The translations under genes were made by a program, and so were the position numbers. The notes below the pieces were generated by a model. It made no database searches and had not been told where the DNA came from. It worked only from the letters and a program-made list of their open reading frames with translations. Below are positions 1-64,000 of a stretch of DNA of 64,000 bases, piece after piece. The stretch's first letter is position 1, and every line of letters begins with the position of its first letter. This DNA comes from Candidatus Zixiibacteriota bacterium (GTDB lineage: Bacteria; Zixibacteria; MSB-5A5; GN15; FEB-12), in contig JAHOYZ010000009.1 of assembly GCA_019038695.1 (NCBI GenBank), positions 1-64,000 on the forward strand, in the 5' to 3' direction.

Positions 1-2
1 GT

Positions 3-2378
3 ATAGAGTACAAGGGTACTCTAGTCGAATATAGTCTGGCAGATTCCGTAATCTATTTACACCGCGCTTGTGAGATTCATTCGGGGGCTATGTCGTTGAC
101 CGCGCACGAAGTTGAATTTGACACTCGGGAGAGACTGATCAGGGCACGCTCGGCAGAGGAAGTCCTTGTTGAACCGGACACGAGTACGGTTGAGGATTTA
201 CCATCGCTGGCAACAGAACTTCAACCAGCTACTATTCCGGTGATCTTGCGTGATGGCGACGATGAGTTATTAGGGGACTATCTGGAATACTCGGTGGACA
301 CTGAAAAAGGAAGGATTATCCAGTCCAAATCGGCCTATGAGGACGGCGTTTACTATGGGCAAAAGCTGTTTAGGGAACAGAAGGAAATATTCTACGTTGA
401 TGATGGTTATTACACGACCTGCGATGCTGACGAGCCGCATTTTCATTTCAAATCCTCACGAATGAAACTCATTGAGGGTGAAAAGATGATCTGCCGACCG
501 GTAGTGTTTTACCTCGGTCGGATTCCTTTGATAGCCATTCCATATTATGTATTTCCACTGAAAAAAGGTCGGCACAGTGGCTTCTTACCGTTCAAATTTG
601 GCAATTTCGAACGTGGTGATCGATTCATTAATGACCTGGGATACTACTGGGCGGCATCAGACTATTGGGACTGGCGAGGAGCGGTCGATTACCACGAGAG
701 AAATCGAACGATTACGATTAAAAACCGGATCAATTTCTCCAAGCGATATGTTCTAAATGGCTTCTTGAATGCAGAGTACCGTCGCCAGACAAGTTACAAT
801 CTGGGACAGGCAACCGAACAGCGGAAGCGCAACTACTCCATTTCAGGAGTATACAACCACAAGATCACGCCGTCATTTGATATCAAGGCTGATGGTAGCT
901 ATCAATCGAGCGAATCATACTACACGGAATATTCCTCCAATCTCGATGAACGTCTCAATCGCGAGATTCGTTCCAAAGCTAATTTCTCGAAACAATTTGG
1001 CAAGAATACTTCACTGACCGGTAGCTTCAGCCACATCGTGAATATGGATCAAGAGACAAGAACTGACCAAATGCCCACAATGTCGCTATCTTTACCGTCC
1101 ATCTGGCTTTTTGGTAGCGGCTCGACTGATGAAAACGGTCTGAAGGTCCAAAAATGGTATAACGGTTTCATTTTCCGCTATAAACCTAGCCTCATCAACT
1201 ACTCCAACCGTGTCATGCGAGATTCAACAGCCTCGTACAATATTCAGATTGATGATGGCGATGGAGGGCTGAAAGATACAACCATTACAGAGTCAGTTCA
1301 CTATCGCAGTCGGAAGAAATACGCTAAGATAACGCATAATCCAAGTCTGGCATTGCCGACTATCAAACTGGGTTACTATGCGAATATTGTTCCGAGCTTT
1401 CGTTATAGCGAAACCTGGTTCAAGATTTGGGAGAGCGACCAGTCGCAAGCAGCGGATATTGATGTTTCGAAGATATATCGAACTTACTCGTACAGTGGCG
1501 GGATTTCGGCCAACACTAGTATTTACGGTACGATTCATCCCAAAATTGGCAACCTGATCGGTTTGCGACATGTATTCTCTCCGTCGCTCGGCTGGTCCTG
1601 GTCACCGGATATTCAAAAACACCCCGAGATTCGATCCTTTGCCGGTGGCGGTGCCGCCAGTACTAAACGCTCCGCTATGACCGTGAGTTTGAAGAATGTC
1701 TTCCAGGCCAAAGTGAAGAGAGATGAAAAGGAAACCAATCTGGAGCTTCTCTCACTGACTTCCGGTTTCAGTTATAATTTTGAGGATGATGAGAAGCCAT
1801 TGTCGGATATGAAAACGAGTTTTCATACCAGTTCAATTCCGGGAATTACGGTCAGGGGGAACATGAACCACACGTTCTATGATCCCGAAACTGACGAAGA
1901 ACAGCTTTTTTCTCCATTCCTTACGAGTTTTGACTTCAGCTTGAGCTTCCGGTTGGCGGGCAAGACATTCCTCTTTGACGAGGCAGCTGATATTCCTCTC
2001 GGTGTGGATTCGGCAAGCCAAGTGACGACAGGCAGCAAGCGCGGATGGAATTGCTCATTTGCGTACACTTTCCGTGAATCCGGCCTTCATACGTCAACTT
2101 ACAAAAAATCGAGCCTGGTTAACATCACTATTGGATTCAATCTAACCCCGGTGACGACAGTATCTTACACGCAGCAGTACGATTTTGAGCGAGATTTGAC
2201 GGTCAATAATCGGGTAAATATTGTGCGAAAAATTCATTGCTGGACAGGGAGTTTATATTGGGTACCGATTGGTTCCAATAAAGGTTTTGGCTTCAAACTT
2301 AATGTTACTGCCATCCCTGATATCAAGATTGACAACAATCATGACTCCTTCAAATCGACTCAATTCAATCGTTTCTAA
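3..2378 (+). CDS. lptD: LPS-assembly outer-membrane protein LptD (5' partial)
   Basis: The frame is open to the left edge, so the true start lies outside the window; the first internal ATG at 90 is not taken as the start. The first ~100 residues resemble the OstA-type periplasmic beta-jellyroll. The rest is rich in alternating aromatic/polar strands (many Y, F, S, T, N, and repeated YxxxI/FxxS patterns) and ends in a terminal aromatic (...NRF), as expected for a large outer-membrane barrel. LptD inserts lipopolysaccharide into the outer leaflet with LptE. The family assignment rests on overall pattern and the N-terminal domain; another large OM barrel with an OstA-like domain is the main alternative. 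It is followed by a weak hairpin and then the separately promoted HU gene. Confidence 0.75.
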   Translation: MEYKGTLVEYSLADSVIYLHRACEIHSGAMSLTAHEVEFDTRERLIRARSAEEVLVEPDTSTVEDLPSLATELQPATIPVILRDGDDELLGDYLEYSVDTEKGRIIQSKSAYEDGVYYGQKLFREQKEIFYVDDGYYTTCDADEPHFHFKSSRMKLIEGEKMICRPVVFYLGRIPLIAIPYYVFPLKKGRHSGFLPFKFGNFERGDRFINDLGYYWAASDYWDWRGAVDYHERNRTITIKNRINFSKRYVLNGFLNAEYRRQTSYNLGQATEQRKRNYSISGVYNHKITPSFDIKADGSYQSSESYYTEYSSNLDERLNREIRSKANFSKQFGKNTSLTGSFSHIVNMDQETRTDQMPTMSLSLPSIWLFGSGSTDENGLKVQKWYNGFIFRYKPSLINYSNRVMRDSTASYNIQIDDGDGGLKDTTITESVHYRSRKKYAKITHNPSLALPTIKLGYYANIVPSFRYSETWFKIWESDQSQAADIDVSKIYRTYSYSGGISANTSIYGTIHPKIGNLIGLRHVFSPSLGWSWSPDIQKHPEIRSFAGGGAASTKRSAMTVSLKNVFQAKVKRDEKETNLELLSLTSGFSYNFEDDEKPLSDMKTSFHTSSIPGITVRGNMNHTFYDPETDEEQLFSPFLTSFDFSLSFRLAGKTFLFDEAADIPLGVDSASQVTTGSKRGWNCSFAYTFRESGLHTSTYKKSSLVNITIGFNLTPVTTVSYTQQYDFERDLTVNNRVNIVRKIHCWTGSLYWVPIGSNKGFGFKLNVTAIPDIKIDNNHDSFKSTQFNRF

Positions 2379-2390
2379 GTCTGAATAACC

Positions 2391-2418
2391 GCCAAAATAG
2401 GCGATATTTGGCCGTTTT
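2391..2418 (+). terminator. weak hairpin after lptD
   Basis: GCCAAAATA (2391-2399) can pair with TATTTGGC (2405-2412), with one bulged A, and is followed by CGTTTT. The stem is A/T rich and the T run short, so it is at most a weak intrinsic terminator. Confidence 0.35.
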
Positions 2419-2433
2419 CTCTTCTTGTTTTAG

Positions 2434-2464
2434 TTGACACTATTTGAATTTCCAGAGATATATG
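2434..2464 (+). promoter_or_regulatory. sigma70-type promoter for the HU gene
   Basis: A perfect TTGACA -35 box sits at 2434-2439. An AT-rich GATATATG stretch at 2457-2464 offers a -10 box (GATATA at 17 nt spacing or TATATG at 19 nt). It lies 53-60 nt upstream of the HU start in the gap after lptD. Confidence 0.5.
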
Positions 2465-2516
2465 AGAAAATGAAAGGTAGAGACGAAAACATTTTCAAGC
2501 CCAAGGAGGCTCTACA

Positions 2517-2792
2517 ATGACCAAAGAACAGATGATTACCTACATGGCTGAACACTCTGGTATCACAAAGAAGCAGGCGGGAACCGCTCTTGAAGCCTTT
2601 ATGGACGGTGTCACCAAACAGTTGGTGAATGACACCAAAGTTAGTTTCTCAGGTTTCGGTACTTTTTCAATTTCGAATCGAAAGGCACGGACCGGACGCA
2701 ATCCGCAGACAGGTGCCCCGATTGATATCCCGGCCTGCAAAGTCCCGGTTTTCAAGGCTGGTAAAAGATTGAAAGAAGCTGTGCGTAAGTAG
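2517..2792 (+). CDS. HU/IHF-family DNA-binding protein
   Basis: The 91-residue length is standard for HU. The N-terminal helices (MTKEQMITYMAEHSGITKKQ) and the middle motif FSGFGTFSISNRKARTGRNP are the HU/IHF dimer core and start of the DNA-binding arm, and the arm carries the usual RNPQTG. HU bends and compacts DNA and takes part in replication and transcription control. A strong AAGGAGG at 2503-2509 sets the start. It has its own promoter and is closed by a strong terminator, so it is a monocistron, which fits high expression of a nucleoid protein. HU versus an IHF subunit cannot be decided from this sequence. Confidence 0.93.
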   Translation: MTKEQMITYMAEHSGITKKQAGTALEAFMDGVTKQLVNDTKVSFSGFGTFSISNRKARTGRNPQTGAPIDIPACKVPVFKAGKRLKEAVRK

Positions 2793-2814
2793 TATCCCGA
2801 CTCAGTGATATTCG

Positions 2815-2846
2815 GGCAGGGGTAGTTTGACCCCTGCCTTTTTTTT
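2815..2846 (+). terminator. strong intrinsic terminator after the HU gene
   Basis: GGCAGGGGT (2815-2823) pairs perfectly with ACCCCTGCC (2830-2838) around a 6-nt loop, followed by eight T (2839-2846). It separates the HU gene from ftsK. Confidence 0.93.
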
Positions 2847-2890
2847 CCCGATTCCAACACAGCCACCGGAACCGCCGCCACAGGGAGTTT

Positions 2891-5200
2891 ATGGCCAGGA
2901 AGAAAAGCAGGAAGAAGAAGCAGGCAAATCAGGGGCGTCAAGCGCTCGGCATAGTGTTGTTCTTGTCGGCAATGGTGCTGTTGATAGCACTGGTATCCCA
3001 CGATGGCCTTGATGATCGGCGCATTCAAGGAGAACTCGATATTAATATCGATCCGTTCGATATTCAGTATCGTAATCAGGCCGGGATGCTTGGTGCCTAC
3101 CTTGCCTTTGTAGGTATGATTCTAGTTGGCTGGTTATCGTTTTTCCTCCCACTGGGGTTGGCCATTTCAGGACTGCGCCTGTTTGCAAGCGATTTGTCTC
3201 GAAGGTTACGCTTCACAGCGACCCTGTTGTTCGGACTCGGTTTGCTGGGAACGATGCTGTTTAATGTACATCTGCTTCTCAAGAGATCGCTCGTAGCCAA
3301 CGACAGTGTCATTGGTGGCTATATAGGGGAGAAGCTGACCCTGCTATCGATTCGCGTCGTAGGTGAGCTTGGTTCTTATGTCATACTGGGTGGTTTTGTT
3401 GTTTTGATTCTTGTATTGTATACATCAGTGTCGGGTCTGTTTTCGATCCGTTTTGAACTACCGGGCGCTCACATTCTAACCTCTATCGGCAGTTCACTTC
3501 GGGGAGGACTTGGCTGGTTCTTTTCCTTCAAGTGGTTCACCCGATTGATACGTACCGGAAACGACGAAGAAAATGCTGAATCTGAGTTCTCTGATGAACT
3601 GCAGGAACAGATAGAGGCCGATGGGGAGGTAGAGACGGACGACGAGCATGATGAAGCTCAATCGGACGATTTCGAGCGACCACCTCGACCACGCACGTCC
3701 CGTCCAAAGGCGGCCAAACAGGTTCAAGTGTCTTCGATGGAGTACCGCTATCCGACATTGGACCTGCTTGATGACAATCCTCATCCCGGATCTGCAGTCA
3801 GTAGTGATGAACTGGCTTTCACAGCCCGGATGCTACGAGAGACTCTGGAGACTTTTGGGATTAAGATTGAAGGGGAGATTGATCGTTATCCCGGACCGGT
3901 GATCACACGGTATGAATTCAAACCCGGTACCGGCATAAAGGTTAACCAGATCATCAATTTGTCGGATGACTTAGCTCTGGCCCTGAAAGCCAAACGTATT
4001 CGCATAATTGCGCCGATTCCGGGCAAGGCGGCCGTCGGAGTGGAAATCCCCAACCGTAACGCCCAGACTGTGTTTTTGAAAGATATTATAAGTTCGCCTG
4101 CCTTCAACGATGCGAAGCTGCGTCTGCCGTTGGCTCTCGGCCGGACAACCGCCGGCGAACCCTATGTGACCGATCTGGCCAAACTGCCTCATTTACTTAT
4201 TGCCGGAGCCACTGGTTCAGGCAAATCAGTCTGTATCAATGTAATTGTGACTTCGCTGATGTATCGCCTGCACCCGCACCAGGTGCGCTTCATTATGGTC
4301 GATCCTAAGATGCTCGAGCTGACCATCTATTCAGGCATTCCGTATTTGGGACGTCCTGTGGTCACCAATCCTCGTCGAGCCGAAAAAGTGTTGGCTGACG
4401 CTGTTGTCGAGATGGAAGGGCGCTATCGCAAGCTAGCCAATGCCTCAGTGCGCAATATCGAAGATTTCAACAAGAAACAGAAGAGTCCCGAAGAGCAGTT
4501 GCCATACATTGTAATTATGGTGGATGAATTGGCGGATCTACTGATGTCTACCAATTCGTCCAAGACGGAGTTACTAATTACGCGACTGGCTCAGATGGCC
4601 CGTGCGGTCGGAATACATCTGATTCTGGCTACCCAACGTCCGTCGGTGGATGTTATCACCGGCTTGATAAAGGCTAACTTCCCAGCCCGGATTGCTTTTC
4701 AGGTATCCCAGAAGGTTGATTCTCGTACGATTATCGATGGTAACGGAGCCGAGAAATTGTTAGGGAACGGAGACATGCTGTTCCTCCATCCGGGGCAACC
4801 GGAAGCAACTCGTTTGCACGGTGCCTTCCTCCAGAATGAGGAAACGGATCGTATCGTTGGGTTTATTAAGGACCAGGGATTGCCAATGCTGGCGCTTGAG
4901 AGCATCACTCAAGCCAGTGGTGAGACTACTGAAACTGAAGTAGATTTTGGTGATCCACTCTTCCGCGAGGCTTGCGAAGTCGTAATTCGCCATAAGCAAG
5001 GTTCAGTTTCGCTATTGCAACGGAGGCTCGGTATCGGCTACCAACGTGCCGCGCGACTGATCGATAAACTGGAACAGGCCGGAATTGTCTCAGCCTTCGA
5101 CGGTTCCAAGGCGCGTGATGTGCTTGTCGATCAGACATATATCGATACCCTCTTCCAAAATGCGGGCCAAGCTCCGGTTGGTGGTGGAGAATCAAACTAA
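2891..5200 (+). CDS. ftsK: FtsK/SpoIIIE-type DNA translocase
   Basis: 769 residues. Four membrane segments lie in the first ~180 residues (about 15-35, 60-85, 105-125, 155-175), followed by an acidic, proline-rich linker to ~residue 290. The RecA-like motor has Walker A GATGSGKSV near residue 438 and Walker B IVIMVDELADLLM near 540. The C-terminal gamma winged helix (from about 690) contains LLQRRLGIGYQRAARLID. FtsK pumps chromosome ends through the division septum and activates dimer resolution. The linker is short compared with Enterobacteria. An SD-like CAGGGAG precedes the ATG. lolA follows after 29 nt, an adjacency also common in Proteobacteria. Confidence 0.96.
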   Translation: MARKKSRKKKQANQGRQALGIVLFLSAMVLLIALVSHDGLDDRRIQGELDINIDPFDIQYRNQAGMLGAYLAFVGMILVGWLSFFLPLGLAISGLRLFASDLSRRLRFTATLLFGLGLLGTMLFNVHLLLKRSLVANDSVIGGYIGEKLTLLSIRVVGELGSYVILGGFVVLILVLYTSVSGLFSIRFELPGAHILTSIGSSLRGGLGWFFSFKWFTRLIRTGNDEENAESEFSDELQEQIEADGEVETDDEHDEAQSDDFERPPRPRTSRPKAAKQVQVSSMEYRYPTLDLLDDNPHPGSAVSSDELAFTARMLRETLETFGIKIEGEIDRYPGPVITRYEFKPGTGIKVNQIINLSDDLALALKAKRIRIIAPIPGKAAVGVEIPNRNAQTVFLKDIISSPAFNDAKLRLPLALGRTTAGEPYVTDLAKLPHLLIAGATGSGKSVCINVIVTSLMYRLHPHQVRFIMVDPKMLELTIYSGIPYLGRPVVTNPRRAEKVLADAVVEMEGRYRKLANASVRNIEDFNKKQKSPEEQLPYIVIMVDELADLLMSTNSSKTELLITRLAQMARAVGIHLILATQRPSVDVITGLIKANFPARIAFQVSQKVDSRTIIDGNGAEKLLGNGDMLFLHPGQPEATRLHGAFLQNEETDRIVGFIKDQGLPMLALESITQASGETTETEVDFGDPLFREACEVVIRHKQGSVSLLQRRLGIGYQRAARLIDKLEQAGIVSAFDGSKARDVLVDQTYIDTLFQNAGQAPVGGGESN

Positions 5201-5229
5201 CCGGCCATGCTGGCTGTATAAGTTTCATA

Positions 5230-5850
5230 ATGAGAGTAACAGCATTCCTTCTCGTATGCCTGGCGTCAGTCATTGGTTCGACCGAATCTCAGTCGGAGAC
5301 TGATGCGTTCGAACTGATCAAGACATCTCTGGCGAAGGCTGTGTGTGTGAACTTTGAACTGTTGGTGACAGTCGAGTCGGCTGTGTTTGAACAAACGGAT
5401 TCTGCTGCCGGTTTGGCTGTTATTGCCGCTGATGGTCGCTTTGACATAACCATCGGACCCGATCAATATCTGTACGATGGGCAACACAGTTATTCGTACT
5501 CAGAGCTGAACAATCAGGTACTGGTAGAAACGCACGACAGTTCGGATGGGGTAGGGAGTGAGATTTCGTTCATCACCAATCTTGATCACTGGTACTTTAC
5601 CCACGTCTCAATTCCGAACAGGGAATACCGCCTGACTGGAAAAAATCCCAGCGCGGATGATTCAGATCTCCCCGACTCCCTGACTGTGTACGTGTCTGAA
5701 GCAACCACACGGCTGGATAGCATGGAGTTCTACGATATCAATGAAGATCGAAATGTCATCCACTTCCTAAACCAGGATCTCGCCGATTCGTGCGTGGAGA
5801 GCTTCTTTGTTCCATCATTTCCGGATTCCACGGATGTAGTCCGGTTCTGA
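5230..5850 (+). CDS. lolA: LolA-like outer-membrane lipoprotein carrier
   Basis: 206 residues with an N-terminal signal peptide (hydrophobic residues ~5-16, likely cleaved near STES-QS). The middle section GRFDITIGPDQYLYDGQHS followed by YSYSELNNQVLVE matches the LolA pattern in which a strand ending in a Y/D-G turn leads into the fold that shields lipoprotein acyl chains. LolA carries lipoproteins across the periplasm from LolCDE to the outer membrane. Position directly after ftsK supports the call. Overall similarity is modest, so a LolA-fold relative with another lipidic cargo is possible. Confidence 0.75.
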   Translation: MRVTAFLLVCLASVIGSTESQSETDAFELIKTSLAKAVCVNFELLVTVESAVFEQTDSAAGLAVIAADGRFDITIGPDQYLYDGQHSYSYSELNNQVLVETHDSSDGVGSEISFITNLDHWYFTHVSIPNREYRLTGKNPSADDSDLPDSLTVYVSEATTRLDSMEFYDINEDRNVIHFLNQDLADSCVESFFVPSFPDSTDVVRF

Positions 5851-5860
5851 GTCTCCCGTT

Positions 5861-7183
5861 ATGACGTTCTACATATACAGACTGGGTTGCCCCAAGAACG
5901 AAGTTGATGGTGACTACATCGCCGCTCGGCTTCTGAAGGCCGGACATATTCAGGTCGATGTCGCGGAGGGAGCTGAGGCTGTCATTATCAATACCTGCGG
6001 CTTTATTCTTCCGGCCAAGGAGGAGTCAATCGAGGCTATCCTACAAATGGCACGACTCAAGACAGAAGGCGGCGCCCGACGCCTGTTTGCGACTGGTTGC
6101 CTTTCACAACGATACGGCCATGACCTGTTGGCCGATATCCCGGAGCTTGATGGTGTATTCGGCTTAGGGGAACTCGATGCTCTGGCCGACGCTATGTCGG
6201 GTTTGGGCTCCTCGCGTTCCCATGCTTCGGTGGCAGCCGACGAACTTAGCTACCTCGACTGGAAGCAACGCTTCATATCAGACGCGTATCCTTATGCCTA
6301 TCTGAAGATTGCCGATGGTTGTAACCGCCGCTGTACGTTCTGTGCGATCCCTTCGATACGGGGTCGCTATCGCAGTCGACCGATGGACTCGATTCTTAAC
6401 GAAGCCCGATTCCTGATTGATAACGGTAAGCGTGAATTGATTCTGGTTTCCCAGGAGGCGACCGTCTGGGGCAATAACCTGTCTGGCAGACCGAAACTGG
6501 TGAACCTGTTAAGCGAACTCGAAAGTCTTAGTGGGCTGGAGTGGATCAGGGTTATGTACCTGCATCCATCGGGTCTCAATGTAGAGCTCATTGAGCACAT
6601 GACCTCCGGTAATAAGACGCTGGCCTATTTTGACTTGCCTCTGCAGCATATCAACGCCGGGATTCTGGCCGCTATGGGGCGACAGAATGATAGTGAGGCC
6701 ATTGCCGATCTAATTTCACGGATTCGCCACGCCAGCCCCGATTCAGCACTGCGAACCACGTTTATCGTCGGTTTCCCGGGTGAGACGGAGGAGCACTTTC
6801 AGGAATTGTGCCAGTTTGTTGAGGCAACTGCTTTTGACCGGCTCGGGGCGTTCTGCTATTCGGCAGAGGAGGGAACGCCGGGTGCTGACTTACCTGATCA
6901 AGTCCCTGAGGAGGTCAAAACTGAGCGTCTGGATCGCCTAATGCTCCTGCAACAGGAAATTGCTTTCGCCAAGAATAACTCCTTGATAGACAGTACGCAG
7001 GAAGTTATTATTGATGCCGTAAGCGATGATGGTTCCGCCGTTGGTCGTACTCAGCGGGATTGTCCTGACATTGATCAGGAAGTCACTGTTGTTGGTGATG
7101 GTCTGACGGTGGGTTCAATCTGCCAGGTGCGAATCACTGAAGCAGATGGCTATGATTTGCGCGCTGTAAGGAGCGAGGAGTAG
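5861..7183 (+). CDS. rimO: Ribosomal protein S12 methylthiotransferase RimO
   Basis: 440 residues. The N-terminal MTTase domain has conserved cysteines (RLGCPKNEVD, INTCGF, TGCLSQRY) for one Fe-S cluster. The radical-SAM motif C154-x3-C158-x2-C161 (DGCNRRCTFC) holds the second, and a TRAM-like domain occupies the last ~65 residues. RimO methylthiolates an aspartate of ribosomal protein S12. The GCPKN signature and AIPSIRGRYRSRP after the cluster point to RimO rather than MiaB. Starts 10 nt after lolA and is followed after 3 nt by a transglycosylase, so it is co-transcribed. Confidence 0.95.
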   Translation: MTFYIYRLGCPKNEVDGDYIAARLLKAGHIQVDVAEGAEAVIINTCGFILPAKEESIEAILQMARLKTEGGARRLFATGCLSQRYGHDLLADIPELDGVFGLGELDALADAMSGLGSSRSHASVAADELSYLDWKQRFISDAYPYAYLKIADGCNRRCTFCAIPSIRGRYRSRPMDSILNEARFLIDNGKRELILVSQEATVWGNNLSGRPKLVNLLSELESLSGLEWIRVMYLHPSGLNVELIEHMTSGNKTLAYFDLPLQHINAGILAAMGRQNDSEAIADLISRIRHASPDSALRTTFIVGFPGETEEHFQELCQFVEATAFDRLGAFCYSAEEGTPGADLPDQVPEEVKTERLDRLMLLQQEIAFAKNNSLIDSTQEVIIDAVSDDGSAVGRTQRDCPDIDQEVTVVGDGLTVGSICQVRITEADGYDLRAVRSEE

Positions 7184-7186
7184 AAT

Positions 7187-7831
7187 ATGATCCACTATGA
7201 GAAGCTGGGCATTTTCCTGTCCAAGCCATTGGCCTTAGTGGTAGTCTTCATCTACCTGCTGCAATCGGGTGTAGCTGTTTATCTGGTTAGCGAGAAGTAC
7301 AGCCTCGAACAGCAGATTGTCTTCCAGCAGGGACGTATCACTGAGCTGGAAGAGAAACTTCAGGTGTTCAAGGCGATTGATGATTTCCAGATCGGTTTCA
7401 ACGATGAGGAAGTCATGTCTCTTACGGAAGTCATCTATTCCGAAAGCAAACGATATCAGTATGACCCGCTGTTTATTCTGGCGATAATACTGACAGAATC
7501 ATCATTTAAGAAAGGCCAGAAGAGTCATGTTGGAGCCCGTGGACTGATGCAGGTTGTGCCTTTTGTAGGTAAGGACCTCGCCACACGCACCGAAGTTGAC
7601 TGGCAAGGCTCAGAGACACTATTTGAACCGGTGGCCAATATCAAACTGGGTACGCTGCATCTTTTTGAGCAGGTACTCAAGTTTGGAGACATCAAAAGGG
7701 CACTGGCCGCGTATAACATGGGCGAGACTCGTCTGCGGGGAATCATGAGGCAGGACAAACCCATTCCCCAGGTCTATATCAACAAGGTCCTGCGCTATTA
7801 CGAAATGCTCAAGGAGACATATCGGGTTTGA
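7187..7831 (+). CDS. Membrane-anchored lytic transglycosylase (SLT domain)
   Basis: 214 residues. One N-terminal membrane anchor (~15-35) is followed by a short coiled coil (~40-60) and a Slt/MltC-type domain. The catalytic Glu is expected at E104 in ILTESSFKK, followed by GARGLMQVVP and AALAAYNMG-type motif (ALAAYNMGE) near residue 174. It would cleave glycan strands in the periplasm, producing 1,6-anhydromuropeptides. The TGA stop overlaps the TTG start of bamD in TTGA, showing translational coupling to an envelope-assembly gene. Confidence 0.88.
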   Translation: MIHYEKLGIFLSKPLALVVVFIYLLQSGVAVYLVSEKYSLEQQIVFQQGRITELEEKLQVFKAIDDFQIGFNDEEVMSLTEVIYSESKRYQYDPLFILAIILTESSFKKGQKSHVGARGLMQVVPFVGKDLATRTEVDWQGSETLFEPVANIKLGTLHLFEQVLKFGDIKRALAAYNMGETRLRGIMRQDKPIPQVYINKVLRYYEMLKETYRV

Positions 7832-8766
7832 AAACTCTGACTGGCTTTGCAACAACACGGGTGTTGGTAATCATAATAGCTACGGGGTTGATGCTATCGT
7901 GCGGTGGCAACAAGACCCTGACTAATCTGACTGCTCGTGAGACTTTTGAACTGGGTAGGGAAAAGTACGACAAGAAGAAATACTTCGACGCTATTGAGAA
8001 GTTCCAGGCGGTCATCTATAATTTTCCGGGCGATGCTATTGTCGATACTGCTCAGTACTACCTTGGCATGGCTTATTTCCGAAACGATGACTTCCAGTTG
8101 GCAGCGGTCGAGTTCAATAGACTCGCCCTCAACTATCCGTCGTCTGCTTTCTTTGAACGAGCGATATACTTGAAAGCTGTATCCTACTATGAGTCAACAC
8201 CCGGACATTACGGTCTTGACCAGAGCGAGTTGAAGAGTGCGATCAAGCTTTTCGAGGATTTCCTTATTGATTTTCCGGAATCGGATCAGGTCGAGGGTGC
8301 CCGCGAACACCTGCTGGCGGCTCGTACCAGGATGGCCAGAAAGTTCTATAGTAGCGGGATCGTCTATGACCGTATAGGGGCCTACGTAGCCGCCAAGACA
8401 TATTTTCAACGCGTGATCGATGACTACACTGATACCGAATTTGCTCCCCTCGCTACCTATTATTATGCGCTGATGGAGTTTAAATTGGAGGACTACGAGG
8501 AGGCACGCCTTAAGTTCGAGAGTTTCCTGGCCGTGTTCCCTGATCATGAGATGGCCTCCAAGGCAACGGAGAAGATTGTCGAAGCCGCCTTCAACAGGTG
8601 CAAGAAGTACTATGACAATGGGGAGATGTCAGAGGCGCGTCCGTGTTGGGAGGAGTTTCAAAATGATTTCCCCAACCATAACCGATCATCAAAAGCCGGT
8701 AAGTACCTCGAGAAACTTTTGCATCAAGACCTTACAGAATCACAGGGAGAACATGCCGGCCATTGA
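7828..8766 (+). CDS. bamD: BamD-like outer-membrane assembly lipoprotein (TPR repeats)
   Basis: 312 residues from a TTG start that overlaps the upstream stop by 4 nt. A signal peptide ends in the lipobox LMLSC with the lipidated Cys at residue 25. About five TPR-like helical pairs follow (ELGREKYDKKKYFDAIEKFQ, AQYYLGMAYFRNDDFQLA, ATYYYALMEFKLEDYEEA), the BamD/YfiO layout. BamD works with BamA to insert beta barrels. It is longer than E. coli BamD (~245 residues), and a general TPR lipoprotein such as a CpoB relative is the alternative. The 3' end overlaps nadD by 14 nt. Confidence 0.8.
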   Translation: MKTLTGFATTRVLVIIIATGLMLSCGGNKTLTNLTARETFELGREKYDKKKYFDAIEKFQAVIYNFPGDAIVDTAQYYLGMAYFRNDDFQLAAVEFNRLALNYPSSAFFERAIYLKAVSYYESTPGHYGLDQSELKSAIKLFEDFLIDFPESDQVEGAREHLLAARTRMARKFYSSGIVYDRIGAYVAAKTYFQRVIDDYTDTEFAPLATYYYALMEFKLEDYEEARLKFESFLAVFPDHEMASKATEKIVEAAFNRCKKYYDNGEMSEARPCWEEFQNDFPNHNRSSKAGKYLEKLLHQDLTESQGEHAGH

Positions 8767-9361
8767 AGATGGGGGTACCTGGGGTATTCTTGGAGGGGCT
8801 TTCGATCCTGTTCACAATGGTCACTTGAATCTGGCCCGACAACTTCTCATTGTTCAGGACCTCAGTGGTGTCATCTTTATTCCGTCCTGCTTCCATCCAT
8901 GTAAGAACTCACGTGAGAGTACTTCTTACCAGGACAGAGTTGCCATGCTTAAGCTGGCACTGGAGCCGCAACTCGACTTTGAAATCTGTGAGATTGAAGC
9001 CGATCAACAACTGTCTGGTTATACGCTCGACACCATTCGGGCACTCAAAACGACCTATACCACGGCTTCGTTCCGGTTCATCATTGGAGCCGACAACTTG
9101 CGGCAGTTGCCTTCATGGCACAAACCCGAGGAGCTTCTGGAGGAAGTTGTTTTCTTGGTTGGATCCCGTCCCGGTTTTGATTTCGGACCTCAGTGGCAAC
9201 TTCCATGTGATCGCATCGAGTTGATTCCAATCGAACCGGTTGATATTTCTTCGAGTCTTGTTCGTCAGAGTCTCAAGGAAGGGATATCAGGCGTAATTCT
9301 TGACCGACTCGTGCCGGCATCTGTCTGTGAGTATATAGCGTCGCACAGGCTGTATCAATGA
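8753..9361 (+). CDS. nadD: Nicotinate-nucleotide adenylyltransferase
   Basis: 202 residues from the ATG at 8753; the frame stays open further upstream inside bamD, but homology begins here. GILGGAFDPVHNGHLNLA carries the nucleotidyltransferase HxGH motif, and the C-terminal VDISSSLVRQSL is the second NadD signature (SSTxIR-like). It converts nicotinate mononucleotide to deamido-NAD in NAD synthesis. The final ATGA overlaps the polA start by 4 nt. Confidence 0.94.
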   Translation: MPAIEDGGTWGILGGAFDPVHNGHLNLARQLLIVQDLSGVIFIPSCFHPCKNSRESTSYQDRVAMLKLALEPQLDFEICEIEADQQLSGYTLDTIRALKTTYTTASFRFIIGADNLRQLPSWHKPEELLEEVVFLVGSRPGFDFGPQWQLPCDRIELIPIEPVDISSSLVRQSLKEGISGVILDRLVPASVCEYIASHRLYQ

Positions 9362-12075
9362 GCGACCGAAGGAAAAGCGTCTATCTTATTGATGGCTCTG
9401 CTATGTTCTACCGGTCTTACTTTGCGCTAATCAGGAATCCGCTCATCAACTCCAAGGGGGAGAATACATCGGCCACGTTTGGGTTTGTCAACTCGCTCTT
9501 AAAGATTATCAAGAGTGAACGACCTGACTATCTGGCTGTGGTTTGGGACACGCCTCATCCGACTTTCCGGCATGAAAAGTATGAGGAGTATAAATCCACG
9601 AGAATCAAGATGCCCGACGATCTGGTTGCACAATTGCCGCGTATTCGCCAGGCGGTTGAGGCACTGAACATTATGCACTTTGAGAAGCAGGGATACGAGG
9701 CGGATGATGTTATCGGAACCCTGGCGCGGAAGGCGGAAGCAGCTGGGTTTGATGTTTGGTGCGTGACTGGCGACAAGGATTTTTTCCAGCTTGTAAGTGA
9801 CAACATTCGCATTTACACGCCCAAGCCAGGGACTACTCCTCCTGCGAAAATGGGGCCGGATGAGGTTGAGGAGAAGTTCGGAGTGCAACCGGAACTGGTG
9901 ATCGACAAACTGGCCTTAATGGGGGACAGTTCGGACAATGTACCGGGCATACCGGGGGTCGGTCCCAAGACTGCCGATGTTCTGCTAGCGCAATTCGGAT
10001 CGCTGGACGGTGTACTGGAGAACGCGGATCAGATTAAAGCCAACGGCACGCGCAAGAAAGTTACCGAGAATGTTGATCTGGCTCGTCTGTCTCGTGACCT
10101 GGTAACGATTGTTACCAATGTACCACTTGACTGCGATATGGAACAGATGGCCAGGCGACCATTTAACTACGAGAAAACCAAATCATTGTTCGTGGAGTTG
10201 GAGTTCACCAGGCTTCTCAGAGACATTCTTCCAGCCACCGATGCCGAGATGGTTGAACTTACGGAAACCAAGCCACCCGACGCGAGCTATCTACTCATCG
10301 ACAGCATGCATGATCTGAGAAAGATGCTGAAAGAGATGGCTTCTGCCAGGGAGATCGCAGTAGATACTGAGACAACTTCCCTTGATGCCCGCAACGCTAA
10401 TTTGGTTGGTGTCTCGTTGTGTAAGGAAGCGGGCGTAGCATATTACGTTCCGCTGGGACATGACGACAAAGAGGCCAATCTTCCTTTCGATGAAGCACTC
10501 GCAGAAATTAAGGGTTTGATGGAGAACCCTGAAGTTCAGAAATGCGGACAGAACATTAAATACGACATTGAGGTCCTGCATCGCTATGACGTTGAAATCG
10601 AACCGGTCAGTTTTGATACCATGCTCGGTTCCTATGTTGCCGATCCCACTAGTCGGCACTCACTCGACTTTCTGGCACTGAAGCACTTCGACTATCGCAT
10701 GCAACCGATCACCGAACTAATCGGTACGGGGAAGAAGCAGAGATCATTCGCAACCGTGCCAGTCAATCTGGCCACTCGCTATGCTGCTGAAGATGCGGAC
10801 TATACTTTCCGTCTGCGCGGCGCTCTGGCAAGTTTGATTCACGAGCAGGATCAGCAGAACCTATATTACAACATCGAACTACCATTGGTAAAGGTGTTGA
10901 CTTCGATGGAGGAAGAGGGTATTCGGGTTGATACCGCTCTTTTGAAGAAGCTTTCAGCCAACATGCAGGGCAAACTTGTTGGACTGACGGACCAGATATT
11001 CGAAATCGCAGGAGGCGAGTTCAATATCAAGTCTACGCAACAGCTCTCGCATGTACTCTTTGAGAAGCTCGGCCTGCCCTCCAAAGGAAAAACAAAGAAG
11101 AAAACGGGTTACTCAACCGATGTCAGGGTGCTTGAAGAACTCGCGCTGTTAAATCCTTTTCCGAAACTCGTATTGGAATACAGACAGTTTACCAAGCTCA
11201 AGAGTACTTACATTGATGCCTTACCAAAGATGGTCGATCCAAACACCGGCCGAGTGCATACTTCGTTCAATCAATCGGTAGCCACCACGGGACGGTTGTC
11301 CTCGACCGACCCTAATCTTCAGAATATACCGGTGCGAACCGAAGAAGGTCGCCAGATTCGCAAGGCTTTTGTTCCGCGTGACGATGACCACATCTTGTTG
11401 GTAGCAGACTATTCTCAGGTCGAACTCAGATTACTGGCTCACATGTCTGATGATCCCAGTTTGATCGCCGCCTTCCGCAAGGGAGAGGATATTCATTCTC
11501 GAACTGCCGCTGAGGTCTATGGAGTTGATATTGAGCAGGTGACTTCCGAACAACGCCGCGCGGCCAAGACGGCCAATTTCGCAGTGATTTACGGTGTCAG
11601 TGCCTTTGGACTGGCACAACAGACGGAACTTGATCTGGCGGGATCGCGACAGTTTATCGATACTTACCTGGAACGCTATTCGGGTATCAAAGAGTATATG
11701 GATCGAACCAAGCAGTTCGGTCGTGACAAAGGGTATGTGATAACAATGTATGGCCGGCGGCGGAATCTGCCGGGTCTTCATGACCGCAATCACAACGTTC
11801 GTCAATTTGCCGAGCGGGTGGCTATCAACACGCCAATTCAGGGGACGGCCGCCGACATGATTAAGGTGGCCATGATCCGTATCCACGATCAGCTGGTTCC
11901 GATGCAATCGAAAATGCTACTTCAGGTTCACGACGAATTAGTGTTTGACGTTCATCGCGATGAACTTGATAGAGTCCGCAGACTCGTCAAGCGTGAGATG
12001 GAAAAAGCTATCAAGCTGATAGTTCCGGTCGTTGTCGATATGGGTGTAGGGGAGAACTGGCTTGACGCTAAGTAG
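9358..12075 (+). CDS. polA: DNA polymerase I
   Basis: 905 residues with all three domains. The 5'-3' flap nuclease (about 1-290) has ADDVIGTLA and a helix-hairpin-helix around VPGIPGVGPKTA. The 3'-5' exonuclease (about 310-495) keeps the metal-binding DTET and a late Asp in YAAEDADYTF, so proofreading looks intact. The polymerase domain has motif A ADYSQVELR near 683 and motif C LLQVHDELVF near 857. It fills gaps and removes RNA primers. Overlaps nadD by 4 nt. Confidence 0.98.
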   Translation: MSDRRKSVYLIDGSAMFYRSYFALIRNPLINSKGENTSATFGFVNSLLKIIKSERPDYLAVVWDTPHPTFRHEKYEEYKSTRIKMPDDLVAQLPRIRQAVEALNIMHFEKQGYEADDVIGTLARKAEAAGFDVWCVTGDKDFFQLVSDNIRIYTPKPGTTPPAKMGPDEVEEKFGVQPELVIDKLALMGDSSDNVPGIPGVGPKTADVLLAQFGSLDGVLENADQIKANGTRKKVTENVDLARLSRDLVTIVTNVPLDCDMEQMARRPFNYEKTKSLFVELEFTRLLRDILPATDAEMVELTETKPPDASYLLIDSMHDLRKMLKEMASAREIAVDTETTSLDARNANLVGVSLCKEAGVAYYVPLGHDDKEANLPFDEALAEIKGLMENPEVQKCGQNIKYDIEVLHRYDVEIEPVSFDTMLGSYVADPTSRHSLDFLALKHFDYRMQPITELIGTGKKQRSFATVPVNLATRYAAEDADYTFRLRGALASLIHEQDQQNLYYNIELPLVKVLTSMEEEGIRVDTALLKKLSANMQGKLVGLTDQIFEIAGGEFNIKSTQQLSHVLFEKLGLPSKGKTKKKTGYSTDVRVLEELALLNPFPKLVLEYRQFTKLKSTYIDALPKMVDPNTGRVHTSFNQSVATTGRLSSTDPNLQNIPVRTEEGRQIRKAFVPRDDDHILLVADYSQVELRLLAHMSDDPSLIAAFRKGEDIHSRTAAEVYGVDIEQVTSEQRRAAKTANFAVIYGVSAFGLAQQTELDLAGSRQFIDTYLERYSGIKEYMDRTKQFGRDKGYVITMYGRRRNLPGLHDRNHNVRQFAERVAINTPIQGTAADMIKVAMIRIHDQLVPMQSKMLLQVHDELVFDVHRDELDRVRRLVKREMEKAIKLIVPVVVDMGVGENWLDAK

Positions 12076-12258
12076 GATGCGTAGTGTTTTCTTGATCTGA
12101 GCGAGGGACGACTCTGCAATAAGCCCAGGATAACTTTGACAATATCGACGGCAGTGCGCACTGTCATTTCAAGTAATCGAAGGGTGACTGTCTTCGAAAC
12201 AGACCACCATTTTGAAACACCGCTTGCTCCTGCCTCCCGTTCGTTGTTTATTAGACTT

Positions 12259-12843
12259 ATGATCATTGGCCTGACCGGACAGATTGGTGGCGGCAAATCG
12301 ACAGCCGCAAGTATCCTTAAATCGTGTGGGGCAGCTATTGTTGATGCTGACCTGATCGGTCGCCAGGTTGTGAACAGATCTGATGTACTTCGCCGCAAAC
12401 TGGCTCGTCGTTTTGGCAAGGATATCATTGACTCCAACGGAATGCTAAACCGTAAGAAACTCGCCACGCGGGCCTTTCAGACAGAGCAAACCAAAACGGC
12501 TTTGAATCAACTTGTTCATCCGTATCTATTGAAAGAGTTGCGCCTAAGAGTGCAATCTCTCCAGAAAACCCACAACGTAGTTGTTATTGATGCCGCGTTG
12601 CTTCTGAACTGGGATATGGATGATGAAGTTGATTTTGTGCTGGTCATTCATGCTGCGCTGGAAGATCGTCTCAGGCGCTTGGTGATTCGTGGAATGGCGC
12701 GGACGGATGCTGAAGCAAGACAGCACGCTCAACTGTCCTTACGAGAATACAAGGAGAGATCGGATCGCGTTATTCTCAACAATGGATCGCTGGCGGTGCT
12801 TCGAAAAAAGATGCTTCGTTTCTGGAACCAGCTCGATACATAA
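12259..12843 (+). CDS. coaE: Dephospho-CoA kinase
   Basis: 194 residues from the ATG at 12259; the frame extends 123 nt further upstream but homology starts at MIIGLTGQIGGGKS, where the P-loop is residues 7-14. IVDADLIGRQVV is the CoaE DAD motif, and VIDAALLLNWDMD is the acceptor-side motif. It performs the last step of coenzyme A synthesis. It sits 183 nt after polA, so it may have a separate promoter, though I could not pick one convincingly. Confidence 0.95.
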   Translation: MIIGLTGQIGGGKSTAASILKSCGAAIVDADLIGRQVVNRSDVLRRKLARRFGKDIIDSNGMLNRKKLATRAFQTEQTKTALNQLVHPYLLKELRLRVQSLQKTHNVVVIDAALLLNWDMDDEVDFVLVIHAALEDRLRRLVIRGMARTDAEARQHAQLSLREYKERSDRVILNNGSLAVLRKKMLRFWNQLDT

Positions 12844-12934
12844 GGTACTGGTAGCAGGCCCGGCCGCAGATAACTTGAAGGCAACTGCGAACGATTCGAC
12901 GAGTTCGACATGTCAGTGTGAAACGGGAAACTGA

Positions 12935-14944
12935 ATGTCATCTGCCCAATCAAAGACAACCCTTCCAGAGTATTCTGTAGACCAATTGCGCGAACGCGCC
13001 AACTATATGCGTGGTCTCAGTGAAATTGCACTCTGCGCGGCCGGTTCGGGACATTCCGGGGGTACGCTCAGCATCATGGATATCTGCGCCGCTCTCTATC
13101 TCGGAGTTGCCCGCCATAATCCTGCCAAGCCCGACTGGGCTGATCGTGATCGTATCATCTGGTCGGCGGGTCACAAAGCACCAGCCTTGTATACGGCACT
13201 GGCTGTCTCTGGTTATTTCCCCGAGAAGGAACTTGTCACACTCCGTAAACTGACTTCGCCCTTGCAGGGTCATCCCCACGCAAAGGATCTACCCGGAGTA
13301 GAAATATCTTCGGGATCACTCGGACAGGGTTTTTCGGTGGGAGTCGGAATCGCGTTGGCAGCCAGACTGGACAAACAAGAGTTCAAGACTTTTATAATAA
13401 GCTCCGATGGCGAACAGCAGGAGGGCTCGATCTGGGAAGCGGCGATGTCAGCCTCACACCATGGTCTGGACAATCTGGTGTTGATCATCGACAAAAACCG
13501 ACTCCAGATTGACGGCACCACGAAGGATGTCCTGGACATCGATCCACTCGATGACAAGTATCGTTCCTTCGGCTGGCATGTGCTTGATGTTGATGGTCAC
13601 GACATGGTTGACATCGTTGCCAAACTTGATTTTGCCCGTAATCATAATGATACCGGTAAACCGGTGGTTCTTATCTGTAATACTGTCAAAGGTAGGGGTG
13701 TGTCTTTCATGGAAAACGAGGTGGGCTGGCACGGCAGAGTTCCGAACAGGGAAGAACTTGATTGCCTGCTGAACGAACTCGGACTTGCCGGCGCATTCGA
13801 CGTCGACTCCATGTTTGCATACGCACAGGAGTTCGATAAAAAGGCTGAGTCTTCAGTCTCCGAGGCTATGCCGAAGTTCTCTCGGAACTACTGGTGGAAT
13901 GCTTCCGATTCGATGAAAGTTGAGATGTTACCTACTCGTCTGGGTTTCGGTCGAGCGCTTGAGCGGTATGGTGATGATGAACGTATCGTTTGTATCGGTG
14001 CCGATATTTCTGGTTCCATCAATATCCTTGATTTCTGTAAGAATCATCCCGATAGAGAAAGGCGTTTCATCTCGGTTGGTATAGCCGAGCAGAATGCTAC
14101 TACGATTGCGGCTGGTCTCGCCAAAGAGGGTAAGTTTCCCGTGTTCGGCACCTACGGTGTTTTTTCCTCGGCTCGTAACCTCGATCAACTCCGTGTCTCA
14201 GTCTGTTACAACGATCTTAATGTGTTTGTCGTTGGTGCGCATGGTGGAATATCGGTTGGTCCGGACGGAGCGACGCATCAGGAACTGGAAGCTCTCTTTC
14301 AAATGGTTGGTCTACCCAATATGCATGTGGCCGTGCCGTCTGACGCCATCGAGACCGAGAAGATGACCAGTATATTGCTTTTCGATGTGGTGGGACCAAA
14401 ATACCTGCGCTACGCTCGTGAAGCCACGCCCATTATCACCAATGAAAACAGCCCTCTCCGGTTCGGAGAAGCCAATATCTTTCGCCTTCGAGATGGCGAT
14501 GCAAAACAACTCGTCGATGCATTTGAGATTATACCAGCATCTGAATATGAAAATGAAGCCGAGGATATTACGGTGATCTCATGTGGTCCCGAAGTCGCCG
14601 AGGCGCTCAGAGCGGCATGTATCCTCAAAGAAGAACATGGTGTTGAGACGCGTGTGATCAATATGCACACTATTAAACCGCTTGATAATGAGGCGATAAT
14701 CAGAGCCGCCACTGAAACCGGTGCGATTCTGACGGCCGAGGAACATCAGGTGGGTGGTCTGGGACGACTAGTGGCGGCGGCTATTATGTGCGAACGAACC
14801 CTGGACAACAGACCGTTGCCATTTGACATGATTGGCATTGAGGATCGTTTCGGCGAGTCAGGGAGACCATGGCAATTGATCAGAAAGTTCGGAGTGGCAG
14901 CGGAACACATTGCAAGTAAGGCAATTGAGCTACTAAAGCTATAG
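12935..14944 (+). CDS. tkt: Transketolase
   Basis: 669 residues in one chain: TPP-binding half, pyrimidine-binding half and C-terminal domain. AAGSGHSGGTLSIMDICAAL and SSDGEQQEGSIWEA bear TPP/Mg contacts, and ISVGIAEQNATTIAAGLA contains the catalytic Glu. The N-terminal half has the look of the two-subunit transketolases of archaea and many bacteria, here fused. It links glycolysis and the pentose-phosphate pathway and would supply erythrose 4-phosphate for the aro genes elsewhere in this window. The fused split-type architecture is inferred by eye. An aminotransferase follows after 16 nt. Confidence 0.93.
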   Translation: MSSAQSKTTLPEYSVDQLRERANYMRGLSEIALCAAGSGHSGGTLSIMDICAALYLGVARHNPAKPDWADRDRIIWSAGHKAPALYTALAVSGYFPEKELVTLRKLTSPLQGHPHAKDLPGVEISSGSLGQGFSVGVGIALAARLDKQEFKTFIISSDGEQQEGSIWEAAMSASHHGLDNLVLIIDKNRLQIDGTTKDVLDIDPLDDKYRSFGWHVLDVDGHDMVDIVAKLDFARNHNDTGKPVVLICNTVKGRGVSFMENEVGWHGRVPNREELDCLLNELGLAGAFDVDSMFAYAQEFDKKAESSVSEAMPKFSRNYWWNASDSMKVEMLPTRLGFGRALERYGDDERIVCIGADISGSINILDFCKNHPDRERRFISVGIAEQNATTIAAGLAKEGKFPVFGTYGVFSSARNLDQLRVSVCYNDLNVFVVGAHGGISVGPDGATHQELEALFQMVGLPNMHVAVPSDAIETEKMTSILLFDVVGPKYLRYAREATPIITNENSPLRFGEANIFRLRDGDAKQLVDAFEIIPASEYENEAEDITVISCGPEVAEALRAACILKEEHGVETRVINMHTIKPLDNEAIIRAATETGAILTAEEHQVGGLGRLVAAAIMCERTLDNRPLPFDMIGIEDRFGESGRPWQLIRKFGVAAEHIASKAIELLKL

Positions 14945-14960
14945 ATGAAAGAAGGCAACT

Positions 14961-16130
14961 ATGCAATTTAGTGATGCCATAGGACGTATGACCGGAGAAG
15001 GCGCGTTTGAAGTGCTGGCCAAGTGCAAACAGATGGAGGTAGAAGGCCGCAAGATTATTCATCTCCAGATCGGCGAGCCAGATTTTGACACTCCTCAGAA
15101 TATCTGTGAAGCTGCTATCAGGGCAATTAAGAATGGCCAGACCCACTACAGCCCGTCGGCCGGAGTTATTGAGGCACGAAAAGTAGCTGCCGAGTATATG
15201 GCCCGAACACGCAATATTGATATCGGTCCTGAGCATCTGGTAGTAATGCCCGGTGTCAAGCCGGTCATATTCACTTGCATGATGGCTACAATCAATCCCG
15301 GCGACGAAGTCATTGTCCCCAATCCGGGCTACCCCACCTACGAGTCAGTCTCAAACTTCATCGGTGCCAAACCGGTTTCAATGCATCTTCGTATGGAGAA
15401 AGACTTCCGGTTTGATATTGACGAACTCAAGGAACTGGTGAACCCCAAAACTAGCATGTTGGTTATCAATTCACCTCAGAATCCGACTGGCGGTATCCTG
15501 ACAAAGGGAGACCTTCAAACTATCTACGAGTTGGCTGAAGAATATGATTTTTGGATTCTGGCTGACGAAATATACTCGCGCATTATCTACGACGTGGCCT
15601 TTGAGTCTGTCGGCTCTATCCCGGGGGCGTTGAAACGATCGATACTCATCGACGGCATGTCAAAAACATACGCGATGACCGGCTGGCGATTGGGGTTTGC
15701 AGTCGTTCCCGAAAAACTAGCGGAATACCTGTTCACCTTTGCAATCAATAACTTCTCCTGCACGAACACATTTGCTCAAGCTGGAATTATCGAAGGTTTG
15801 ACCGGTCCGCAGGATGACGTGGAAAAAATGATGGTTCAGTTCCGGCGTCGCCGCGAGGCAATTGTCAATGGGTTGAACGCGATTGACGGCGTTTCGTGCC
15901 TGATGCCACAGGGTGCTTTCTATGTTTTCCCGAACATCACTGGCACCGGCTTCACGGCTCAAGTATTAGCCGACCGATTGCTTGACGATTGCGGTGTGGC
16001 CTGTTTGCCTGGAACATGTTTCGGTGAGTATGGCGAGGGATTTCTACGATTCTCATACGCCAATTCAGTTGAGAATATCCAGGAGGCATTACGCCTGATG
16101 GACGGACTTCTGGCGAAGATGCGGGCTTAG
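14961..16130 (+). CDS. PLP-dependent aminotransferase, class I/II (aspartate/aromatic type)
   Basis: 389 residues, a normal length for fold-type I. The PLP lysine is K235 in DGMSKTYAMTGWRLG. SPQNPTGG and ILADEIYSRIIYD (the Asp that contacts the pyridine N and the Tyr) are present, and the C-terminal RFSYANS holds the substrate-carboxylate Arg. Likely substrates are aspartate, alanine or aromatic amino acids with 2-oxoglutarate; the sequence does not separate these. Follows transketolase after 16 nt. Confidence 0.9.
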   Translation: MQFSDAIGRMTGEGAFEVLAKCKQMEVEGRKIIHLQIGEPDFDTPQNICEAAIRAIKNGQTHYSPSAGVIEARKVAAEYMARTRNIDIGPEHLVVMPGVKPVIFTCMMATINPGDEVIVPNPGYPTYESVSNFIGAKPVSMHLRMEKDFRFDIDELKELVNPKTSMLVINSPQNPTGGILTKGDLQTIYELAEEYDFWILADEIYSRIIYDVAFESVGSIPGALKRSILIDGMSKTYAMTGWRLGFAVVPEKLAEYLFTFAINNFSCTNTFAQAGIIEGLTGPQDDVEKMMVQFRRRREAIVNGLNAIDGVSCLMPQGAFYVFPNITGTGFTAQVLADRLLDDCGVACLPGTCFGEYGEGFLRFSYANSVENIQEALRLMDGLLAKMRA

Positions 16131-16261
16131 TTGCGCAACCGGAAATAATGTTATCTATCCGCGGGAGACTTCCTTGTCTGCCGCGTTTTATCTTCTATGT
16201 CCCGAATTCGCCATCGGCTGTTTTTGTTGCCTGACTGACAGTCGACTCGTAGCATTCTCTC

Positions 16262-17062
16262 ATGCGATATGGATGGATTACAACCAATCTTCTTGACCTG
16301 AGAGCCGAGCCGGGTCACCACAGTGAGCGTATCAGTCAATTACTGTTCGGCGAAAGTATTCGGGTTGGTAAATCAGAATCCGGCTTTTTACGGATTCGAC
16401 AAATGGATGGTTATTCTGGCTGGGTAGATGCGCGTTTTGTTGCTCTGATTGGTTCTAAACAGGATTACGATGGGTACTGTAGCTGCCCTCGGAGAGTTCT
16501 GGTCACCTCGAAGACTCGCATCTACAATACATCTGGTCGATCCGTTGCGCCGTATGTGCTGTACTACGGTACTCATCTCGCCATCAAGGGTAAGGTCAAA
16601 CAACTGGTTCGCCTTAATCTTCCCGGTCGTACTGGTCTTTTCGTCAAGGGACGAAATCTTCGGCCGATAAACAGTAGTAATGCCAAAAAGGTGACCGGAC
16701 CTCGATTGGTCGCGGAGGGCAGAAAGTTTCTGGGAGTTCCTTATTTGTGGGGCGGTGTTAGTCCTATGGGTTTTGACTGCTCCGGATTGGTCCAGGCGGT
16801 GTACGGTAGCTATGGCTTGGTCCTGCCGCGAGATACTGTGGATCAGGTGATAACAGGCTGTGAGGTTGCGCGTGAGGGTGTAAGAAGTGGTGACCTTTTG
16901 TTCTTTGACCGACATGTTGCTTTGGCTATAGATCGCAACCGCTTTATTCATGCCTCGCGTGGGAGTGGTGGAGTGCGGATCGAGTCACTGTCGACTGAAG
17001 ACGCCGACTACCGGGCCGATCTTGACCGAGAGTTTGTGCAAGCAAGGAGAGTACTTCAATGA
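16262..17062 (+). CDS. NlpC/P60 cysteine peptidase with bacterial SH3 domains
   Basis: 266 residues and no signal peptide, so probably cytoplasmic. One SH3b-like domain spans residues 1-65 (NLLDLRAEPGHHSERISQLL) and a second ~70-140. The NlpC/P60 domain follows from ~150, with the triad C173 (GFDCSGLV), H218 (DRHVALAI) and H230 (FIHASRG). This matches YkfC-like enzymes that cut the gamma-D-Glu-diamino-acid bond of muropeptides. The final ATGA overlaps the dipeptide epimerase, which would act on the L-Ala-D-Glu released. The start has no strong SD. Confidence 0.9.
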   Translation: MRYGWITTNLLDLRAEPGHHSERISQLLFGESIRVGKSESGFLRIRQMDGYSGWVDARFVALIGSKQDYDGYCSCPRRVLVTSKTRIYNTSGRSVAPYVLYYGTHLAIKGKVKQLVRLNLPGRTGLFVKGRNLRPINSSNAKKVTGPRLVAEGRKFLGVPYLWGGVSPMGFDCSGLVQAVYGSYGLVLPRDTVDQVITGCEVAREGVRSGDLLFFDRHVALAIDRNRFIHASRGSGGVRIESLSTEDADYRADLDREFVQARRVLQ

Positions 17063-18090
17063 TTCATATAGACGCTGTTAAGATCGCACTTCCGCTCAAG
17101 CGCAAGTTTGTCGTATCCAAGGGAGAGACAAGCGTCAAGACAAATCTGCTGGCAATCATAAATAACAGATACAGCGGCGAAGCTTCCGGTTCTGTGCATT
17201 ATGGTCCCAGCGTTGATGACATACAAGCTGAACTCATGAAAGGTGTCGGACTTCTCGGCGATCTGGAGGAGATCAGTATGAGCACTCTCGAAGAAATCAG
17301 CCGTTTTCATATTCACGCCACCGCGAAGGCAGCGCTGGTCGGTGCTGTTTTACACTACCTGTCTGGTGAGTCACGCCGGTACCCGTGGGAGATTCTCGAA
17401 CTGGGCAGCCCGGTGGGTATTCGTAGTTCTGTGACCGTTTCGATCGGCTCTCCGGAAGAGATGATCACAGCCATCAATAACAGTGATTATCCGATCATTA
17501 AGATCAAGATGGGGCACGAGAAAGATGTGATGATTCTTGATGCCCTGAAACAGGTGAAAGGACGGGAACTTCGGGTTGATGCCAATGGTGCGTGGTCTTG
17601 CGCCAAGGCGGAAGAGATGATCTACCATCTGGCCAGCAAAGGCATCAAGGTCATCGAGCAACCTACTGATGCGGAGTTTGTGGAAGAGTGGCCTCATTTG
17701 AAGGGTAAGACAGAAGGTGTGGAACTCATCATGGACGAAGGACTCAATGCTGGCGATGACTTTGAACAGTATTACAATTACGTTGATGGCATCAACATCA
17801 AGATGGAAAAGTGCGGCGGTATTCTGGAGGCGATCAATCTAGCTGACAAAGCTCATGAGAATAAGAAGAAGGTGATGCTTGGCTGCATGGTGGAATCTTC
17901 AGTCGGCATCGCTCAGTCAGTATACATGTCATCCCGGGCGGATTACTTCGATCTTGATGGCCCGCTACTGCTTGAGGATGATATTGCTCGCGGCATTCGT
18001 TATGACAGGGAGTCTATTAATGTCGATAGGGAAATCATCGGCGGTCCCAAATTGCGCCGCGAAGTGGTCGAACGATATATTGCCGAGTAG
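17059..18090 (+). CDS. L-Ala-D/L-Glu-type dipeptide epimerase (enolase superfamily)
   Basis: 343 residues. The muconate-cycloisomerase subgroup layout is visible: KxK at 148/150 (IIKIKMG), metal ligands D174 (RVDANGAW), E200 (VIEQP) and D226 (IMDEG), and the second catalytic Lys K248 (NIKMEKCGG). In Bacillus subtilis YkfB and E. coli YcjG such enzymes epimerise L-Ala-D-Glu to L-Ala-L-Glu so it can be degraded. The 4-nt overlap with the NlpC/P60 gene is the same pairing as B. subtilis ykfB/ykfC and supports that substrate, though dipeptide specificity in this family varies. Confidence 0.88.
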   Translation: MIHIDAVKIALPLKRKFVVSKGETSVKTNLLAIINNRYSGEASGSVHYGPSVDDIQAELMKGVGLLGDLEEISMSTLEEISRFHIHATAKAALVGAVLHYLSGESRRYPWEILELGSPVGIRSSVTVSIGSPEEMITAINNSDYPIIKIKMGHEKDVMILDALKQVKGRELRVDANGAWSCAKAEEMIYHLASKGIKVIEQPTDAEFVEEWPHLKGKTEGVELIMDEGLNAGDDFEQYYNYVDGINIKMEKCGGILEAINLADKAHENKKKVMLGCMVESSVGIAQSVYMSSRADYFDLDGPLLLEDDIARGIRYDRESINVDREIIGGPKLRREVVERYIAE

Positions 18091-18100
18091 GACGGGAACG

Positions 18101-20068
18101 TTGTTTCTCCGGTTATTCCTACCATTCTGCCTGACAACAATCATGCTGTGGCTGCCAGCCTCATTGTCTGCTAATGAGGAGCCAATTCTTACCGTTATTT
18201 ACCCCAAAGACAGCCAGGTCATCGGCGCGACAGATTCGACCTTTGTCTTCGGCAACATTGGCTCAATTAGTTTCGGAGATAACTGGAGTGTGGACATAAA
18301 TGGACACTGTGTATCGGTCCACGAGGGTGGTGGCTTTCTTGCATATGTCCCGGTGGAACCGGGGGATTTTGAGTTCAATGTTACAGCCCGACTTGAGCTC
18401 AGCGACAAAGATTTGCGAAATCGTAATCGGCAGAAGCATGATATTCATTCCGAATCTACGACATTATCCGCCACCGTAGCTGTGATCGTTCCGATGCCGC
18501 TGACTTCGTTTCCGACAGATTCCCTTCAGATAGGCTCCGAACGTCGTCTATATTCCGGCGATCTCGACCTAACCACCGGTAATCGTCTTGTTGTTTCATT
18601 CCAGGCCACACCCGGCTGTGACGTTTCCTTTTCTATACCGGGTGTGGTTGATACTGTGCCCATGACTGAGATCGATCCGCAGATGCAGTCATATTGGGGC
18701 GAGTCAGTTTTTGGGATTGGGGCTGTACCAGATTCTTTGAAAATAAAAGGCATCTACACGGGTTTCTACGATGTTCCAAATTCGGTGAGAACAGATAGCG
18801 CAATCAGACTTGAATATCATCTTGCACCACCGTGTCGGGATAGCATACTCGCTCGATATTTTCTGTCAACGCAACTCCAGCGCGACAGTCTTGATCTGGG
18901 GAATCTATCCTTACCGGACACGATTATCTCCGCCGGCAGTAGCTATTCGGTAACACTCAATAGTGCCGAGTATCCGTTCACAGTTCGTTTTACCGACACG
19001 GTGCAAATCATTCGTCACGGACCTCGTAAAGGCTACCTCGCCCTATTTCAGCCGCAGGGTGTCGAGGCTTTAGCGGTTGGCAGGGTAGGGGAGTGGTACA
19101 TGCTGCGGTTCTCCGCAACACAGGTGGGTTGGGCTTTCCACGAATCTGTTGAACAGTTGCCCAAAGGAGATCTTCCGCCCCAATCCCATCTGGTTTCTCT
19201 TCGCACTCGCAGTTATTCTGACCGAGTGGTATTGAAGTGTGCTCTTTCTGGCAAGCACTTGTTTAGAGTTGAGGAAGAGAATCGTCGCATTATTCGTATT
19301 CGCCTCTACGGCGTGACCAGCGACACTGACTGGATACGCTACGATGCCAATGATGAACTGATTGACATTATCACTTGGTTCCAGCCTGAACCGGGGCTAT
19401 ATGAACTGACTCTTCAACTCACTCGGGATATATGGGGGTACGACAGCTACTACGAGGGCAGTACTTTTGTGTTCCAGCTCAACCGTCCCCCGCAGAATAT
19501 TAACCGTCTGCACGGCAAAACCATCGTTATCGATCCTGGCCATTCGGGGGATCCCGGGGCAATAGGAGCGACCGGATATACCGAAGCGGAAGCTAATCTT
19601 GGCATCGCGCTGGTGCTGGAAAAGATGCTTCGTAAGAAGGGCGTCACAGTGGTGATGACTCGTTCCGACACCAGCCATGTCCCCCTTTATGATCGACCGG
19701 CTATTGCCTGGGCACACGATGCCGATCTGTTCATATCGATTCACAACAATGCTCTGCCGGATGGCGTGAATCCGTTTGTCAATAACGGCACATCGGTATA
19801 TTACTATCATCCCCATTCGTTGAACCTGGCTCGTGCTATCCACCCTGAGTTGGTGAAGGCTACCGATCTGGACGATCATGGCCTGTATCATGGCAACCTT
19901 GCTGTCCTTAGGCCTACCCAGTATCCGGCGGTTCTGGTAGAGTGCGCATTTATGATGATTCCAGAGCAGGAAGCAAACCTCAAGACAGGCCGCTTTCGCT
20001 ATCGAATTGCCAAGGGGATATGTAAAGGAATTGAGAACTTCCTCAAGGAGTACAATCGTGAGCAATGA
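18101..20068 (+). CDS. N-acetylmuramoyl-L-alanine amidase (Amidase_3) with large N-terminal region
   Basis: About 655 residues if it starts at TTG 18101, which has AGGA at 18089-18092; TTG 18080 is the alternative. Starting here gives a signal peptide (MFLRLFLPFCLTTIMLWLPA...). An Ig-like/beta domain (~25-110), a beta-rich middle with an SH3-like stretch, and an AMIN-like domain (~365-465) precede the amidase domain (about 475-655). Zn ligands are seen in VIDPGHSGD, the E of TEAEANL and SIHNNA, and the catalytic Glu in LVECAF. It cleaves the lactyl-peptide bond of peptidoglycan in the periplasm. It follows the epimerase closely. Confidence 0.88.
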   Translation: MFLRLFLPFCLTTIMLWLPASLSANEEPILTVIYPKDSQVIGATDSTFVFGNIGSISFGDNWSVDINGHCVSVHEGGGFLAYVPVEPGDFEFNVTARLELSDKDLRNRNRQKHDIHSESTTLSATVAVIVPMPLTSFPTDSLQIGSERRLYSGDLDLTTGNRLVVSFQATPGCDVSFSIPGVVDTVPMTEIDPQMQSYWGESVFGIGAVPDSLKIKGIYTGFYDVPNSVRTDSAIRLEYHLAPPCRDSILARYFLSTQLQRDSLDLGNLSLPDTIISAGSSYSVTLNSAEYPFTVRFTDTVQIIRHGPRKGYLALFQPQGVEALAVGRVGEWYMLRFSATQVGWAFHESVEQLPKGDLPPQSHLVSLRTRSYSDRVVLKCALSGKHLFRVEEENRRIIRIRLYGVTSDTDWIRYDANDELIDIITWFQPEPGLYELTLQLTRDIWGYDSYYEGSTFVFQLNRPPQNINRLHGKTIVIDPGHSGDPGAIGATGYTEAEANLGIALVLEKMLRKKGVTVVMTRSDTSHVPLYDRPAIAWAHDADLFISIHNNALPDGVNPFVNNGTSVYYYHPHSLNLARAIHPELVKATDLDDHGLYHGNLAVLRPTQYPAVLVECAFMMIPEQEANLKTGRFRYRIAKGICKGIENFLKEYNREQ

Positions 20069-20315
20069 ACAGCCACAGGCACAGACAAAGGGAACCAAAG
20101 GTGCCTTCTGGATGATCTATCTCGGTTTGGCGGTGGCTGCCATCGTACTGTTGGGCGATGGTCTTTCAATTTCTCACCTTGAACGCTGGACCGCTAGGAT
20201 TGGCATTGCCCTGCTGTTCACAGTGCTTTTTCTGTTGGTATGCCGGAATATGACGAGGGCTATTACTGCTTCGGCTATTATCTGGTTGGCTGTGATTGCG
20301 ACGTTTCTATACTGA
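20058..20315 (+). CDS. Small membrane protein of unknown function
   Basis: 85 residues from the GTG at 20058, chosen because AAGGAG lies 7 nt upstream (20045-20050) inside the end of the amidase gene; the frame is open a little further upstream. About 25 polar N-terminal residues are followed by three predicted membrane segments (MIYLGLAVAAIVLLG, IGIALLFTVLFLLV, ASAIIWLAVIATFLY). It overlaps the amidase by 11 nt, so it is likely translated with it. No family recognised. Confidence 0.65.
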   Translation: MSNEQPQAQTKGTKGAFWMIYLGLAVAAIVLLGDGLSISHLERWTARIGIALLFTVLFLLVCRNMTRAITASAIIWLAVIATFLY

Positions 20316-20375
20316 AATATGCTGTAACTCTTGCACGAGTATCAAATTATTCAGTACGGTTGATTGATTCATTAA

Positions 20376-20450
20376 TGGTACCCCCGTCAGGAATCGAACC
20401 TGAATTTACGGCTCCGGAGGCCGCCGCGTTATCCGTTACACCACGGGGGC
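20376..20450 (-). tRNA. tRNA-Arg (anticodon CCG), CCA encoded
   Basis: Read on the minus strand: acceptor GCCCCCG pairs with CGGGGGT (first pair G-U), discriminator A, then encoded CCA. The anticodon stem-loop GCGGC-CTCCGGA-GCCGT places CCG at 34-36, reading CGG. The T arm TCAGG-TTCGATT-CCTGA is perfect. The D arm contains AACGGATAA. Confidence 0.95.
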
Positions 20451-20472
20451 ACATTGGTGCGGATGCAGAACG

Positions 20473-20501
20473 TAAATAACACTTCCGCAACTAAAGGGCA
20501 A
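20473..20501 (-). promoter_or_regulatory. possible promoter of tRNA-Arg
   Basis: On the minus strand TTGCCC (20501-20496) and TATTTA (20478-20473) are 17 nt apart and would start transcription ~15 nt before the mature tRNA. Both boxes are imperfect (4/6 and 3/6). Confidence 0.3.
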
Positions 20502-20698
20502 CAGATTTCTTGACGCCAAGTTCCATCCGGCTAATACTTGTCAGTCCCGATTGACTTGATCGACCTGTCTGCATGAGTAGTGATTGGTGGTAAGTCGATG
20601 AAAGAAAGAGGCATAGGGGTAAAGACCTAGGACAGGGATGAGGTCTTGTGGTGGGCGCAAAGGAACATTCGCAAACCCTCAAATGATGTATTATTTTG

Positions 20699-20727
20699 TT
20701 GCGCGACAATGGACTGAGAGCTATATT
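20699..20727 (+). promoter_or_regulatory. possible promoter of the rimP-nusA-infB operon
   Basis: TATATT (20722-20727, 5/6) lies 17 nt after TTGCGC (20699-20704, weak -35). The predicted start is ~45 nt upstream of rimP, in the only sizeable gap before eleven tightly packed genes. Confidence 0.4.
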
Positions 20728-20779
20728 TCTTAGCTTCGGGTGGGTCTATGGCCCACTCTTTGTGTATGGTGATGAATCG

Positions 20780-21229
20780 ATGAATGACAGTGAACTGAAA
20801 GAGAGTATTGCGAAGTTGCTTGAAGCGCCGTTAGCGGCGGAAGAATGTGCAATTGTGGACCTCGTTCTGTCGAGGTACAAACGGAATAATACTTTACGGC
20901 TGTTCATTTATTCGAAGAAAGACCTGACCCTCGATGAGTGTGCTCGTCTGTCGCGGGTTGCTGGTGATGTGATCAATGGAACCGATTGGTTTGAGCACGG
21001 TTATACGCTTGAGGTATCGTCACCGGGACTTGACCGGCCGTTGACCGAAGCGCGTGATTTTGAGTTCCGTACGGGTGAAACTGTTCGCGTGGAATTTGCT
21101 GATAAGTCCCGGAAGAAGTTAACCGGTGAAATTATCAGTGCCACCGAAAGTGAAGTCACTTTGCGGGAGAAAGAGCAGACTACTATAGTTCCGCTTGCGG
21201 ATATTAAGCAGGCGAAAATCGTCTTTTGA
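20780..21229 (+). CDS. rimP: Ribosome maturation factor RimP
   Basis: 149 residues from ATG 20780; the open frame extends further upstream but those residues do not look like RimP. The signature region GTDWFEHGYTLEVSSPGLDRPL is the conserved core, followed by an Sm-like C-terminal barrel (TGEIISATESEVTLREKEQTTIVPLADIKQAKI). RimP assists 30S assembly. First gene of the classic rimP-nusA-infB cluster. Confidence 0.93.
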   Translation: MNDSELKESIAKLLEAPLAAEECAIVDLVLSRYKRNNTLRLFIYSKKDLTLDECARLSRVAGDVINGTDWFEHGYTLEVSSPGLDRPLTEARDFEFRTGETVRVEFADKSRKKLTGEIISATESEVTLREKEQTTIVPLADIKQAKIVF

Positions 21230-21242
21230 TGGAGATGGTGTA

Positions 21243-22727
21243 ATGGCCTTTGACATGATTGAAGCGATGACTCTTATCGCTCGCGAGAAAAACCTCGAGT
21301 TTGATGCTGTACTTGATACTTTGCAGGTCAGTCTTCTGGCTGCTGCCAAGAAGAAATACACCTTTACCGATAATATCTCATTTCGGTTCGATCGTGCGGC
21401 GAATGAACTGCTTATGATTGCGACCAAGCAGGTTGTTGCCGAGATCGAGGACGCCAATATTGAAATCACATTGGCCGAAGCCCAGGATATGGACCCTGAG
21501 GCTGAAGTCGGTGATGAAATCGAGATTTACATCGACTACGAGATGGAGTTTGGTCGTAACGCCATCATGGCTGCTAAACAGATACTGATCCAGAAAGTCC
21601 GCGAAGCCGAGAGTGATCGTATTTATAATGAGTTCATCGACAAGGTGAACACACTGGTATCGGGTGTGGTGCAGCAGATTGACAAGGGTAACGTTATTGT
21701 TAATCTGGGACGGGGCGAGGCCATTCTTCCCGTCAAAGAGCAGATTCCTCGGGAGAAGTTCCGACAGGGGGATCGTATTCGTGCCTTTATCCTGGATGTA
21801 CAAAGATCCATGCGCGGTCCTCAGATTATTCTGTCACGGGTGAGTGCCGAGTTTGTCCGGCTACTCTTTGCATTGGAGGTTCCTGAGATATACGAGAGAG
21901 TCATCGAGATTAAGAAGATCGCTCGGGAACCTGGCGAACGGTCCAAGGTGGCTGTGCTGTCATCGGATGACCGCGTAGATCCAGTCGGTGCCTGTGTGGG
22001 CATTAAGGGTGTACGGGTGCAGTCGATCGTAAGAGAGCTCAACAACGAACGCATTGATATCGTGCCTTATTCCTCCAATTCCGAGCTATTTGTGACCCGT
22101 GCCCTGGCCCCGGCCAGGGTTGTCAATATCGATATCGATCATAATGAAACCAAGATGACGGTTGCTGTGGAAGATGAGAAGCTGTCGCTGGCTATCGGTC
22201 GCAACGGACAGAATGCCAGACTAGCGTCCAAGCTTACAGGCTGGAAAGTCAACATTGTATCGGAAACGGATTACAATGAATCCCAGCATCGTGAAGCCGA
22301 GATGCTAATGCCAATTGCTCAGCTTGACGGTGTGGGGGCAAAGCTCCAGGAGCGCCTCATCGAAATCGATATCAGTTCGGTGCAGAGATTGGCGCAGACT
22401 TCTTTGGAGTCTCTGGTCAAGGTTGAAGGGCTGGGTCCCAAATCAGCTGAGAAGCTGAGTGAACGGGCCAAGGCGATGGTTGCAGAGATCGAGAAAGAAT
22501 ATGCCCAACGTAAGAAGGAAGAAGAGAAGAGTGATGAAGTTGAGGATAAGAAAGAAGAAGAGAAGCTTACAGCCGAAGATGTCTTCATAGATGACGACAG
22601 CTACGTCACAGAAGTTGATGATGTACCTGAAGCAACAGCTCCTGATTTTGACGACGTAGAGGAAGAAAGTGTTGAGGCGAGTGTTACTGATGACGAGATG
22701 CCCGAAGAGGAAACGGAATCGAAGTGA
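21243..22727 (+). CDS. nusA: Transcription termination/antitermination factor NusA
   Basis: 494 residues from ATG 21243 with GGAG just upstream. N-terminal RNAP-binding domain (1-~125), S1 domain (~130-200; VVQQIDKGNVIVNLG), two KH domains (~200-345; VDPVGACVGIKGVRVQSIVREL and IGRNGQNARLASKLTGW). After that comes a helix-hairpin-helix segment (~355-420; LDGVGAKLQERLIE, VEGLGPKSAEKL) in place of the acidic repeats of E. coli, then a low-complexity Glu/Lys/Asp tail of ~80 residues. NusA modulates pausing, termination and antitermination. Confidence 0.96.
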   Translation: MAFDMIEAMTLIAREKNLEFDAVLDTLQVSLLAAAKKKYTFTDNISFRFDRAANELLMIATKQVVAEIEDANIEITLAEAQDMDPEAEVGDEIEIYIDYEMEFGRNAIMAAKQILIQKVREAESDRIYNEFIDKVNTLVSGVVQQIDKGNVIVNLGRGEAILPVKEQIPREKFRQGDRIRAFILDVQRSMRGPQIILSRVSAEFVRLLFALEVPEIYERVIEIKKIAREPGERSKVAVLSSDDRVDPVGACVGIKGVRVQSIVRELNNERIDIVPYSSNSELFVTRALAPARVVNIDIDHNETKMTVAVEDEKLSLAIGRNGQNARLASKLTGWKVNIVSETDYNESQHREAEMLMPIAQLDGVGAKLQERLIEIDISSVQRLAQTSLESLVKVEGLGPKSAEKLSERAKAMVAEIEKEYAQRKKEEEKSDEVEDKKEEEKLTAEDVFIDDDSYVTEVDDVPEATAPDFDDVEEESVEASVTDDEMPEEETESK

Positions 22728-22778
22728 TCGGTTCGGTAGCGTATAGAGTATCTGACCGCATGGAGGTAGCGATAATAC

Positions 22779-25016
22779 ATGGTGCCTGAGAAGAAGAAGA
22801 AACGCATTTACGAGTTGGCAAAGGATTACAAGATATCATCCAATGCGATGTTGTCTGTGCTCCGCGACCTTAAATTTGGACCGAAGTCGCATATGTCGAT
22901 AGCCACGACCCCTATGGTGGCAGCCGTCAAAAAGAAATTCGAGGAGTCCAAGAAGGAAGCCAAGAAGGAAATGCAGCAGCGGACGAAGTCAATCGCCGCA
23001 AAACCTTCTCCGACGGCCGTATCAACCAGAATCGGTGGCATCAAAGTCAACGATGCAAAATCCTCGGTTGCCGGTATCATGCGCAAAATCGAGAAAAAGA
23101 AAAAGCGCAAGGACCGCCGCAAACGCAAAGGCCGTCACACTGTCGATCGGGCCGCAGTTGCTAAGACCTTCAAATCAACGATGGCCAATCTTCGCGGCAC
23201 CAAACAAAAAAGACATTTCCCCAAGGGTGGTGGAGATTCCACCGATGATGCGGCACCAACCAACGTAATCGAAGTAACCGAGTTCATGTCAGTGGCCGAA
23301 CTGGCCCGGCTGATGGATCGAAAAGCGGCTGAGTTGATTGCCAAGCTCTTTGAGTTGGGTATGATGGCCACGATCAATCAGCGACTGGATCTTGATACTA
23401 CCGAGATGATCGCCGCTGAGTTTGGTTTTGAGATCAAGCAAATGGCCGAAGCTGGTGATGTCGCTCGTGAGGACGAACAGGAAGCCAATATGGTGCACCG
23501 TGCCCCGGTCGTTACTATTATGGGTCATGTAGATCATGGCAAAACTTCATTGCTGGATTATGTTCGGCATACCAACGTAGTCGCTGGCGAGGCGGGGGCA
23601 ATTACCCAGCACATCGGAGCCTATGAAATTGACTTCGACGGGAATGGAATCACCTTTTTGGATACTCCCGGACACGAGGCGTTCACCGCTATGCGTGCCC
23701 GTGGGACGCAGATTACAGATATCATCGTACTAATCGTCGCGGCCGACGATGGCGTTCAGCCGCAGACCGTCGAGGCTATTGATCATGCTCGGGCCGCGAG
23801 CGTACCTATTATAGTGGCCATCAATAAGATAGATAAACCAAATGCCGACCTTGACCAGGTTCGTACCCAGCTGGCTAATCATAATCTCATTTCTGAGGAG
23901 TGGGGTGGTAAGACAATCATGGTCGAGATATCGGCCAAGGTGGGTACTGGCGTTGACGATTTGCTTAAGATGATTCTGCTTCAGGCTGAGATGATGGACC
24001 TTGAGGCCGACCCCGAAATTAGAGGTCAGGGTGTTATAGTTGACTCTCGTCTCGAAAAGGGAAGAGGGCCGGTAGCTACCGTCTTGATACAGAAAGGTAC
24101 CTGTAAAGTTACTGACTCGATCGTTGCCGGTGTCTTCAGTGGTCACATTCGAACTATCACTGATGATAAAAACCAGTCAGTCAAATCTGTTGGTCCATCC
24201 CGTCCGGCCCAGATAACTGGTCTTGGCGGTGTTCCCCAAGCTGGGGACAGTTTTATGGTAGTGGCGAGTGCGCAGGAAGCCAAGGAAATCTCAATCAAGA
24301 GAGCCCAGATCAAGCGCGAGCACGATGCTCGCCGTGCGCATGGGCGTATGACCCTCGACAAGGTGTTCGACCGTATCAAGGAAGGCCAGATCAAGGAACT
24401 GCGGCTGATTATTAAGGGAGATGTTGACGGATCGGTAGAAGTGCTTGCCGACACCTTGGGTAAAATTGCTACCGATGAAGTCAAGACGAACATCATCCAT
24501 ATGGCGGTCGGTGCTGTAACCGAGTCTGATGTTCTTCTGGCCACGGCCTCGGATGCTGTTATTATTGGCTTCCAGGTCGGTCCGGATGTCCGGGCACGCG
24601 AGGCGGCCAAGAAGGAAAAGGTCGATGTACGCCGGTACGAGGTTATCTATGAGGCCGAGCAGGACGTTCGGAAAGCTCTGGAGGGTATGCTGGCTCCCAC
24701 GATCTCGGAGAATTTTGTCGGTTCTGCCGAAGTGCGCGATCTCTTCAAAGTACCCAAGATCGGGACTATTGCGGGTTGCTATATCACTACCGGACGTGTA
24801 CAGCGAAAAGACAAGTGCCGTCTGGTCCGCGACGGCAAGTCAATTTATACCGGTCAGCTTAGTTCTCTTAAGCGGTTCAAGGACGACGCGCGCGAGGTTA
24901 AAGAGAGTTTCGAATGTGGCATCGGCCTTGAGAACTACAATGACCTCAAAGTTGGTGATACTCTTGAGTTCTTTGAACTTATTGAAGAGGCTCGAACTTT
25001 GGACTCGATCGAGTAG
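22779..25016 (+). CDS. infB: Translation initiation factor IF-2
   Basis: 745 residues. An N-terminal IF2N helix ([19 protein letters not shown]) is followed by a very basic Lys/Arg linker (~70-125) and a second IF2N-like segment (~160-225). The G domain starts near 240 with GHVDHGKTS (G1), then LDTPGHEAF (G3) and INKIDKP (G4). C-terminal beta barrels and the C2 domain bind fMet-tRNA. The gene follows nusA after 51 nt, in the standard order. Confidence 0.97.
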
Positions 25017-25022
25017 ACGTTC

Positions 25023-25304
25023 TTGGTAACGGTCGTAACGAAGATTCATCTGGATCTGCCTATGGTTCAGTCTCTCAAGGAGAAACGGCGTATTCTGAAG
25101 TCCCTGATCACTAGGGTTCGTAATTCCTTCAACGTTTCGGTAGCCGAAGTTGACGAGAATGATTCCCACCGAACGGCGGTACTTGGAATGGCAGTCGTTG
25201 CCAATAATAGTGCCTTTGCAGATCAAGTCACTGCGAAGGTCATAAACAAGATTGATGGTTTCCATGATGTAGTCCTTGCTGACTACCGGACGGAGTCGTA
25301 TTAG
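25023..25304 (+). CDS. DUF503-family (YlxP-like) protein
   Basis: 93 residues from TTG 25023. The conserved block LPMVQSLKEKRRILKSLITRVRNSFNVSVAEVDENDS is the DUF503 signature. Members sit between infB and rbfA in many bacteria (YlxP in Firmicutes) and are thought to act in ribosome or RNA metabolism, but the biochemical role is not settled. Separated from infB by 6 nt and from rbfA by 2 nt. Confidence 0.88.
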   Translation: MVTVVTKIHLDLPMVQSLKEKRRILKSLITRVRNSFNVSVAEVDENDSHRTAVLGMAVVANNSAFADQVTAKVINKIDGFHDVVLADYRTESY

Positions 25305-25306
25305 GA

Positions 25307-25660
25307 GTGAGACAGTTTCGAAGATCAACCCGACTGGGTGAGCAAATCCTGCGGGATATTTCCACTCTGCTTGAGACCGAGCTTTCGGAAAACCTCTCAG
25401 CTATGGTAACCTTTACCAATGTGCGTCTGACCAATGACCTTCGTGAGGCGACTGTATACTATTCCGTTTTGGGTCAGGAGCATGATCGCCGCGAAGCAGA
25501 TAGGTACCTTCAGCAACAGGCCGGGAAGATCCGGGGAGCAATCGGACGCAACTTACGGGTGAGACACATCCCGGAACTGAGATTCAAGTTTGATCCATCA
25601 GTTGAAGAAGGCCTTCGCATTGAGCGTTTACTCAATGAGATAAATAATGACACGCGCTAG
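25307..25660 (+). CDS. rbfA: Ribosome-binding factor A
   Basis: 117 residues from GTG 25307 (TAGGAGTG). The small KH-like fold signature is visible: RLGEQILRDISTLLETEL at the N-terminus, TFTNVRLTNDLREATVYYSV in the middle and RNLRVRHIPELRFKFDPSVEEG near the end. RbfA matures the 16S 5' end in the 30S subunit. It overlaps nrnA by 14 nt. Confidence 0.95.
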   Translation: MRQFRRSTRLGEQILRDISTLLETELSENLSAMVTFTNVRLTNDLREATVYYSVLGQEHDRREADRYLQQQAGKIRGAIGRNLRVRHIPELRFKFDPSVEEGLRIERLLNEINNDTR

Positions 25661-26645
25661 CAAAACACAGACGATTTCCTCAGTCATTCCCCACTCAGAG
25701 ATAAGAGAGATCATTGAGCGCGGCAGTCGGATTTTGGTTGTGTCCCATATCGATCCCGATGGTGACGCTATCGGGTCCCAGTTGGCTTTCGCGGCTTATC
25801 TCAAGCATCTGAACAAAGACGTTGTACTGGTGCGTGACAGGGATATTCCCGCTAAGTACCAGTTCCTTGACGGTGTTCAGAATATCCTGGCTTTTAATTC
25901 GCTTCCTGCAGACACGCGCGTTGACACGGCGGTGTTACTTGAGTGTCCGAGTTTTGAACGGATTGGACAGGCAGCATCACTATTGGGAGATGACGTAACA
26001 ATTATCTGCATCGACCATCATCGAGATTCAAGCGCTCTGGGTGTTGTGAACTGGATTGAGCCTGAGCGGTCATCGGTAGGGGAGATGGTGTACGAATATC
26101 TTGCTGCCGTAGGTTATGAAATTGATGCTTCGGTGGCCACACAGTTGTATACTGCGATCCTTACAGACACGGGTAGATTCCGATACAAATCCACGTCGCC
26201 GCGTACGATGCAGGTAGCTGGTGAGCTTATCAGAGCTGGCGCTGATTCCAGCGCCATTTGTGATCACGTCTACTACGAACTCAGCCAGTCCACTATGAGG
26301 TTGACTGCGCGAGTTCTCAATACTATCGAGTTCCATCATAAAGACTCTGTCTGTGTGCTGTCGCTCACGCGTGCTATGTTAACCGAATCCGGCGCCGACT
26401 CGTCCGAATCGGATGGTCTGGTCGATTACTCCCTTCTTACGGGCGGAGTAGATGTTGGTGTTCTGCTCAAAGAGCACGATGCTACTAATACTCGCGTCTC
26501 TTTACGTTCACGTGATGGTGTTAATGTGGCTGCGATCGCCGCCAGATTTGGTGGTGGTGGTCATTTTAATGCCTCAGGTTGCTCAATTCCCAAGAATGTG
26601 ACCGACGCGAAAAAAGAGCTTCTCCAGCTTCTGGAGAAAATATAG
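25647..26645 (+). CDS. nrnA: DHH/DHHA1 phosphoesterase (NrnA-type nanoRNase / pAp phosphatase)
   Basis: 332 residues. The DHH domain has SHIDPDGDAIGSQL and the name motif in CIDHHRD; the C-terminal DHHA1 domain carries FGGGGHFNASGC. NrnA degrades 2-5 nt RNAs and dephosphorylates pAp. Between rbfA and truB, as in many bacteria. The metal-ligand set looks complete. Substrate (nanoRNA, pAp or a cyclic-dinucleotide product such as pApA) cannot be read from sequence. Confidence 0.9.
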   Translation: MTRASKTQTISSVIPHSEIREIIERGSRILVVSHIDPDGDAIGSQLAFAAYLKHLNKDVVLVRDRDIPAKYQFLDGVQNILAFNSLPADTRVDTAVLLECPSFERIGQAASLLGDDVTIICIDHHRDSSALGVVNWIEPERSSVGEMVYEYLAAVGYEIDASVATQLYTAILTDTGRFRYKSTSPRTMQVAGELIRAGADSSAICDHVYYELSQSTMRLTARVLNTIEFHHKDSVCVLSLTRAMLTESGADSSESDGLVDYSLLTGGVDVGVLLKEHDATNTRVSLRSRDGVNVAAIAARFGGGGHFNASGCSIPKNVTDAKKELLQLLEKI

Positions 26646-26646
26646 T

Positions 26647-27597
26647 ATGGCGTCGTCACCACACAAGTATAACGGCATCCTCCTGATTGATAAGACGACT
26701 GGTATGACTAGCCACGATGTGGTTCAGAAGATTCGCCGTCATCTTGGTATGCGACGTATCGGCCATACAGGTACGCTTGATCCCAATGCGACTGGCCTAC
26801 TTGTCGTTTGTCTCGGAAATGCCACCAAAGTTGTGCAGTTTCTTACCGACTCTGACAAGGAATACGAAGCCGAAATATACCTGGGCATGTCCTCCGTCAC
26901 ATTCGACGCAGAGGGCATTGATGATACTCAACGCCCAGCCGAAGTGCCTGATCTGGATCCAACCGACCTGGAACAGTTGTTGGCTGATTTTCGTGGTACG
27001 ATCCAGCAAGTGGTTCCGGCTTACTCAGCGGTTCATGTTAACGGCCGTCGTCTTCACGAGATGGCCCGTAAGGGTGAAGATGTCCAACCGCCCACACGTG
27101 AAGTTGAAATATCGTCCATTACCGTTTCTGAATTCGACAAGCCCTTCCTGCGACTATTGGTTCGGTGTAGTTCGGGTACATACATTCGTTCGTTGGCCCA
27201 TGATATTGGCCAAAAGCTTGGTTGCGGCGCATATCTGTCAAACCTGCGCCGGACCAGCATAGGGATTCATTCTGTGGATGATGCTCTCACTCTCGAAGAT
27301 TTACCTTCGCTTGTTCAGACGGAGCAATTGCAAAGTCATATGCTCGGGATCGGACAAGTGCTCAACTTTGCGGCTTTCACCGTCTCGGATGCTTTTCGAC
27401 CTCGTGTGCTGATGGGCAGTGATCTGCACAAGGACAATATCCTTGCAGTTGAGGGAACCTTCGCTAAAGGGGACGAAGTACTCCTCAAGGACAGTGCCGG
27501 GTCGGTTCTGGCGGTGGGGCACGCACAAGTCTCGGTGGCGAAGTTGGCTGCTTCTCATAATGAAACGCTCTTTAGCTACATCAGGGTACTCAATTGA
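26647..27597 (+). CDS. truB: tRNA pseudouridine(55) synthase
   Basis: 316 residues. Catalytic Asp in HTGTLDPNATGLLVVCLG. Other TruB motifs are IDKTTGMTSHDVVQKIRR at the N-terminus and RCSSGTYIRSLAHDIG in the middle. A C-terminal PUA-like domain (~235-316) is present. It makes the universal Psi55 of the tRNA T loop. Starts 1 nt after nrnA. Confidence 0.97.
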   Translation: MASSPHKYNGILLIDKTTGMTSHDVVQKIRRHLGMRRIGHTGTLDPNATGLLVVCLGNATKVVQFLTDSDKEYEAEIYLGMSSVTFDAEGIDDTQRPAEVPDLDPTDLEQLLADFRGTIQQVVPAYSAVHVNGRRLHEMARKGEDVQPPTREVEISSITVSEFDKPFLRLLVRCSSGTYIRSLAHDIGQKLGCGAYLSNLRRTSIGIHSVDDALTLEDLPSLVQTEQLQSHMLGIGQVLNFAAFTVSDAFRPRVLMGSDLHKDNILAVEGTFAKGDEVLLKDSAGSVLAVGHAQVSVAKLAASHNETLFSYIRVLN

Positions 27598-28559
27598 CGA
27601 CGACTTTCATACAGGGTATAGAGAGCTATCAGCGCCCATCGAGTGCTTCCGTAATTGCTACCATTGGTACTTTTGACGGTATCCACCGTGGTCATCAGGA
27701 GATATTCCGTCGAGTGCGCATGCAGAGTGAGGCCAACGGTACTGAGGCTGTACTCATCACTTTCCATCCCCATCCACGTATGCTCGTGACTCCGGCCAAC
27801 GTACCGCTTCTGCTGACAACAATTGAGGAGAAGGGGAAGTTTGTTCCTGATTTCTTCGACGGTAAGGTTTTGATCCTTCCCTTTAACGAGAAGTTGATGA
27901 AGACTCCGGCGGTGGAGTTTGTTAGAGATACACTGGTTGAACGGATTGGCATTAAGAAGCTCATTGTTGGCTACGATCATACTTTCGGCAGGTATCGACA
28001 GGGAGATATTCCGGCTCTGGAGGCGATGGGAAAAGATATGGGGTTTGATGTTGAAGTCGTTGAGCCGGTTCTGGTCGATGGCGAACCAGTATCATCGACG
28101 CGTATCCGGAAGGCGATTCTCGGTGGTAACTATGAAGACGCGCTGAATCTCCTTGGACACGATTACGCCATCTATGGAACAGTCGAGCGTGGTATTGGAA
28201 TGGGACACAGGCTTGGTTTCCCGACCGCCAACGTCAAGTACTCAGACCGCAAGCTGCTCCCTGTTGAAGGCGTCTATGCTTGTCGTGTCGAAGTTGAGAG
28301 CGATTGTTATCAGGGGATGATGTTCATTGGGCGCAATCACCTTAACCCGCAGCAGTGTATTTCTGTCGAGGCCAATCTTTTTGAGTTTGACCACGACATC
28401 TATGATAGGCAAATTACAGTATACCCGATTCGTTTCGTAAGGGAGAATCGGAAGTTTGATTCGACCGAGTTGTTGGTCGAACAAATAGAACAAGATAAGA
28501 AGCAAGTGATTAATATGTTTAAGAAGGAGTTGGCAAGTGAGTTTGTCAAAAGAGCATAA
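27594..28559 (+). CDS. ribF: Bifunctional riboflavin kinase / FAD synthetase
   Basis: 321 residues from TTG 27594, which overlaps the truB stop as TTGA, the same coupling as transglycosylase-bamD. The FMN adenylyltransferase half has [14 protein letters not shown] and the SSTRIRKAI motif. The riboflavin kinase half has [15 protein letters not shown]. Together they make FMN and FAD. The 3' end overlaps rpsO by 23 nt. Confidence 0.95.
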
Positions 28560-28806
28560 GGCTCAGATTATTACAGACAATCGGTTGCATAAAACCGATA
28601 CGGGTTCACCTGAGGTTCAGGTTGCCCTGTTAACGGCTCGTGTCAGTCATCTGACTGACCACATGAAGAGCCACAAGAAGGACTTCCATACCCGCCTGGG
28701 TCTGTTGAAGTTGGTCGGCCAGCGACGACGTCTGCTGGACTATTTGAAACGAACGGATATCGAAAGTTATCGCCAACTCATTTTGGAGTTGGGATTACGC
28801 AGGTAA
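28537..28806 (+). CDS. rpsO: 30S ribosomal protein S15
   Basis: 89 residues, the standard S15 length, from GTG 28537. [25 protein letters not shown] and the later [22 protein letters not shown] are the four-helix S15 signature. S15 nucleates the central domain of 16S rRNA. The start lies within the end of ribF, and pnp follows after 18 nt, the conserved rpsO-pnp pair; in E. coli S15 represses its own translation, but I did not find a clear pseudoknot here. Confidence 0.98.
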
Positions 28807-28824
28807 GGAAGGCTGTACAGTTAT

Positions 28825-30981
28825 ATGTCACATCGTGTAGAATTTGAATTTGGTGGTCGTACAATGATCATTGAGAGCGACCACCTCGCAAAACAGGCCA
28901 ATGGGGCTGTCACCGTTCAATACGGCGATTCCATGGTCTTGTCCACTGTCTGTTCCAACTCGGAACCCAAACTTGGTTTCGATTTCTTTCCGCTCACTGT
29001 TGAGTATCGTGAACGGTCCTATGCAGCAGGCAAAATCCCGGGCGGCTTTTTCAAGCGAGAAGGTCGACCTTCAGAGAAAGAAATTCTTTCCTGCCGGATT
29101 ATCGATCGACCGATTCGTCCGCTCTTTCCCAAGGATTTCCGAGGTGAGACGCAGTGCATTAACTTCGTCGTATCTCACGATCAGCAAAACGACACCGACG
29201 TTCTCGCACTAACCGGAACCGGAGCGGCCCTTGCAATATCCGATGTACCTTTTGCGAAAACGATCGCCGGAGTCCGTGTTGGTCGGCTCGACGGCGAGTT
29301 TGTGGTTAATCCTACTTTTGAGCAGCTCGAAGAGTGCGATATTTATGTCGTGCTTGCCGGTTCCGAAGATGCTATTGCGATGGTCGAAGGTGGAGGACGT
29401 GAAACTTCCGAGGACGATATGGTCGCGGCGTTGCAATTTGGCCATGATCATGTCAAGATTCTCATTGAGAAAATCAACGAACTGAAGGCAGTCTGCGGCA
29501 AGCCCGACATGGAATACACACCGGTGCTGGTTGATGAAACGTTGGTTGCGAAGGTCAAGGACATGGTTAGTTCTAGTCTTGGTGAGTATAATGCTATCGC
29601 CGACAAAAACGAACGCCATACGGCCAAGAAGAATCTCACCAAGAAGATTGTGGAAGCTCTTGCAGAAGAATTCCCTGACAGTGCCAGAGACATTGGCAAT
29701 ATCGTTCATGATCTCGATAACGAAGTCATGCGCGGTATGATTCTTAACGACAACAAGCGAATAGACGGACGCCATCTTGATGAAGTTCGTTCGATCAACT
29801 GCGAAGTCGGCTTCCTACCGCGAGTACACGGTTCCGCAATTTTCACTCGCGGTCAGACTCAGTCACTGGTAGCTGTGACGCTCGGGACCAAAGTTGACGA
29901 ACAGAGACTCGACGAATTGGAAGGGGAATCGCACAAGAGCTATATGCTCCACTACAATTTCCCTCCGTTCTCAACCGGCGAGACCAAGATGATTCGCGGC
30001 ACTAATCGTCGCGAGATTGGTCACGGCGCTCTGGCCGAACGCGCTTTGCTACCCGTTATTCCTGTCGAGGAGAACTTCCCCTATACGATTCGCATCGTTT
30101 CCGACATTATGGAATCCAACGGTTCTTCGTCCATGGCTTCCGTTTGCGGCGGCTCGTTATCGATGATGGATGCTGGCGTGCCAATCAAATCAGCCGTCGC
30201 CGGCATTGCGATGGGTCTGATCAAAGAGGGCGACCAGATTGCCGTACTGACCGACATCCTCGGCGATGAGGACCATTTCGGTGACATGGACTTTAAGGTC
30301 ACTGGTACCACCGAAGGTGTAACTGCCATTCAGATGGATATCAAATGTACGGGACTTAAGATCGAAACTTTGCGCGATGCCCTGGGCAAGGCGCGGACAG
30401 CCCGGTTACATATTCTGGAAAAGATGAACGCCACAATCCCACAGCATCGTGAGGACCTATCCCAGTTTGCCCCGAGAATCATAACTATTAAGATTCCACC
30501 GGGAAAGATTGGTGATGTGATTGGACCTGGCGGTAAGATTATTCGCGCTATCGTCGAAGAGACCGGTGCCAAGGTTGATATTCAGGATGACGGCACAGTG
30601 CTGATTGCCTCAGTCAGTGGCGAATCGGGACGTATGGCTCTGGAAAGGATCGAAAGCATCACACAGGAAGCTGAAGTGGGCAAGACCTATAAGGGTATCG
30701 TCCGCCGTGTAACTGCTTTTGGTGCGTTTGTTGAAATATTCCCAGGCACTGACGGTCTGGTGCATATCTCCGAGCTTGATATCGGTCGCGTCGAGCGCGT
30801 TGAGGATATTCTTAATCTGGGTGACACCGTCGATGTCAAGTGCCTTAATGTTGATCCCGATGGTAAGGTCCGTTTATCGCGTCGCGCCCTTCTGCCGGGT
30901 GGAGATGATCGCCCGCCGGAGCAGTCGCGCCCACCACGGAGAGATAACAACCGTCGGCCATCGCGACCTCCGCGTAGATAG
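28825..30981 (+). CDS. pnp: Polyribonucleotide nucleotidyltransferase (PNPase)
   Basis: 718 residues. Two RNase PH-type domains with the catalytic region of the second ([17 protein letters not shown]) intact; KH domain near 565-615 ([20 protein letters not shown]); S1 domain near 630-695 ([20 protein letters not shown]). A short Pro/Arg-rich tail follows. PNPase degrades RNA 3'-5' using phosphate and can add tails. It sits after rpsO as usual. Confidence 0.98.
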
Positions 30982-30984
30982 GCA

Positions 30985-32247
30985 ATGAAGATAGAGAGCA
31001 CAATTCGCAAATCAACTCTGAGAAGCGGACTGCGGGTAGTTACTGAAAAGATACCCGCTGTCCGCTCCATTTCGCTTGGCGTCTGGATCGATGTCGGTGC
31101 CCGTTACGAGTCTCCCGAAGAGAACGGGCTGTCGCATCTGATTGAGCACATGTTGTTCAAGGGTACTAAGGACCGAACAGCCAAGCAGATTGCGGAGGCG
31201 CTCGAATCGGTAGGGGGGAGCCTCAATGCTTTTACGTCGCGCGAGCAGACCTGCTATACTGCGCGGGTACTGGATGATCAACTTGAGAAAGCGGTTGATG
31301 TTCTGGCTGATCTTACCTGTCACGCCAAACTGACTCCGACCGATCTCCGGATGGAGAAAAAGGTGATCTGCGAGGAGATCAAAGAGGTGGCTGATACGCC
31401 GACAGATCGAGTTCACGATGTTTTTGCGCAGACTCTTTGGGGTGATCATCCTCTGGGTCAGCCTATTCTTGGTCCGACCGAAAATGTGGCTCATTTCCAG
31501 CGTCAGTTCATTCTCGATTATTTGAAACGGAACTACGTTGCCGGATCAATACTAATAGCTGCCTCGGGTAATGTTTCTCATCGGCGCTTGGTCGAATTGG
31601 CCCGAAAGTACTTCCAGTTCGAAGGTGGCACCGCTCCGTCAGCACCACCTGCTATCCAGCCGACTGTTGGCCAAATTGTTCATGAATCCGGAAATGGCGA
31701 GCAAACCCATTTGTGTCTCGGATTCCCCGGACAATCATTTTTCTCGCCCCTCAAGATGGCTGCTTTGGCAGTCAATACTTACCTTGGCGGAGGCATGTCG
31801 TCGGTATTATTTCAGAAAATCCGTGAGCAGCGCGGACTGGCCTATTCGGTCTATACCTTTCTCGATTTCTATCGTGACGCCGGAGTATTCGGCACCTATG
31901 TCGGGACCGACAAGAAGCACATCGCTGAATGTGTTGCAATTATACTCAAGGAGCTGGAGCGGCTGAAGAAGCGTCGGCTTTCAAATCTCAAGCTTCAGGC
32001 GATCAAGGATCAGCTCAAAGGACAACTGACGCTTGGGATGGAATCGACGGTCGCCCATATGAACCGCGCCGCACGACAGGAACTGTACCTCGGAGAGTTT
32101 CGATCTCTCGACCAAACCCTGGAAGACATCAATAGGGTTTCGACTTCAGATGTTCTGAAGTATGCCAACGAGACCTTTGACCGATCCGTTTTGGCCATGA
32201 CAACCCTGGGACCGATAGACGAAAAAGCCCTGAGGCATGTCCTCTGA
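30985..32247 (+). CDS. M16-family zinc peptidase (pitrilysin-like)
   Basis: 420 residues, the one-subunit processing-peptidase length. The inverted zinc motif HLIEH is at residues 51-55, with the third ligand Glu expected ~75 residues later (EKKVICEEIKEVAD). The second half has the usual SSVLFQKIREQRGLAYSV segment. No signal peptide is evident, so it may be cytosolic. This gene commonly follows pnp in bacteria (ymxG/mlpA-type); the physiological substrate is not known from sequence. Starts 3 nt after pnp and ends the operon. Confidence 0.92.
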   Translation: MKIESTIRKSTLRSGLRVVTEKIPAVRSISLGVWIDVGARYESPEENGLSHLIEHMLFKGTKDRTAKQIAEALESVGGSLNAFTSREQTCYTARVLDDQLEKAVDVLADLTCHAKLTPTDLRMEKKVICEEIKEVADTPTDRVHDVFAQTLWGDHPLGQPILGPTENVAHFQRQFILDYLKRNYVAGSILIAASGNVSHRRLVELARKYFQFEGGTAPSAPPAIQPTVGQIVHESGNGEQTHLCLGFPGQSFFSPLKMAALAVNTYLGGGMSSVLFQKIREQRGLAYSVYTFLDFYRDAGVFGTYVGTDKKHIAECVAIILKELERLKKRRLSNLKLQAIKDQLKGQLTLGMESTVAHMNRAARQELYLGEFRSLDQTLEDINRVSTSDVLKYANETFDRSVLAMTTLGPIDEKALRHVL

Positions 32248-32257
32248 ATCGGGTTAT

Positions 32258-32278
32258 GACTCGCCGTTATCGCGAGTC
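32258..32278. repeat. perfect inverted repeat after the M16 gene
   Basis: GACTCGC (32258-32264) and GCGAGTC (32272-32278) around a 7-nt loop, 10 nt after the stop. No T run follows, so it is not a classic intrinsic terminator; it could protect the 3' end or be a Rho-dependent endpoint. Confidence 0.55.
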
Positions 32279-32342
32279 CCTGAAGCGCACATACTTGTTT
32301 GCCGTTCGCTTGAAGCAGATCCGGTCCGCTAGTAACTAACCC

Positions 32343-32371
32343 TTGCCAACAACCTGACATTTTACTACTTT
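32343..32371 (+). promoter_or_regulatory. possible leuS promoter
   Basis: TTGCCA (32343-32348, 5/6) and TACTTT (32366-32371, 3/6) are spaced 17 nt apart; the predicted start (~32378) lies ~30 nt upstream of leuS. Confidence 0.35.
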
Positions 32372-32381
32372 TTGCCGATAA

Positions 32382-32396
32382 TTGAGTAGTACTCAA
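32382..32396. promoter_or_regulatory. 15-nt palindrome overlapping the leuS ribosome-binding site
   Basis: TTGAGTA-G-TACTCAA is a perfect inverted repeat whose right end enters the SD AAGAGG (32395-32400). As DNA it could be an operator just downstream of the predicted promoter; as RNA a short stem with a 5-nt loop could lie beside the SD. No regulator is identified. Confidence 0.4.
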
Positions 32397-32408
32397 GAGG
32401 AATTTCAG

Positions 32409-34910
32409 ATGGCGATCAGCGATCAGGACACCCGCAAATACGACTTCAAAGCGATAGAATCCAAATGGCAGAAACAGTGGCTGGACAGTGGCCTTTTCTG
32501 TGCTCCAGACATGCCCGATAAGGACAAAGCCTGGTATCAACTGGAGATGTTTGCCTATCCGTCCGGTGACATCCATATGGGTCATTTTCGTAACTATATA
32601 ATTGGCGATGCTGTTGCCCGGCAAAAGATGATGACCGGTCAACAGGTGCTCCATCCCTTCGGATGGGACGCTTTTGGCTTACCTGCCGAACGTGCAGCTA
32701 TTGCGCGCTCTATTCATCCTATTGAATGGACCAAGAGCAATATTAGTGTCTCACGAAAGACATTACAGGGCGTAGGGATATCATTTGATTGGGATCGAGA
32801 AATATCGTCCTCGGACCCGAATTACTACAAGTGGACGCAATGGATGTTCCTCGAGTTGTTCAAGCGTGGATTGGCCTACCGCAAGCGTGGATTTGTCAAT
32901 TGGTGTCCAGAGGACAAGACAGTACTGGCCAATGAACAAGTCGTGGATGGGAAATGTGAGCGCTGCGATGCTGAAGTTGAGAAAAAAGATCAGATCGGGT
33001 GGTACTTCAAGATCACCGATTACGCCGATCGCCTCATCGACGATCTTGATCTGTTACCAGATTGGCCTGACAACCTCAAGGCCATTCAACGGGAATGGAT
33101 TGGCCGCTCATATGGCGCGGAGATTGATTTCACTATCGAGGACACAGGGGAGAGGCTGTCCATATTCACAACCCGCCCGGATACTATCTATGGTGTGACA
33201 TTCATGGCCATCTCGCCGGAGTCGCCGCTCATTGAGGAACTAAAGCTGGAGGGCGAGTTTGCCGCGAAGGTGTCAGAGTACCAGAAGAAAGCATTCGCCC
33301 GGACTGACATCGAGCGATCTGCCGTCGGTGACGAGAAAGATGGCGTTTTCACCGGCAAATACGCCATCAACCCCTATAATAGTGAATGCGTGCAATTGTG
33401 GGTGGCGGATTATGTTCTCGGCGGCTATGGAACCGGGGCTGTTATGGCCGTTCCGGCCCATGACACCCGCGATTTTGCTTTCGCGCGGAAGTACGGCATT
33501 CCCATCAAGGTTGTCATTCATCCCGATGAGCGTACAATTCTTGATGTCGACCAAATGGATGATGCGTTTGTCGAATACGGCCCGATGGTCAACTCTGATC
33601 AGTTCGATGGTTTATTCGGTGATAAGGCCGTTGCGAACGTCACGCAATACGCAGAACAACAAGGCTATGGACGTGCCAAGGTAAACTATAAGTTGAAGGA
33701 TTGGTCGATATCACGTCAGCGTTATTGGGGTTGCCCAATTCCAATCATTCACTGTGACAAATGCGGTCCGCAGCCAATCTCCGAGAGTGAACTTCCGGTA
33801 GTTTTGCCACAAGTCGAGGATTACCGCCCCAAGGGCCGTTCACCTTTGGCCGATGTGCCCGATTTCATGAACGCAAAATGCCCGAAGTGCGACAGTGCGG
33901 CCACTCGAGATCCAGATACTATGGATACCTTTGTGTGTTCATCGTGGTACTATCTAAGATATTTAGACCCACACAACGATACTGCGCCATTTGACAAGGA
34001 GAAAGCGCGACGGTGGCTGCCGGTCGATCTGTATATTGGGGGTATCACCCATGCAACCGGACACCTGATATATTTCCGGTTTTTCCATAAGTTCTTGCAG
34101 GATATTGGCTGGGTTGATTGCCCGGAGCCAGCTACGAGGATGGTCAATCATGGTATGGTGTCCGACGCCAAAGGCGAAGTTATGTCTAAGTCCAAAGGCA
34201 ATGTCGTGTCACCGATTGAGGTGATGAACAACAATGGCGTTGATGTTTCGCGGTTGGCCATGTTCTTTACTGCACCTTCCGAGAAAGAAGTCATGTGGAG
34301 CGATGACTTCATTGTAGGCGTGCAGAAGTTCGCGACCAACAAGCTGTTTCCGTTGATAGACAGCTATCGCGGCACCAAACCTGACCTAAAGAAGCTTGTT
34401 AGGATCGACGGCCTCAGCGACTATGAGCGGCAGATCTACGTCAAACTCAATCAAACGATCAAGCGTGTTACCGAAGATTTTCCGCGACTCCAGTTCAACA
34501 CCAGCATCGCGGCCATGATGGAACTATTGCGCGATTATCGCCCGAACAAGGTTCAGAGTGATCAGCTAAATGATCAAATAGTACTCAAGAGTATTCAACT
34601 TATGGCACCGCTTACGCCGCATCTGGCCGAGGATCTGTGGAGTCGAGCCGGATATGATGAGTCGATTTTCAAGTCGGCATGGCCGGAGTATGATCCTGCG
34701 GCGATGGTTGCGGATACCATAAAGGTTGCCGTGCAGATTAACGGTAAGCTTCGTGACACCGTATGCGTGGCGCCGGAGGCTACTCAAGATGAGGTTGAAA
34801 CAGTGGCCAGGAATAGCGAAAAGTTGCAAGCATATACCGAGGGATTCGAGATTGTGAAGGTTATCTACGTTAAGGGCAGGATTCTGAATTTGGTCGTGAA
34901 ACCGAGATAA
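32409..34910 (+). CDS. leuS: Leucyl-tRNA synthetase
   Basis: 833 residues from ATG 32409, with AAGAGG 8 nt upstream; the frame is open 27 nt further upstream. Class Ia motifs: HMGH at 56-59 (HIGH) and VMSKSKGN near 591-598 (KMSKS). The CP1 editing insertion (~220-400) includes TTRPDTIYGVTF and GTGAVMAVPAHDTRDFAFA with the editing Asp. Zinc-type cysteines occur near CPEDKTVLANEQVVDGKCERC. It charges tRNA-Leu and hydrolyses mischarged products. Confidence 0.98.
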   Translation: MAISDQDTRKYDFKAIESKWQKQWLDSGLFCAPDMPDKDKAWYQLEMFAYPSGDIHMGHFRNYIIGDAVARQKMMTGQQVLHPFGWDAFGLPAERAAIARSIHPIEWTKSNISVSRKTLQGVGISFDWDREISSSDPNYYKWTQWMFLELFKRGLAYRKRGFVNWCPEDKTVLANEQVVDGKCERCDAEVEKKDQIGWYFKITDYADRLIDDLDLLPDWPDNLKAIQREWIGRSYGAEIDFTIEDTGERLSIFTTRPDTIYGVTFMAISPESPLIEELKLEGEFAAKVSEYQKKAFARTDIERSAVGDEKDGVFTGKYAINPYNSECVQLWVADYVLGGYGTGAVMAVPAHDTRDFAFARKYGIPIKVVIHPDERTILDVDQMDDAFVEYGPMVNSDQFDGLFGDKAVANVTQYAEQQGYGRAKVNYKLKDWSISRQRYWGCPIPIIHCDKCGPQPISESELPVVLPQVEDYRPKGRSPLADVPDFMNAKCPKCDSAATRDPDTMDTFVCSSWYYLRYLDPHNDTAPFDKEKARRWLPVDLYIGGITHATGHLIYFRFFHKFLQDIGWVDCPEPATRMVNHGMVSDAKGEVMSKSKGNVVSPIEVMNNNGVDVSRLAMFFTAPSEKEVMWSDDFIVGVQKFATNKLFPLIDSYRGTKPDLKKLVRIDGLSDYERQIYVKLNQTIKRVTEDFPRLQFNTSIAAMMELLRDYRPNKVQSDQLNDQIVLKSIQLMAPLTPHLAEDLWSRAGYDESIFKSAWPEYDPAAMVADTIKVAVQINGKLRDTVCVAPEATQDEVETVARNSEKLQAYTEGFEIVKVIYVKGRILNLVVKPR

Positions 34911-34930
34911 GTTGGAAACAGCTTACTCGC

Positions 34931-34953
34931 ATGTTAACATAATATACATTATG
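34931..34953. repeat. two overlapping palindromes upstream of the glycosyltransferase
   Basis: ATGTTAACAT (34931-34940) is a perfect 10-nt palindrome; CATAAT-ATAC-ATTATG (34938-34953) is a second that shares its right end. They fill most of the 63-nt gap between leuS and the glycosyltransferase and are AT-rich, so they may overlap a promoter or be an operator. Confidence 0.4.
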
Positions 34954-34973
34954 AGACACGGATATATTAGCAA

Positions 34974-35684
34974 ATGAGACTCTCGATCATCATACCGGTC
35001 TATAATGAGGTCTCCACTCTCGAGGAGCTTGTCCGGCGGGTTAATGCAGCTCCAGTTTCTAACAAAGAGCTTATTCTTGTGGATGATTGCTCGACCGACG
35101 GCACCCGTGAGCTACTCGAACAGAAAATAACTCCCCTTGTTGACAAGATCATTTATCAGCCACGAAATTTTGGCAAAGGTTATGCCTTGAAAACCGGCTT
35201 TGCCCATGCTACCGGTGATATTGTGTTGGTGCAAGATGCCGATCTCGAATATGACCCTTCCGAGTACCCGGCCCTGATGCAGCCAATTATTAATGATCAA
35301 GCGGATGTGGTCTACGGTTCGCGTTTTATTGGTGGTGGTCCTCACCGTGTTGTCTATTTTTGGCATTATGTAGGTAACCGCTTCCTGACCTTACTGTCCA
35401 ACATGTTTACCAATATCAACTTAACCGACATGGAGACCTGTTATAAAGTCTTCCGACGCGAACTGATTCAATCCATCGATATTAAGGAACATCGGTTTGG
35501 CTTCGAGCCGGAGATCACCGCAAAGTTGGCACGCCGGCGCGTTCGCATTTACGAAATCGGTATTTCTTACTACGGTCGAACCTACGACGAAGGAAAAAAG
35601 ATCGGCTGGCGCGATGGGATGCGGGCGATCTGGTGTATCCTCAAGTATAATCTCTTCGCGACAGAATCACGCCGAAACACCTAA
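34974..35684 (+). CDS. Family 2 glycosyltransferase (polyprenyl-phosphate sugar type)
   Basis: 236 residues. GT-A fold: [19 protein letters not shown] at the N-terminus, [10 protein letters not shown], and the metal motif in [10 protein letters not shown]. The block [15 protein letters not shown] followed by [14 protein letters not shown] is typical of dolichol/undecaprenyl-phosphate mannosyl- or glucosyltransferases. No C-terminal membrane segments are present, so it is the soluble, membrane-associated type. It would load a sugar on a lipid carrier for surface glycans. Convergent with the epimerase, 9 nt apart. Confidence 0.9.
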
Positions 35685-35693
35685 AGTACTACT

Positions 35694-36671
35694 TTAAGCC
35701 CAGCCGCGCCTGGCCAGGTTGCGTCTTTGGCTCTCATATACCCTGCGGATCTTCATAGCTTTCAAGTACCATTCGATATTCAACGGCAAACCCTGTTCAA
35801 GTGTTACTTTAGGTGCATAGCCCAGCAGGCGTCGCGCCAATGATATATCTCCGGTAAATGACGATATTTCACCGACCCGTTTGGTGCTTGCAGACACCCT
35901 GGAGCCAGAACCAGTCTGAGCCACAATCATGCGGGCAAGATCCATCAGCCGCTCGGACTTGCCACTCGAAAGGTTTAGAGTTCTGCCGCTCACACGGTCG
36001 AACCGATCCGCAATCCGTACCAGACCATCGGAGCAATCGTCAATATAAGTGAAATCCAGTTTCTTCTCGCGCCCAAAGACACAGATGTCGCGATCGCGCA
36101 TGGCATAGTAGATGAAGAGTGGAATGACTCGTTCAGACACGTCGTACCGTCCGTAAACGTTTGACAGTCGTACAATCACAGGGCGTATGCCATAGCACCC
36201 TTGATAGGCATGAATCAGTGCCTCAGAACCGAACTTCGAGGCGGTATATGGTGATTTGATCCCACTGACATGAGTTGTAGACTCTTTGCGCCTCTCCCCT
36301 GCCTTGGACTCACCATAGACCTCACGCGAAGAAGAAAAAACGAACCGGTCAATTCCCCGGGTACGAGCAAATTCCAAGAGATTGTATGTCATCAGATAGT
36401 TGTCGTGGGCCAGTTTTGGATTTATCACCAGATCGTGCACACGGGCATTGGCCGCGAGATGGATAATAAGATCGGGTTTGGTGCGCAATCTCAGTTTGGT
36501 TAGAGGTTTCCGGAGGTCATGGAATACGGTCTGACGCTCGATCCGACTATCCCAGTACGAATGACGAATATCCAGAGGAATAACGCGATAACCCCGTTTC
36601 GACAGGTCTTGCGCTACGGCAGTGCCTACGGTGCCGGAGGAACCAGTAAGAAGAATAGTCTTGATGGACAT
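35694..36671 (-). CDS. NAD-dependent nucleotide-sugar epimerase/dehydratase (extended SDR)
   Basis: 325 residues. Rossmann motif TGSSGTVGTAVAQ near residue 10 and catalytic YTASK (Y-x3-K) near 140, with SSSREVYGE upstream providing the Ser/Thr. It acts on an NDP-sugar such as UDP-glucose or UDP-glucuronate; substrate not readable. The UDP-sugar dehydrogenase gene lies 17 nt upstream in the same direction, so together they may make a uronic-acid-derived sugar for the neighbouring glycosyltransferase. Confidence 0.88.
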   Translation of the reverse strand: MSIKTILLTGSSGTVGTAVAQDLSKRGYRVIPLDIRHSYWDSRIERQTVFHDLRKPLTKLRLRTKPDLIIHLAANARVHDLVINPKLAHDNYLMTYNLLEFARTRGIDRFVFSSSREVYGESKAGERRKESTTHVSGIKSPYTASKFGSEALIHAYQGCYGIRPVIVRLSNVYGRYDVSERVIPLFIYYAMRDRDICVFGREKKLDFTYIDDCSDGLVRIADRFDRVSGRTLNLSSGKSERLMDLARMIVAQTGSGSRVSASTKRVGEISSFTGDISLARRLLGYAPKVTLEQGLPLNIEWYLKAMKIRRVYESQRRNLARRGWA

Positions 36672-36688
36672 ACGTTACAACCTCTCCC

Positions 36689-37999
36689 CTATACGAATTC
36701 AAATCCGGCTTTTTCCCATGAGCGACGATTGAGAATTCCGAAATAGTCTACGACCAGACGTTTCTTCATGAGGCTCGCACAATGGACCGGTTTAAGACGG
36801 CGAAACTGTTTATGGGCAGTACCGATCACCAGAGCCGAAGCTCCCCGAAGTGCCTCATCAAGGTCATGCACCAGCGGCATGTTCCCTTCGAAGACCTTCT
36901 CCGCATTTGGTAGAAGCGGCTCATACAGGCTGACGCGCGCTCCAGAACGCCGCAAACGAATGGCGAGCTTCACTGCGCGAGAGCCACGAGTATCATCAAC
37001 TTCAGGCTTGAACGCCGCTCCGAGAATAGCGATCTTCTTGCGTTTGAGAGGCCGCAAGCGGTTCTTTAGATTCTCCACGAGGTGTTCGAGCAAGCGATCA
37101 TTGATATTCATTGCTGTCTGGGCGGTCTCAAAGGTGAAATTGGTTTCGCTCTCGGCGGAATTGATCAAGCGGCAGTCCTTGGGCAGACAGGATCCCCCGA
37201 ATCCAAGTCCGGGAGTGAAATAGTCCAAACCGATACGCTCATCCAGACCTATCCCCCTTTGAATTGACGACAGATCAAGTTGTTCTATTCGGGCGAAATC
37301 GGTTATTTCATGGATGAACGCCAGCCTGTGAGCTAGGTAGACGTTGGAAGCCAGCTTGATTAGTTCGGCTGATCGAATATCCGTATGAACAATTGGTATG
37401 CTCTGAGAGTAGACTTTATTATAGATTTTCAACAGCCTAGTCGCGTCACGTTTCTCCTTTGATCCCAGAATGATTCGCCAAGGCCTCACCGTATCCTGGT
37501 AGGCACATCCCTCGCGCAGGAACTCCGGATTGACAACTAATCGAACCTTCTCTCCGTGAGGAGTCGATTCAAGCAGTTGTCGGAACTGATCCGCAAAACC
37601 GACTACGTTTGTTGATTTCAGTACTACAGTAGCCACTGTTCGACGGTTGCAGCCACCGATCCAGTTAGCCATCCGCTCAAAAGCGCCCAGTCGCATTTTC
37701 CAGTCACCCCGATTAACCGAGTCAATGGCTATGAAAATCAGATCTGCCTTCTCGTAGGCAATTTTACTGGGCAGGATCGTTCGAAGACGGCTGCTTCTTA
37801 CGGTTTCCCTGAGTGCTCGTGCCAGATCGTTTTCGCGGAAATGAAGCTGACCCTTGTTCAAGCCATCAACGATAATCCTGTTTTTCTCGACTACCGTGAC
37901 CGGAAATCGTTTAGCGGCCAGATGAACGGCTGTGGCTAATCCGACGTATCCGGCTCCGACCACCAGTATGTTTGGCTTCGACGACATATTGGGAATCAT
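36689..37999 (-). CDS. UDP-glucose/GDP-mannose dehydrogenase family protein
   Basis: 436 residues if started at ATG 37999; ATG 37987 is equally possible and the frame is open upstream to 38086. Rossmann motif ILVVGAGYVGLATAVHLA near the start. The catalytic Cys is in LGFGGSCLPKD, with LASNVYLAHRLAFIHEI before it and AFKPEVDDTRGS in the C-terminal domain. These enzymes oxidise the C6 hydroxyl of an NDP-sugar to a carboxylate in two NAD steps. UDP-glucose, UDP-ManNAc or GDP-mannose are all possible substrates. Forms a nucleotide-sugar pair with the epimerase downstream. Confidence 0.93.
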   Translation of the reverse strand: MIPNMSSKPNILVVGAGYVGLATAVHLAAKRFPVTVVEKNRIIVDGLNKGQLHFRENDLARALRETVRSSRLRTILPSKIAYEKADLIFIAIDSVNRGDWKMRLGAFERMANWIGGCNRRTVATVVLKSTNVVGFADQFRQLLESTPHGEKVRLVVNPEFLREGCAYQDTVRPWRIILGSKEKRDATRLLKIYNKVYSQSIPIVHTDIRSAELIKLASNVYLAHRLAFIHEITDFARIEQLDLSSIQRGIGLDERIGLDYFTPGLGFGGSCLPKDCRLINSAESETNFTFETAQTAMNINDRLLEHLVENLKNRLRPLKRKKIAILGAAFKPEVDDTRGSRAVKLAIRLRRSGARVSLYEPLLPNAEKVFEGNMPLVHDLDEALRGASALVIGTAHKQFRRLKPVHCASLMKKRLVVDYFGILNRRSWEKAGFEFV

Positions 38000-38043
38000 T
38001 ATACGCTCTGAGCCGGAAATTGACAAACGATTTGGGAATTTGG

Positions 38044-38961
38044 TCAAGCATCCGGAGCCGCAGCCAACAATTTGCGAGAACCCCAATCGATAAGTTTTCT
38101 TGCTTCGCGGAAACGGAGCTTATCGCCCGGTACGCCCAGCACAACCATTGTCAGACGTTCTCCTCGTTTGTTGCGGATCAGGCTTGTGAGACAGTAGTCA
38201 GCCGCACGTATATAGCCGGTTTTACCGCTCAGTACTTTGTAGGGCGAATGCATGAGCAAATTGGTGTTGGCCATATTGCGCCAGGTGTTTTTGCGATTTT
38301 GGATCTTCACCCGATACCGCTTCATCGACGTAATCTTAGCAATCAACTCATAACGATAAGCATAGTGGAGAATCTTCGCCACTTCACAAGCGGTCGATAC
38401 ATTCGTCGAGTCGAGCCCGGTGGGATCAGTGAATTTGGTTGCCTTCAAGCCGAGCCGTCTCACTTTTCTATTCATCTCCTCGACAAAGGTCTCAATCGAT
38501 CCACTGGTGGCGCGCGCCAGTGCCCGGGTTGCCCGGTTGTCGGAATTCATTAGGGCAGCGTGCATAAGATCATAAAGCGTCAACTCATATCCGCGGTTCA
38601 AACGCGATCGAGACGAGCGATAGGCGTCCTCTTTGGTGATCGTCTCAGTGCGATCCATGTCAACCCCTTTGTCAACAATCACCATCGCGGCCACGAGCTT
38701 GGTTATGGAAGCGACGGGGCGAACGGCATCGGCATTGCGAGCGTAAAGAACCTCGCCGTTTTCATAATTAACCAGTACCGCTGATTTAAGGTTCAGGTAC
38801 GGTCCCTTCTGGACGGTCCTGAAATCGAATTCAATATCAGATCGAAACCCTGCTTCGTCGGTGAAGTGCTCCGCTTCAAGGATGTAGACCGTATTGGCCG
38901 AGAAAAATACAAAAGCGGCCAGCATGATCAGAACCGATGGCAGTGTGTCACGACGTATCAT
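38044..38961 (-). CDS. D-alanyl-D-alanine carboxypeptidase (PBP5/DacA-like)
   Basis: 305 residues from ATG 38961. A membrane anchor or signal sequence covers residues ~8-28. Penicillin-binding motifs are complete: S85-I-T-K88 (SxxK), S140-D-N142 and K247-T-G249. It trims the terminal D-Ala of peptidoglycan stem peptides in the periplasm. It lacks the C-terminal domain and amphipathic anchor helix of E. coli PBP5, so it is held by the N-terminal segment if not cleaved. 20 nt after the ABC permease gene. Confidence 0.93.
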   Translation of the reverse strand: MIRRDTLPSVLIMLAAFVFFSANTVYILEAEHFTDEAGFRSDIEFDFRTVQKGPYLNLKSAVLVNYENGEVLYARNADAVRPVASITKLVAAMVIVDKGVDMDRTETITKEDAYRSSRSRLNRGYELTLYDLMHAALMNSDNRATRALARATSGSIETFVEEMNRKVRRLGLKATKFTDPTGLDSTNVSTACEVAKILHYAYRYELIAKITSMKRYRVKIQNRKNTWRNMANTNLLMHSPYKVLSGKTGYIRAADYCLTSLIRNKRGERLTMVVLGVPGDKLRFREARKLIDWGSRKLLAAAPDA

Positions 38962-38981
38962 AGGATTATTATCACTTTCAT

Positions 38982-40292
38982 CTACTGCCGTACCCATTTG
39001 AGAATTTCGGGAAGCGTCGGCCGCTTGCCGTACATGAGGATACCCACCCGAAAAACTTTGCTCGTCAGCCAAATCAGCCCCAGCACTGACAGACATAACA
39101 GAATGAAACCGAGTGTTGCCTCCCCGACAATTCCGCTAAACAGCGAGTATTCGGAAAGAGTTGGCGCTATGAAAACCACGCGCATCAACATCATCGTCGG
39201 AGTAAGAAACGGGATCAAAGAGAGCACCACACTGGCCGCTGAATTGGGGTTCTGAATAACATAAATACCAAGCATGAAGGGCAGGATCATCACCATTGTG
39301 ATCGGCATAATGAAGTTCTGAGCCTCTTTCTCGGTGTTGCAGATCGATCCGATCAGAGCAAACATCGTGGAGAACAGCAAGTAACCGGAGATCAGGAAGA
39401 GCACAAAGAACACTGCAATAGCCGGATTGAACAGGATGCGGTCAATGGAGGGATCAATCTCCAGCGATCCTTTCATGAAATACAGCCCAACCCCCAGCAG
39501 GAACCAGACCGATACCTGCGTAAATGTGGCCGCTCCCAAACCCAATACCTTCCCCAGCATCAACTGGAACGGACTGACCGAGGATACCAGGACTTCCATA
39601 ATACGAGAGTTCTTCTCCTCAATCACCGAACGCATCACCAGTTGGCCAAAGCCGAAAATCATCCCGAACATAATGCCTACAAACATGAGGGCACTGAAAT
39701 ACTTAACCTTGAACGGGATAGCATCTCCTTTGGCATCCTTCTGCATCAGGTCAATATGCCTTGTCAGAGCCAGAACCGAATCCACTTCGAGATTGACCGC
39801 AGATTCCTCAAGTCTGATGCCGGACAGAACTGCGGAAAGGCAAGTACCAAACCGTCTATTGGCACGAAAATTGTCAGCATTGGTGACCATGAAAGACACC
39901 GAGTCCGCATTCTGTGCTTCGTCACCAATGACCACAAAGTACTTTATTTGCTGAGTGTTGATACACTCTACGAGCGAATCGTAGACTATCTGATAGCGCT
40001 CTTCCTCATCAGTTCCGGCCTTGAAAACAGATTGGACTCCATAATACGCGGTAGAATCATCTTCGAGTTTGTAGTATTCGAGGGCTTTTGAAAAATCTGC
40101 CCCTATTTCATGATTGCTCCGGTCGATGACGGCAAGCAATTCCGTCTCCGATGACTTCTTGGTCGCCAGCAAAGTAGGAACGACTGAGAAGGCGAGCATA
40201 AGTAAAGGCGTAAGAACAATGCCAATAATAAATGATTTCTTTTTGACTACCTGCGCATATTCGCGTTTGAAAATGACAAGGAACTTAGACAT
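38982..40292 (-). CDS. ABC-2 type transporter permease (NatB-like)
   Basis: 436 residues from ATG 40292, which has a purine-rich SD (GGAAGGAAGG) and overlaps the ATPase gene by 8 nt. One membrane segment (~20-40) is followed by a large extracytoplasmic region (~45-205) and then five or six membrane helices. NatB/YhaP-like proteins pair with a single ATPase and export Na+, drugs or cell-surface molecules; the substrate is unknown here. Confidence 0.9.
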   Translation of the reverse strand: MSKFLVIFKREYAQVVKKKSFIIGIVLTPLLMLAFSVVPTLLATKKSSETELLAVIDRSNHEIGADFSKALEYYKLEDDSTAYYGVQSVFKAGTDEEERYQIVYDSLVECINTQQIKYFVVIGDEAQNADSVSFMVTNADNFRANRRFGTCLSAVLSGIRLEESAVNLEVDSVLALTRHIDLMQKDAKGDAIPFKVKYFSALMFVGIMFGMIFGFGQLVMRSVIEEKNSRIMEVLVSSVSPFQLMLGKVLGLGAATFTQVSVWFLLGVGLYFMKGSLEIDPSIDRILFNPAIAVFFVLFLISGYLLFSTMFALIGSICNTEKEAQNFIMPITMVMILPFMLGIYVIQNPNSAASVVLSLIPFLTPTMMLMRVVFIAPTLSEYSLFSGIVGEATLGFILLCLSVLGLIWLTSKVFRVGILMYGKRPTLPEILKWVRQ

Positions 40293-41220
40293 TGGTCTTC
40301 CCTTCCTTCCCATCGTCGTACTTTGCAGGGTCGATGTTCGCCATGTCGATAAAGATGTCATACAGCGAAGGCTCGACTACTTCGAAGCGACGTATCGCTA
40401 CCCGATCAGCTACAGCTTTCAGGATAGCCGAGATGTCAGTGCCGCTGTCCACATCCAGTTCCAGATAGTTATTGAACTCGCTCACCTTCTTAACTCCCGG
40501 TAAGGATGCCACAAATCCCCCGTCTCCCTCCATGTCAATCTGAATGGCGTTCTTTCCAAATCGCGCTTTAACATCGGATAGTGTCCCGTCGATCACTTTC
40601 TTGCCTGAAGCGATCATGCAAATGTGATCACACAGTTTCTCCGCCTGTTCCATCACGTGAGTAGAAAAGAGAATCGTCTTGCCAGCTCGCTTCAAATCGA
40701 GAATAACATTTTTTACGAGTTCGATGTTCAGTGGATCCAACCCGGAAAATATCTCATCGAGAATAACAATATCCGGATCGTGTAACAGCGTTGTAATGAA
40801 CTGCAATTTCTGCTGCATTCCCTTTGATAATTCTTCAACCTTACGAGTTTTATAATCCAGAAGCTTCATTCTCTCGAGCCAGTGATCAACATGCTCGCGT
40901 ATATAAGCTGGCGATTTACCTTTCAACTCAGCCATGTACTGCACGACTTCCATCAGGGTCATACTCTTATAGAGTCCACGCTCCTCCGGTAGGTATCCAA
41001 CCCGATTCTTGAAATCGTCGGTTGGTGGAGCTCCGTCAAGTAACACCCGACCCGAATCCGGGATTGTGATATTCATAATCATGCGGATCGTAGTCGTCTT
41101 GCCAGCCCCATTGGGGCCGATAATGCCGTAGATCACTCCTTCCGGGACATCAAGTGACAGATTATCCACTGCCACTTTGCCGTCATATTCTTTACGAATC
41201 GATTCCAGCTGTAGTCTCAT
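40285..41220 (-). CDS. ABC transporter ATP-binding protein (NatA-like)
   Basis: 311 residues. Walker A GPNGAGKTTT (~35), signature LSKGMQQK (~130), Walker B IVILDEIFSGLDP (~155), switch His in LFSTHVMEQAE. The ~90-residue C-terminal extension after the nucleotide-binding domain is typical of the DrrA/NatA subfamily of exporters. Coupled to the permease by an 8-nt overlap. Confidence 0.95.
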   Translation of the reverse strand: MRLQLESIRKEYDGKVAVDNLSLDVPEGVIYGIIGPNGAGKTTTIRMIMNITIPDSGRVLLDGAPPTDDFKNRVGYLPEERGLYKSMTLMEVVQYMAELKGKSPAYIREHVDHWLERMKLLDYKTRKVEELSKGMQQKLQFITTLLHDPDIVILDEIFSGLDPLNIELVKNVILDLKRAGKTILFSTHVMEQAEKLCDHICMIASGKKVIDGTLSDVKARFGKNAIQIDMEGDGGFVASLPGVKKVSEFNNYLELDVDSGTDISAILKAVADRVAIRRFEVVEPSLYDIFIDMANIDPAKYDDGKEGKTNV

Positions 41221-41303
41221 ATGCTCTTTCCTATCATAGTGCTTTCTCTATACTTCGATTTCATGCCCGGCGTCAACTAAAACCACATCGGCGCGAAATC
41301 TAA

Positions 41304-42077
41304 TCATACTTTGAGCAGTCCTTTCATATCGACGGCATTGCCCACCGCTTGTCCAAGATGACAATTGTTAAAAAACACATAGAGGTTCTCAACTTCTCTT
41401 TTCTGTTTCAACTTCTCAATTTTCTTTCCCCAACCCTGCAGTTCCTCGTCGGAGTACTTGTAGTCATAGCGTAATGCTCCTCCGTCCCACCAGTGTTCGG
41501 CATTCCTCCCGTGGAGACGAATGTACGCTGTGTTGGTCGTGGCAAAGCAGTCCGGATCGAGCAATCCGGGCAACGGCGGTTCATCCACACAGACATAACC
41601 AATCCCTTCTGCGCGGAGACGATCGTACATTGTACGGTTCACCCAGCCACGATGGCGGAATTCTACAAACAGTCGATGAGGAGACAGAGCCTGCTGAACG
41701 ATTCCAAGGTAATCGAGAGCTTCAGAACCAAACTTGAATGAATATGGAAACTGCGCCAAGAGACCTGACAGCTTACCGGATTCCACAAGGGGACGTAGTG
41801 CTTCGAGATAAGCGGCTCGATCGTTTTCCAAGTCAGTGCGTCGATGAGTGAATGACTGGGGTACCTTGACTATGAAATCGAATCCATCCGGTGCCTTCTT
41901 TGAAATATTGGCCATCACGGCCGGATGTGGAATACGATAATAAGTTGAGTTGATCTCGACCGTGCGGAAGAACTTCACATAGTGATCAAGCATCTTCCCC
42001 TTGTCAATACTTGCCGGATAGAATCCCCCACGCCAATCTTCAAAACTGTAACCCGATGTTCCGATTCGAATATCCAT
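41304..42077 (-). CDS. DUF72 family protein (YecE-like TIM barrel)
   Basis: 257 residues from ATG 42077; a TTG at 42083 has a better-spaced GGAG and is the alternative. N-terminus IRIGTSGYSFEDWRGGFYPA with VEINSTYYRIP is the DUF72 signature, followed by FIVKVPQSFTHRR and VEFRHRGW. Members adopt a TIM-barrel fold and have no firmly established reaction. It lies alone between the ABC exporter and the unknown membrane cassette. Confidence 0.9.
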   Translation of the reverse strand: MDIRIGTSGYSFEDWRGGFYPASIDKGKMLDHYVKFFRTVEINSTYYRIPHPAVMANISKKAPDGFDFIVKVPQSFTHRRTDLENDRAAYLEALRPLVESGKLSGLLAQFPYSFKFGSEALDYLGIVQQALSPHRLFVEFRHRGWVNRTMYDRLRAEGIGYVCVDEPPLPGLLDPDCFATTNTAYIRLHGRNAEHWWDGGALRYDYKYSDEELQGWGKKIEKLKQKREVENLYVFFNNCHLGQAVGNAVDMKGLLKV

Positions 42078-42172
42078 CGTCAACTGTGATCGACTCCTCT
42101 AGAAAACATATAGTGTAAGTACGTGCTCTTTCCTGAAAGGTTCATCTATTGGCTTACCCGCAAAACAGGTCA

Positions 42173-42346
42173 TTAGTCACGGGATTCGCTGTCATCTTTT
42201 CGGCGCGAGGGTTTTCGGTGGGGCTGAAACCGGACCCGACCACACTTGGGACAAACCCACTTCCGTTGTTTGTGGAAGGAACGCTTTTGCTCCTCCATGG
42301 TCGCCTGGCAGCGGGGACATTTCATCGCCTCGTCACTCGCTTTCAC
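42173..42346 (-). CDS. Tiny zinc-ribbon protein, last gene of the unknown membrane cassette
   Basis: 57 residues from GTG 42346, which overlaps the upstream stop as GTGA; 50 residues if ATG 42325 is used. Neither start has a good SD. Two CXXC knuckles, CPRC near residue 10 and CPKC near 33, about 20 residues apart, suit a single Zn ribbon; the C-terminus is basic and serine-rich with no membrane segment. Such ribbons bind nucleic acid or a protein partner. It is below usual gene-finder size limits, yet the cysteine pattern, stop overlap and operon position support it. Confidence 0.7.
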   Translation of the reverse strand: MKASDEAMKCPRCQATMEEQKRSFHKQRKWVCPKCGRVRFQPHRKPSRRKDDSESRD

Positions 42347-42957
42347 TGAGCCAGTCGAACGAAATCCGACAGCAGGAACTCTACGCGACCGATCAATGTT
42401 GACATCCGTGACATGACAGTGTAGCCAAAGGTAGTACCAAAGAATATCATCAGGAAATACGTCCCTCCCTTGGCAACCCCCCCCAGCACACCTTTATGCT
42501 CACGGCTGAAGTAAAAATAGGCCAACGTTGTGATAACCCCCGTCAGGACTACGATAACCGACCAGTCAGGCTGTCCCGATTCTGAGAGCAAAGGACCGAC
42601 GGTAGCGGTGATCTGTCGAAGTGTGCGGGCTTCGAGCATAGCTGGAATAGCTACGCCGGCACCGGAACCTATCAGGATCGCGATCGGAATACGGGACAAA
42701 GAGGCGGTCCGTTTGTGGAACCGTCCAAACATCATGAGTCCAAGAGCCAGGGGCAGAACCAACGGCCACTTCGCATCTTGAACCAACGGCACGAATAACA
42801 GATCCATCAATGTATTGGACCAGGTTATGACCAGAAAATAACCAATCGAGACGCCGATCAGCAGAGATTCCGCCATTTTGTAGACCGGGTTGTCCCGATA
42901 GAGGAAACTGAAAATTGCCAATGTCAGCAACCCGGCGATGATCACGCTCCAGTCCAT
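42343..42957 (-). CDS. Polytopic membrane protein of unknown function (cassette gene 4)
   Basis: 204 residues with about six predicted membrane helices. The start overlaps the previous stop by 1 nt (TGATG). Visible features: MDWSVIIAGLLTLAIFSFLY at the N-terminus, AESLLIGVSIGYFLVITWSN, WPLVLPLALGLMMFGRF and a late GTTFGYTVMSRMSTLIGRVEFLL. No catalytic motif. The YDNPVYKMAE-like region (FLYRDNPVYKMAESL) lies at a cytoplasmic turn between helices 1 and 2. No named family recognised. Confidence 0.8.
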   Translation of the reverse strand: MDWSVIIAGLLTLAIFSFLYRDNPVYKMAESLLIGVSIGYFLVITWSNTLMDLLFVPLVQDAKWPLVLPLALGLMMFGRFHKRTASLSRIPIAILIGSGAGVAIPAMLEARTLRQITATVGPLLSESGQPDWSVIVVLTGVITTLAYFYFSREHKGVLGGVAKGGTYFLMIFFGTTFGYTVMSRMSTLIGRVEFLLSDFVRLAQ

Positions 42958-43772
42958 CAGGAGGCTGACCCCTTTCTCCGGCGTGTTCGGAAATAGATGA
43001 TGTTACCGGCGATAATCAGCACCATGACGTACACATGCGCTGCCGACTGGGCCAGCATACCGCGTTTGCCGGAACCGCCAATTCCTATGAGCTGTTCATA
43101 TTCCGTTGCTCCGCGAAGTCCGCCAAACATGGCGTACAATTGTCCCGAGGCCAGGTATGGATCATAGGTGGTCATCATAGCCGCTGTCACCGCCGCTACT
43201 ATGCGGATATTGTAACGACTCGCGCCGTATTCGATCCAGTGTGTTGTCAAAGATCCGTCGGCAATTGAAATCACCGCGGCGATGTCGTCATAGTTTTCGA
43301 CGTCAACCAGCATTTCGTAATCCCGATAGGGCTGCCCCAGATAGTCTTCGGGATAGGTATCAGGAATCGACTCCCCCATAGAGAGAATGGCTGCAATGTA
43401 TTGAGGCTTAAAACCAAGATAGACATAATCCTCGCCGTATGTCTTGCCGTATTCGTCGGCAGTCTGAGTCATTAGCCGGTAGCCAACAGCAGTTCCCTCA
43501 GCTAACAGGGCTGTACCGACTAATTTAAGGTCTCGTGAGAACGCATGACGCAACACGGCCAGAGCCAGTGGCCGTATCTCCGGCAACGATGATGCTTCGT
43601 GATCGAAAGAGACTATCACTGTGGCCCCCGCCGGTAATGAATCAAGGCAGGCATAGAACCGGTCTGTCTCCGGCGTAACGCGTACTTCAAGGTTGATATT
43701 GAGAACCATCGTAATGATTACAATTACGAATAGCCCACCAAATATCCAGTGGCGGCTCTCTATTTGTTTCAT
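42957..43772 (-). CDS. Bitopic membrane protein with extracytoplasmic domain (cassette gene 3)
   Basis: 271 residues from ATG 43772 (ATGA overlap with the upstream gene). N-terminal membrane helix ~10-28, a globular extracytoplasmic domain (~30-240), and a C-terminal helix ~243-260 followed by RTRRRKG. The domain contains PAGATVIVSFDHEASSLPE and EDYVYLGFKPQYIAAILSMG, with several acidic DY pairs. No nuclease, protease or sugar-binding motif recognised. Confidence 0.8.
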   Translation of the reverse strand: MKQIESRHWIFGGLFVIVIITMVLNINLEVRVTPETDRFYACLDSLPAGATVIVSFDHEASSLPEIRPLALAVLRHAFSRDLKLVGTALLAEGTAVGYRLMTQTADEYGKTYGEDYVYLGFKPQYIAAILSMGESIPDTYPEDYLGQPYRDYEMLVDVENYDDIAAVISIADGSLTTHWIEYGASRYNIRIVAAVTAAMMTTYDPYLASGQLYAMFGGLRGATEYEQLIGIGGSGKRGMLAQSAAHVYVMVLIIAGNIIYFRTRRRKGSAS

Positions 43773-44392
43773 TTCTCGCCCCCGAGCCACGTGCGTTCGA
43801 TACCTAGTATAACCCGAAGCGAGGTCGTGAGTGACCCCAACCCGATTCCGATCAGAATCGCACGACGAGCAGCCATTGATGGATTTCCGCGCACCCAATC
43901 GGCCGCTTCGGTGAAAAACTGCGGAACGATTCCTTCCAGCGAGGAACGGCTCAGCAAGGTCAATATCGCCGCCGCCAGCAGAACAGCTGCCGGGGCCGAG
44001 CGTGCACGGAAACCACGAAATGAAGCAGATGCCACGAAGAAAGCCAGAAGTGCAAACACTGTCGATTGCATAGGCACCAGAACATATTCAAACATCCACA
44101 TGAAAGGCGAATCCCCTCTAATACCCCAGATAATAGCCAGAACCGGCATACTGCCCAGCCCGATCAGCGAGACTATTCGATACGGGCGGTCATCCCCTTT
44201 GCGGATACTACCCCAGGTCATACGCACAAACCCGAGCACTCCCACCAACAGCGTTATGGCGAAGATAATCTGCCAATAGTCTATCATCACCGTTGCGTTG
44301 AGCTTTCTCGCGGCTGGGTGCTGTGAGAAATAGAGCGCAAACAACAGAGCACCAAAGGCAAAGCAAACGATCTGGGCAATTCGGCGATTCAT
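43769..44392 (-). CDS. Polytopic membrane protein of unknown function (cassette gene 2)
   Basis: 207 residues from ATG 44392, which overlaps the upstream stop by 1 nt (TAATG). About six membrane helices; between helices there is a charged loop SIRKGDDRPYR. It ends ...GIERTWLGGEK. General size and topology resemble cassette gene 4, which may mean the two form a heteromeric membrane unit; sequence identity between them is not obvious by eye. Confidence 0.8.
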   Translation of the reverse strand: MNRRIAQIVCFAFGALLFALYFSQHPAARKLNATVMIDYWQIIFAITLLVGVLGFVRMTWGSIRKGDDRPYRIVSLIGLGSMPVLAIIWGIRGDSPFMWMFEYVLVPMQSTVFALLAFFVASASFRGFRARSAPAAVLLAAAILTLLSRSSLEGIVPQFFTEAADWVRGNPSMAARRAILIGIGLGSLTTSLRVILGIERTWLGGEK

Positions 44393-45198
44393 TAGAACCG
44401 CCACCAGCTTGATGAAGGATCCACTGTTACCCAGAGCGTGGCAATAATCATAATAATAGCCAGCATGACTTTCAAGATGTCCTGCGCTCGTACCGAAGCC
44501 AGGATCGAACGATCACCGGATAGATAGCCAGAGGCGGCGAACAATTCCTCGCCTATAAGAACGTAGTCACAGGCTACTATAAAGAAGGAAAGCTGAATCG
44601 TCGAATCGGTACCGGCGATCTGAATGGAGCCATTGATGTTGGCGGTCTCGGCCAGGATCAGAGACTCTGCCTCAAATGTGCCCAGAAGAAAAACGGAGGC
44701 TGGTTTGGTGCGGCTAATCAAACCCTCCACTGCAGCCGCGTAGCCAAATTGTGAAGAACTTACATAGAAAATATCGTTGGCATTATATCGATCAGGAAAG
44801 CCCGCCTGTACACAGGCCTCCCGTACAACTTCCTGTGCCACCGTCATTATAACGGGATCATGGGTCGGGTAAACGAGGCGGCAATCGTATTGCGCTGTCT
44901 TCCGGGCAACATGACTCAGGATGTTCATTGAGGCGATAGTGGTTGGTCGCTGAATATCCCCCCCCCACCCGGGCGTAAAGAGTAAGGGGCGTCCCATTTC
45001 CGTAGCACGACCGATGGCTTCTTCGACCGCTTTCAGTCCAGCGATCTCACGCAGTTTGAAACGCTGCCTGCTCCGCTTATGAAAAGTCGTATACAGTACC
45101 ACCAGGACCGAGATAATTGCCGCTACCAGAGTTGGCAACCGGGCCATGTCGAACCATGATGGATCGAGGACGGTACCTATTATGACGATGGCTCCCAT
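44392..45198 (-). CDS. DUF6754-type membrane protein (first gene of unknown cassette)
   Basis: 268 residues from ATG 45198, with no strong SD; the frame is open upstream. One N-terminal membrane helix (~20-38), then a soluble alpha/beta domain (~45-235), then a C-terminal helix (~240-260). Conserved-looking motifs are EEAIGRATEMGRPLLFTPG, SSSQFGYAAAVEGLI, GTFEAESLILAE and CDYVLIGEELFAASGYLS. The pattern fits DUF6754, from memory of that family; no reaction is known. A G9 tract (minus strand) lies in the PGWGGD motif. Divergent from the ABC importer across a 121-nt gap. Confidence 0.75.
   Translation of the reverse strand: MGAIVIIGTVLDPSWFDMARLPTLVAAIISVLVVLYTTFHKRSRQRFKLREIAGLKAVEEAIGRATEMGRPLLFTPGWGGDIQRPTTIASMNILSHVARKTAQYDCRLVYPTHDPVIMTVAQEVVREACVQAGFPDRYNANDIFYVSSSQFGYAAAVEGLISRTKPASVFLLGTFEAESLILAETANINGSIQIAGTDSTIQLSFFIVACDYVLIGEELFAASGYLSGDRSILASVRAQDILKVMLAIIMIIATLWVTVDPSSSWWRF
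44958..44966 (-). repeat. 9-nt G homopolymer inside the DUF6754 gene
   Basis: Nine consecutive C on the plus strand (G on the coding strand), encoding the W-G-G of PGWGGD. Tracts of this length are slippage-prone in phase-variable genes. The frame is intact as given. Confidence 0.9.
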
Positions 45199-45283
45199 AT
45201 TGTTGCAAGGAAAACGCTTGATGTTGTTACGGGCAACTAAAAGATTTTGATTGACCGGATGATAAGAGACGAACTTCTTGTCA

Positions 45284-45289
45284 TATAAT
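45284..45289 (+). promoter_or_regulatory. -10 element for the ABC importer operon
   Basis: A consensus TATAAT lies 36 nt upstream of the GTG start at 45320. No good -35 box at 17 nt spacing, so it may need an activator, as is usual for sugar importers. Confidence 0.45.
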
Positions 45290-45319
45290 AAGAGTGAACG
45301 AAACCAAGGGAGTCGCCCT

Positions 45320-46525
45320 GTGAAATTTGTAGTATTCCTATTTTTAATTCTTGTTGCCGCTAATGTTACCGCTGATACGACTCTGCGATGGTGGCAATTC
45401 TGGACCGACCCGGCTATCAAACCAACGATCGAGACAATTGTTGACGAATTCGAACAGGCTAATCCGGGTATCAACGTTGAGTTGACCGATCTCACCTGGG
45501 CCAACGGTCACGAAAAAATTGTCCTATCGCTGGCGTCCGGCACGGGACCGGATGTTCTGGAACTCGGATCTGACTGGATAGCTCAGTTTGCTGCCAATGG
45601 CCATCTGGCTGATATTTCGTCAATGATCGCTGACGACAGTTCTGCTTTCCAGGGCTGGAGTATGGCTGACTACGACGACAAGATATACGCCTTCCCATGG
45701 ATACTTGGCACGCGGGTTCTGTTTGCTAACCGGGAGTTGCTGACTCGGGCAGGGTATGATCCTGATTTTGTACCGGTGACGTGGGACGATCTGAAGCAAT
45801 CCGCAGCGGCCGTATCCGCTCTCGGTTCCGGTGTCTACGGCTGGGGATCAAATGCGGCCGAGAAGCACCGTCTGTACAAGAAGTTTCTACCGTTCTTTTG
45901 GTCAGCGCAGGGTCAGATATTCAGCGATAATGGACAGCACTGCGTACTTGCGTCCACCTACGCAATTGACGCGCTACAAACCTACAAAGATCTGCATGAC
46001 TCTTCTGGCTATGTCGCCAATCAGCGAGGCATTGAGGATGCTTTCCTTGAAGGCAAGGTCGGCTTTGTTCTTTCGGGTGATTGGCTGCTAAAGCGGATTG
46101 AACTTGAAAAACACAAGATTGATCTGGTCTCAACCTTGATGCCCGGTCCGACCTTTATTGGTCGGTCTTTCATGGGTGGCGAATTCCTGGCCGTTACCGA
46201 AGCCTCCGAGCAAAAAGAAGCGGCTATGAAGCTGATCCGGTTTGTGACGTCTCCGAAGAATCAGGTTCGCTTCTGCAAGGCAAATCGTTCGGCTAATCCA
46301 TCCAGTATTGTAGCTCAGACGGATGAATACTTCAGTTCCAATATACATCTGCAAACGTTCATCAAGCAGATCCCGATGAGCAATCATCCGCCCGTTGACC
46401 CCGACTGGGTGTTCATTGAAAACATTATCGAGGAAGCTATCGAGGAATCCCTGTTTGAATCGGGTGGAGTAGCGGAGCCGCTTCGCAAGGCTCGAGGTAA
46501 GATTGCGAAGCTGAAAAGCCAATGA
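45320..46525 (+). CDS. Sugar-type ABC transporter substrate-binding protein (family 1)
   Basis: 401 residues from GTG 45320, chosen for GGGAG 7 nt upstream and because it opens directly into a signal peptide (VKFVVFLFLILVAANVTA). Cluster-B/family 1 features: RWWQFWTDPAIKPTIETIVDEF, SGTGPDVLELG and FPWILGTRVLFANRELL. No lipobox Cys, so it should be soluble in the periplasm. It binds a sugar, oligosaccharide or glycerol-phosphate-like ligand. The stop overlaps the first permease by 4 nt. Confidence 0.92.
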   Translation: MKFVVFLFLILVAANVTADTTLRWWQFWTDPAIKPTIETIVDEFEQANPGINVELTDLTWANGHEKIVLSLASGTGPDVLELGSDWIAQFAANGHLADISSMIADDSSAFQGWSMADYDDKIYAFPWILGTRVLFANRELLTRAGYDPDFVPVTWDDLKQSAAAVSALGSGVYGWGSNAAEKHRLYKKFLPFFWSAQGQIFSDNGQHCVLASTYAIDALQTYKDLHDSSGYVANQRGIEDAFLEGKVGFVLSGDWLLKRIELEKHKIDLVSTLMPGPTFIGRSFMGGEFLAVTEASEQKEAAMKLIRFVTSPKNQVRFCKANRSANPSSIVAQTDEYFSSNIHLQTFIKQIPMSNHPPVDPDWVFIENIIEEAIEESLFESGGVAEPLRKARGKIAKLKSQ

Positions 46526-47394
46526 AGCGTTCGCGTCTGATCGGTCTTTTGCTTCTTCTCCCCTGGCTGATTACATTTCTGGTGTTTTGGTTTTTTCCGT
46601 TGGTCTTCTCGTTGTTGGCCGGGTTCACTGATTACAGTCTTTTGTCGCGTGCCGGTATGGAATGGATCGGCTGGGACAACTACCGGGGGCTGTTGGCCGA
46701 CGAAGATTTTCACTCCGCCCTCAAGAACACCTTTATCTTCGTCATAGGTTCTGTGCCGGTAACGACGGTACTAGCCCTCTTGATGGCTTTGCTGGTCAGT
46801 CGTCGTTTACCCGGGAGGTCCCTGTTTCGGGCGGGGTTCTTCCTGCCTTCTATCACGTCGATGGTCGTTATCGCGTTGATCTTCACCAACCTCTATCAGA
46901 GAGGCGGGTATGTGGCCACACTGGCTACGATGATCGGTTTTGTCCCCCCCGAGCATGGTTTCCTGTACTCCAGTTCGACCGCCCTCTACTCGATCATGGC
47001 TATGGATATTTGGATGTCGGTGGGCTACTATATGCTAATCTTTCTGGCCGGTCTCAAAGCTATTCCAATAGAACTGTACGAGGCCGCCCGCATTCAGGGT
47101 GCCTCTTCTACCCGCCAATTCTTCTCTATCACTCTACCACTCCTGAGACCGGTAGCGCTGTTTATCGTGGTCATCAATTCGATCAAGTCCTTCCAGGTAT
47201 TTGTCGAGATATTCGTGATGACCAAGGGAAAGTTCGACACCGCCTCAATGGTCTACTTCATTTATGATGTCGGTGTCACAACCGCTTTCCAGTTTGGCTA
47301 CGCCTCAGCCGCTGCCTATGTACTCTTTCTGATCGTGGCTGCTTTTGCGGCTTTACAATTCCTGCTCCTGCGAAGGAGACAGCCAATATGGTAA
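46522..47394 (+). CDS. ABC transporter permease, MalF/UgpA type
   Basis: 290 residues, six membrane helices. EAA motif region EAARIQGASSTRQFFSITLPLLRP couples to the ATPase. It forms a heterodimer with the next gene, which it overlaps by 7 nt. Confidence 0.93.
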   Translation: MKRSRLIGLLLLLPWLITFLVFWFFPLVFSLLAGFTDYSLLSRAGMEWIGWDNYRGLLADEDFHSALKNTFIFVIGSVPVTTVLALLMALLVSRRLPGRSLFRAGFFLPSITSMVVIALIFTNLYQRGGYVATLATMIGFVPPEHGFLYSSSTALYSIMAMDIWMSVGYYMLIFLAGLKAIPIELYEAARIQGASSTRQFFSITLPLLRPVALFIVVINSIKSFQVFVEIFVMTKGKFDTASMVYFIYDVGVTTAFQFGYASAAAYVLFLIVAAFAALQFLLLRRRQPIW

Positions 47395-48209
47395 CCAATC
47401 GGATTCATCTCGTATTGCGCTATGTTGGTCTGTCTGCTGTTCTGGCAGTGATGGTGTTTCCCATCCTGTGGATGTTCCGCGTTTCACTCATGCCGGCCGG
47501 TGCGGCCGTAGGATTTGGTGATCTCTTCTCGACCGGTGTTACACTGACGAATTTCATCGACCTTTTCCGTCAGGCAAGTATTGGTCGTTTTCTCTTCAAT
47601 TCCGTGCTGGTAGCTGTTGTAGTGACTGTCGCCAATGCCTTCTTCTGCTTCATGGTCGCCTATGCTCTTGCGCGCTACCGGGGACTGGCTGGAAGAATAA
47701 TGTTCGTGACCGTGATTGTAGTCCTGATGATTCCGGCACATATCCTGATTGTACCGCTTTATGTCCTCATGCTCAAGATGGGGATGTATGATACCTATTG
47801 GGCGCTCATGCTTCCCTGGTTAGTGAACCCGATTGGTATTTTTCTTGTTAAGCAGTATCTGGAATCCATACCGCCAGACATGGAAGATGCTGCCCGTATT
47901 GACGGTGCCGGCGAGCTGACGATTCTCTTTCGTATCGTTATGCCGCTGTGCAAACCGGCGCTGGCGGTTCTGGCTATACAGGTGTTCTTCACAAATTGGA
48001 ATCTGTTCCTCTTTCCATATATCCTAACTTCGAGCGAGTCACTTCGCACTCTACCGGTCGCTCTGGCGCATTTTCAGGGACACCAGGCTATTGACTGGCA
48101 GCACCTGATGGCTGGATCGGCAGTGGCGGTGATACCGGTACTCATTGCTTTTGGCTTTCTTCAGAGACATATCGTCTCCGGTATTACGGCTGGCGCAGTG
48201 AAGCAGTAG
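47388..48209 (+). CDS. ABC transporter permease, MalG/UgpE type
   Basis: 273 residues, six membrane helices. EAA motif EDAARIDGAGELTILFRIVMP near residue 165. Second half of the membrane channel of the importer. No ATP-binding subunit gene follows; a shared MsmK/UgpC-like ATPase must be encoded elsewhere. Confidence 0.93.
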   Translation: MVTNRIHLVLRYVGLSAVLAVMVFPILWMFRVSLMPAGAAVGFGDLFSTGVTLTNFIDLFRQASIGRFLFNSVLVAVVVTVANAFFCFMVAYALARYRGLAGRIMFVTVIVVLMIPAHILIVPLYVLMLKMGMYDTYWALMLPWLVNPIGIFLVKQYLESIPPDMEDAARIDGAGELTILFRIVMPLCKPALAVLAIQVFFTNWNLFLFPYILTSSESLRTLPVALAHFQGHQAIDWQHLMAGSAVAVIPVLIAFGFLQRHIVSGITAGAVKQ

Positions 48210-48312
48210 CGGTCTTTTTTGTTGCGCCATGTAGCTTCCAGGCGGTATTATGGGGCCGATTTTGGTGGTTAATAAATATCGAATGAATAGCATACGAAAG
48301 GACGGAAGCACG

Positions 48313-48903
48313 ATGAAAACGATGATGGTAGTAGGATTGCTGCTGGCTTTGCTGATGATGGGCTGCGGCGTCAACAAAGAATATGTTGCTCAGCAGATCA
48401 ATGACTCTGAGTCGCGTACCGGCGCACAGATTAGCGATCTGAGCGATAAGACTAACGCTAATGCAGATCAGATAACCAAGTTACAATCGCTGTCGGCTCA
48501 ACTTGCGGAAAAGACCGACCTGGCAATTAATAAGGCCTCAGGCTTTGAGAATTACCAGGTCCTCTGGTCGGGTGAGATTCAGTTCGATTTTGACTCCTAT
48601 GATGTCACTCCTACCGCTGAAGAGATACTTCTGGAAGCGTGTGAAAAGATGGGCCAGTATCCGGGATCGCTGATCGAAATCGCCGGACATGCCGACCGCA
48701 CCGGTTCAGCTCGCTATAACCTCATGCTGGGTGAGAAGCGTTCCGGCTCGGCCAAACGGTACATTGCTGATCATTGCGGCATCTCTCTCTATCGGCTTTT
48801 CGTTGTATCATATGGCGAGACCAAACCGGTAGCGCTGCCTGACGAGAAACAGGCTGCCTCGAAGAACCGCCGCGTTACGCTCAGCATTTGGGGACAGATG
48901 TAA
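48313..48903 (+). CDS. OmpA-family peptidoglycan-binding lipoprotein
   Basis: 196 residues from ATG 48313 with GGA upstream. Signal peptide with lipobox LMMGC, Cys near residue 16. A short Ala/Asn-rich coiled coil (~25-60; ISDLSDKTNANADQITKLQ) and an OmpA C-like domain (~85-195) with IEIAGHADRTGS and NRRVTL follow. It would tether the outer membrane to peptidoglycan as Pal does. The coiled-coil plus OmpA layout differs from canonical Pal. Ends at a strong terminator. Confidence 0.9.
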   Translation: MKTMMVVGLLLALLMMGCGVNKEYVAQQINDSESRTGAQISDLSDKTNANADQITKLQSLSAQLAEKTDLAINKASGFENYQVLWSGEIQFDFDSYDVTPTAEEILLEACEKMGQYPGSLIEIAGHADRTGSARYNLMLGEKRSGSAKRYIADHCGISLYRLFVVSYGETKPVALPDEKQAASKNRRVTLSIWGQM

Positions 48904-48930
48904 GAATCAAGTCGTTGTGATAAGACTTGA

Positions 48931-48959
48931 GGCGGGAGTGTTCACTCCCGCCTTTTTTT
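48931..48959 (+). terminator. strong intrinsic terminator after the OmpA-like gene
   Basis: GGCGGGAG (48931-48938) pairs with CTCCCGCC (48945-48952); the stem can extend by one T-A pair. Seven T follow (48953-48959). Confidence 0.93.
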
Positions 48960-49057
48960 CTGCCTGGTGGTCACTGACCACCTAAACGTGCTTGCTGGCA
49001 ATATCGTCGTTCGATATATTGACTATCTAATTGGGAACATTAGCCAGGGGAGGTTCT

Positions 49058-49666
49058 GTGCATACATACATCACATCGTTACTGTTCGGATTAGTTGCAG
49101 TCACTCTATGTTTTTCTACATCGGATGCCAGTCGTCGCAAGCACGAGAAACCACCAAAGAAACAGATTGAAATCAAACACAGTGTTCTCACGGTGATTCC
49201 ATCTCTTACCGTTGGTGGTCTTACCCATATAGGTAACGGAAGATTGGTTTACGGAGCCGGCATGGCCTTGGAGTTGACAGCAAGCCTTAACGCAAGAATT
49301 GGGATCAATGTCGATGCTCTGTATGCCACGCAGGAAATTCTTTCTTCCGACAAAATCAGGGGGATCGGTCATTCCTGGAGCTTGTGCTGGTTATTCACGC
49401 CAAAGAACCGAACATCGTATTTCCTGAACGGTAAGCTAGGGACCATTGAAATCAAGGAACTGGAATCGACGGACGATGCCAGGAAATACACATTCTTCGA
49501 AATTGGACTAGGTCACAGAGTCTACAGCAGATCCACTATTTCCAACAGGTTTGAAGTGTACTTTAGGAGAATATTGACATATGAGCACAAATTCCTCTGG
49601 TACAGCCACTTCAAACACAATGTAATAGTAGCAGGAGTACGGCTCAGTGTGGCTTTCGGCCTATGA
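49058..49666 (+). CDS. Putative small outer-membrane beta-barrel protein
   Basis: 202 residues from GTG 49058, with a strong AGGGGAGG 5 nt upstream. Signal peptide (~1-25, ending near DAS). The mature part alternates polar and hydrophobic residues in strands (YGAGMALELTASLNARIGINVD, FFEIGLGHRVYS, FEVYFRRILTYEHKF, HNVIVAGVRLSVAFGL) and ends with a C-terminal aromatic-like strand, as in small 8-strand barrels. No specific family recognised. Base composition looks AT-richer than its neighbours. It sits alone between a terminator and convergent genes. Confidence 0.6.
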   Translation: MHTYITSLLFGLVAVTLCFSTSDASRRKHEKPPKKQIEIKHSVLTVIPSLTVGGLTHIGNGRLVYGAGMALELTASLNARIGINVDALYATQEILSSDKIRGIGHSWSLCWLFTPKNRTSYFLNGKLGTIEIKELESTDDARKYTFFEIGLGHRVYSRSTISNRFEVYFRRILTYEHKFLWYSHFKHNVIVAGVRLSVAFGL

Positions 49667-49686
49667 CAAAGTAACGATGTTTGTCA
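49664..49686. repeat. inverted repeat between convergent genes
   Basis: TGACAAA (49664-49670, containing the stop codon of the barrel gene) and TTTGTCA (49680-49686), loop 9 nt. No T run, but it could serve as a bidirectional 3'-end hairpin for the two converging genes. Confidence 0.45.
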
Positions 49687-49696
49687 GTGTCAGGAT

Positions 49697-51259
49697 TTAG
49701 ATACCCATTCCCTGAATCAGATAATCGGGGTTGAGTTTCTCACTGGTCCCGCGCTCCAGCAGATCGCGCCAGTCGTAGCGGGCACCAAAGCGAAAGTAAT
49801 TCTGATTCAAATATGAACCAATCTCCGGGTTATCCGCCAGACTGGAATACTGCCGCTTGATCTCGCCTACTACCTGGGCTGCTATCATTTTCCCGAATAA
49901 ATGATTGTGCATCCAAACCGGCTGCTTCACAAAGGTTGTTACCTTAGTCCAGGGTTTGATGTCATCGTGTCGCGGCAACATCATATACCGTTCAAAAAGG
50001 TCCCAGTAGAGCTTGTTGAGGTCGCGGTTGGGATTGGTGTAAGCCTCATACTCGAACATCAGATTAACCAGTGTCATTCGCAGCCGGATAATCTCCTGCT
50101 CGTTGTGGGCAGTAAGGTAATCGTTGATCAAGGATTGTGGAAGGCGTGGATATGTGGCCAGCCAGCGTTCATCCTGGCACAAGGCGGCTATTGCCTGGGC
50201 GAGGCTTTCGGTCCAGGCCTCCGGCAGGGCGTTTACATAGAGCTCACGTTCCTGAAATATGTGTGTCTGGTGTAGTGCCTGACCAATGTTATAGAGTAGC
50301 TCCTGTGTACTGCTCAGACCGTCCTCAATATTGACCGTGAGCCGCACATCGTAAGGTGGTCTAATTGGCAGATAATAGGTCCGTGTATTTCCCGCTGTTG
50401 CGTGCTGTCGATCGATGTAGATCGGCAATTTATCCAGATCGAATCCAAGCTTCTCAAGACTCTTGTCTACAAATGAAAGCTGTGAGTCGGCCGGGAAATA
50501 GGCGTCAACTCGCCGCTTTACATCTTCATAAGCGTAGGCCAGATCCCAAACTTCGACTGGAGTGCTGCCAAACTGTGCCTGCAGCCTCTCAACGATTACA
50601 ACATATGCATCAGTACTCCGCGAATTTACACGGTCAAGAAGTTTCAAGTACTCCTGTGATTCTATCCCATACTGTGTAAACGAAAGAGCTTGGCAGTTGT
50701 TGTAGCCCAATCGGCGAGCTTCCTGGTTGCGCATCCGAAAGAGTTGCCCCAATCCATCAGCCAGCTTGTTCCCCATATTGCTTCGAGCGCGATAGGTTCG
50801 CTCGCGGACGGTTCTATCACTTTCATTGCAACATAGTTGATTAATCTCGTACGGCGTTTCCGAACCTGCGTTACCATCAAGACGCAGAAGGGAATCACGA
50901 AGTGAGCTTACTCTTGAAGACGACTCAATCTGGCCCAGGGCAACTGACGAACGCATCAACTCGCACCGCCTGATCGCTTCCTCGTCCTGCAACAGCCGTT
51001 GTCCGGCCTGAAGTGTTCGAATCAAACCGGGGGCATTGATCACGTAGTCGTGAAGCCCCTGATAATATTCAAGCGAATCCGATCTGTCAGTCGCGTGCTG
51101 TTTCCACTTCTCCTGCCCAAGGCGGTATTCCACCCATTGGAGTTTGTGCTCCAGTGAGTCCAGCGTGGTCAGTACGCTATCGCGTGTGATCGCAGTTTCC
51201 TGGCAGGAAACCGATAGCAGAATCGTGCTGAGCACGAATGTGAATAGAATTCTTCGCAT
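49697..51259 (-). CDS. Lipoprotein related to M2/M3 zinc peptidases, catalytic motif lost
   Basis: 520 residues. N-terminal signal with lipobox LSVSC (Cys19). All-helical body of the ACE/oligopeptidase type. At the place of the zinc helix HExGH the sequence is Y323-N-I-G-Q327 in ELLYNIGQALHQTH; the downstream ligand position retains a Glu (E351 in EAWTESLAQA), as in the M2 family HEAxG region. Both zinc His and the catalytic Glu are therefore replaced, so it should bind peptides or act as a structural partner rather than cut. Starts 4 nt after aroQ. Confidence 0.7.
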   Translation of the reverse strand: MRRILFTFVLSTILLSVSCQETAITRDSVLTTLDSLEHKLQWVEYRLGQEKWKQHATDRSDSLEYYQGLHDYVINAPGLIRTLQAGQRLLQDEEAIRRCELMRSSVALGQIESSSRVSSLRDSLLRLDGNAGSETPYEINQLCCNESDRTVRERTYRARSNMGNKLADGLGQLFRMRNQEARRLGYNNCQALSFTQYGIESQEYLKLLDRVNSRSTDAYVVIVERLQAQFGSTPVEVWDLAYAYEDVKRRVDAYFPADSQLSFVDKSLEKLGFDLDKLPIYIDRQHATAGNTRTYYLPIRPPYDVRLTVNIEDGLSSTQELLYNIGQALHQTHIFQERELYVNALPEAWTESLAQAIAALCQDERWLATYPRLPQSLINDYLTAHNEQEIIRLRMTLVNLMFEYEAYTNPNRDLNKLYWDLFERYMMLPRHDDIKPWTKVTTFVKQPVWMHNHLFGKMIAAQVVGEIKRQYSSLADNPEIGSYLNQNYFRFGARYDWRDLLERGTSEKLNPDYLIQGMGI

Positions 51260-51263
51260 TGTA

Positions 51264-51704
51264 TTAGTCCGTCTTATTCATATCGGCAAAATACGACAAT
51301 GCCATAGCGTAGCCATAAAAACCGAACCCGACCAGATGGCCGGATGCGATAGGAGCAATTACGGATTTGTGTCGGAATTCTTCACGGGCATAGATGTTAG
51401 ACATGTGCACCTCGATGGTCTCAATATCCACCGCTGTGATTGCATCCGCGAGGGCGTAGCTGTAATGCGTCAGGGCGCCGGGATTGATTATCATTCCAAC
51501 TGCCTGAGGAGCTTCAGTCTGGATGAAGTCAATTATCTTGCCCTCGGAATTGGATTGGAAGAAGCGAACCTCCAGTTTCAACTCGGACGCCATCGAAGTG
51601 AGATGCTCGTTCATCTCGTCAAGTGTCTGTGTACCATAAATCTCGGGTTCTCTTTTGCCCAATAGGTTGAGATTGGGGCCATTGACGACCAGAACACGTG
51701 ACAT
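51264..51704 (-). CDS. aroQ: 3-dehydroquinate dehydratase, type II
   Basis: 146 residues. NGPNLNLLGKREPEIYG carries the lid with the catalytic Arg and the Tyr; the active-site region also has INPGALTHYSYALADAI and IEVHMSNIYAREEFRH with the catalytic His. The enzyme dehydrates 3-dehydroquinate to 3-dehydroshikimate. 17 nt downstream of aroB. Confidence 0.96.
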   Translation of the reverse strand: MSRVLVVNGPNLNLLGKREPEIYGTQTLDEMNEHLTSMASELKLEVRFFQSNSEGKIIDFIQTEAPQAVGMIINPGALTHYSYALADAITAVDIETIEVHMSNIYAREEFRHKSVIAPIASGHLVGFGFYGYAMALSYFADMNKTD

Positions 51705-51721
51705 TGTTTTGCCTCCGCAGA

Positions 51722-52819
51722 TCAGTATGTTGCCAACGCTGCCTTCAGCGCCATGCGAATATCTTTCTTCTTCACATTGTCGGCAATAACCGGTCGGCCC
51801 GGAGCATCCAGCAGCACAAATCTAGTTGACTTACCAAGCCGTTTCTTGTCGTGCGACATAGCGGCTATCACCTTATCCACCTCAATGTAACGATGCGGTA
51901 TCTCCCCGGCAAGCTGGCAGATAATATCCTTGTAATCTTCGAGTCGGCCAACACGCACCTTCTTGAGCCGACCGCTCAGTTCCACAGCAGCCAACAGTCC
52001 CAGCAGAACTGCTTCGCCATGCAGTAAGCGTCCATAACCAAGCGATTTCTCAATGGCATGTCCAAAGGTATGCCCAAGATTGAGCACCATCCGAAGTCCC
52101 CCTTCACGCTCATCCTGCGAAACAATAGCCGCTTTGTACTGCACAGAGAGATGAATCAGTCTGGTCAACGCCCGCAGGTCGAACATGTCTCCTTTTTGCA
52201 GGTAGCGATTCAAGGTTCCTATCATGTTATTCTCCACCAAACCGGCATACTTGACAACCTCGCCCAGCCCCGCCACCAATTGTCGTGGAGCCAGAGTGGC
52301 CAATAACTCGGAGTCGCAGATAACAAACGATGGCTGCCAGATCGCTCCCAGCAGGTTTTTACCCTGTTTGTGATTTATGCCCGTTTTGCCACCAATGGCC
52401 GCATCGACCATGCCTAATAGAGTAGTGGAAAGCACACCCCAACGAACCCCTCGAAGAACTGTAGCTGCCGCAAAGCCGGCCAGATCACTGGTCACGCCAC
52501 CACCGCAGGCAAGAATGACATCGTTGCGACTGATCAGGTTATCAAGCAGGTAACCATAGATTCGCCGGAGCTGTGTCATGGTTTTGGCGCGTTCACCTGT
52601 CGGCACCACTAGCAGTTGGGCAGTCCGAGAAGCCTTCCGGGCGGCGGCAGTTATTGCATGTCCATATAACGCGAACAGCTGAGCATCACACAGGACGAAT
52701 AATCTCCCTTTCGATCCGGTGGCTTTTCCGGCCAGACGTGCAAGCTCTTCCTTCCAGATTCCAGCGCCAACAACTACCGGGTAGCTTCGCTCAGCGAGAT
52801 CAACGACTACTTTTCGCAT
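51722..52819 (-). CDS. aroB: 3-dehydroquinate synthase
   Basis: 365 residues. NAD-binding GGGVTSDLAGFAAATVLRG, and metal ligands in GLGEVVKYAGL, LNLGHTFGHAIEK and LLHGEAV. It cyclises DAHP to 3-dehydroquinate. AAGGAG 4 nt before the ATG, and the start lies inside the end of aroK (20-nt overlap). Confidence 0.96.
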   Translation of the reverse strand: MRKVVVDLAERSYPVVVGAGIWKEELARLAGKATGSKGRLFVLCDAQLFALYGHAITAAARKASRTAQLLVVPTGERAKTMTQLRRIYGYLLDNLISRNDVILACGGGVTSDLAGFAAATVLRGVRWGVLSTTLLGMVDAAIGGKTGINHKQGKNLLGAIWQPSFVICDSELLATLAPRQLVAGLGEVVKYAGLVENNMIGTLNRYLQKGDMFDLRALTRLIHLSVQYKAAIVSQDEREGGLRMVLNLGHTFGHAIEKSLGYGRLLHGEAVLLGLLAAVELSGRLKKVRVGRLEDYKDIICQLAGEIPHRYIEVDKVIAAMSHDKKRLGKSTRFVLLDAPGRPVIADNVKKKDIRMALKAALATY

Positions 52820-53369
52820 CCAACTCCTTGATCTTGTTCAGGATGAAACGAGACACTTCGACAGGACTCCTATTCGTCGTTGAGACTGTGATATCAGCCA
52901 GAGAATACTGTTTTCTTCGCCTGTTCAACAGGGTGGCGATCTGTCGCTGTAATGCCTGTCGCTTGCTCTCCCCCGGTCGTAGTCTCGCTTGTAGCAGAGG
53001 ACGATCAGTGTTGTTGGTCAATCGTCGATACAGTTCACGAACCGAGCAACTCAGATAGATCACTAAGCTGTCGTGGTCCATTATCATCTGGCGGTTTCCT
53101 CTGGTTTGGAACGCTCCTCCACCGAGGGCAATCACTCGTCGCGTGTTCGCTACGGTCATTACTTCACTGATCACATCTGATTCCGCCTCGCGAAAAGTGT
53201 TCTCTCCTTCTTCTGAAAATATGCGAGAAATTGATTTGCCGAAACACTCCTCGATAAGGCTATCGCTGTCTAAAAATGTCGCTCGAACCGTGCGAGCCAA
53301 CAACGATCCTACCGTCGATTTTCCGGAGCCGGAAAACCCGATCAGGAATATGTTGTGCCATTTATCCAT
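52800..53369 (-). CDS. aroK: Shikimate kinase
   Basis: 189 residues from ATG 53369; the frame is open upstream inside aroE. P-loop IFLIGFSGSGKSTVGSLLA, the DSD motif in TFLDSDSLIEE, FREAESDVI and the shikimate-binding GGGAF. Phosphorylates shikimate. Overlaps aroE by 8 nt. Confidence 0.95.
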   Translation of the reverse strand: MDKWHNIFLIGFSGSGKSTVGSLLARTVRATFLDSDSLIEECFGKSISRIFSEEGENTFREAESDVISEVMTVANTRRVIALGGGAFQTRGNRQMIMDHDSLVIYLSCSVRELYRRLTNNTDRPLLQARLRPGESKRQALQRQIATLLNRRRKQYSLADITVSTTNRSPVEVSRFILNKIKELDAKSSR

Positions 53370-54210
53370 TGAAATCCATTCGTTCGTAGACAGAATCAAA
53401 GGGAACATCAAGTCCCGTCCAAAGATTAAAGGATCGCACTGCCTGGCCAACCAACATTTCTCTCCCATCAATGACGATCATCCCCGCCTCATGAGCTGAT
53501 CTTAGAACACAGTTGTCGGTATTATAGTTAAGGTCGTAGTAGATGTCCCCGCAACACCATGGGAACGCTTCCGGCAACGGTGTCTCATGGGCATGATTCG
53601 GACCACCCAGAGGTGTACAGTTCACGACCAGTGGCATCCCGTCTCCGGACACAAACTCGGTCAATTGATCCAGAGATATAGTCTCAATAGTTGTTGGCGA
53701 CAATGACGGTAACATAGTCGTTTTGAATGCTTCCAGTCGCTTGGGACTGCGACCGGCCACTACCAGGTGCTTCATACCAAAATCATGGGCAAGGCAAAAT
53801 GCTACCGCTCGTGCGCTACCACCACACCCCAATAGTGTCGCTGCCCCCTGATCAAGGGTTGGTCGGTGTACTTCCAGCGGCAACGCGAAGCCATAACCAT
53901 CGGTATTAAAGGCACAAATACGCCCCGAATCGAGCGCTAATGAATTAACAGCGCCAATGGCGTCGGCTCGGTCGTCCAACTCATCTGCGTAATCAATTAC
54001 GGTTTGCTTGTAGGGGACGGTCACCGAAAGTCCTTGGTATCCTCGCGATGCGAGCGATTTGATCTGTGTCTCAAGCAGGTCAGGTTCAACATCAACAATA
54101 TCAAACTCGCCTTCGATCTGTTCAATGTCGAATACTAACTTGAAGATAGCCGGAGATAGGGAGTAGGCAATGTTTCTACCTATGAGGCCAAACTTCTGAG
54201 GGGCCATCAT
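53362..54210 (-). CDS. aroE: Shikimate dehydrogenase (NADP+)
   Basis: 282 residues. N-terminal shikimate-binding SLSPAIFKLVF, then the catalytic Lys in VTVPYKQTVIDY, and the NADP Rossmann GCGGSARAVAFCL. Reduces 3-dehydroshikimate. Start overlaps the aroA stop by 4 nt (ATGA). Confidence 0.96.
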   Translation of the reverse strand: MMAPQKFGLIGRNIAYSLSPAIFKLVFDIEQIEGEFDIVDVEPDLLETQIKSLASRGYQGLSVTVPYKQTVIDYADELDDRADAIGAVNSLALDSGRICAFNTDGYGFALPLEVHRPTLDQGAATLLGCGGSARAVAFCLAHDFGMKHLVVAGRSPKRLEAFKTTMLPSLSPTTIETISLDQLTEFVSGDGMPLVVNCTPLGGPNHAHETPLPEAFPWCCGDIYYDLNYNTDNCVLRSAHEAGMIVIDGREMLVGQAVRSFNLWTGLDVPFDSVYERMDFNG

Positions 54211-55547
54211 CCTTTGATCATCTCCAGTAGATCCCAGAACTCCGGGCAGGAGATAGCCACTACAGATTCATCATCAATAGTTGATGGACCCACTGCAAAC
54301 AGAGATGCAATCGAGAACGCCATTGCAATCCGATGATCTCCAAAACTCTTGAAATCCGCCCCCGAGCACTCCGTACTCCCGTCAATAGCCAGTCCATCTT
54401 CGAGAACACCACATTTGATGCCCATCAATTTCAAATTGTGAGCTACCGCTTCGAGTCGATCTGATTCCTTCACTCGCAATTCGGCCGCATCCCTGATAAT
54501 TGTGGTACCCGGTGCGAACGCCGCCATAACCGCTACGATGGGGATTTCATCGATCAGTCCTACGGTGGTAGAGCCACTGATCCGGCGTGGTTTGAGTTTC
54601 CCTGCAGATACCGTCACCGTCCCTCGTGGCTCGCCGCAGACAACCTTACGGTTGGTCATTGCAACCGCAGCACCGAAGGACTTCAGGTGATCCAGAAAAG
54701 CAGTGCGAGTAGGATTAAGGCCAAGATTCTCTATGGTTACGGATCCACCGCCGATAGCCGCTGCAGCAAGAAAGAACGCGCCGGTGGAAATATCGCCGGG
54801 GATATCGATAGTTCCCTCGGTAAGTTTCGCCCGTGAAGATAGCAATATCTCTCGCTTGAACGGTTCCGGCGACTCCCGATGACTCTTGCGAGGGTCGTTC
54901 GGATCGCGCACAAGCACCTGCTTGATGTCTCGTACGTTGAGTTCCCCTCCCAGTTGCTTGATCATGATCTCAGTGTGGTCGCGGGTGATGATGTCCTCAC
55001 GCACCGTGACAGAACAACGTGAGGCCAATCCCGCCAGCAACAGGGCCGATTTTACCTGGGCCGAAGCCACCGGCAGGCGATATTCAAAGGGCAACAGCTT
55101 CCCGCCTCTTATCCTCAACGGCAAGTGACCGTCATCAGAGAATATCTCTGCCCCCATCTCCGTTAGCGGAGTGATGATTCTCTTCATTGGCCGTGAAGAC
55201 AATGATTCATCGCCGGAGAGAGTCACCTCTCCGTCCATGCCAGCCAGAATGCCTGACAACAACCGCACTGTTGTTCCACTGTTGCCGCAATCTATAGCTG
55301 TACCTGGTTTCGATTGAATAGTCTCCGGAGACGACAGAGTCAGCGTGTCGCCATCCTTCTCGACGCGCACTCCCAACTGCCCGATCGCCTGTAAGGAACT
55401 CTGGCAATCCGCCGCACCGGGGAAGTTCGTCACTGTTATTGAGTCACTTGCCAATAGTGACAGCAACGCCACACGGTGGCCAATAGACTTGTCACCCGGT
55501 ACACATATTGTTCCGTTTACTTTCCTGACTGGATGAAGCGTTTTCAT
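54207..55547 (-). CDS. aroA: 3-phosphoshikimate 1-carboxyvinyltransferase (EPSP synthase)
   Basis: 446 residues. CVPGDKSIGHRVALLS is the N-terminal phosphoshikimate/PEP contact (class-type LP/GDKS), with DCGNSGTTVRLLSG, LSGDESLSSRPMKRI and RVKESDRLEA. The GNSGTTVRL form and Ala after it would need experimental work to sort into glyphosate class. Start overlaps the aroF stop by 4 nt. Confidence 0.96.
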   Translation of the reverse strand: MKTLHPVRKVNGTICVPGDKSIGHRVALLSLLASDSITVTNFPGAADCQSSLQAIGQLGVRVEKDGDTLTLSSPETIQSKPGTAIDCGNSGTTVRLLSGILAGMDGEVTLSGDESLSSRPMKRIITPLTEMGAEIFSDDGHLPLRIRGGKLLPFEYRLPVASAQVKSALLLAGLASRCSVTVREDIITRDHTEIMIKQLGGELNVRDIKQVLVRDPNDPRKSHRESPEPFKREILLSSRAKLTEGTIDIPGDISTGAFFLAAAAIGGGSVTIENLGLNPTRTAFLDHLKSFGAAVAMTNRKVVCGEPRGTVTVSAGKLKPRRISGSTTVGLIDEIPIVAVMAAFAPGTTIIRDAAELRVKESDRLEAVAHNLKLMGIKCGVLEDGLAIDGSTECSGADFKSFGDHRIAMAFSIASLFAVGPSTIDDESVVAISCPEFWDLLEMIKG

Positions 55548-56560
55548 AGGCAGGTACGGTCGAGCACTCCGGCCATTTTGTGCATTTGGTGTGCCAATTC
55601 TTCGAACATTGACGGTGTGATGGATTGCGGTCCATCCGACAGTGCGTTCCCAGGATCGTGGTGAACTTCAACTATTATGCCGTCAGCTCCAACGGCAATT
55701 GCAGCCCGTGACAATGGGATTACTTTGTCCTTGCGTCCGGTTCCATGACTGGGGTCAACGATAATCGGTAAATGGCTGGTTCGTTTGACATAAGGTACGG
55801 CCGACAAGTCAAGCGTGTTGCGGGTATGTTCGGCGAAGGTTCGTACTCCGCGTTCGCATAGTATGACGTTTGAGTTCCCCTCCGCCATGATATACTCAGC
55901 CGCCATGAGTAGCTCCTCGACAGTGGCCGCCAGACCACGTTTCAGCAATACAGCCTTCTTTTGCTGGCCTGCTTTTCTAAGAAGCGAGTAGTTCTGCATA
56001 TTGCGAGCGCCGATCTGTACAATGTCCGAGTAGTCTGAAACCAGGTCAATGGTCTCTGTGTCTATAGCCTCAGTGACAATTTTCAATCCGAATTTGTCCC
56101 GTGCTTCGGCCAGTATTTTTAGTCCCTCTTCTTTGAGACCCTGGAAGCTGTACGGGGAAGTGCGCGGTTTGTATGCTCCCCCTCGCAGAATCTTGGCCCC
56201 GCCTTTGGCAACGGCCTCAGCAATAATAAGGGTCTGCTCGCGATTTTCCACAGAACAGGGACCGGCCATGATAACAAACTCTGGTCCTCCGATCTTCACG
56301 TCGCCAACCTCGATTACACTCGACTCCGGGTAAAACTCCCGACTAACCAATTTGTATGGTTTGGTTACGTGGATGATTTCCCGGACCCCCGCCTGAGTCA
56401 TAATACGATCCGCATCAACCTGTAGCTTGTTGCCCGTAACTCCGATAGCAGTGCGCTGTGCACCGGGCATTGGGTGGGCCGTCAGTCCCATCGATTCAAT
56501 CAGCTTACATACGTTTTCGACCGCACTTTTGGGGGCCGAGGTATCCATTACAATAAGCAT
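55544..56560 (-). CDS. aroF: DAHP synthase, type I beta (AroF/AroG1-like) with N-terminal ferredoxin-like domain
   Basis: 338 residues. Residues ~1-65 form the regulatory ferredoxin-like domain (MLIVMDTSAPKSAVENVC); the barrel from ~85 has FVIMAGPCSVENREQTL, LRGGAYKPRTSPYSFQG (catalytic Lys/Arg), the metal Cys in GPCS and DPSHGTGRKDKV. It condenses PEP with erythrose 4-phosphate, committing carbon to aromatics. In the Thermotoga enzyme, this domain mediates feedback by Phe/Tyr; similar control here is an inference. AGGAG 5 nt before the ATG. Confidence 0.95.
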   Translation of the reverse strand: MLIVMDTSAPKSAVENVCKLIESMGLTAHPMPGAQRTAIGVTGNKLQVDADRIMTQAGVREIIHVTKPYKLVSREFYPESSVIEVGDVKIGGPEFVIMAGPCSVENREQTLIIAEAVAKGGAKILRGGAYKPRTSPYSFQGLKEEGLKILAEARDKFGLKIVTEAIDTETIDLVSDYSDIVQIGARNMQNYSLLRKAGQQKKAVLLKRGLAATVEELLMAAEYIMAEGNSNVILCERGVRTFAEHTRNTLDLSAVPYVKRTSHLPIIVDPSHGTGRKDKVIPLSRAAIAVGADGIIVEVHHDPGNALSDGPQSITPSMFEELAHQMHKMAGVLDRTCL

Positions 56561-56637
56561 TTATAACTCCTGGTGGCGGCGGCACAGATGTCGCCAAGCG
56601 ATTCTATGTTCTTGATGCGGCTGATTACCGGTTGCAT
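56548..56637 (-). CDS. possible 29-residue ORF between argS and aroF
   Basis: Starts at ATG 56637, 10 nt after the argS stop, and ends inside aroF, so its translation would run across the aroF SD. The peptide (MQPVISRIKNIESLGDICAA then ...KCLL) has one Tyr, no Trp and no run of aromatic codons, so it is not a classic attenuator leader. AGGA lies ~9 nt before its ATG. Support is positional only. Confidence 0.2.
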   Translation of the reverse strand: MQPVISRIKNIESLGDICAAATRSYKCLL

Positions 56638-56647
56638 ATCACCAATC

Positions 56648-58444
56648 CTACATTTCCTCCGGCGCTTGAATCCCAAGCAGGCGTAATCCCTCGCCGATCA
56701 CGAGACGAACGCTCACCACAAGCGCCATACGTGCGGCGGTCAGGGAGGTATTATCAGATATGATCTTGTCTACGCGTCCATCGGGTGCCTTGCGCTGGTA
56801 AAACTTGTTAAACGCACCGGCCAACCTCAACGAATGAGCGGCTATGAAATACGGATCGTAGTTGCGGGCGGCATCGGCAATCGCCTCGGGGAAATCGGCC
56901 AGCAATTCAACAACTCGCCGTTCCTCCTCTCCGTCCAGCATAACGACATTCACATCCGCAGTGACGGGCTGGCCAAACTTCCGCTCCAATGAACAGAGCC
57001 GGGCATGGGTATACTGCAAGTACGGTCCGGTCTCCCCTTCAAAACTAAGCACCGCCTCCCAATTGAAATTGACGTCTGTTTGACGTTTGACAGACAGCTG
57101 AGAGAACTTGACCGCTCCCACGCCAACCATAGCAGCAGTGTCGTCAATATTCTCAAGGTCGGGGTTCTTTTCCCGGATCATATCAGTAACAAGTGATGCC
57201 GCTTTGTCAATGACATCCTCAACCGGAATGACGTTACCTCCCCGAGTAGACATCGCCCTGTCGCCGAACTTGACCCACCCGAAATCAACATGCTTCAAGC
57301 GAGGTGTCAGACGCTGATTGTCAGGTGTCTGTTCGGCCTCTTCGAGTCGTTTGATAACACCAAAGACCTGCTTGAAATGGTCACTCTGAGAATTGGCCAC
57401 GACGTACAGCGACTGATCATATCCAAATTTCTCATAGCGCCAGAAAGCACCGGCGATATCACGCGTCGCATACAAAGTTGCACCGTCCGCCTTCTTTAGC
57501 AGGCAAGGTGGCAGCTGAGTATCATCTACATCAACAACCAGCGCTCCTTCAGATATGCGGGTCAGTTCAGCCTTCTCCAGCCGTTCGATGATCGGTTGCA
57601 TTTTGTCATTGAGATTGGCCTCTCCGGTGATAAGATCAAACTCAACTCCGAGGCGATCATAGATGCGTTTGAATTCCTCGATGGATTGCGATCTGAATTG
57701 CTGCCACAGTTCGGTTGTTTTAGCGTCGCCACCTCCCTCAAGAGCCCGGAACACATTCCTTGCGTCTTCAACGAGTGATTTGTCTTCTTTCGCCATTTTA
57801 TGGAAACGTACATACAGAAGAAAGAGCATGGCGATTCTAGTGATATCCTTCCCCGAATATTCCTTACTCCACTTGCGGAACGCGACAATAAGCTTGCCGA
57901 ATTGCGTACCCCAGTCACCGAGGTAGTTGATGCCAACAGCATTGTAGCCGAGTTTCTTGAAGATCGTTCTGAGCGATGCTCCCAGAATCGTTGTGCGTAG
58001 ATGCGCGATCCCGAATGGTTTGGCTATATTGACTGAAGAATATTCAACCAGGAGGTTCTTTCCGTCGCCTTCAGAGCTTGCGCCGTAGTTCTTCTGGGCT
58101 TCAAGGACCTGCCCAATTGTCTTTGTAGCGAGAGTCGCACTATCCACCTGAGCATTAAGGAAGCCGCCAGTGGCAGTAATCGTCACAGAGTCCGTTTTCC
58201 TAAATATCTCTGCAATCCTGGAGGCAATGGTGGGAGGTTTGTCTCCAACAATACGTGCAAAGCGAAACACCGGCAGCGCGAAGCGTCCCATTCTCGGGTC
58301 TTTTGGTTTTTCAAGGAGATCGTAAATGAAATCGGGGTCAAATACTTGTTGCTGGCCCAGTTCCTGAAACTTGTCAGCATAGCACTGTTGGAAGGCTTCG
58401 GCGACATGCGCCGCAAACTGCTGTTTGAACTCGTCCTTGCTCAT
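56648..58444 (-). CDS. argS: Arginyl-tRNA synthetase
   Basis: 598 residues from ATG 58444; TTG 58459 and GTG 58453 are in-frame alternatives. N-terminal Add-1-like domain, catalytic core, and C-terminal DALR domain with YLQYTHARLCSLERKF. The HIGH box is G145-I-A-H148 in NIAKPFGIAHLRTT; many ArgRS have G in position 1, but Ala in position 3 is unusual. The KMSKS position reads AMSTRGGN, also normal for this enzyme. It is embedded between the trp and aro genes. Confidence 0.95.
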   Translation of the reverse strand: MSKDEFKQQFAAHVAEAFQQCYADKFQELGQQQVFDPDFIYDLLEKPKDPRMGRFALPVFRFARIVGDKPPTIASRIAEIFRKTDSVTITATGGFLNAQVDSATLATKTIGQVLEAQKNYGASSEGDGKNLLVEYSSVNIAKPFGIAHLRTTILGASLRTIFKKLGYNAVGINYLGDWGTQFGKLIVAFRKWSKEYSGKDITRIAMLFLLYVRFHKMAKEDKSLVEDARNVFRALEGGGDAKTTELWQQFRSQSIEEFKRIYDRLGVEFDLITGEANLNDKMQPIIERLEKAELTRISEGALVVDVDDTQLPPCLLKKADGATLYATRDIAGAFWRYEKFGYDQSLYVVANSQSDHFKQVFGVIKRLEEAEQTPDNQRLTPRLKHVDFGWVKFGDRAMSTRGGNVIPVEDVIDKAASLVTDMIREKNPDLENIDDTAAMVGVGAVKFSQLSVKRQTDVNFNWEAVLSFEGETGPYLQYTHARLCSLERKFGQPVTADVNVVMLDGEEERRVVELLADFPEAIADAARNYDPYFIAAHSLRLAGAFNKFYQRKAPDGRVDKIISDNTSLTAARMALVVSVRLVIGEGLRLLGIQAPEEM

Positions 58445-58649
58445 GTCATTCACATCCAATATGAATCAAAAACACTCAACTTGCCATCACGTCCAACAAA
58501 CTGAAAGTCCGTCAGTAGTTACTGGACTCCTCTTAGGACGGTTTCGTCTACGAGAACAAAGGTATCATTCTCGCGGGTCGGATCAAACAACTTCTTTCCA
58601 ATTTTAATCTTACCAGTCGCCAGATCAACTACAAGTTTGGCATAGTGGT

Positions 58650-59441
58650 TTAATCCAAGGCGCTTCGTATCCTGCGCAGGAAGCCGCCCACAGCTTGAAG
58701 CGACGCCGGTTTGGATCGTGCTTCGCGTATTATTGATACAAGGGCGGAGCCGATCACCACGCCATTGGCATTGTGACACAGTCGTCGGGCAGATTCGGGC
58801 GATGATACACCAAAACCGGCGACAAACGGTTTTTTCAGTCGCTGTGCCAGATCACCAAGGTAGCGATCTGTATCTGTATCAAACTGAGTACGGGCACCAG
58901 TTACGCCTGTAATGGTCACAGCATAGATAAAATCAGTTGATCTGCGATCGATCAATCGTATGCGGTCTGGAGTCGATGTTGGGGCGACCAGGAATATAGC
59001 CGACAGGTCGTATTTACGTATAGCCGCACTATAGGTGTGCGCCTCGTCAACCGGCAAGTCTGGAATAATTAGCCCATCCACACCGGCGGCCGAGGCATCG
59101 CGCAGGAAACGCTCTTCGCCATAACTCCAGATCGGATTGTAATATCCCATCAAAATGATGGGAACATTGGTATGCTTTCGCAATTGCGAGACGCCATCGA
59201 GAATTTGATCCAAGTTCGTGCCCTGTTGCAATGCGACGTGGGAGCTATGTTGAATCAGGGGACCATCCGCCAGCGGATCAGAGAACGGCATCCCTAACTC
59301 TACGAAATCCGCTCCATTGTCTGCCGCCACCCGAACGAATTCGAAGGACGTTTTCATGTCGGGATATCCAGCCGTGAAAAAAGGCACCAGCAGTTTATTT
59401 TTGCCCAGCTTATCCAGCCGGGAGCGAATGCGGTTGGTCAC
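58650..59441 (-). CDS. trpA: Tryptophan synthase alpha chain
   Basis: 263 residues. PFFTAGYPD, the catalytic Glu in [20 protein letters not shown], Asp in [12 protein letters not shown] and GFGVSSPE. Cleaves indole-3-glycerol phosphate. Start overlaps the trpB stop by 4 nt. Confidence 0.97.
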
Positions 59442-60637
59442 AGCCTCTCCCCTGGCTCGATTATTCCCATATCTTTGTCACCTCGGCCGGAAAGACAAAC
59501 CACAATCTTCTGGTCCTTCCGCAAGGTCTTCCCCGTCTTGATCAGGTAGGCCAGCGCGTGCGATGTTTCCAACGCTGGTATTATCCCCTCCAACCGCGAT
59601 ACGAGCTTAAATGCTCTGAGCGCCTGACGATCGGTGACAGCCTCATATCGCACCTGACCGCTGTCACGTAGAAATGAGTGTTCCGGGCCGACTCCCGGGT
59701 AGTCGAGTCCAGCCGAGATCGAATGCGGCAGTACAATCTGACCGTCCTGATTATATAGAAGATAACTGTATGCTCCATGCAGAACTCCCGGTTTACCGCG
59801 CGTAAGAGTCGCAGCATGACGGCCCGACCGCAACCCCAATCCTGCTGCTTCGACTCCAACAAGTTCGACTTTCGGTTCATTTCTAAAGGCATCAAAAGTA
59901 CCTATGGCATTGGAACCTCCCCCTACGCAGGCAACAATCATATCGGGAAGCCCGCCCCAGTGCTGGCGGCATTGCCGCTTGGTTTCTTTTCCTATTACTG
60001 ACTGGAACTCACGAACAATCATCGGGTAAGGATGCGGGCCAACGACTGAGCCAATGATATAAAACGTATGGCGTACATTGGTCACCCAATCTCGGAGCGC
60101 CTCACTGGTTGCGTCTTTGAGTGTTTGCGAACCACTCGTCACCGGGACAATAGTAGCTCCCAGCAAACGCATTTTCTCAACGTTGGGTGCTTGTCTTTCG
60201 ATATCCTCAGCCCCCATGTAGACAACACATTCCATTCCGAATCGGGCACAGACAGTAGCCGTGGCAAGGCCGTGTTGTCCGGCTCCAGTCTCGGCAATAA
60301 TGCGCCGTTTGCCCATGTGGCGCGCTAATAAAATCTGTCCGACCGTGTTATTGATCTTATGCGCCCCGGTGTGATTAAGGTCTTCCCGCTTGAAGTAGAT
60401 TTCCGGTCCTTTGAGATACTCACTGAATCGCTCTGCAAAATACAACGGCGTGGGACGTCCAACATAGTCAGTCAGGTAGGTGCGAAGTTCGGCCTTGAAC
60501 GCTGATTCCCTGCACACTCTACTGAAGCACTGTTCCAGTTCATCGAGCGCATAGACGACCGTTTCGGGTACATAGCGTCCACCGTAAGGGCCAAACCTTC
60601 CCCGGCGATCGGGTGTCTTCTTATTCCTGCCGGCCAT
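59438..60637 (-). CDS. trpB: Tryptophan synthase beta chain
   Basis: 399 residues. PLP Lys K94 in [34 protein letters not shown] and [14 protein letters not shown]. Joins indole and serine to tryptophan. The TrpB1-type signature suits a partner TrpA. Its start lies 17 nt inside the trpF end. Confidence 0.98.
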
Positions 60638-61262
60638 ATCTCAGCCTGTTACAAAGGGTGAAGAAACGACGTAGTTTCGAGTCTGACTTGATCCCGGGGG
60701 ATGACTCGACACCGGAATTGACATCAACCACCAGTGGCGCAAAACGATTGATTCCCTGCTCAACATTGTGAACATCTATTCCACCAGCCAGAACCAGGTT
60801 GGGAATCCTGCGCGGAGGTTTATGGCTCCAATCGAAACATTGCCCGGTTCCTCCCGGTACGGCGGCAGTAGCATTGTCCAATAGGATAAGGTCGGCCTTG
60901 CTGGACATAGCCGATTCATAGTCAGTCCTGGCCCTGATATGAAAAGCCTCGATCACTTTGAATCCTTCTCGCTGGACAAACTTGATGTCATTGTTCGAAA
61001 AACCGCTATGGAGTTGAACATAATCCAGTCGCAATCGGCGGGCAACTTTCAACACTCCCTCTATGTCACGGTTGACAAATACACCCACCCGGCTTACGGT
61101 AGGTGACACAGCAGAAACGATCTTCAATGCCTGCTGTTGGCTTACCCAGCGGGGAGATTTGCGGTAGAATATCATACCGATCATATCCGCACCCAGCCCG
61201 GTGGACAGTGCGGCATCCTTTGGCCGAGTCAACCCACAGACTTTCACCGAGAAGCGTTTCAT
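60621..61262 (-). CDS. trpF: Phosphoribosylanthranilate isomerase
   Basis: 213 residues. [11 protein letters not shown] with the catalytic Cys, [26 protein letters not shown] with the catalytic Asp and phosphate loop. Amadori rearrangement to CdRP. Overlaps trpC by 4 nt. Confidence 0.96.
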
Positions 61263-62038
61263 TGCTTCCTCAGCGATCTTAGATGAGCGACCGGATCAGA
61301 AGCTGTCATAAGTGCTCCACCGATCAGAAAGCAATTGAACCCGACCTCCTTCAAACGTGAGACATCTTCTTTGGTAGCAATACCTGATTCAGTCACTTTG
61401 ATAACATCCTCGGGAATAAGTCGCGCCAGTTTCTCGGAGGTCTCCAGTGAGATACTGAAATCATGCAAGTTGCGGTTATTGACGCCAATGATGTTCGCAC
61501 CACAATCAACGGCTTTATTCACTTCTTCGGCATTGTGTGTCTCTACCAGACAATCAAGCCCAACCGTGTCGGCGACATTCAAGTACTCCACTAGGAGTTT
61601 GGGTGTAAGTAGGCGTACTATCAACAAGATAGCATCAGCTTGCATGTAGCGTGCATAGTATATTTGATAGCGATTGATAACAAAATCCTTGCATAGAATC
61701 GGAAGGTTAGCCTCACGTTTGGCCATGCCCATATACTCGGGGCGACCGTAGAAATACTTCTGGTCCGTCAACACCGAAAGAGCTGCCGCGCCACCGTCGC
61801 GATACTGTCTCGCCCATAAGGCAGGATTGAAGCTGTCAACAAGGAGTCCTTTCGATGGCGAACCTTGCTTTAGTTCGGCGATTATATTGATCGTCCCCGT
61901 TTGGCTAAGGGCATCATGAAACGGTCGTTCGGAGCGTGGAGATATTTGAGTCTGTAATCTTTCCAGTGGTAGGGCACCCTGTAGCTCATCAACCTCCAAC
62001 CTCTTGTCACGGACTATCTGCTGCAGGATATCCTTCAC
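61259..62038 (-). CDS. trpC: Indole-3-glycerol phosphate synthase
   Basis: 259 residues. IIAELKQGSPSKG with the catalytic Lys, ILCKDFVINRYQIYYARYMQADAILLIVRLL, GVNNRNLHDFSISLE and VTESGIATKED. Closes the indole ring. Its ATG overlaps the MFS transporter stop by 4 nt. Confidence 0.97.
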   Translation of the reverse strand: MKDILQQIVRDKRLEVDELQGALPLERLQTQISPRSERPFHDALSQTGTINIIAELKQGSPSKGLLVDSFNPALWARQYRDGGAAALSVLTDQKYFYGRPEYMGMAKREANLPILCKDFVINRYQIYYARYMQADAILLIVRLLTPKLLVEYLNVADTVGLDCLVETHNAEEVNKAVDCGANIIGVNNRNLHDFSISLETSEKLARLIPEDVIKVTESGIATKEDVSRLKEVGFNCFLIGGALMTASDPVAHLRSLRKQ

Positions 62039-63360
62039 GATACTTTCTCCTTCAGGATTGTCCAGTCCCCGGTGGCTTGGTCGTGGGTCTCCACGTGACG
62101 GAAGAAAAGATAAAATACAACTGTGGAGACAACATATAGCACGATAGTGATATTCATCGTAAAAGTGTATCCGTACTGTTCAATGAATATTCCTCCCACC
62201 GCCGAGGAAACCATCCACGAAGATGTCCAGGCCACCATTATCAGGGCATTCACAAACCCCTGCTCTTTCTTATCGGACAGCTCCATACCCAGGTTGACTA
62301 CGATTGGCCAACCGAGGTTCATCAGTCCGCCCCGAATCACAAAGGCAAACACCGCCAAAGGCAAAATGTAACTATATGACAGCACCAGCAAAAACGGAAT
62401 AGAGGCCAACTGGGTGATGACAATTGTCCTGACGAGTCCGAAGCGTCGAGCCAGCAAAGGCCCCGACAGTGAGCCAACTAACATAGCGCACTGCACAAGA
62501 AAGTAGAATATCCCAATAGTATCGGCCGATTGATTGAACCGATCGCTGAAATACAGATTCAGGAACGGAATCACCAAACCGGCCCCCAATCCAACCAGAA
62601 AATTGACAGACCCGATCCGAAAGTAGAACCTGCCACGAGTCTTCAACTGTTCCCATGACAGAGAAAGCTTGCGATCCTCCGCCGGACGTGCGGAAGTTCG
62701 GATCATCATGAACGGTACCAGCGCGAGCATACTGAAGGCTATCCCGGCGTAAAGTGTGTACCGATAGCCCAGCACTATTTCCCCAGTGTATTCTCCCAGC
62801 CAGGTCGCCAGATGTCCGGCACCCAGCGAGCCGACCATGCCGGCCAGAATCATCATACCAAAGGAGAACGAGAAGACATGAGTGCGCTCCCGTCGTCCGG
62901 AGTTCTGCATAAAAAACGGACCACCAGCCACCCGGTAGAATGAGAATGCCATCCCGCTCAGGACCGCCATCCCCATTATAAGCTCCAACGAATCGACTGT
63001 AACAATTCCAACGCTGAAAACCGCAAACAACGTAATACTGATCAAAAGTATTAACTTGAGGCTGATCCGTGTCAGTAGGATGGCGGCCGGGATGGCGATC
63101 AATGTCATCCCAATCGCTCTGGTTGATCCCACCAGTCCGATATCGCTTTCAGGAAACCCCTGCTCTTTTAGATACAGATTGAGCAGGAGCATGAAGACCT
63201 GAAAGTTGACTCCCATAAAGAACGAGCCAAGCAGATATAGCCTTATGTTTCTGGAAAACAGTCTCAGTGTGGCGAGATACTCTCCAAAGCCAGCCTTTAG
63301 CCCAAACCCTTTGCCTTGGGGAATGACAGGTGTGTCGGGATGTTCTTGAGTGGCGGCCAT
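62035..63360 (-). CDS. MFS transporter embedded in the trp operon
   Basis: 441 residues, twelve predicted membrane helices in two six-helix bundles joined by a cytoplasmic loop (~205-225). The helix 2-3 loop motif is absent in its canonical GxxxDRxGRR form. N-terminal ~30 residues are polar (GKGFGLKAG). MFS families move sugars, drugs or amino acids; no specific one could be recognised. The 4-nt overlap with trpC and 3-nt gap after trpD place it firmly in the tryptophan transcript, suggesting export or import of tryptophan, an intermediate or an aromatic analogue. Confidence 0.9.
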   Translation of the reverse strand: MAATQEHPDTPVIPQGKGFGLKAGFGEYLATLRLFSRNIRLYLLGSFFMGVNFQVFMLLLNLYLKEQGFPESDIGLVGSTRAIGMTLIAIPAAILLTRISLKLILLISITLFAVFSVGIVTVDSLELIMGMAVLSGMAFSFYRVAGGPFFMQNSGRRERTHVFSFSFGMMILAGMVGSLGAGHLATWLGEYTGEIVLGYRYTLYAGIAFSMLALVPFMMIRTSARPAEDRKLSLSWEQLKTRGRFYFRIGSVNFLVGLGAGLVIPFLNLYFSDRFNQSADTIGIFYFLVQCAMLVGSLSGPLLARRFGLVRTIVITQLASIPFLLVLSYSYILPLAVFAFVIRGGLMNLGWPIVVNLGMELSDKKEQGFVNALIMVAWTSSWMVSSAVGGIFIEQYGYTFTMNITIVLYVVSTVVFYLFFRHVETHDQATGDWTILKEKVS

Positions 63361-63363
63361 AGT

Positions 63364-64000
63364 CTATGGGTGTGACAACCTGCACCAGCGCGCGAGCAAA
63401 TCGGCTGCCGCGCCGCTGTCGATGGCTTTGGTCGTCAAGTCTACACCGTCCACAATCGTCTTCGTCTTATTCCCCGTATAAAGAAGCGCCCCGGCATTTA
63501 ACAATACTGCGTCTCGATATGCTGACTTCTCACCGCGTAAAACTTCGTTCAAGAGGTTCTTATTGTACTCTGGGTTACCCCCCGACAATGCTCCCGATGG
63601 ATATTGCCGCAGACCGCAATCCTCCGGCGAAAGTGTCTCTTCTTTGCGACGTCCGTCCCGAATCTCGATGTAGTCTGTTGGAGCGCAGACGGAAAACTCG
63701 TCGAGTCCGTCACGAGAATGGGCTACCAGAGCATGGACCGAACCGGTCATCTCCAGCACCTCGGCCACCAAGGCCATAATTCCCGGGCTGTACACACCGG
63801 TCACCTGACGCGTGACTGAAGCCGGATTGGTCATCGGCCCCAGAATATTGAACACAGTACGAACACCGAGGTCTCTCCGTGGTCCGACAGCGTGTTTCAT
63901 GGCCGGATGAAACCGAGGAGCAAACATGAATCCAAAACCGATTTCGTTGATATTGCTCTGAACTTTCTCCGGTCCGGGATTAATATGTCCACCGGTTGCT
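63364..64000 (-). CDS. trpD: Anthranilate phosphoribosyltransferase (5' partial)
   Basis: C-terminal ~212 residues; the gene runs off the window end. IGFGFMFAPRFHPAMKHAVGP with the preceding NI-E motif, RTVFNILGPMTNPA and VHSRDGLDE-like AHSRDGLDEFS are TrpD hallmarks. Transfers phosphoribose to anthranilate. First step of the trp block that is visible; trpE/trpG would lie to the right. Confidence 0.96.
   Translation of the reverse strand, partial: ATGGHINPGPEKVQSNINEIGFGFMFAPRFHPAMKHAVGPRRDLGVRTVFNILGPMTNPASVTRQVTGVYSPGIMALVAEVLEMTGSVHALVAHSRDGLDEFSVCAPTDYIEIRDGRRKEETLSPEDCGLRQYPSGALSGGNPEYNKNLLNEVLRGEKSAYRDAVLLNAGALLYTGNKTKTIVDGVDLTTKAIDSGAAADLLARWCRLSHP

Follow-up and report, generated by a model that had tools for sequence, protein, structure and literature searches.

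A four-gene unit, which we call A-B-C-D, is conserved in order across many bacterial phyla. In our overall reading, to which we give a probability of about 0.5, it is a membrane module that works with an ATPase module, M/K/S/T, shared across several such cassettes. The copy studied here lies in a 64,000-nucleotide stretch of a Zixiibacteriota MAG (GCA_019038695.1, contig JAHOYZ010000009.1, positions 1 to 64,000), hereafter the window. A first-pass annotation of the window had described five overlapping minus-strand genes around a DUF6754 protein, and their coordinates and all four overlaps were reproduced:

44392..45198, minus: gene A, DUF6754 protein, 268 aa, ATG start (PF20539, AlphaFold model, charge)
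43769..44392, minus: gene B, six transmembrane (TM) helices, family-less, 207 aa (hydropathy, charge, Pfam/PDB)
42957..43772, minus: gene C, TM-domain-TM, family-less, 271 aa (AlphaFold model, charge, Pfam/PDB)
42343..42957, minus: gene D, about six TM helices, family-less, 204 aa (family-mean hydropathy, Pfam/PDB)
42173..42346, minus: gene E, zinc ribbon, accessory of this cassette subtype, 57 aa, GTG start (motif, orthologous loci)

Results

The host genome encodes five paralogous ABCD cassettes with identical gene order, three of them in tandem; in the window cassette and in its four paralogues alike, homologs of B, C, and D stand in order behind A. The same order is found in Planctomycetota, Gemmatimonadota, Fermentibacterota, WOR-3, Neomarinimicrobiota, and others. 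Because the order occurs five times in one genome and recurs across many phyla, the cassette is beyond chance. Within the phylum, DUF6754 was present in all 132 of the genomes examined, and most well-assembled genomes carry four to six diverged ABCD copies. The core domain retains ~60-70% identity in many other phyla. In 50 chosen loci with 80 A genes, B, C, and D come after A in 79 cases. Each of the four gene trees recovers a window-type clade of 21 (support 0.994-1.0), and the distance matrices of the four proteins correlate with r of 0.77-0.89, a level that none of 500 permutations reached for any pair. A viral origin was rejected: viral contigs contained no relative.

The conserved unit is thus the four genes A-B-C-D, and we consider it very probable that they form one complex. 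The first-pass annotation had proposed a complex of all five genes. Gene order, congruent trees, and whole-cassette duplication support A-B-C-D as one unit; E, in contrast, is not core, being absent from the host's other four cassettes and not found in 5 of 19 orthologous loci. E carries the motif CPRC...CPKC and a family signature, KRSFHKQRKWVCPKCGxVRFQ, has weak zinc-ribbon matches in Pfam, and lies directly after D in 14 of the 19 assessable loci; it is an accessory of the window cassette subtype, outside the conserved unit. The junctions overlap by 1 nt (A/B, TAATG), 4 nt (B/C, ATGA), 1 nt (C/D, TGATG), and 4 nt (D/E, GTGA). These had been taken to imply stoichiometric translation, for which overlaps are insufficient as proof, and many relatives have short gaps in their place.

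Gene A matches PF20539 over nearly the whole profile (positions 3-249 of 257; E 8.8e-99; 330.2 bits against a gathering cut-off of 27) and is a full-length DUF6754 member. Hydropathy gives a TM helix, a domain, and a second TM helix, and the AlphaFold model of the domain is Rossmann-like (pLDDT 90.3). The clustering of basic residues at the domain's membrane ends places it in the cytosol. Among relatives, an FN3-like extracytoplasmic part ranges from 0 to about 750 aa around a nearly fixed DUF6754 domain; the window copy lacks this ectodomain. An apparent fusion of A to a signal-peptide-peptidase-like region in one relative (L142, 795 aa) was rejected; a run of masked bases lies inside it. Gene C also has a TM-domain-TM architecture, with a Rossmann-like model (pLDDT 95.3). 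Both its N- and C-terminal ends are basic, and by this charge bias alone its domain is probably extracytoplasmic. Its second TM helix contains two invariant polar residues, H246 and N257. Gene B, a homolog of which is present in each host cassette, has six TM helices and is N-in by charge; for D, the single sequence shows four helices and the family mean six. The alternation of bitopic and polytopic proteins that had been read from the sequence is upheld by hydropathy, and of the soluble domains expected on a membrane face, one is placed inside (A) and one, by charge bias, outside (C).

B, C, and D have no match above the Pfam cut-off, and sequence searches of the PDB found no noteworthy relative for any of A-D. 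An STT3 identity for B (NCBIfam E 0.0049) was rejected as far under the cut-off. The original observation that no transport, protease, nuclease, or synthase motif is visible agrees with our searches, in which no known catalytic or transport family was seen. In Pfam and NCBIfam, ABCD has no ABC ATPase or permease domain, the nearby ABC genes being separate neighbors, and A-E have no match to an ExbB/TolQ or ExbD/TolR domain, nor A-D to TolA or TonB, so that ABCD does not qualify as an ExbBD/TonB or Tol-Pal energizing complex. Anti-phage defense was likewise rejected: PADLOC gave no match for A-D, M, K, S, or T, and only a weak zinc-ribbon match of E to Cas12f (E 0.0024).

Structural comparison with VIA-align placed Sir2Af2 first for A (Z 11.3, 3.8 Å over 144), with the MthK RCK gating domain at Z 9.7 (2.7 Å over 113 residues), and CODH epsilon first for C (Z 10.3, 3.1 Å over 145). 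Against DHS-like/RCK Rossmannoid domains (Sir2, transhydrogenase dIII, CODH epsilon, MthK RCK), the best fold similarity of A and C is Z 10-11, a level commonplace among Rossmann-like folds; these domains have the general fold in common with A and C and no sequence similarity. A and C are candidate DHS-like NAD/FAD-binding domains. Foldseek matches were weak, with no convincing relative for either domain, and among the families listed in the fold search none was named for A or C. Homology between the two domains was rejected at the sequence level (hhalign probability 7 for full profiles, from TM segments only, and 0.4 for the domains, not above the controls). A and C have only the general fold in common.

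In many phyla, ABCD is directly preceded by S-M-K, with T upstream of S, giving the order T-S-M-K-A-B-C-D. T has two TM helices, S is small, M is a MutL/GlmL-type ASKHA ATPase, and K has lipoyl-like and KOW-like parts. The host has one copy of each, M and K at C34 and S at C7 beside T. Within the phylum, M and K are each present in 123 of 132 genomes. Among 119 sampled Planctomycetota, A is present in all 27 genomes that bear K (hypergeometric 8e-23, kinship ignored), and in 10 of these 27, K is unlinked to A. One Neomarinimicrobiota record (L097) encodes M and K as a fusion. These observations make M/K/S/T likely partners of ABCD, and we lean towards one M/K/S/T module being shared by several ABCD complexes. 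The paralogues, the phylum-wide conservation, and these partners are what most changed the picture given by the first-pass annotation.

The match of M to PF13941 spans the complete profile (E about 1e-128), and two ASKHA phosphate motifs are retained, DCGSTTTK and DIGGATTD, nucleotide motifs that M has in common with GlmL/MutL (PF13941, NF040745). It is not a GlmL by the equivalog NF040745 (238.6 bits against a cut-off of 475), and no NCBIfam GlmL model scores it above its curated cut-off. In contrast to GlmL, M is ~150 residues longer, its neighbors are membrane genes, and no glutamate mutase genes were seen next to it. No Pfam family covers K, S, or T; for K, sequence searches of the PDB gave only the RNA polymerase beta' barrel and SPT5 KOW (E 0.08-0.12).

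The window copy has conserved surroundings of its own:

38982..40361, minus: reading frame of an ABC-2-type permease with uncertain start, beside the ABC ATPase (sequence reading only)
40285..41220, minus: ABC transporter ATPase, conserved downstream neighbor (Walker A GPNGAGKTT, Walker B LDE; synteny)
41304..42083, minus: DUF72 protein, conserved downstream neighbor (PF01904, E 9.8e-61; synteny)
45199..45277, no strand: divergent intergenic region of 79 bp between A and the sugar ABC importer, candidate shared promoter region
45278..46525, plus: sugar-type ABC solute-binding protein, divergent conserved neighbor (PF01547, E 1.1e-40; synteny)
46522..47394, plus: ABC importer permease, divergent conserved neighbor (sequence reading; synteny)
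47388..48209, plus: ABC importer permease, divergent conserved neighbor (sequence reading; synteny)

In the window subtype the conserved run extends past E into the DUF72, ABC ATPase, and ABC-2 permease genes, and the divergent arrangement around the intergenic region is kept at orthologous loci. A promoter scan gave more consensus matches than shuffled sequences, a result that is uninterpretable for this phylum, and alignment of the divergent intergenic regions, whose stretches matched poorly, gave no motif. That the window copy has a functional link to sugar is a tentative and rather doubtful suggestion.

In four lineages, Exb/Tol/TonB genes lie next to ABCD or M/K; in the host, an M-V-K run is followed by tolQ, tolR, and tolB. 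Most Planctomycetota, Gemmatimonadota, and Latescibacterota loci have no Ton/Tol genes nearby. The link could therefore be due to chance, and we hold a Ton/Tol-coupled envelope function at somewhat less than even odds. Tol-Pal and TonB-ExbB-ExbD are inner-membrane multi-protein modules, as is proposed for ABCD, but differ in that each of A-D has a distinct architecture.

Discussion

Several other explanations could account for these genes. First, ABCD could be a transporter (importer or exporter) with a different substrate for each of the five paralogues; the window copy would handle compounds related to those of its ABC neighbors. The two polytopic proteins per module, the several paralogues, the window type's own conserved neighborhood, the sugar ABC genes that adjoin it in nearly all orthologous loci, and the polar H246 and N257 within a membrane helix of C would all suit this. 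However, B and D match no transporter family, the other cassette types have no common transporter neighbors in the loci seen, and we know of no transporter with large α/β domains like those of A and C. We regard this explanation as unlikely.

Second, ABCD could be a sensing or signaling complex, with the A ectodomain detecting an external signal, the Rossmann-like domains as binding sites for a nucleotide or small ligand, and M/K as the responders. An ectodomain that varies so widely beside a nearly constant DUF6754 domain, the match of A to RCK gating domains, and a DUF4388 gene behind ABCD in WOR-3 point this way. Against it, the window copy has no ectodomain to sense with, kinase, receiver, GGDEF, and HTH genes were not seen as recurrent partners, and presence throughout a phylum is more in keeping with a housekeeping machine than with a sensor, which leaves sensing improbable.

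Third, ABCD and M/K could together be an assembly or quality-control machine, in which M would act in the manner of GlmL, taken as a chaperone or reactivator that depends on ATP, and the membrane part would handle envelope proteins such as those of the outer membrane or of Tol/TonB. M belongs to the MutL/GlmL family, and Ton/Tol genes lie close by in four lineages. This is also a minority prospect, given the distance of M from the GlmL cut-off, the lack of mutase genes seen alongside, and the lack of a known client. Finally, operon order may endure for regulation only, but a frozen accident of inheritance, with four proteins acting separately, is very hard to reconcile with an order kept over many phyla, duplication of whole cassettes, congruent trees, and a K that co-occurs with A even when unlinked.

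We return to a membrane module with a shared ATPase module. A-B-C-D would be one inner-membrane complex of ~16 helices, with the A domain in the cytosol and the C domain outside, and would form the membrane half of a larger T-S-M-K-A-B-C-D system. M and K would make up a cytosolic module that uses ATP and docks on ABCD, most plausibly at the nearly invariant cytosolic face of A, which includes GRATEMG and GEELFAASAYL, and drives or resets the complex. Against this, co-occurrence and operon structure are not themselves proof of contact, and ASKHA ATPases are more often chaperones or activators than pumps. Where ABCD is single-copy, the parts are often in one operon and the ATPase set would be dedicated; in this phylum, by contrast, one M/K/S/T set would serve four to six cassettes that may have diverged for different tasks. 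ECF systems, in which several membrane modules share one energizing module, offer an analogy, with likewise one cytosolic ATPase set per genome. Unlike ECF transporters, the present system has no ABC ATPase or ECF component, and its ATPase has the actin-like ASKHA fold. The general task would lie in the cell envelope, coupled to Ton/Tol-type energization, and the window copy would work with the sugar ABC importer and the ABC exporter.

ABCD occurs in every genome examined of the phylum, and in many phyla it is accompanied by its own actin-fold ATPase; it is therefore probably a basic machine of the cell envelope, and its role there is probably transport or energization. In its boldest form, which we consider a long shot, T-S-M-K-A-B-C-D would be an unrecognized class of trans-envelope machine, in which an ASKHA ATPase acts through an adaptor to power or gate a 16-helix membrane complex that has a Rossmann-like domain on each face. 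A single ATPase set would serve several task-specific modules together with Ton/Tol energization.

Our literature search returned no paper naming DUF6754, PF20539, or PF13941, nor any for the GlmL phrases tried, and the system has probably not been described before. The PF20539 entry presents a single domain of undescribed function; here, that domain belongs to one of the four proteins of a membrane module, which has four partner genes besides. The presence of ABCD in every examined genome of one phylum and in many others suggests a basic role in bacteria that are mostly uncultured, and a MutL-type ATPase linked to it would mean a membrane role for the MutL family. Some of the hosts are Planctomycetota, a group with cultured species that are genetically tractable and have a single-copy operon, in which the question could be tested.

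A four-gene membrane module encoded in the window

The host phylum, Candidatus Zixiibacteriota, carries in every genome examined a four-gene membrane module, A-B-C-D, that is inherited as a unit; one set of the partner genes M, K, S and T goes with it, S and T as seen in the host and the fetched loci. The first-pass annotation had described five overlapping minus-strand genes in the window, and the gene coordinates bear out both the positions and the overlaps of 1 or 4 nt:

44392-45198, minus strand: A, DUF6754 protein
43769-44392, minus strand: B, six TM helices
42957-43772, minus strand: C, TM-domain-TM protein
42343-42957, minus strand: D, four to six TM helices
42173-42346, minus strand: E, small zinc ribbon of 57 aa

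The DUF6754 call for A was confirmed by a match to PF20539 (E 8.8e-99), and the helix counts proposed for A, B and C stood; the six helices given to D became four to six. By charge bias, the A domain is clearly predicted to be cytosolic and the C domain, less clearly, extracytoplasmic. Across relatives, the extracytoplasmic part of A varies from none to about 750 aa, and the DUF6754 domain is nearly fixed. By our own reading the variable ectodomain appears FN3-like; Pfam made no FN3 call on it.

Confident AlphaFold models of A (pLDDT 90.3, 68-sequence alignment) and C (95.3, 78-sequence alignment) place a six-stranded a/b domain between two membrane helices. Foldseek returned no strong PDB relative of either (best E 1.9e-3 for A and 5.4e-4 for C). 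With VIA-align, A best matched Sir2Af2 (Z 11.3, 3.8 Å over 144) and C the CODH epsilon subunit (Z 10.3, 3.1 Å over 145), which aligned with A at Z 9.6. The modeled folds are thus Rossmann-like, a match that does not name a function. No sequence relationship was found between A and C.

A-B-C-D cassettes duplicate and descend as units

DUF6754 was found in all 132 genomes examined of the host phylum, most with four to six copies, and in none of 14 well-known control genomes. Among the matches listed, the closest relatives of A (80-84% identity) come from records titled Candidatus Zixiibacteriota, and those at about 60-70% identity carry the titles Planctomycetota, Gemmatimonadetes, Fermentibacteria/Aegiribacteria, Neomarinimicrobiota, Eisenbacteria, Latescibacterota, Cloacimonadota, Stahlbacteria, WOR-3 and others; this spread is a lower bound, with phyla taken from MAG titles, which can be wrong. 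In a search of 31 genomes from records with other titles, most encoded one or two copies (maximum six).

The host genome (3.28 Mb, 58 contigs) has five DUF6754 genes, and homologs of B, C and D come after every one of them in that order. Three of these cassettes form a tandem array on contig C7, one is on C37 and one, the most diverged by DUF6754 score, is in the window (C9). Upstream of the C37 cassette a DUF4097 (Toastrack) protein is encoded (locus L008, 174-2147), and a nucleotidyltransferase-like and a MetK-like gene lie downstream of the cassette. In many Zixiibacteriota loci, the gene after the tandem cassettes is pyruvate phosphate dikinase-like (L006, 4371-7268; also L044, L058, L062, L074, L081, L099).

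Across the 78 loci, the A-B-C-D order was nearly universal wherever contig ends and a simple gene picker left it visible. B, C and D lay downstream of 79 of 80 A genes in 50 loci picked partly for complete cassettes. In each of the four gene trees built from these 79 cassettes, the window type (21 members) formed a clade, with support of 0.994-1.0; clades for the tandem types c1, c2 and c3 appeared in most, not all, of the trees. The four distance matrices were correlated (r 0.77-0.89), with 0 of 500 permutations reaching the observed value. Because gene trees and distance matrices agree, we conclude that the cassettes duplicate and descend as units. As a unit of inheritance, the single system proposed in the first-pass annotation is supported for A-B-C-D. 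In one planctomycete locus (L147, 6940-8639), two consecutive DUF6754 genes precede a single B-C-D set, which suggests an A-A arrangement.

E was found directly 3' of D in 14 of 19 assessable orthologous loci, with the signature KRSFHKQRKWVCPKCGxVRFQ (L120, whose stretch ends too early, is outside this count), and none of the four remaining host cassettes has a counterpart of it. E therefore does belong to the window subtype, but as an optional member rather than the fixed fifth member first envisaged. At the cut-off used, 74 of the 132 genomes have one ortholog each of the window A. Two neighbors are near-constant in the orthologous loci:

45278-48209, divergent: sugar-type ABC importer (SBP and two permeases), kept on one side in the 20 orthologous loci fetched
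38982-42083: DUF72, ABC ATPase and ABC-2 permease run; DUF72 and the ATPase follow D in most loci whose stretch extends that far

A UDP-glucose/GDP-mannose dehydrogenase family gene lies at 36689-38086.

Partner genes M, K, S and T

Upstream of A-B-C-D in many phyla we found genes for a small soluble protein, S, for M, which has about 620 aa and matches PF13941 MutL (E 6e-128), and for K, which has 375 aa and a weak biotin/lipoyl-like match, with T (two TM helices) before S. Contig C34 of the host carries its only M and its only K, with one gene, V, between them, and C7 a single S with adjoining T. Of the 132 genomes of the phylum, 123 encode M and 123 encode K, which is almost always single copy; S and T were examined in the host and fetched loci. 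Among 119 genomes sampled from the phylum of L113 (titled Planctomycetota), 31 encode A and 27 encode K, and every genome with K also has A (hypergeometric 8e-23, kinship ignored); K is unlinked to A in 10 of the 27. M and K form a single polypeptide in L097 (titled Neomarinimicrobiota), and L057 and L067 have reading frames of similar length.

M is probably an active ATPase, because the ASKHA phosphate motifs DCGSTTTK and DIGGATTD are retained; as a GlmL equivalog it fell below the NCBIfam cut-off. Some Zixiibacteriota encode, away from A-B-C-D, a second protein, about 940 aa long, in which a MutL domain is joined to a K-like region that has diverged (L154, 5965-8808; L156, 6006-8825, with a DUF2118 match; L158, 4451-7234).

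ExbB/ExbD/TonB or TolQ/R genes lie near A-B-C-D or M-K in four lineages of about ten (Fermentibacterota, WOR-3/Stahlbacteria, Zixiibacteriota and a Gimesia-titled planctomycete), a suggestive link by gene neighborhood:

L119 (host C34), 8054-15625: M, V (252 aa, secreted/TM), K, then TolQ, TolR, TolA/TonB-like and TolB; best NCBIfam matches tolQ, tolR and tolB, with tolB above cut-off
L116, 12823-20735, and L115, 3037-10946 (WOR-3/Stahlbacteria): A-B-C-D, DUF4388 gene, two soluble genes, two small TM proteins, ExbB, two ExbD, TonB, lipoprotein-like gene, TonB-dependent receptor

Proposed mechanism and novelty

In a Pfam scan, B, C, D, K, S and T reached no family's cut-off, and the family of A is a DUF. 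DUF6754 is not named in the open-access journal literature searched, and we know of no described system with the composition T-S-M-K-A-B-C-D. On these grounds we regard the system, with caution, as new; it is known from genes and models, and one of its components, M, falls within an established family of ATPases.

A-B-C-D might be a stand-alone transporter or a sensor complex, or, with its partners, a chaperone-like assembly machine. In the reading we propose, A, B, C and D would form one inner-membrane complex, on which M and K would act from the cytosol, probably through the invariant domain of A. The work of the complex would be in the envelope, perhaps with Ton/Tol energization. In the host phylum, one M/K set would serve several A-B-C-D complexes, resembling, by analogy only, ECF energizing modules.
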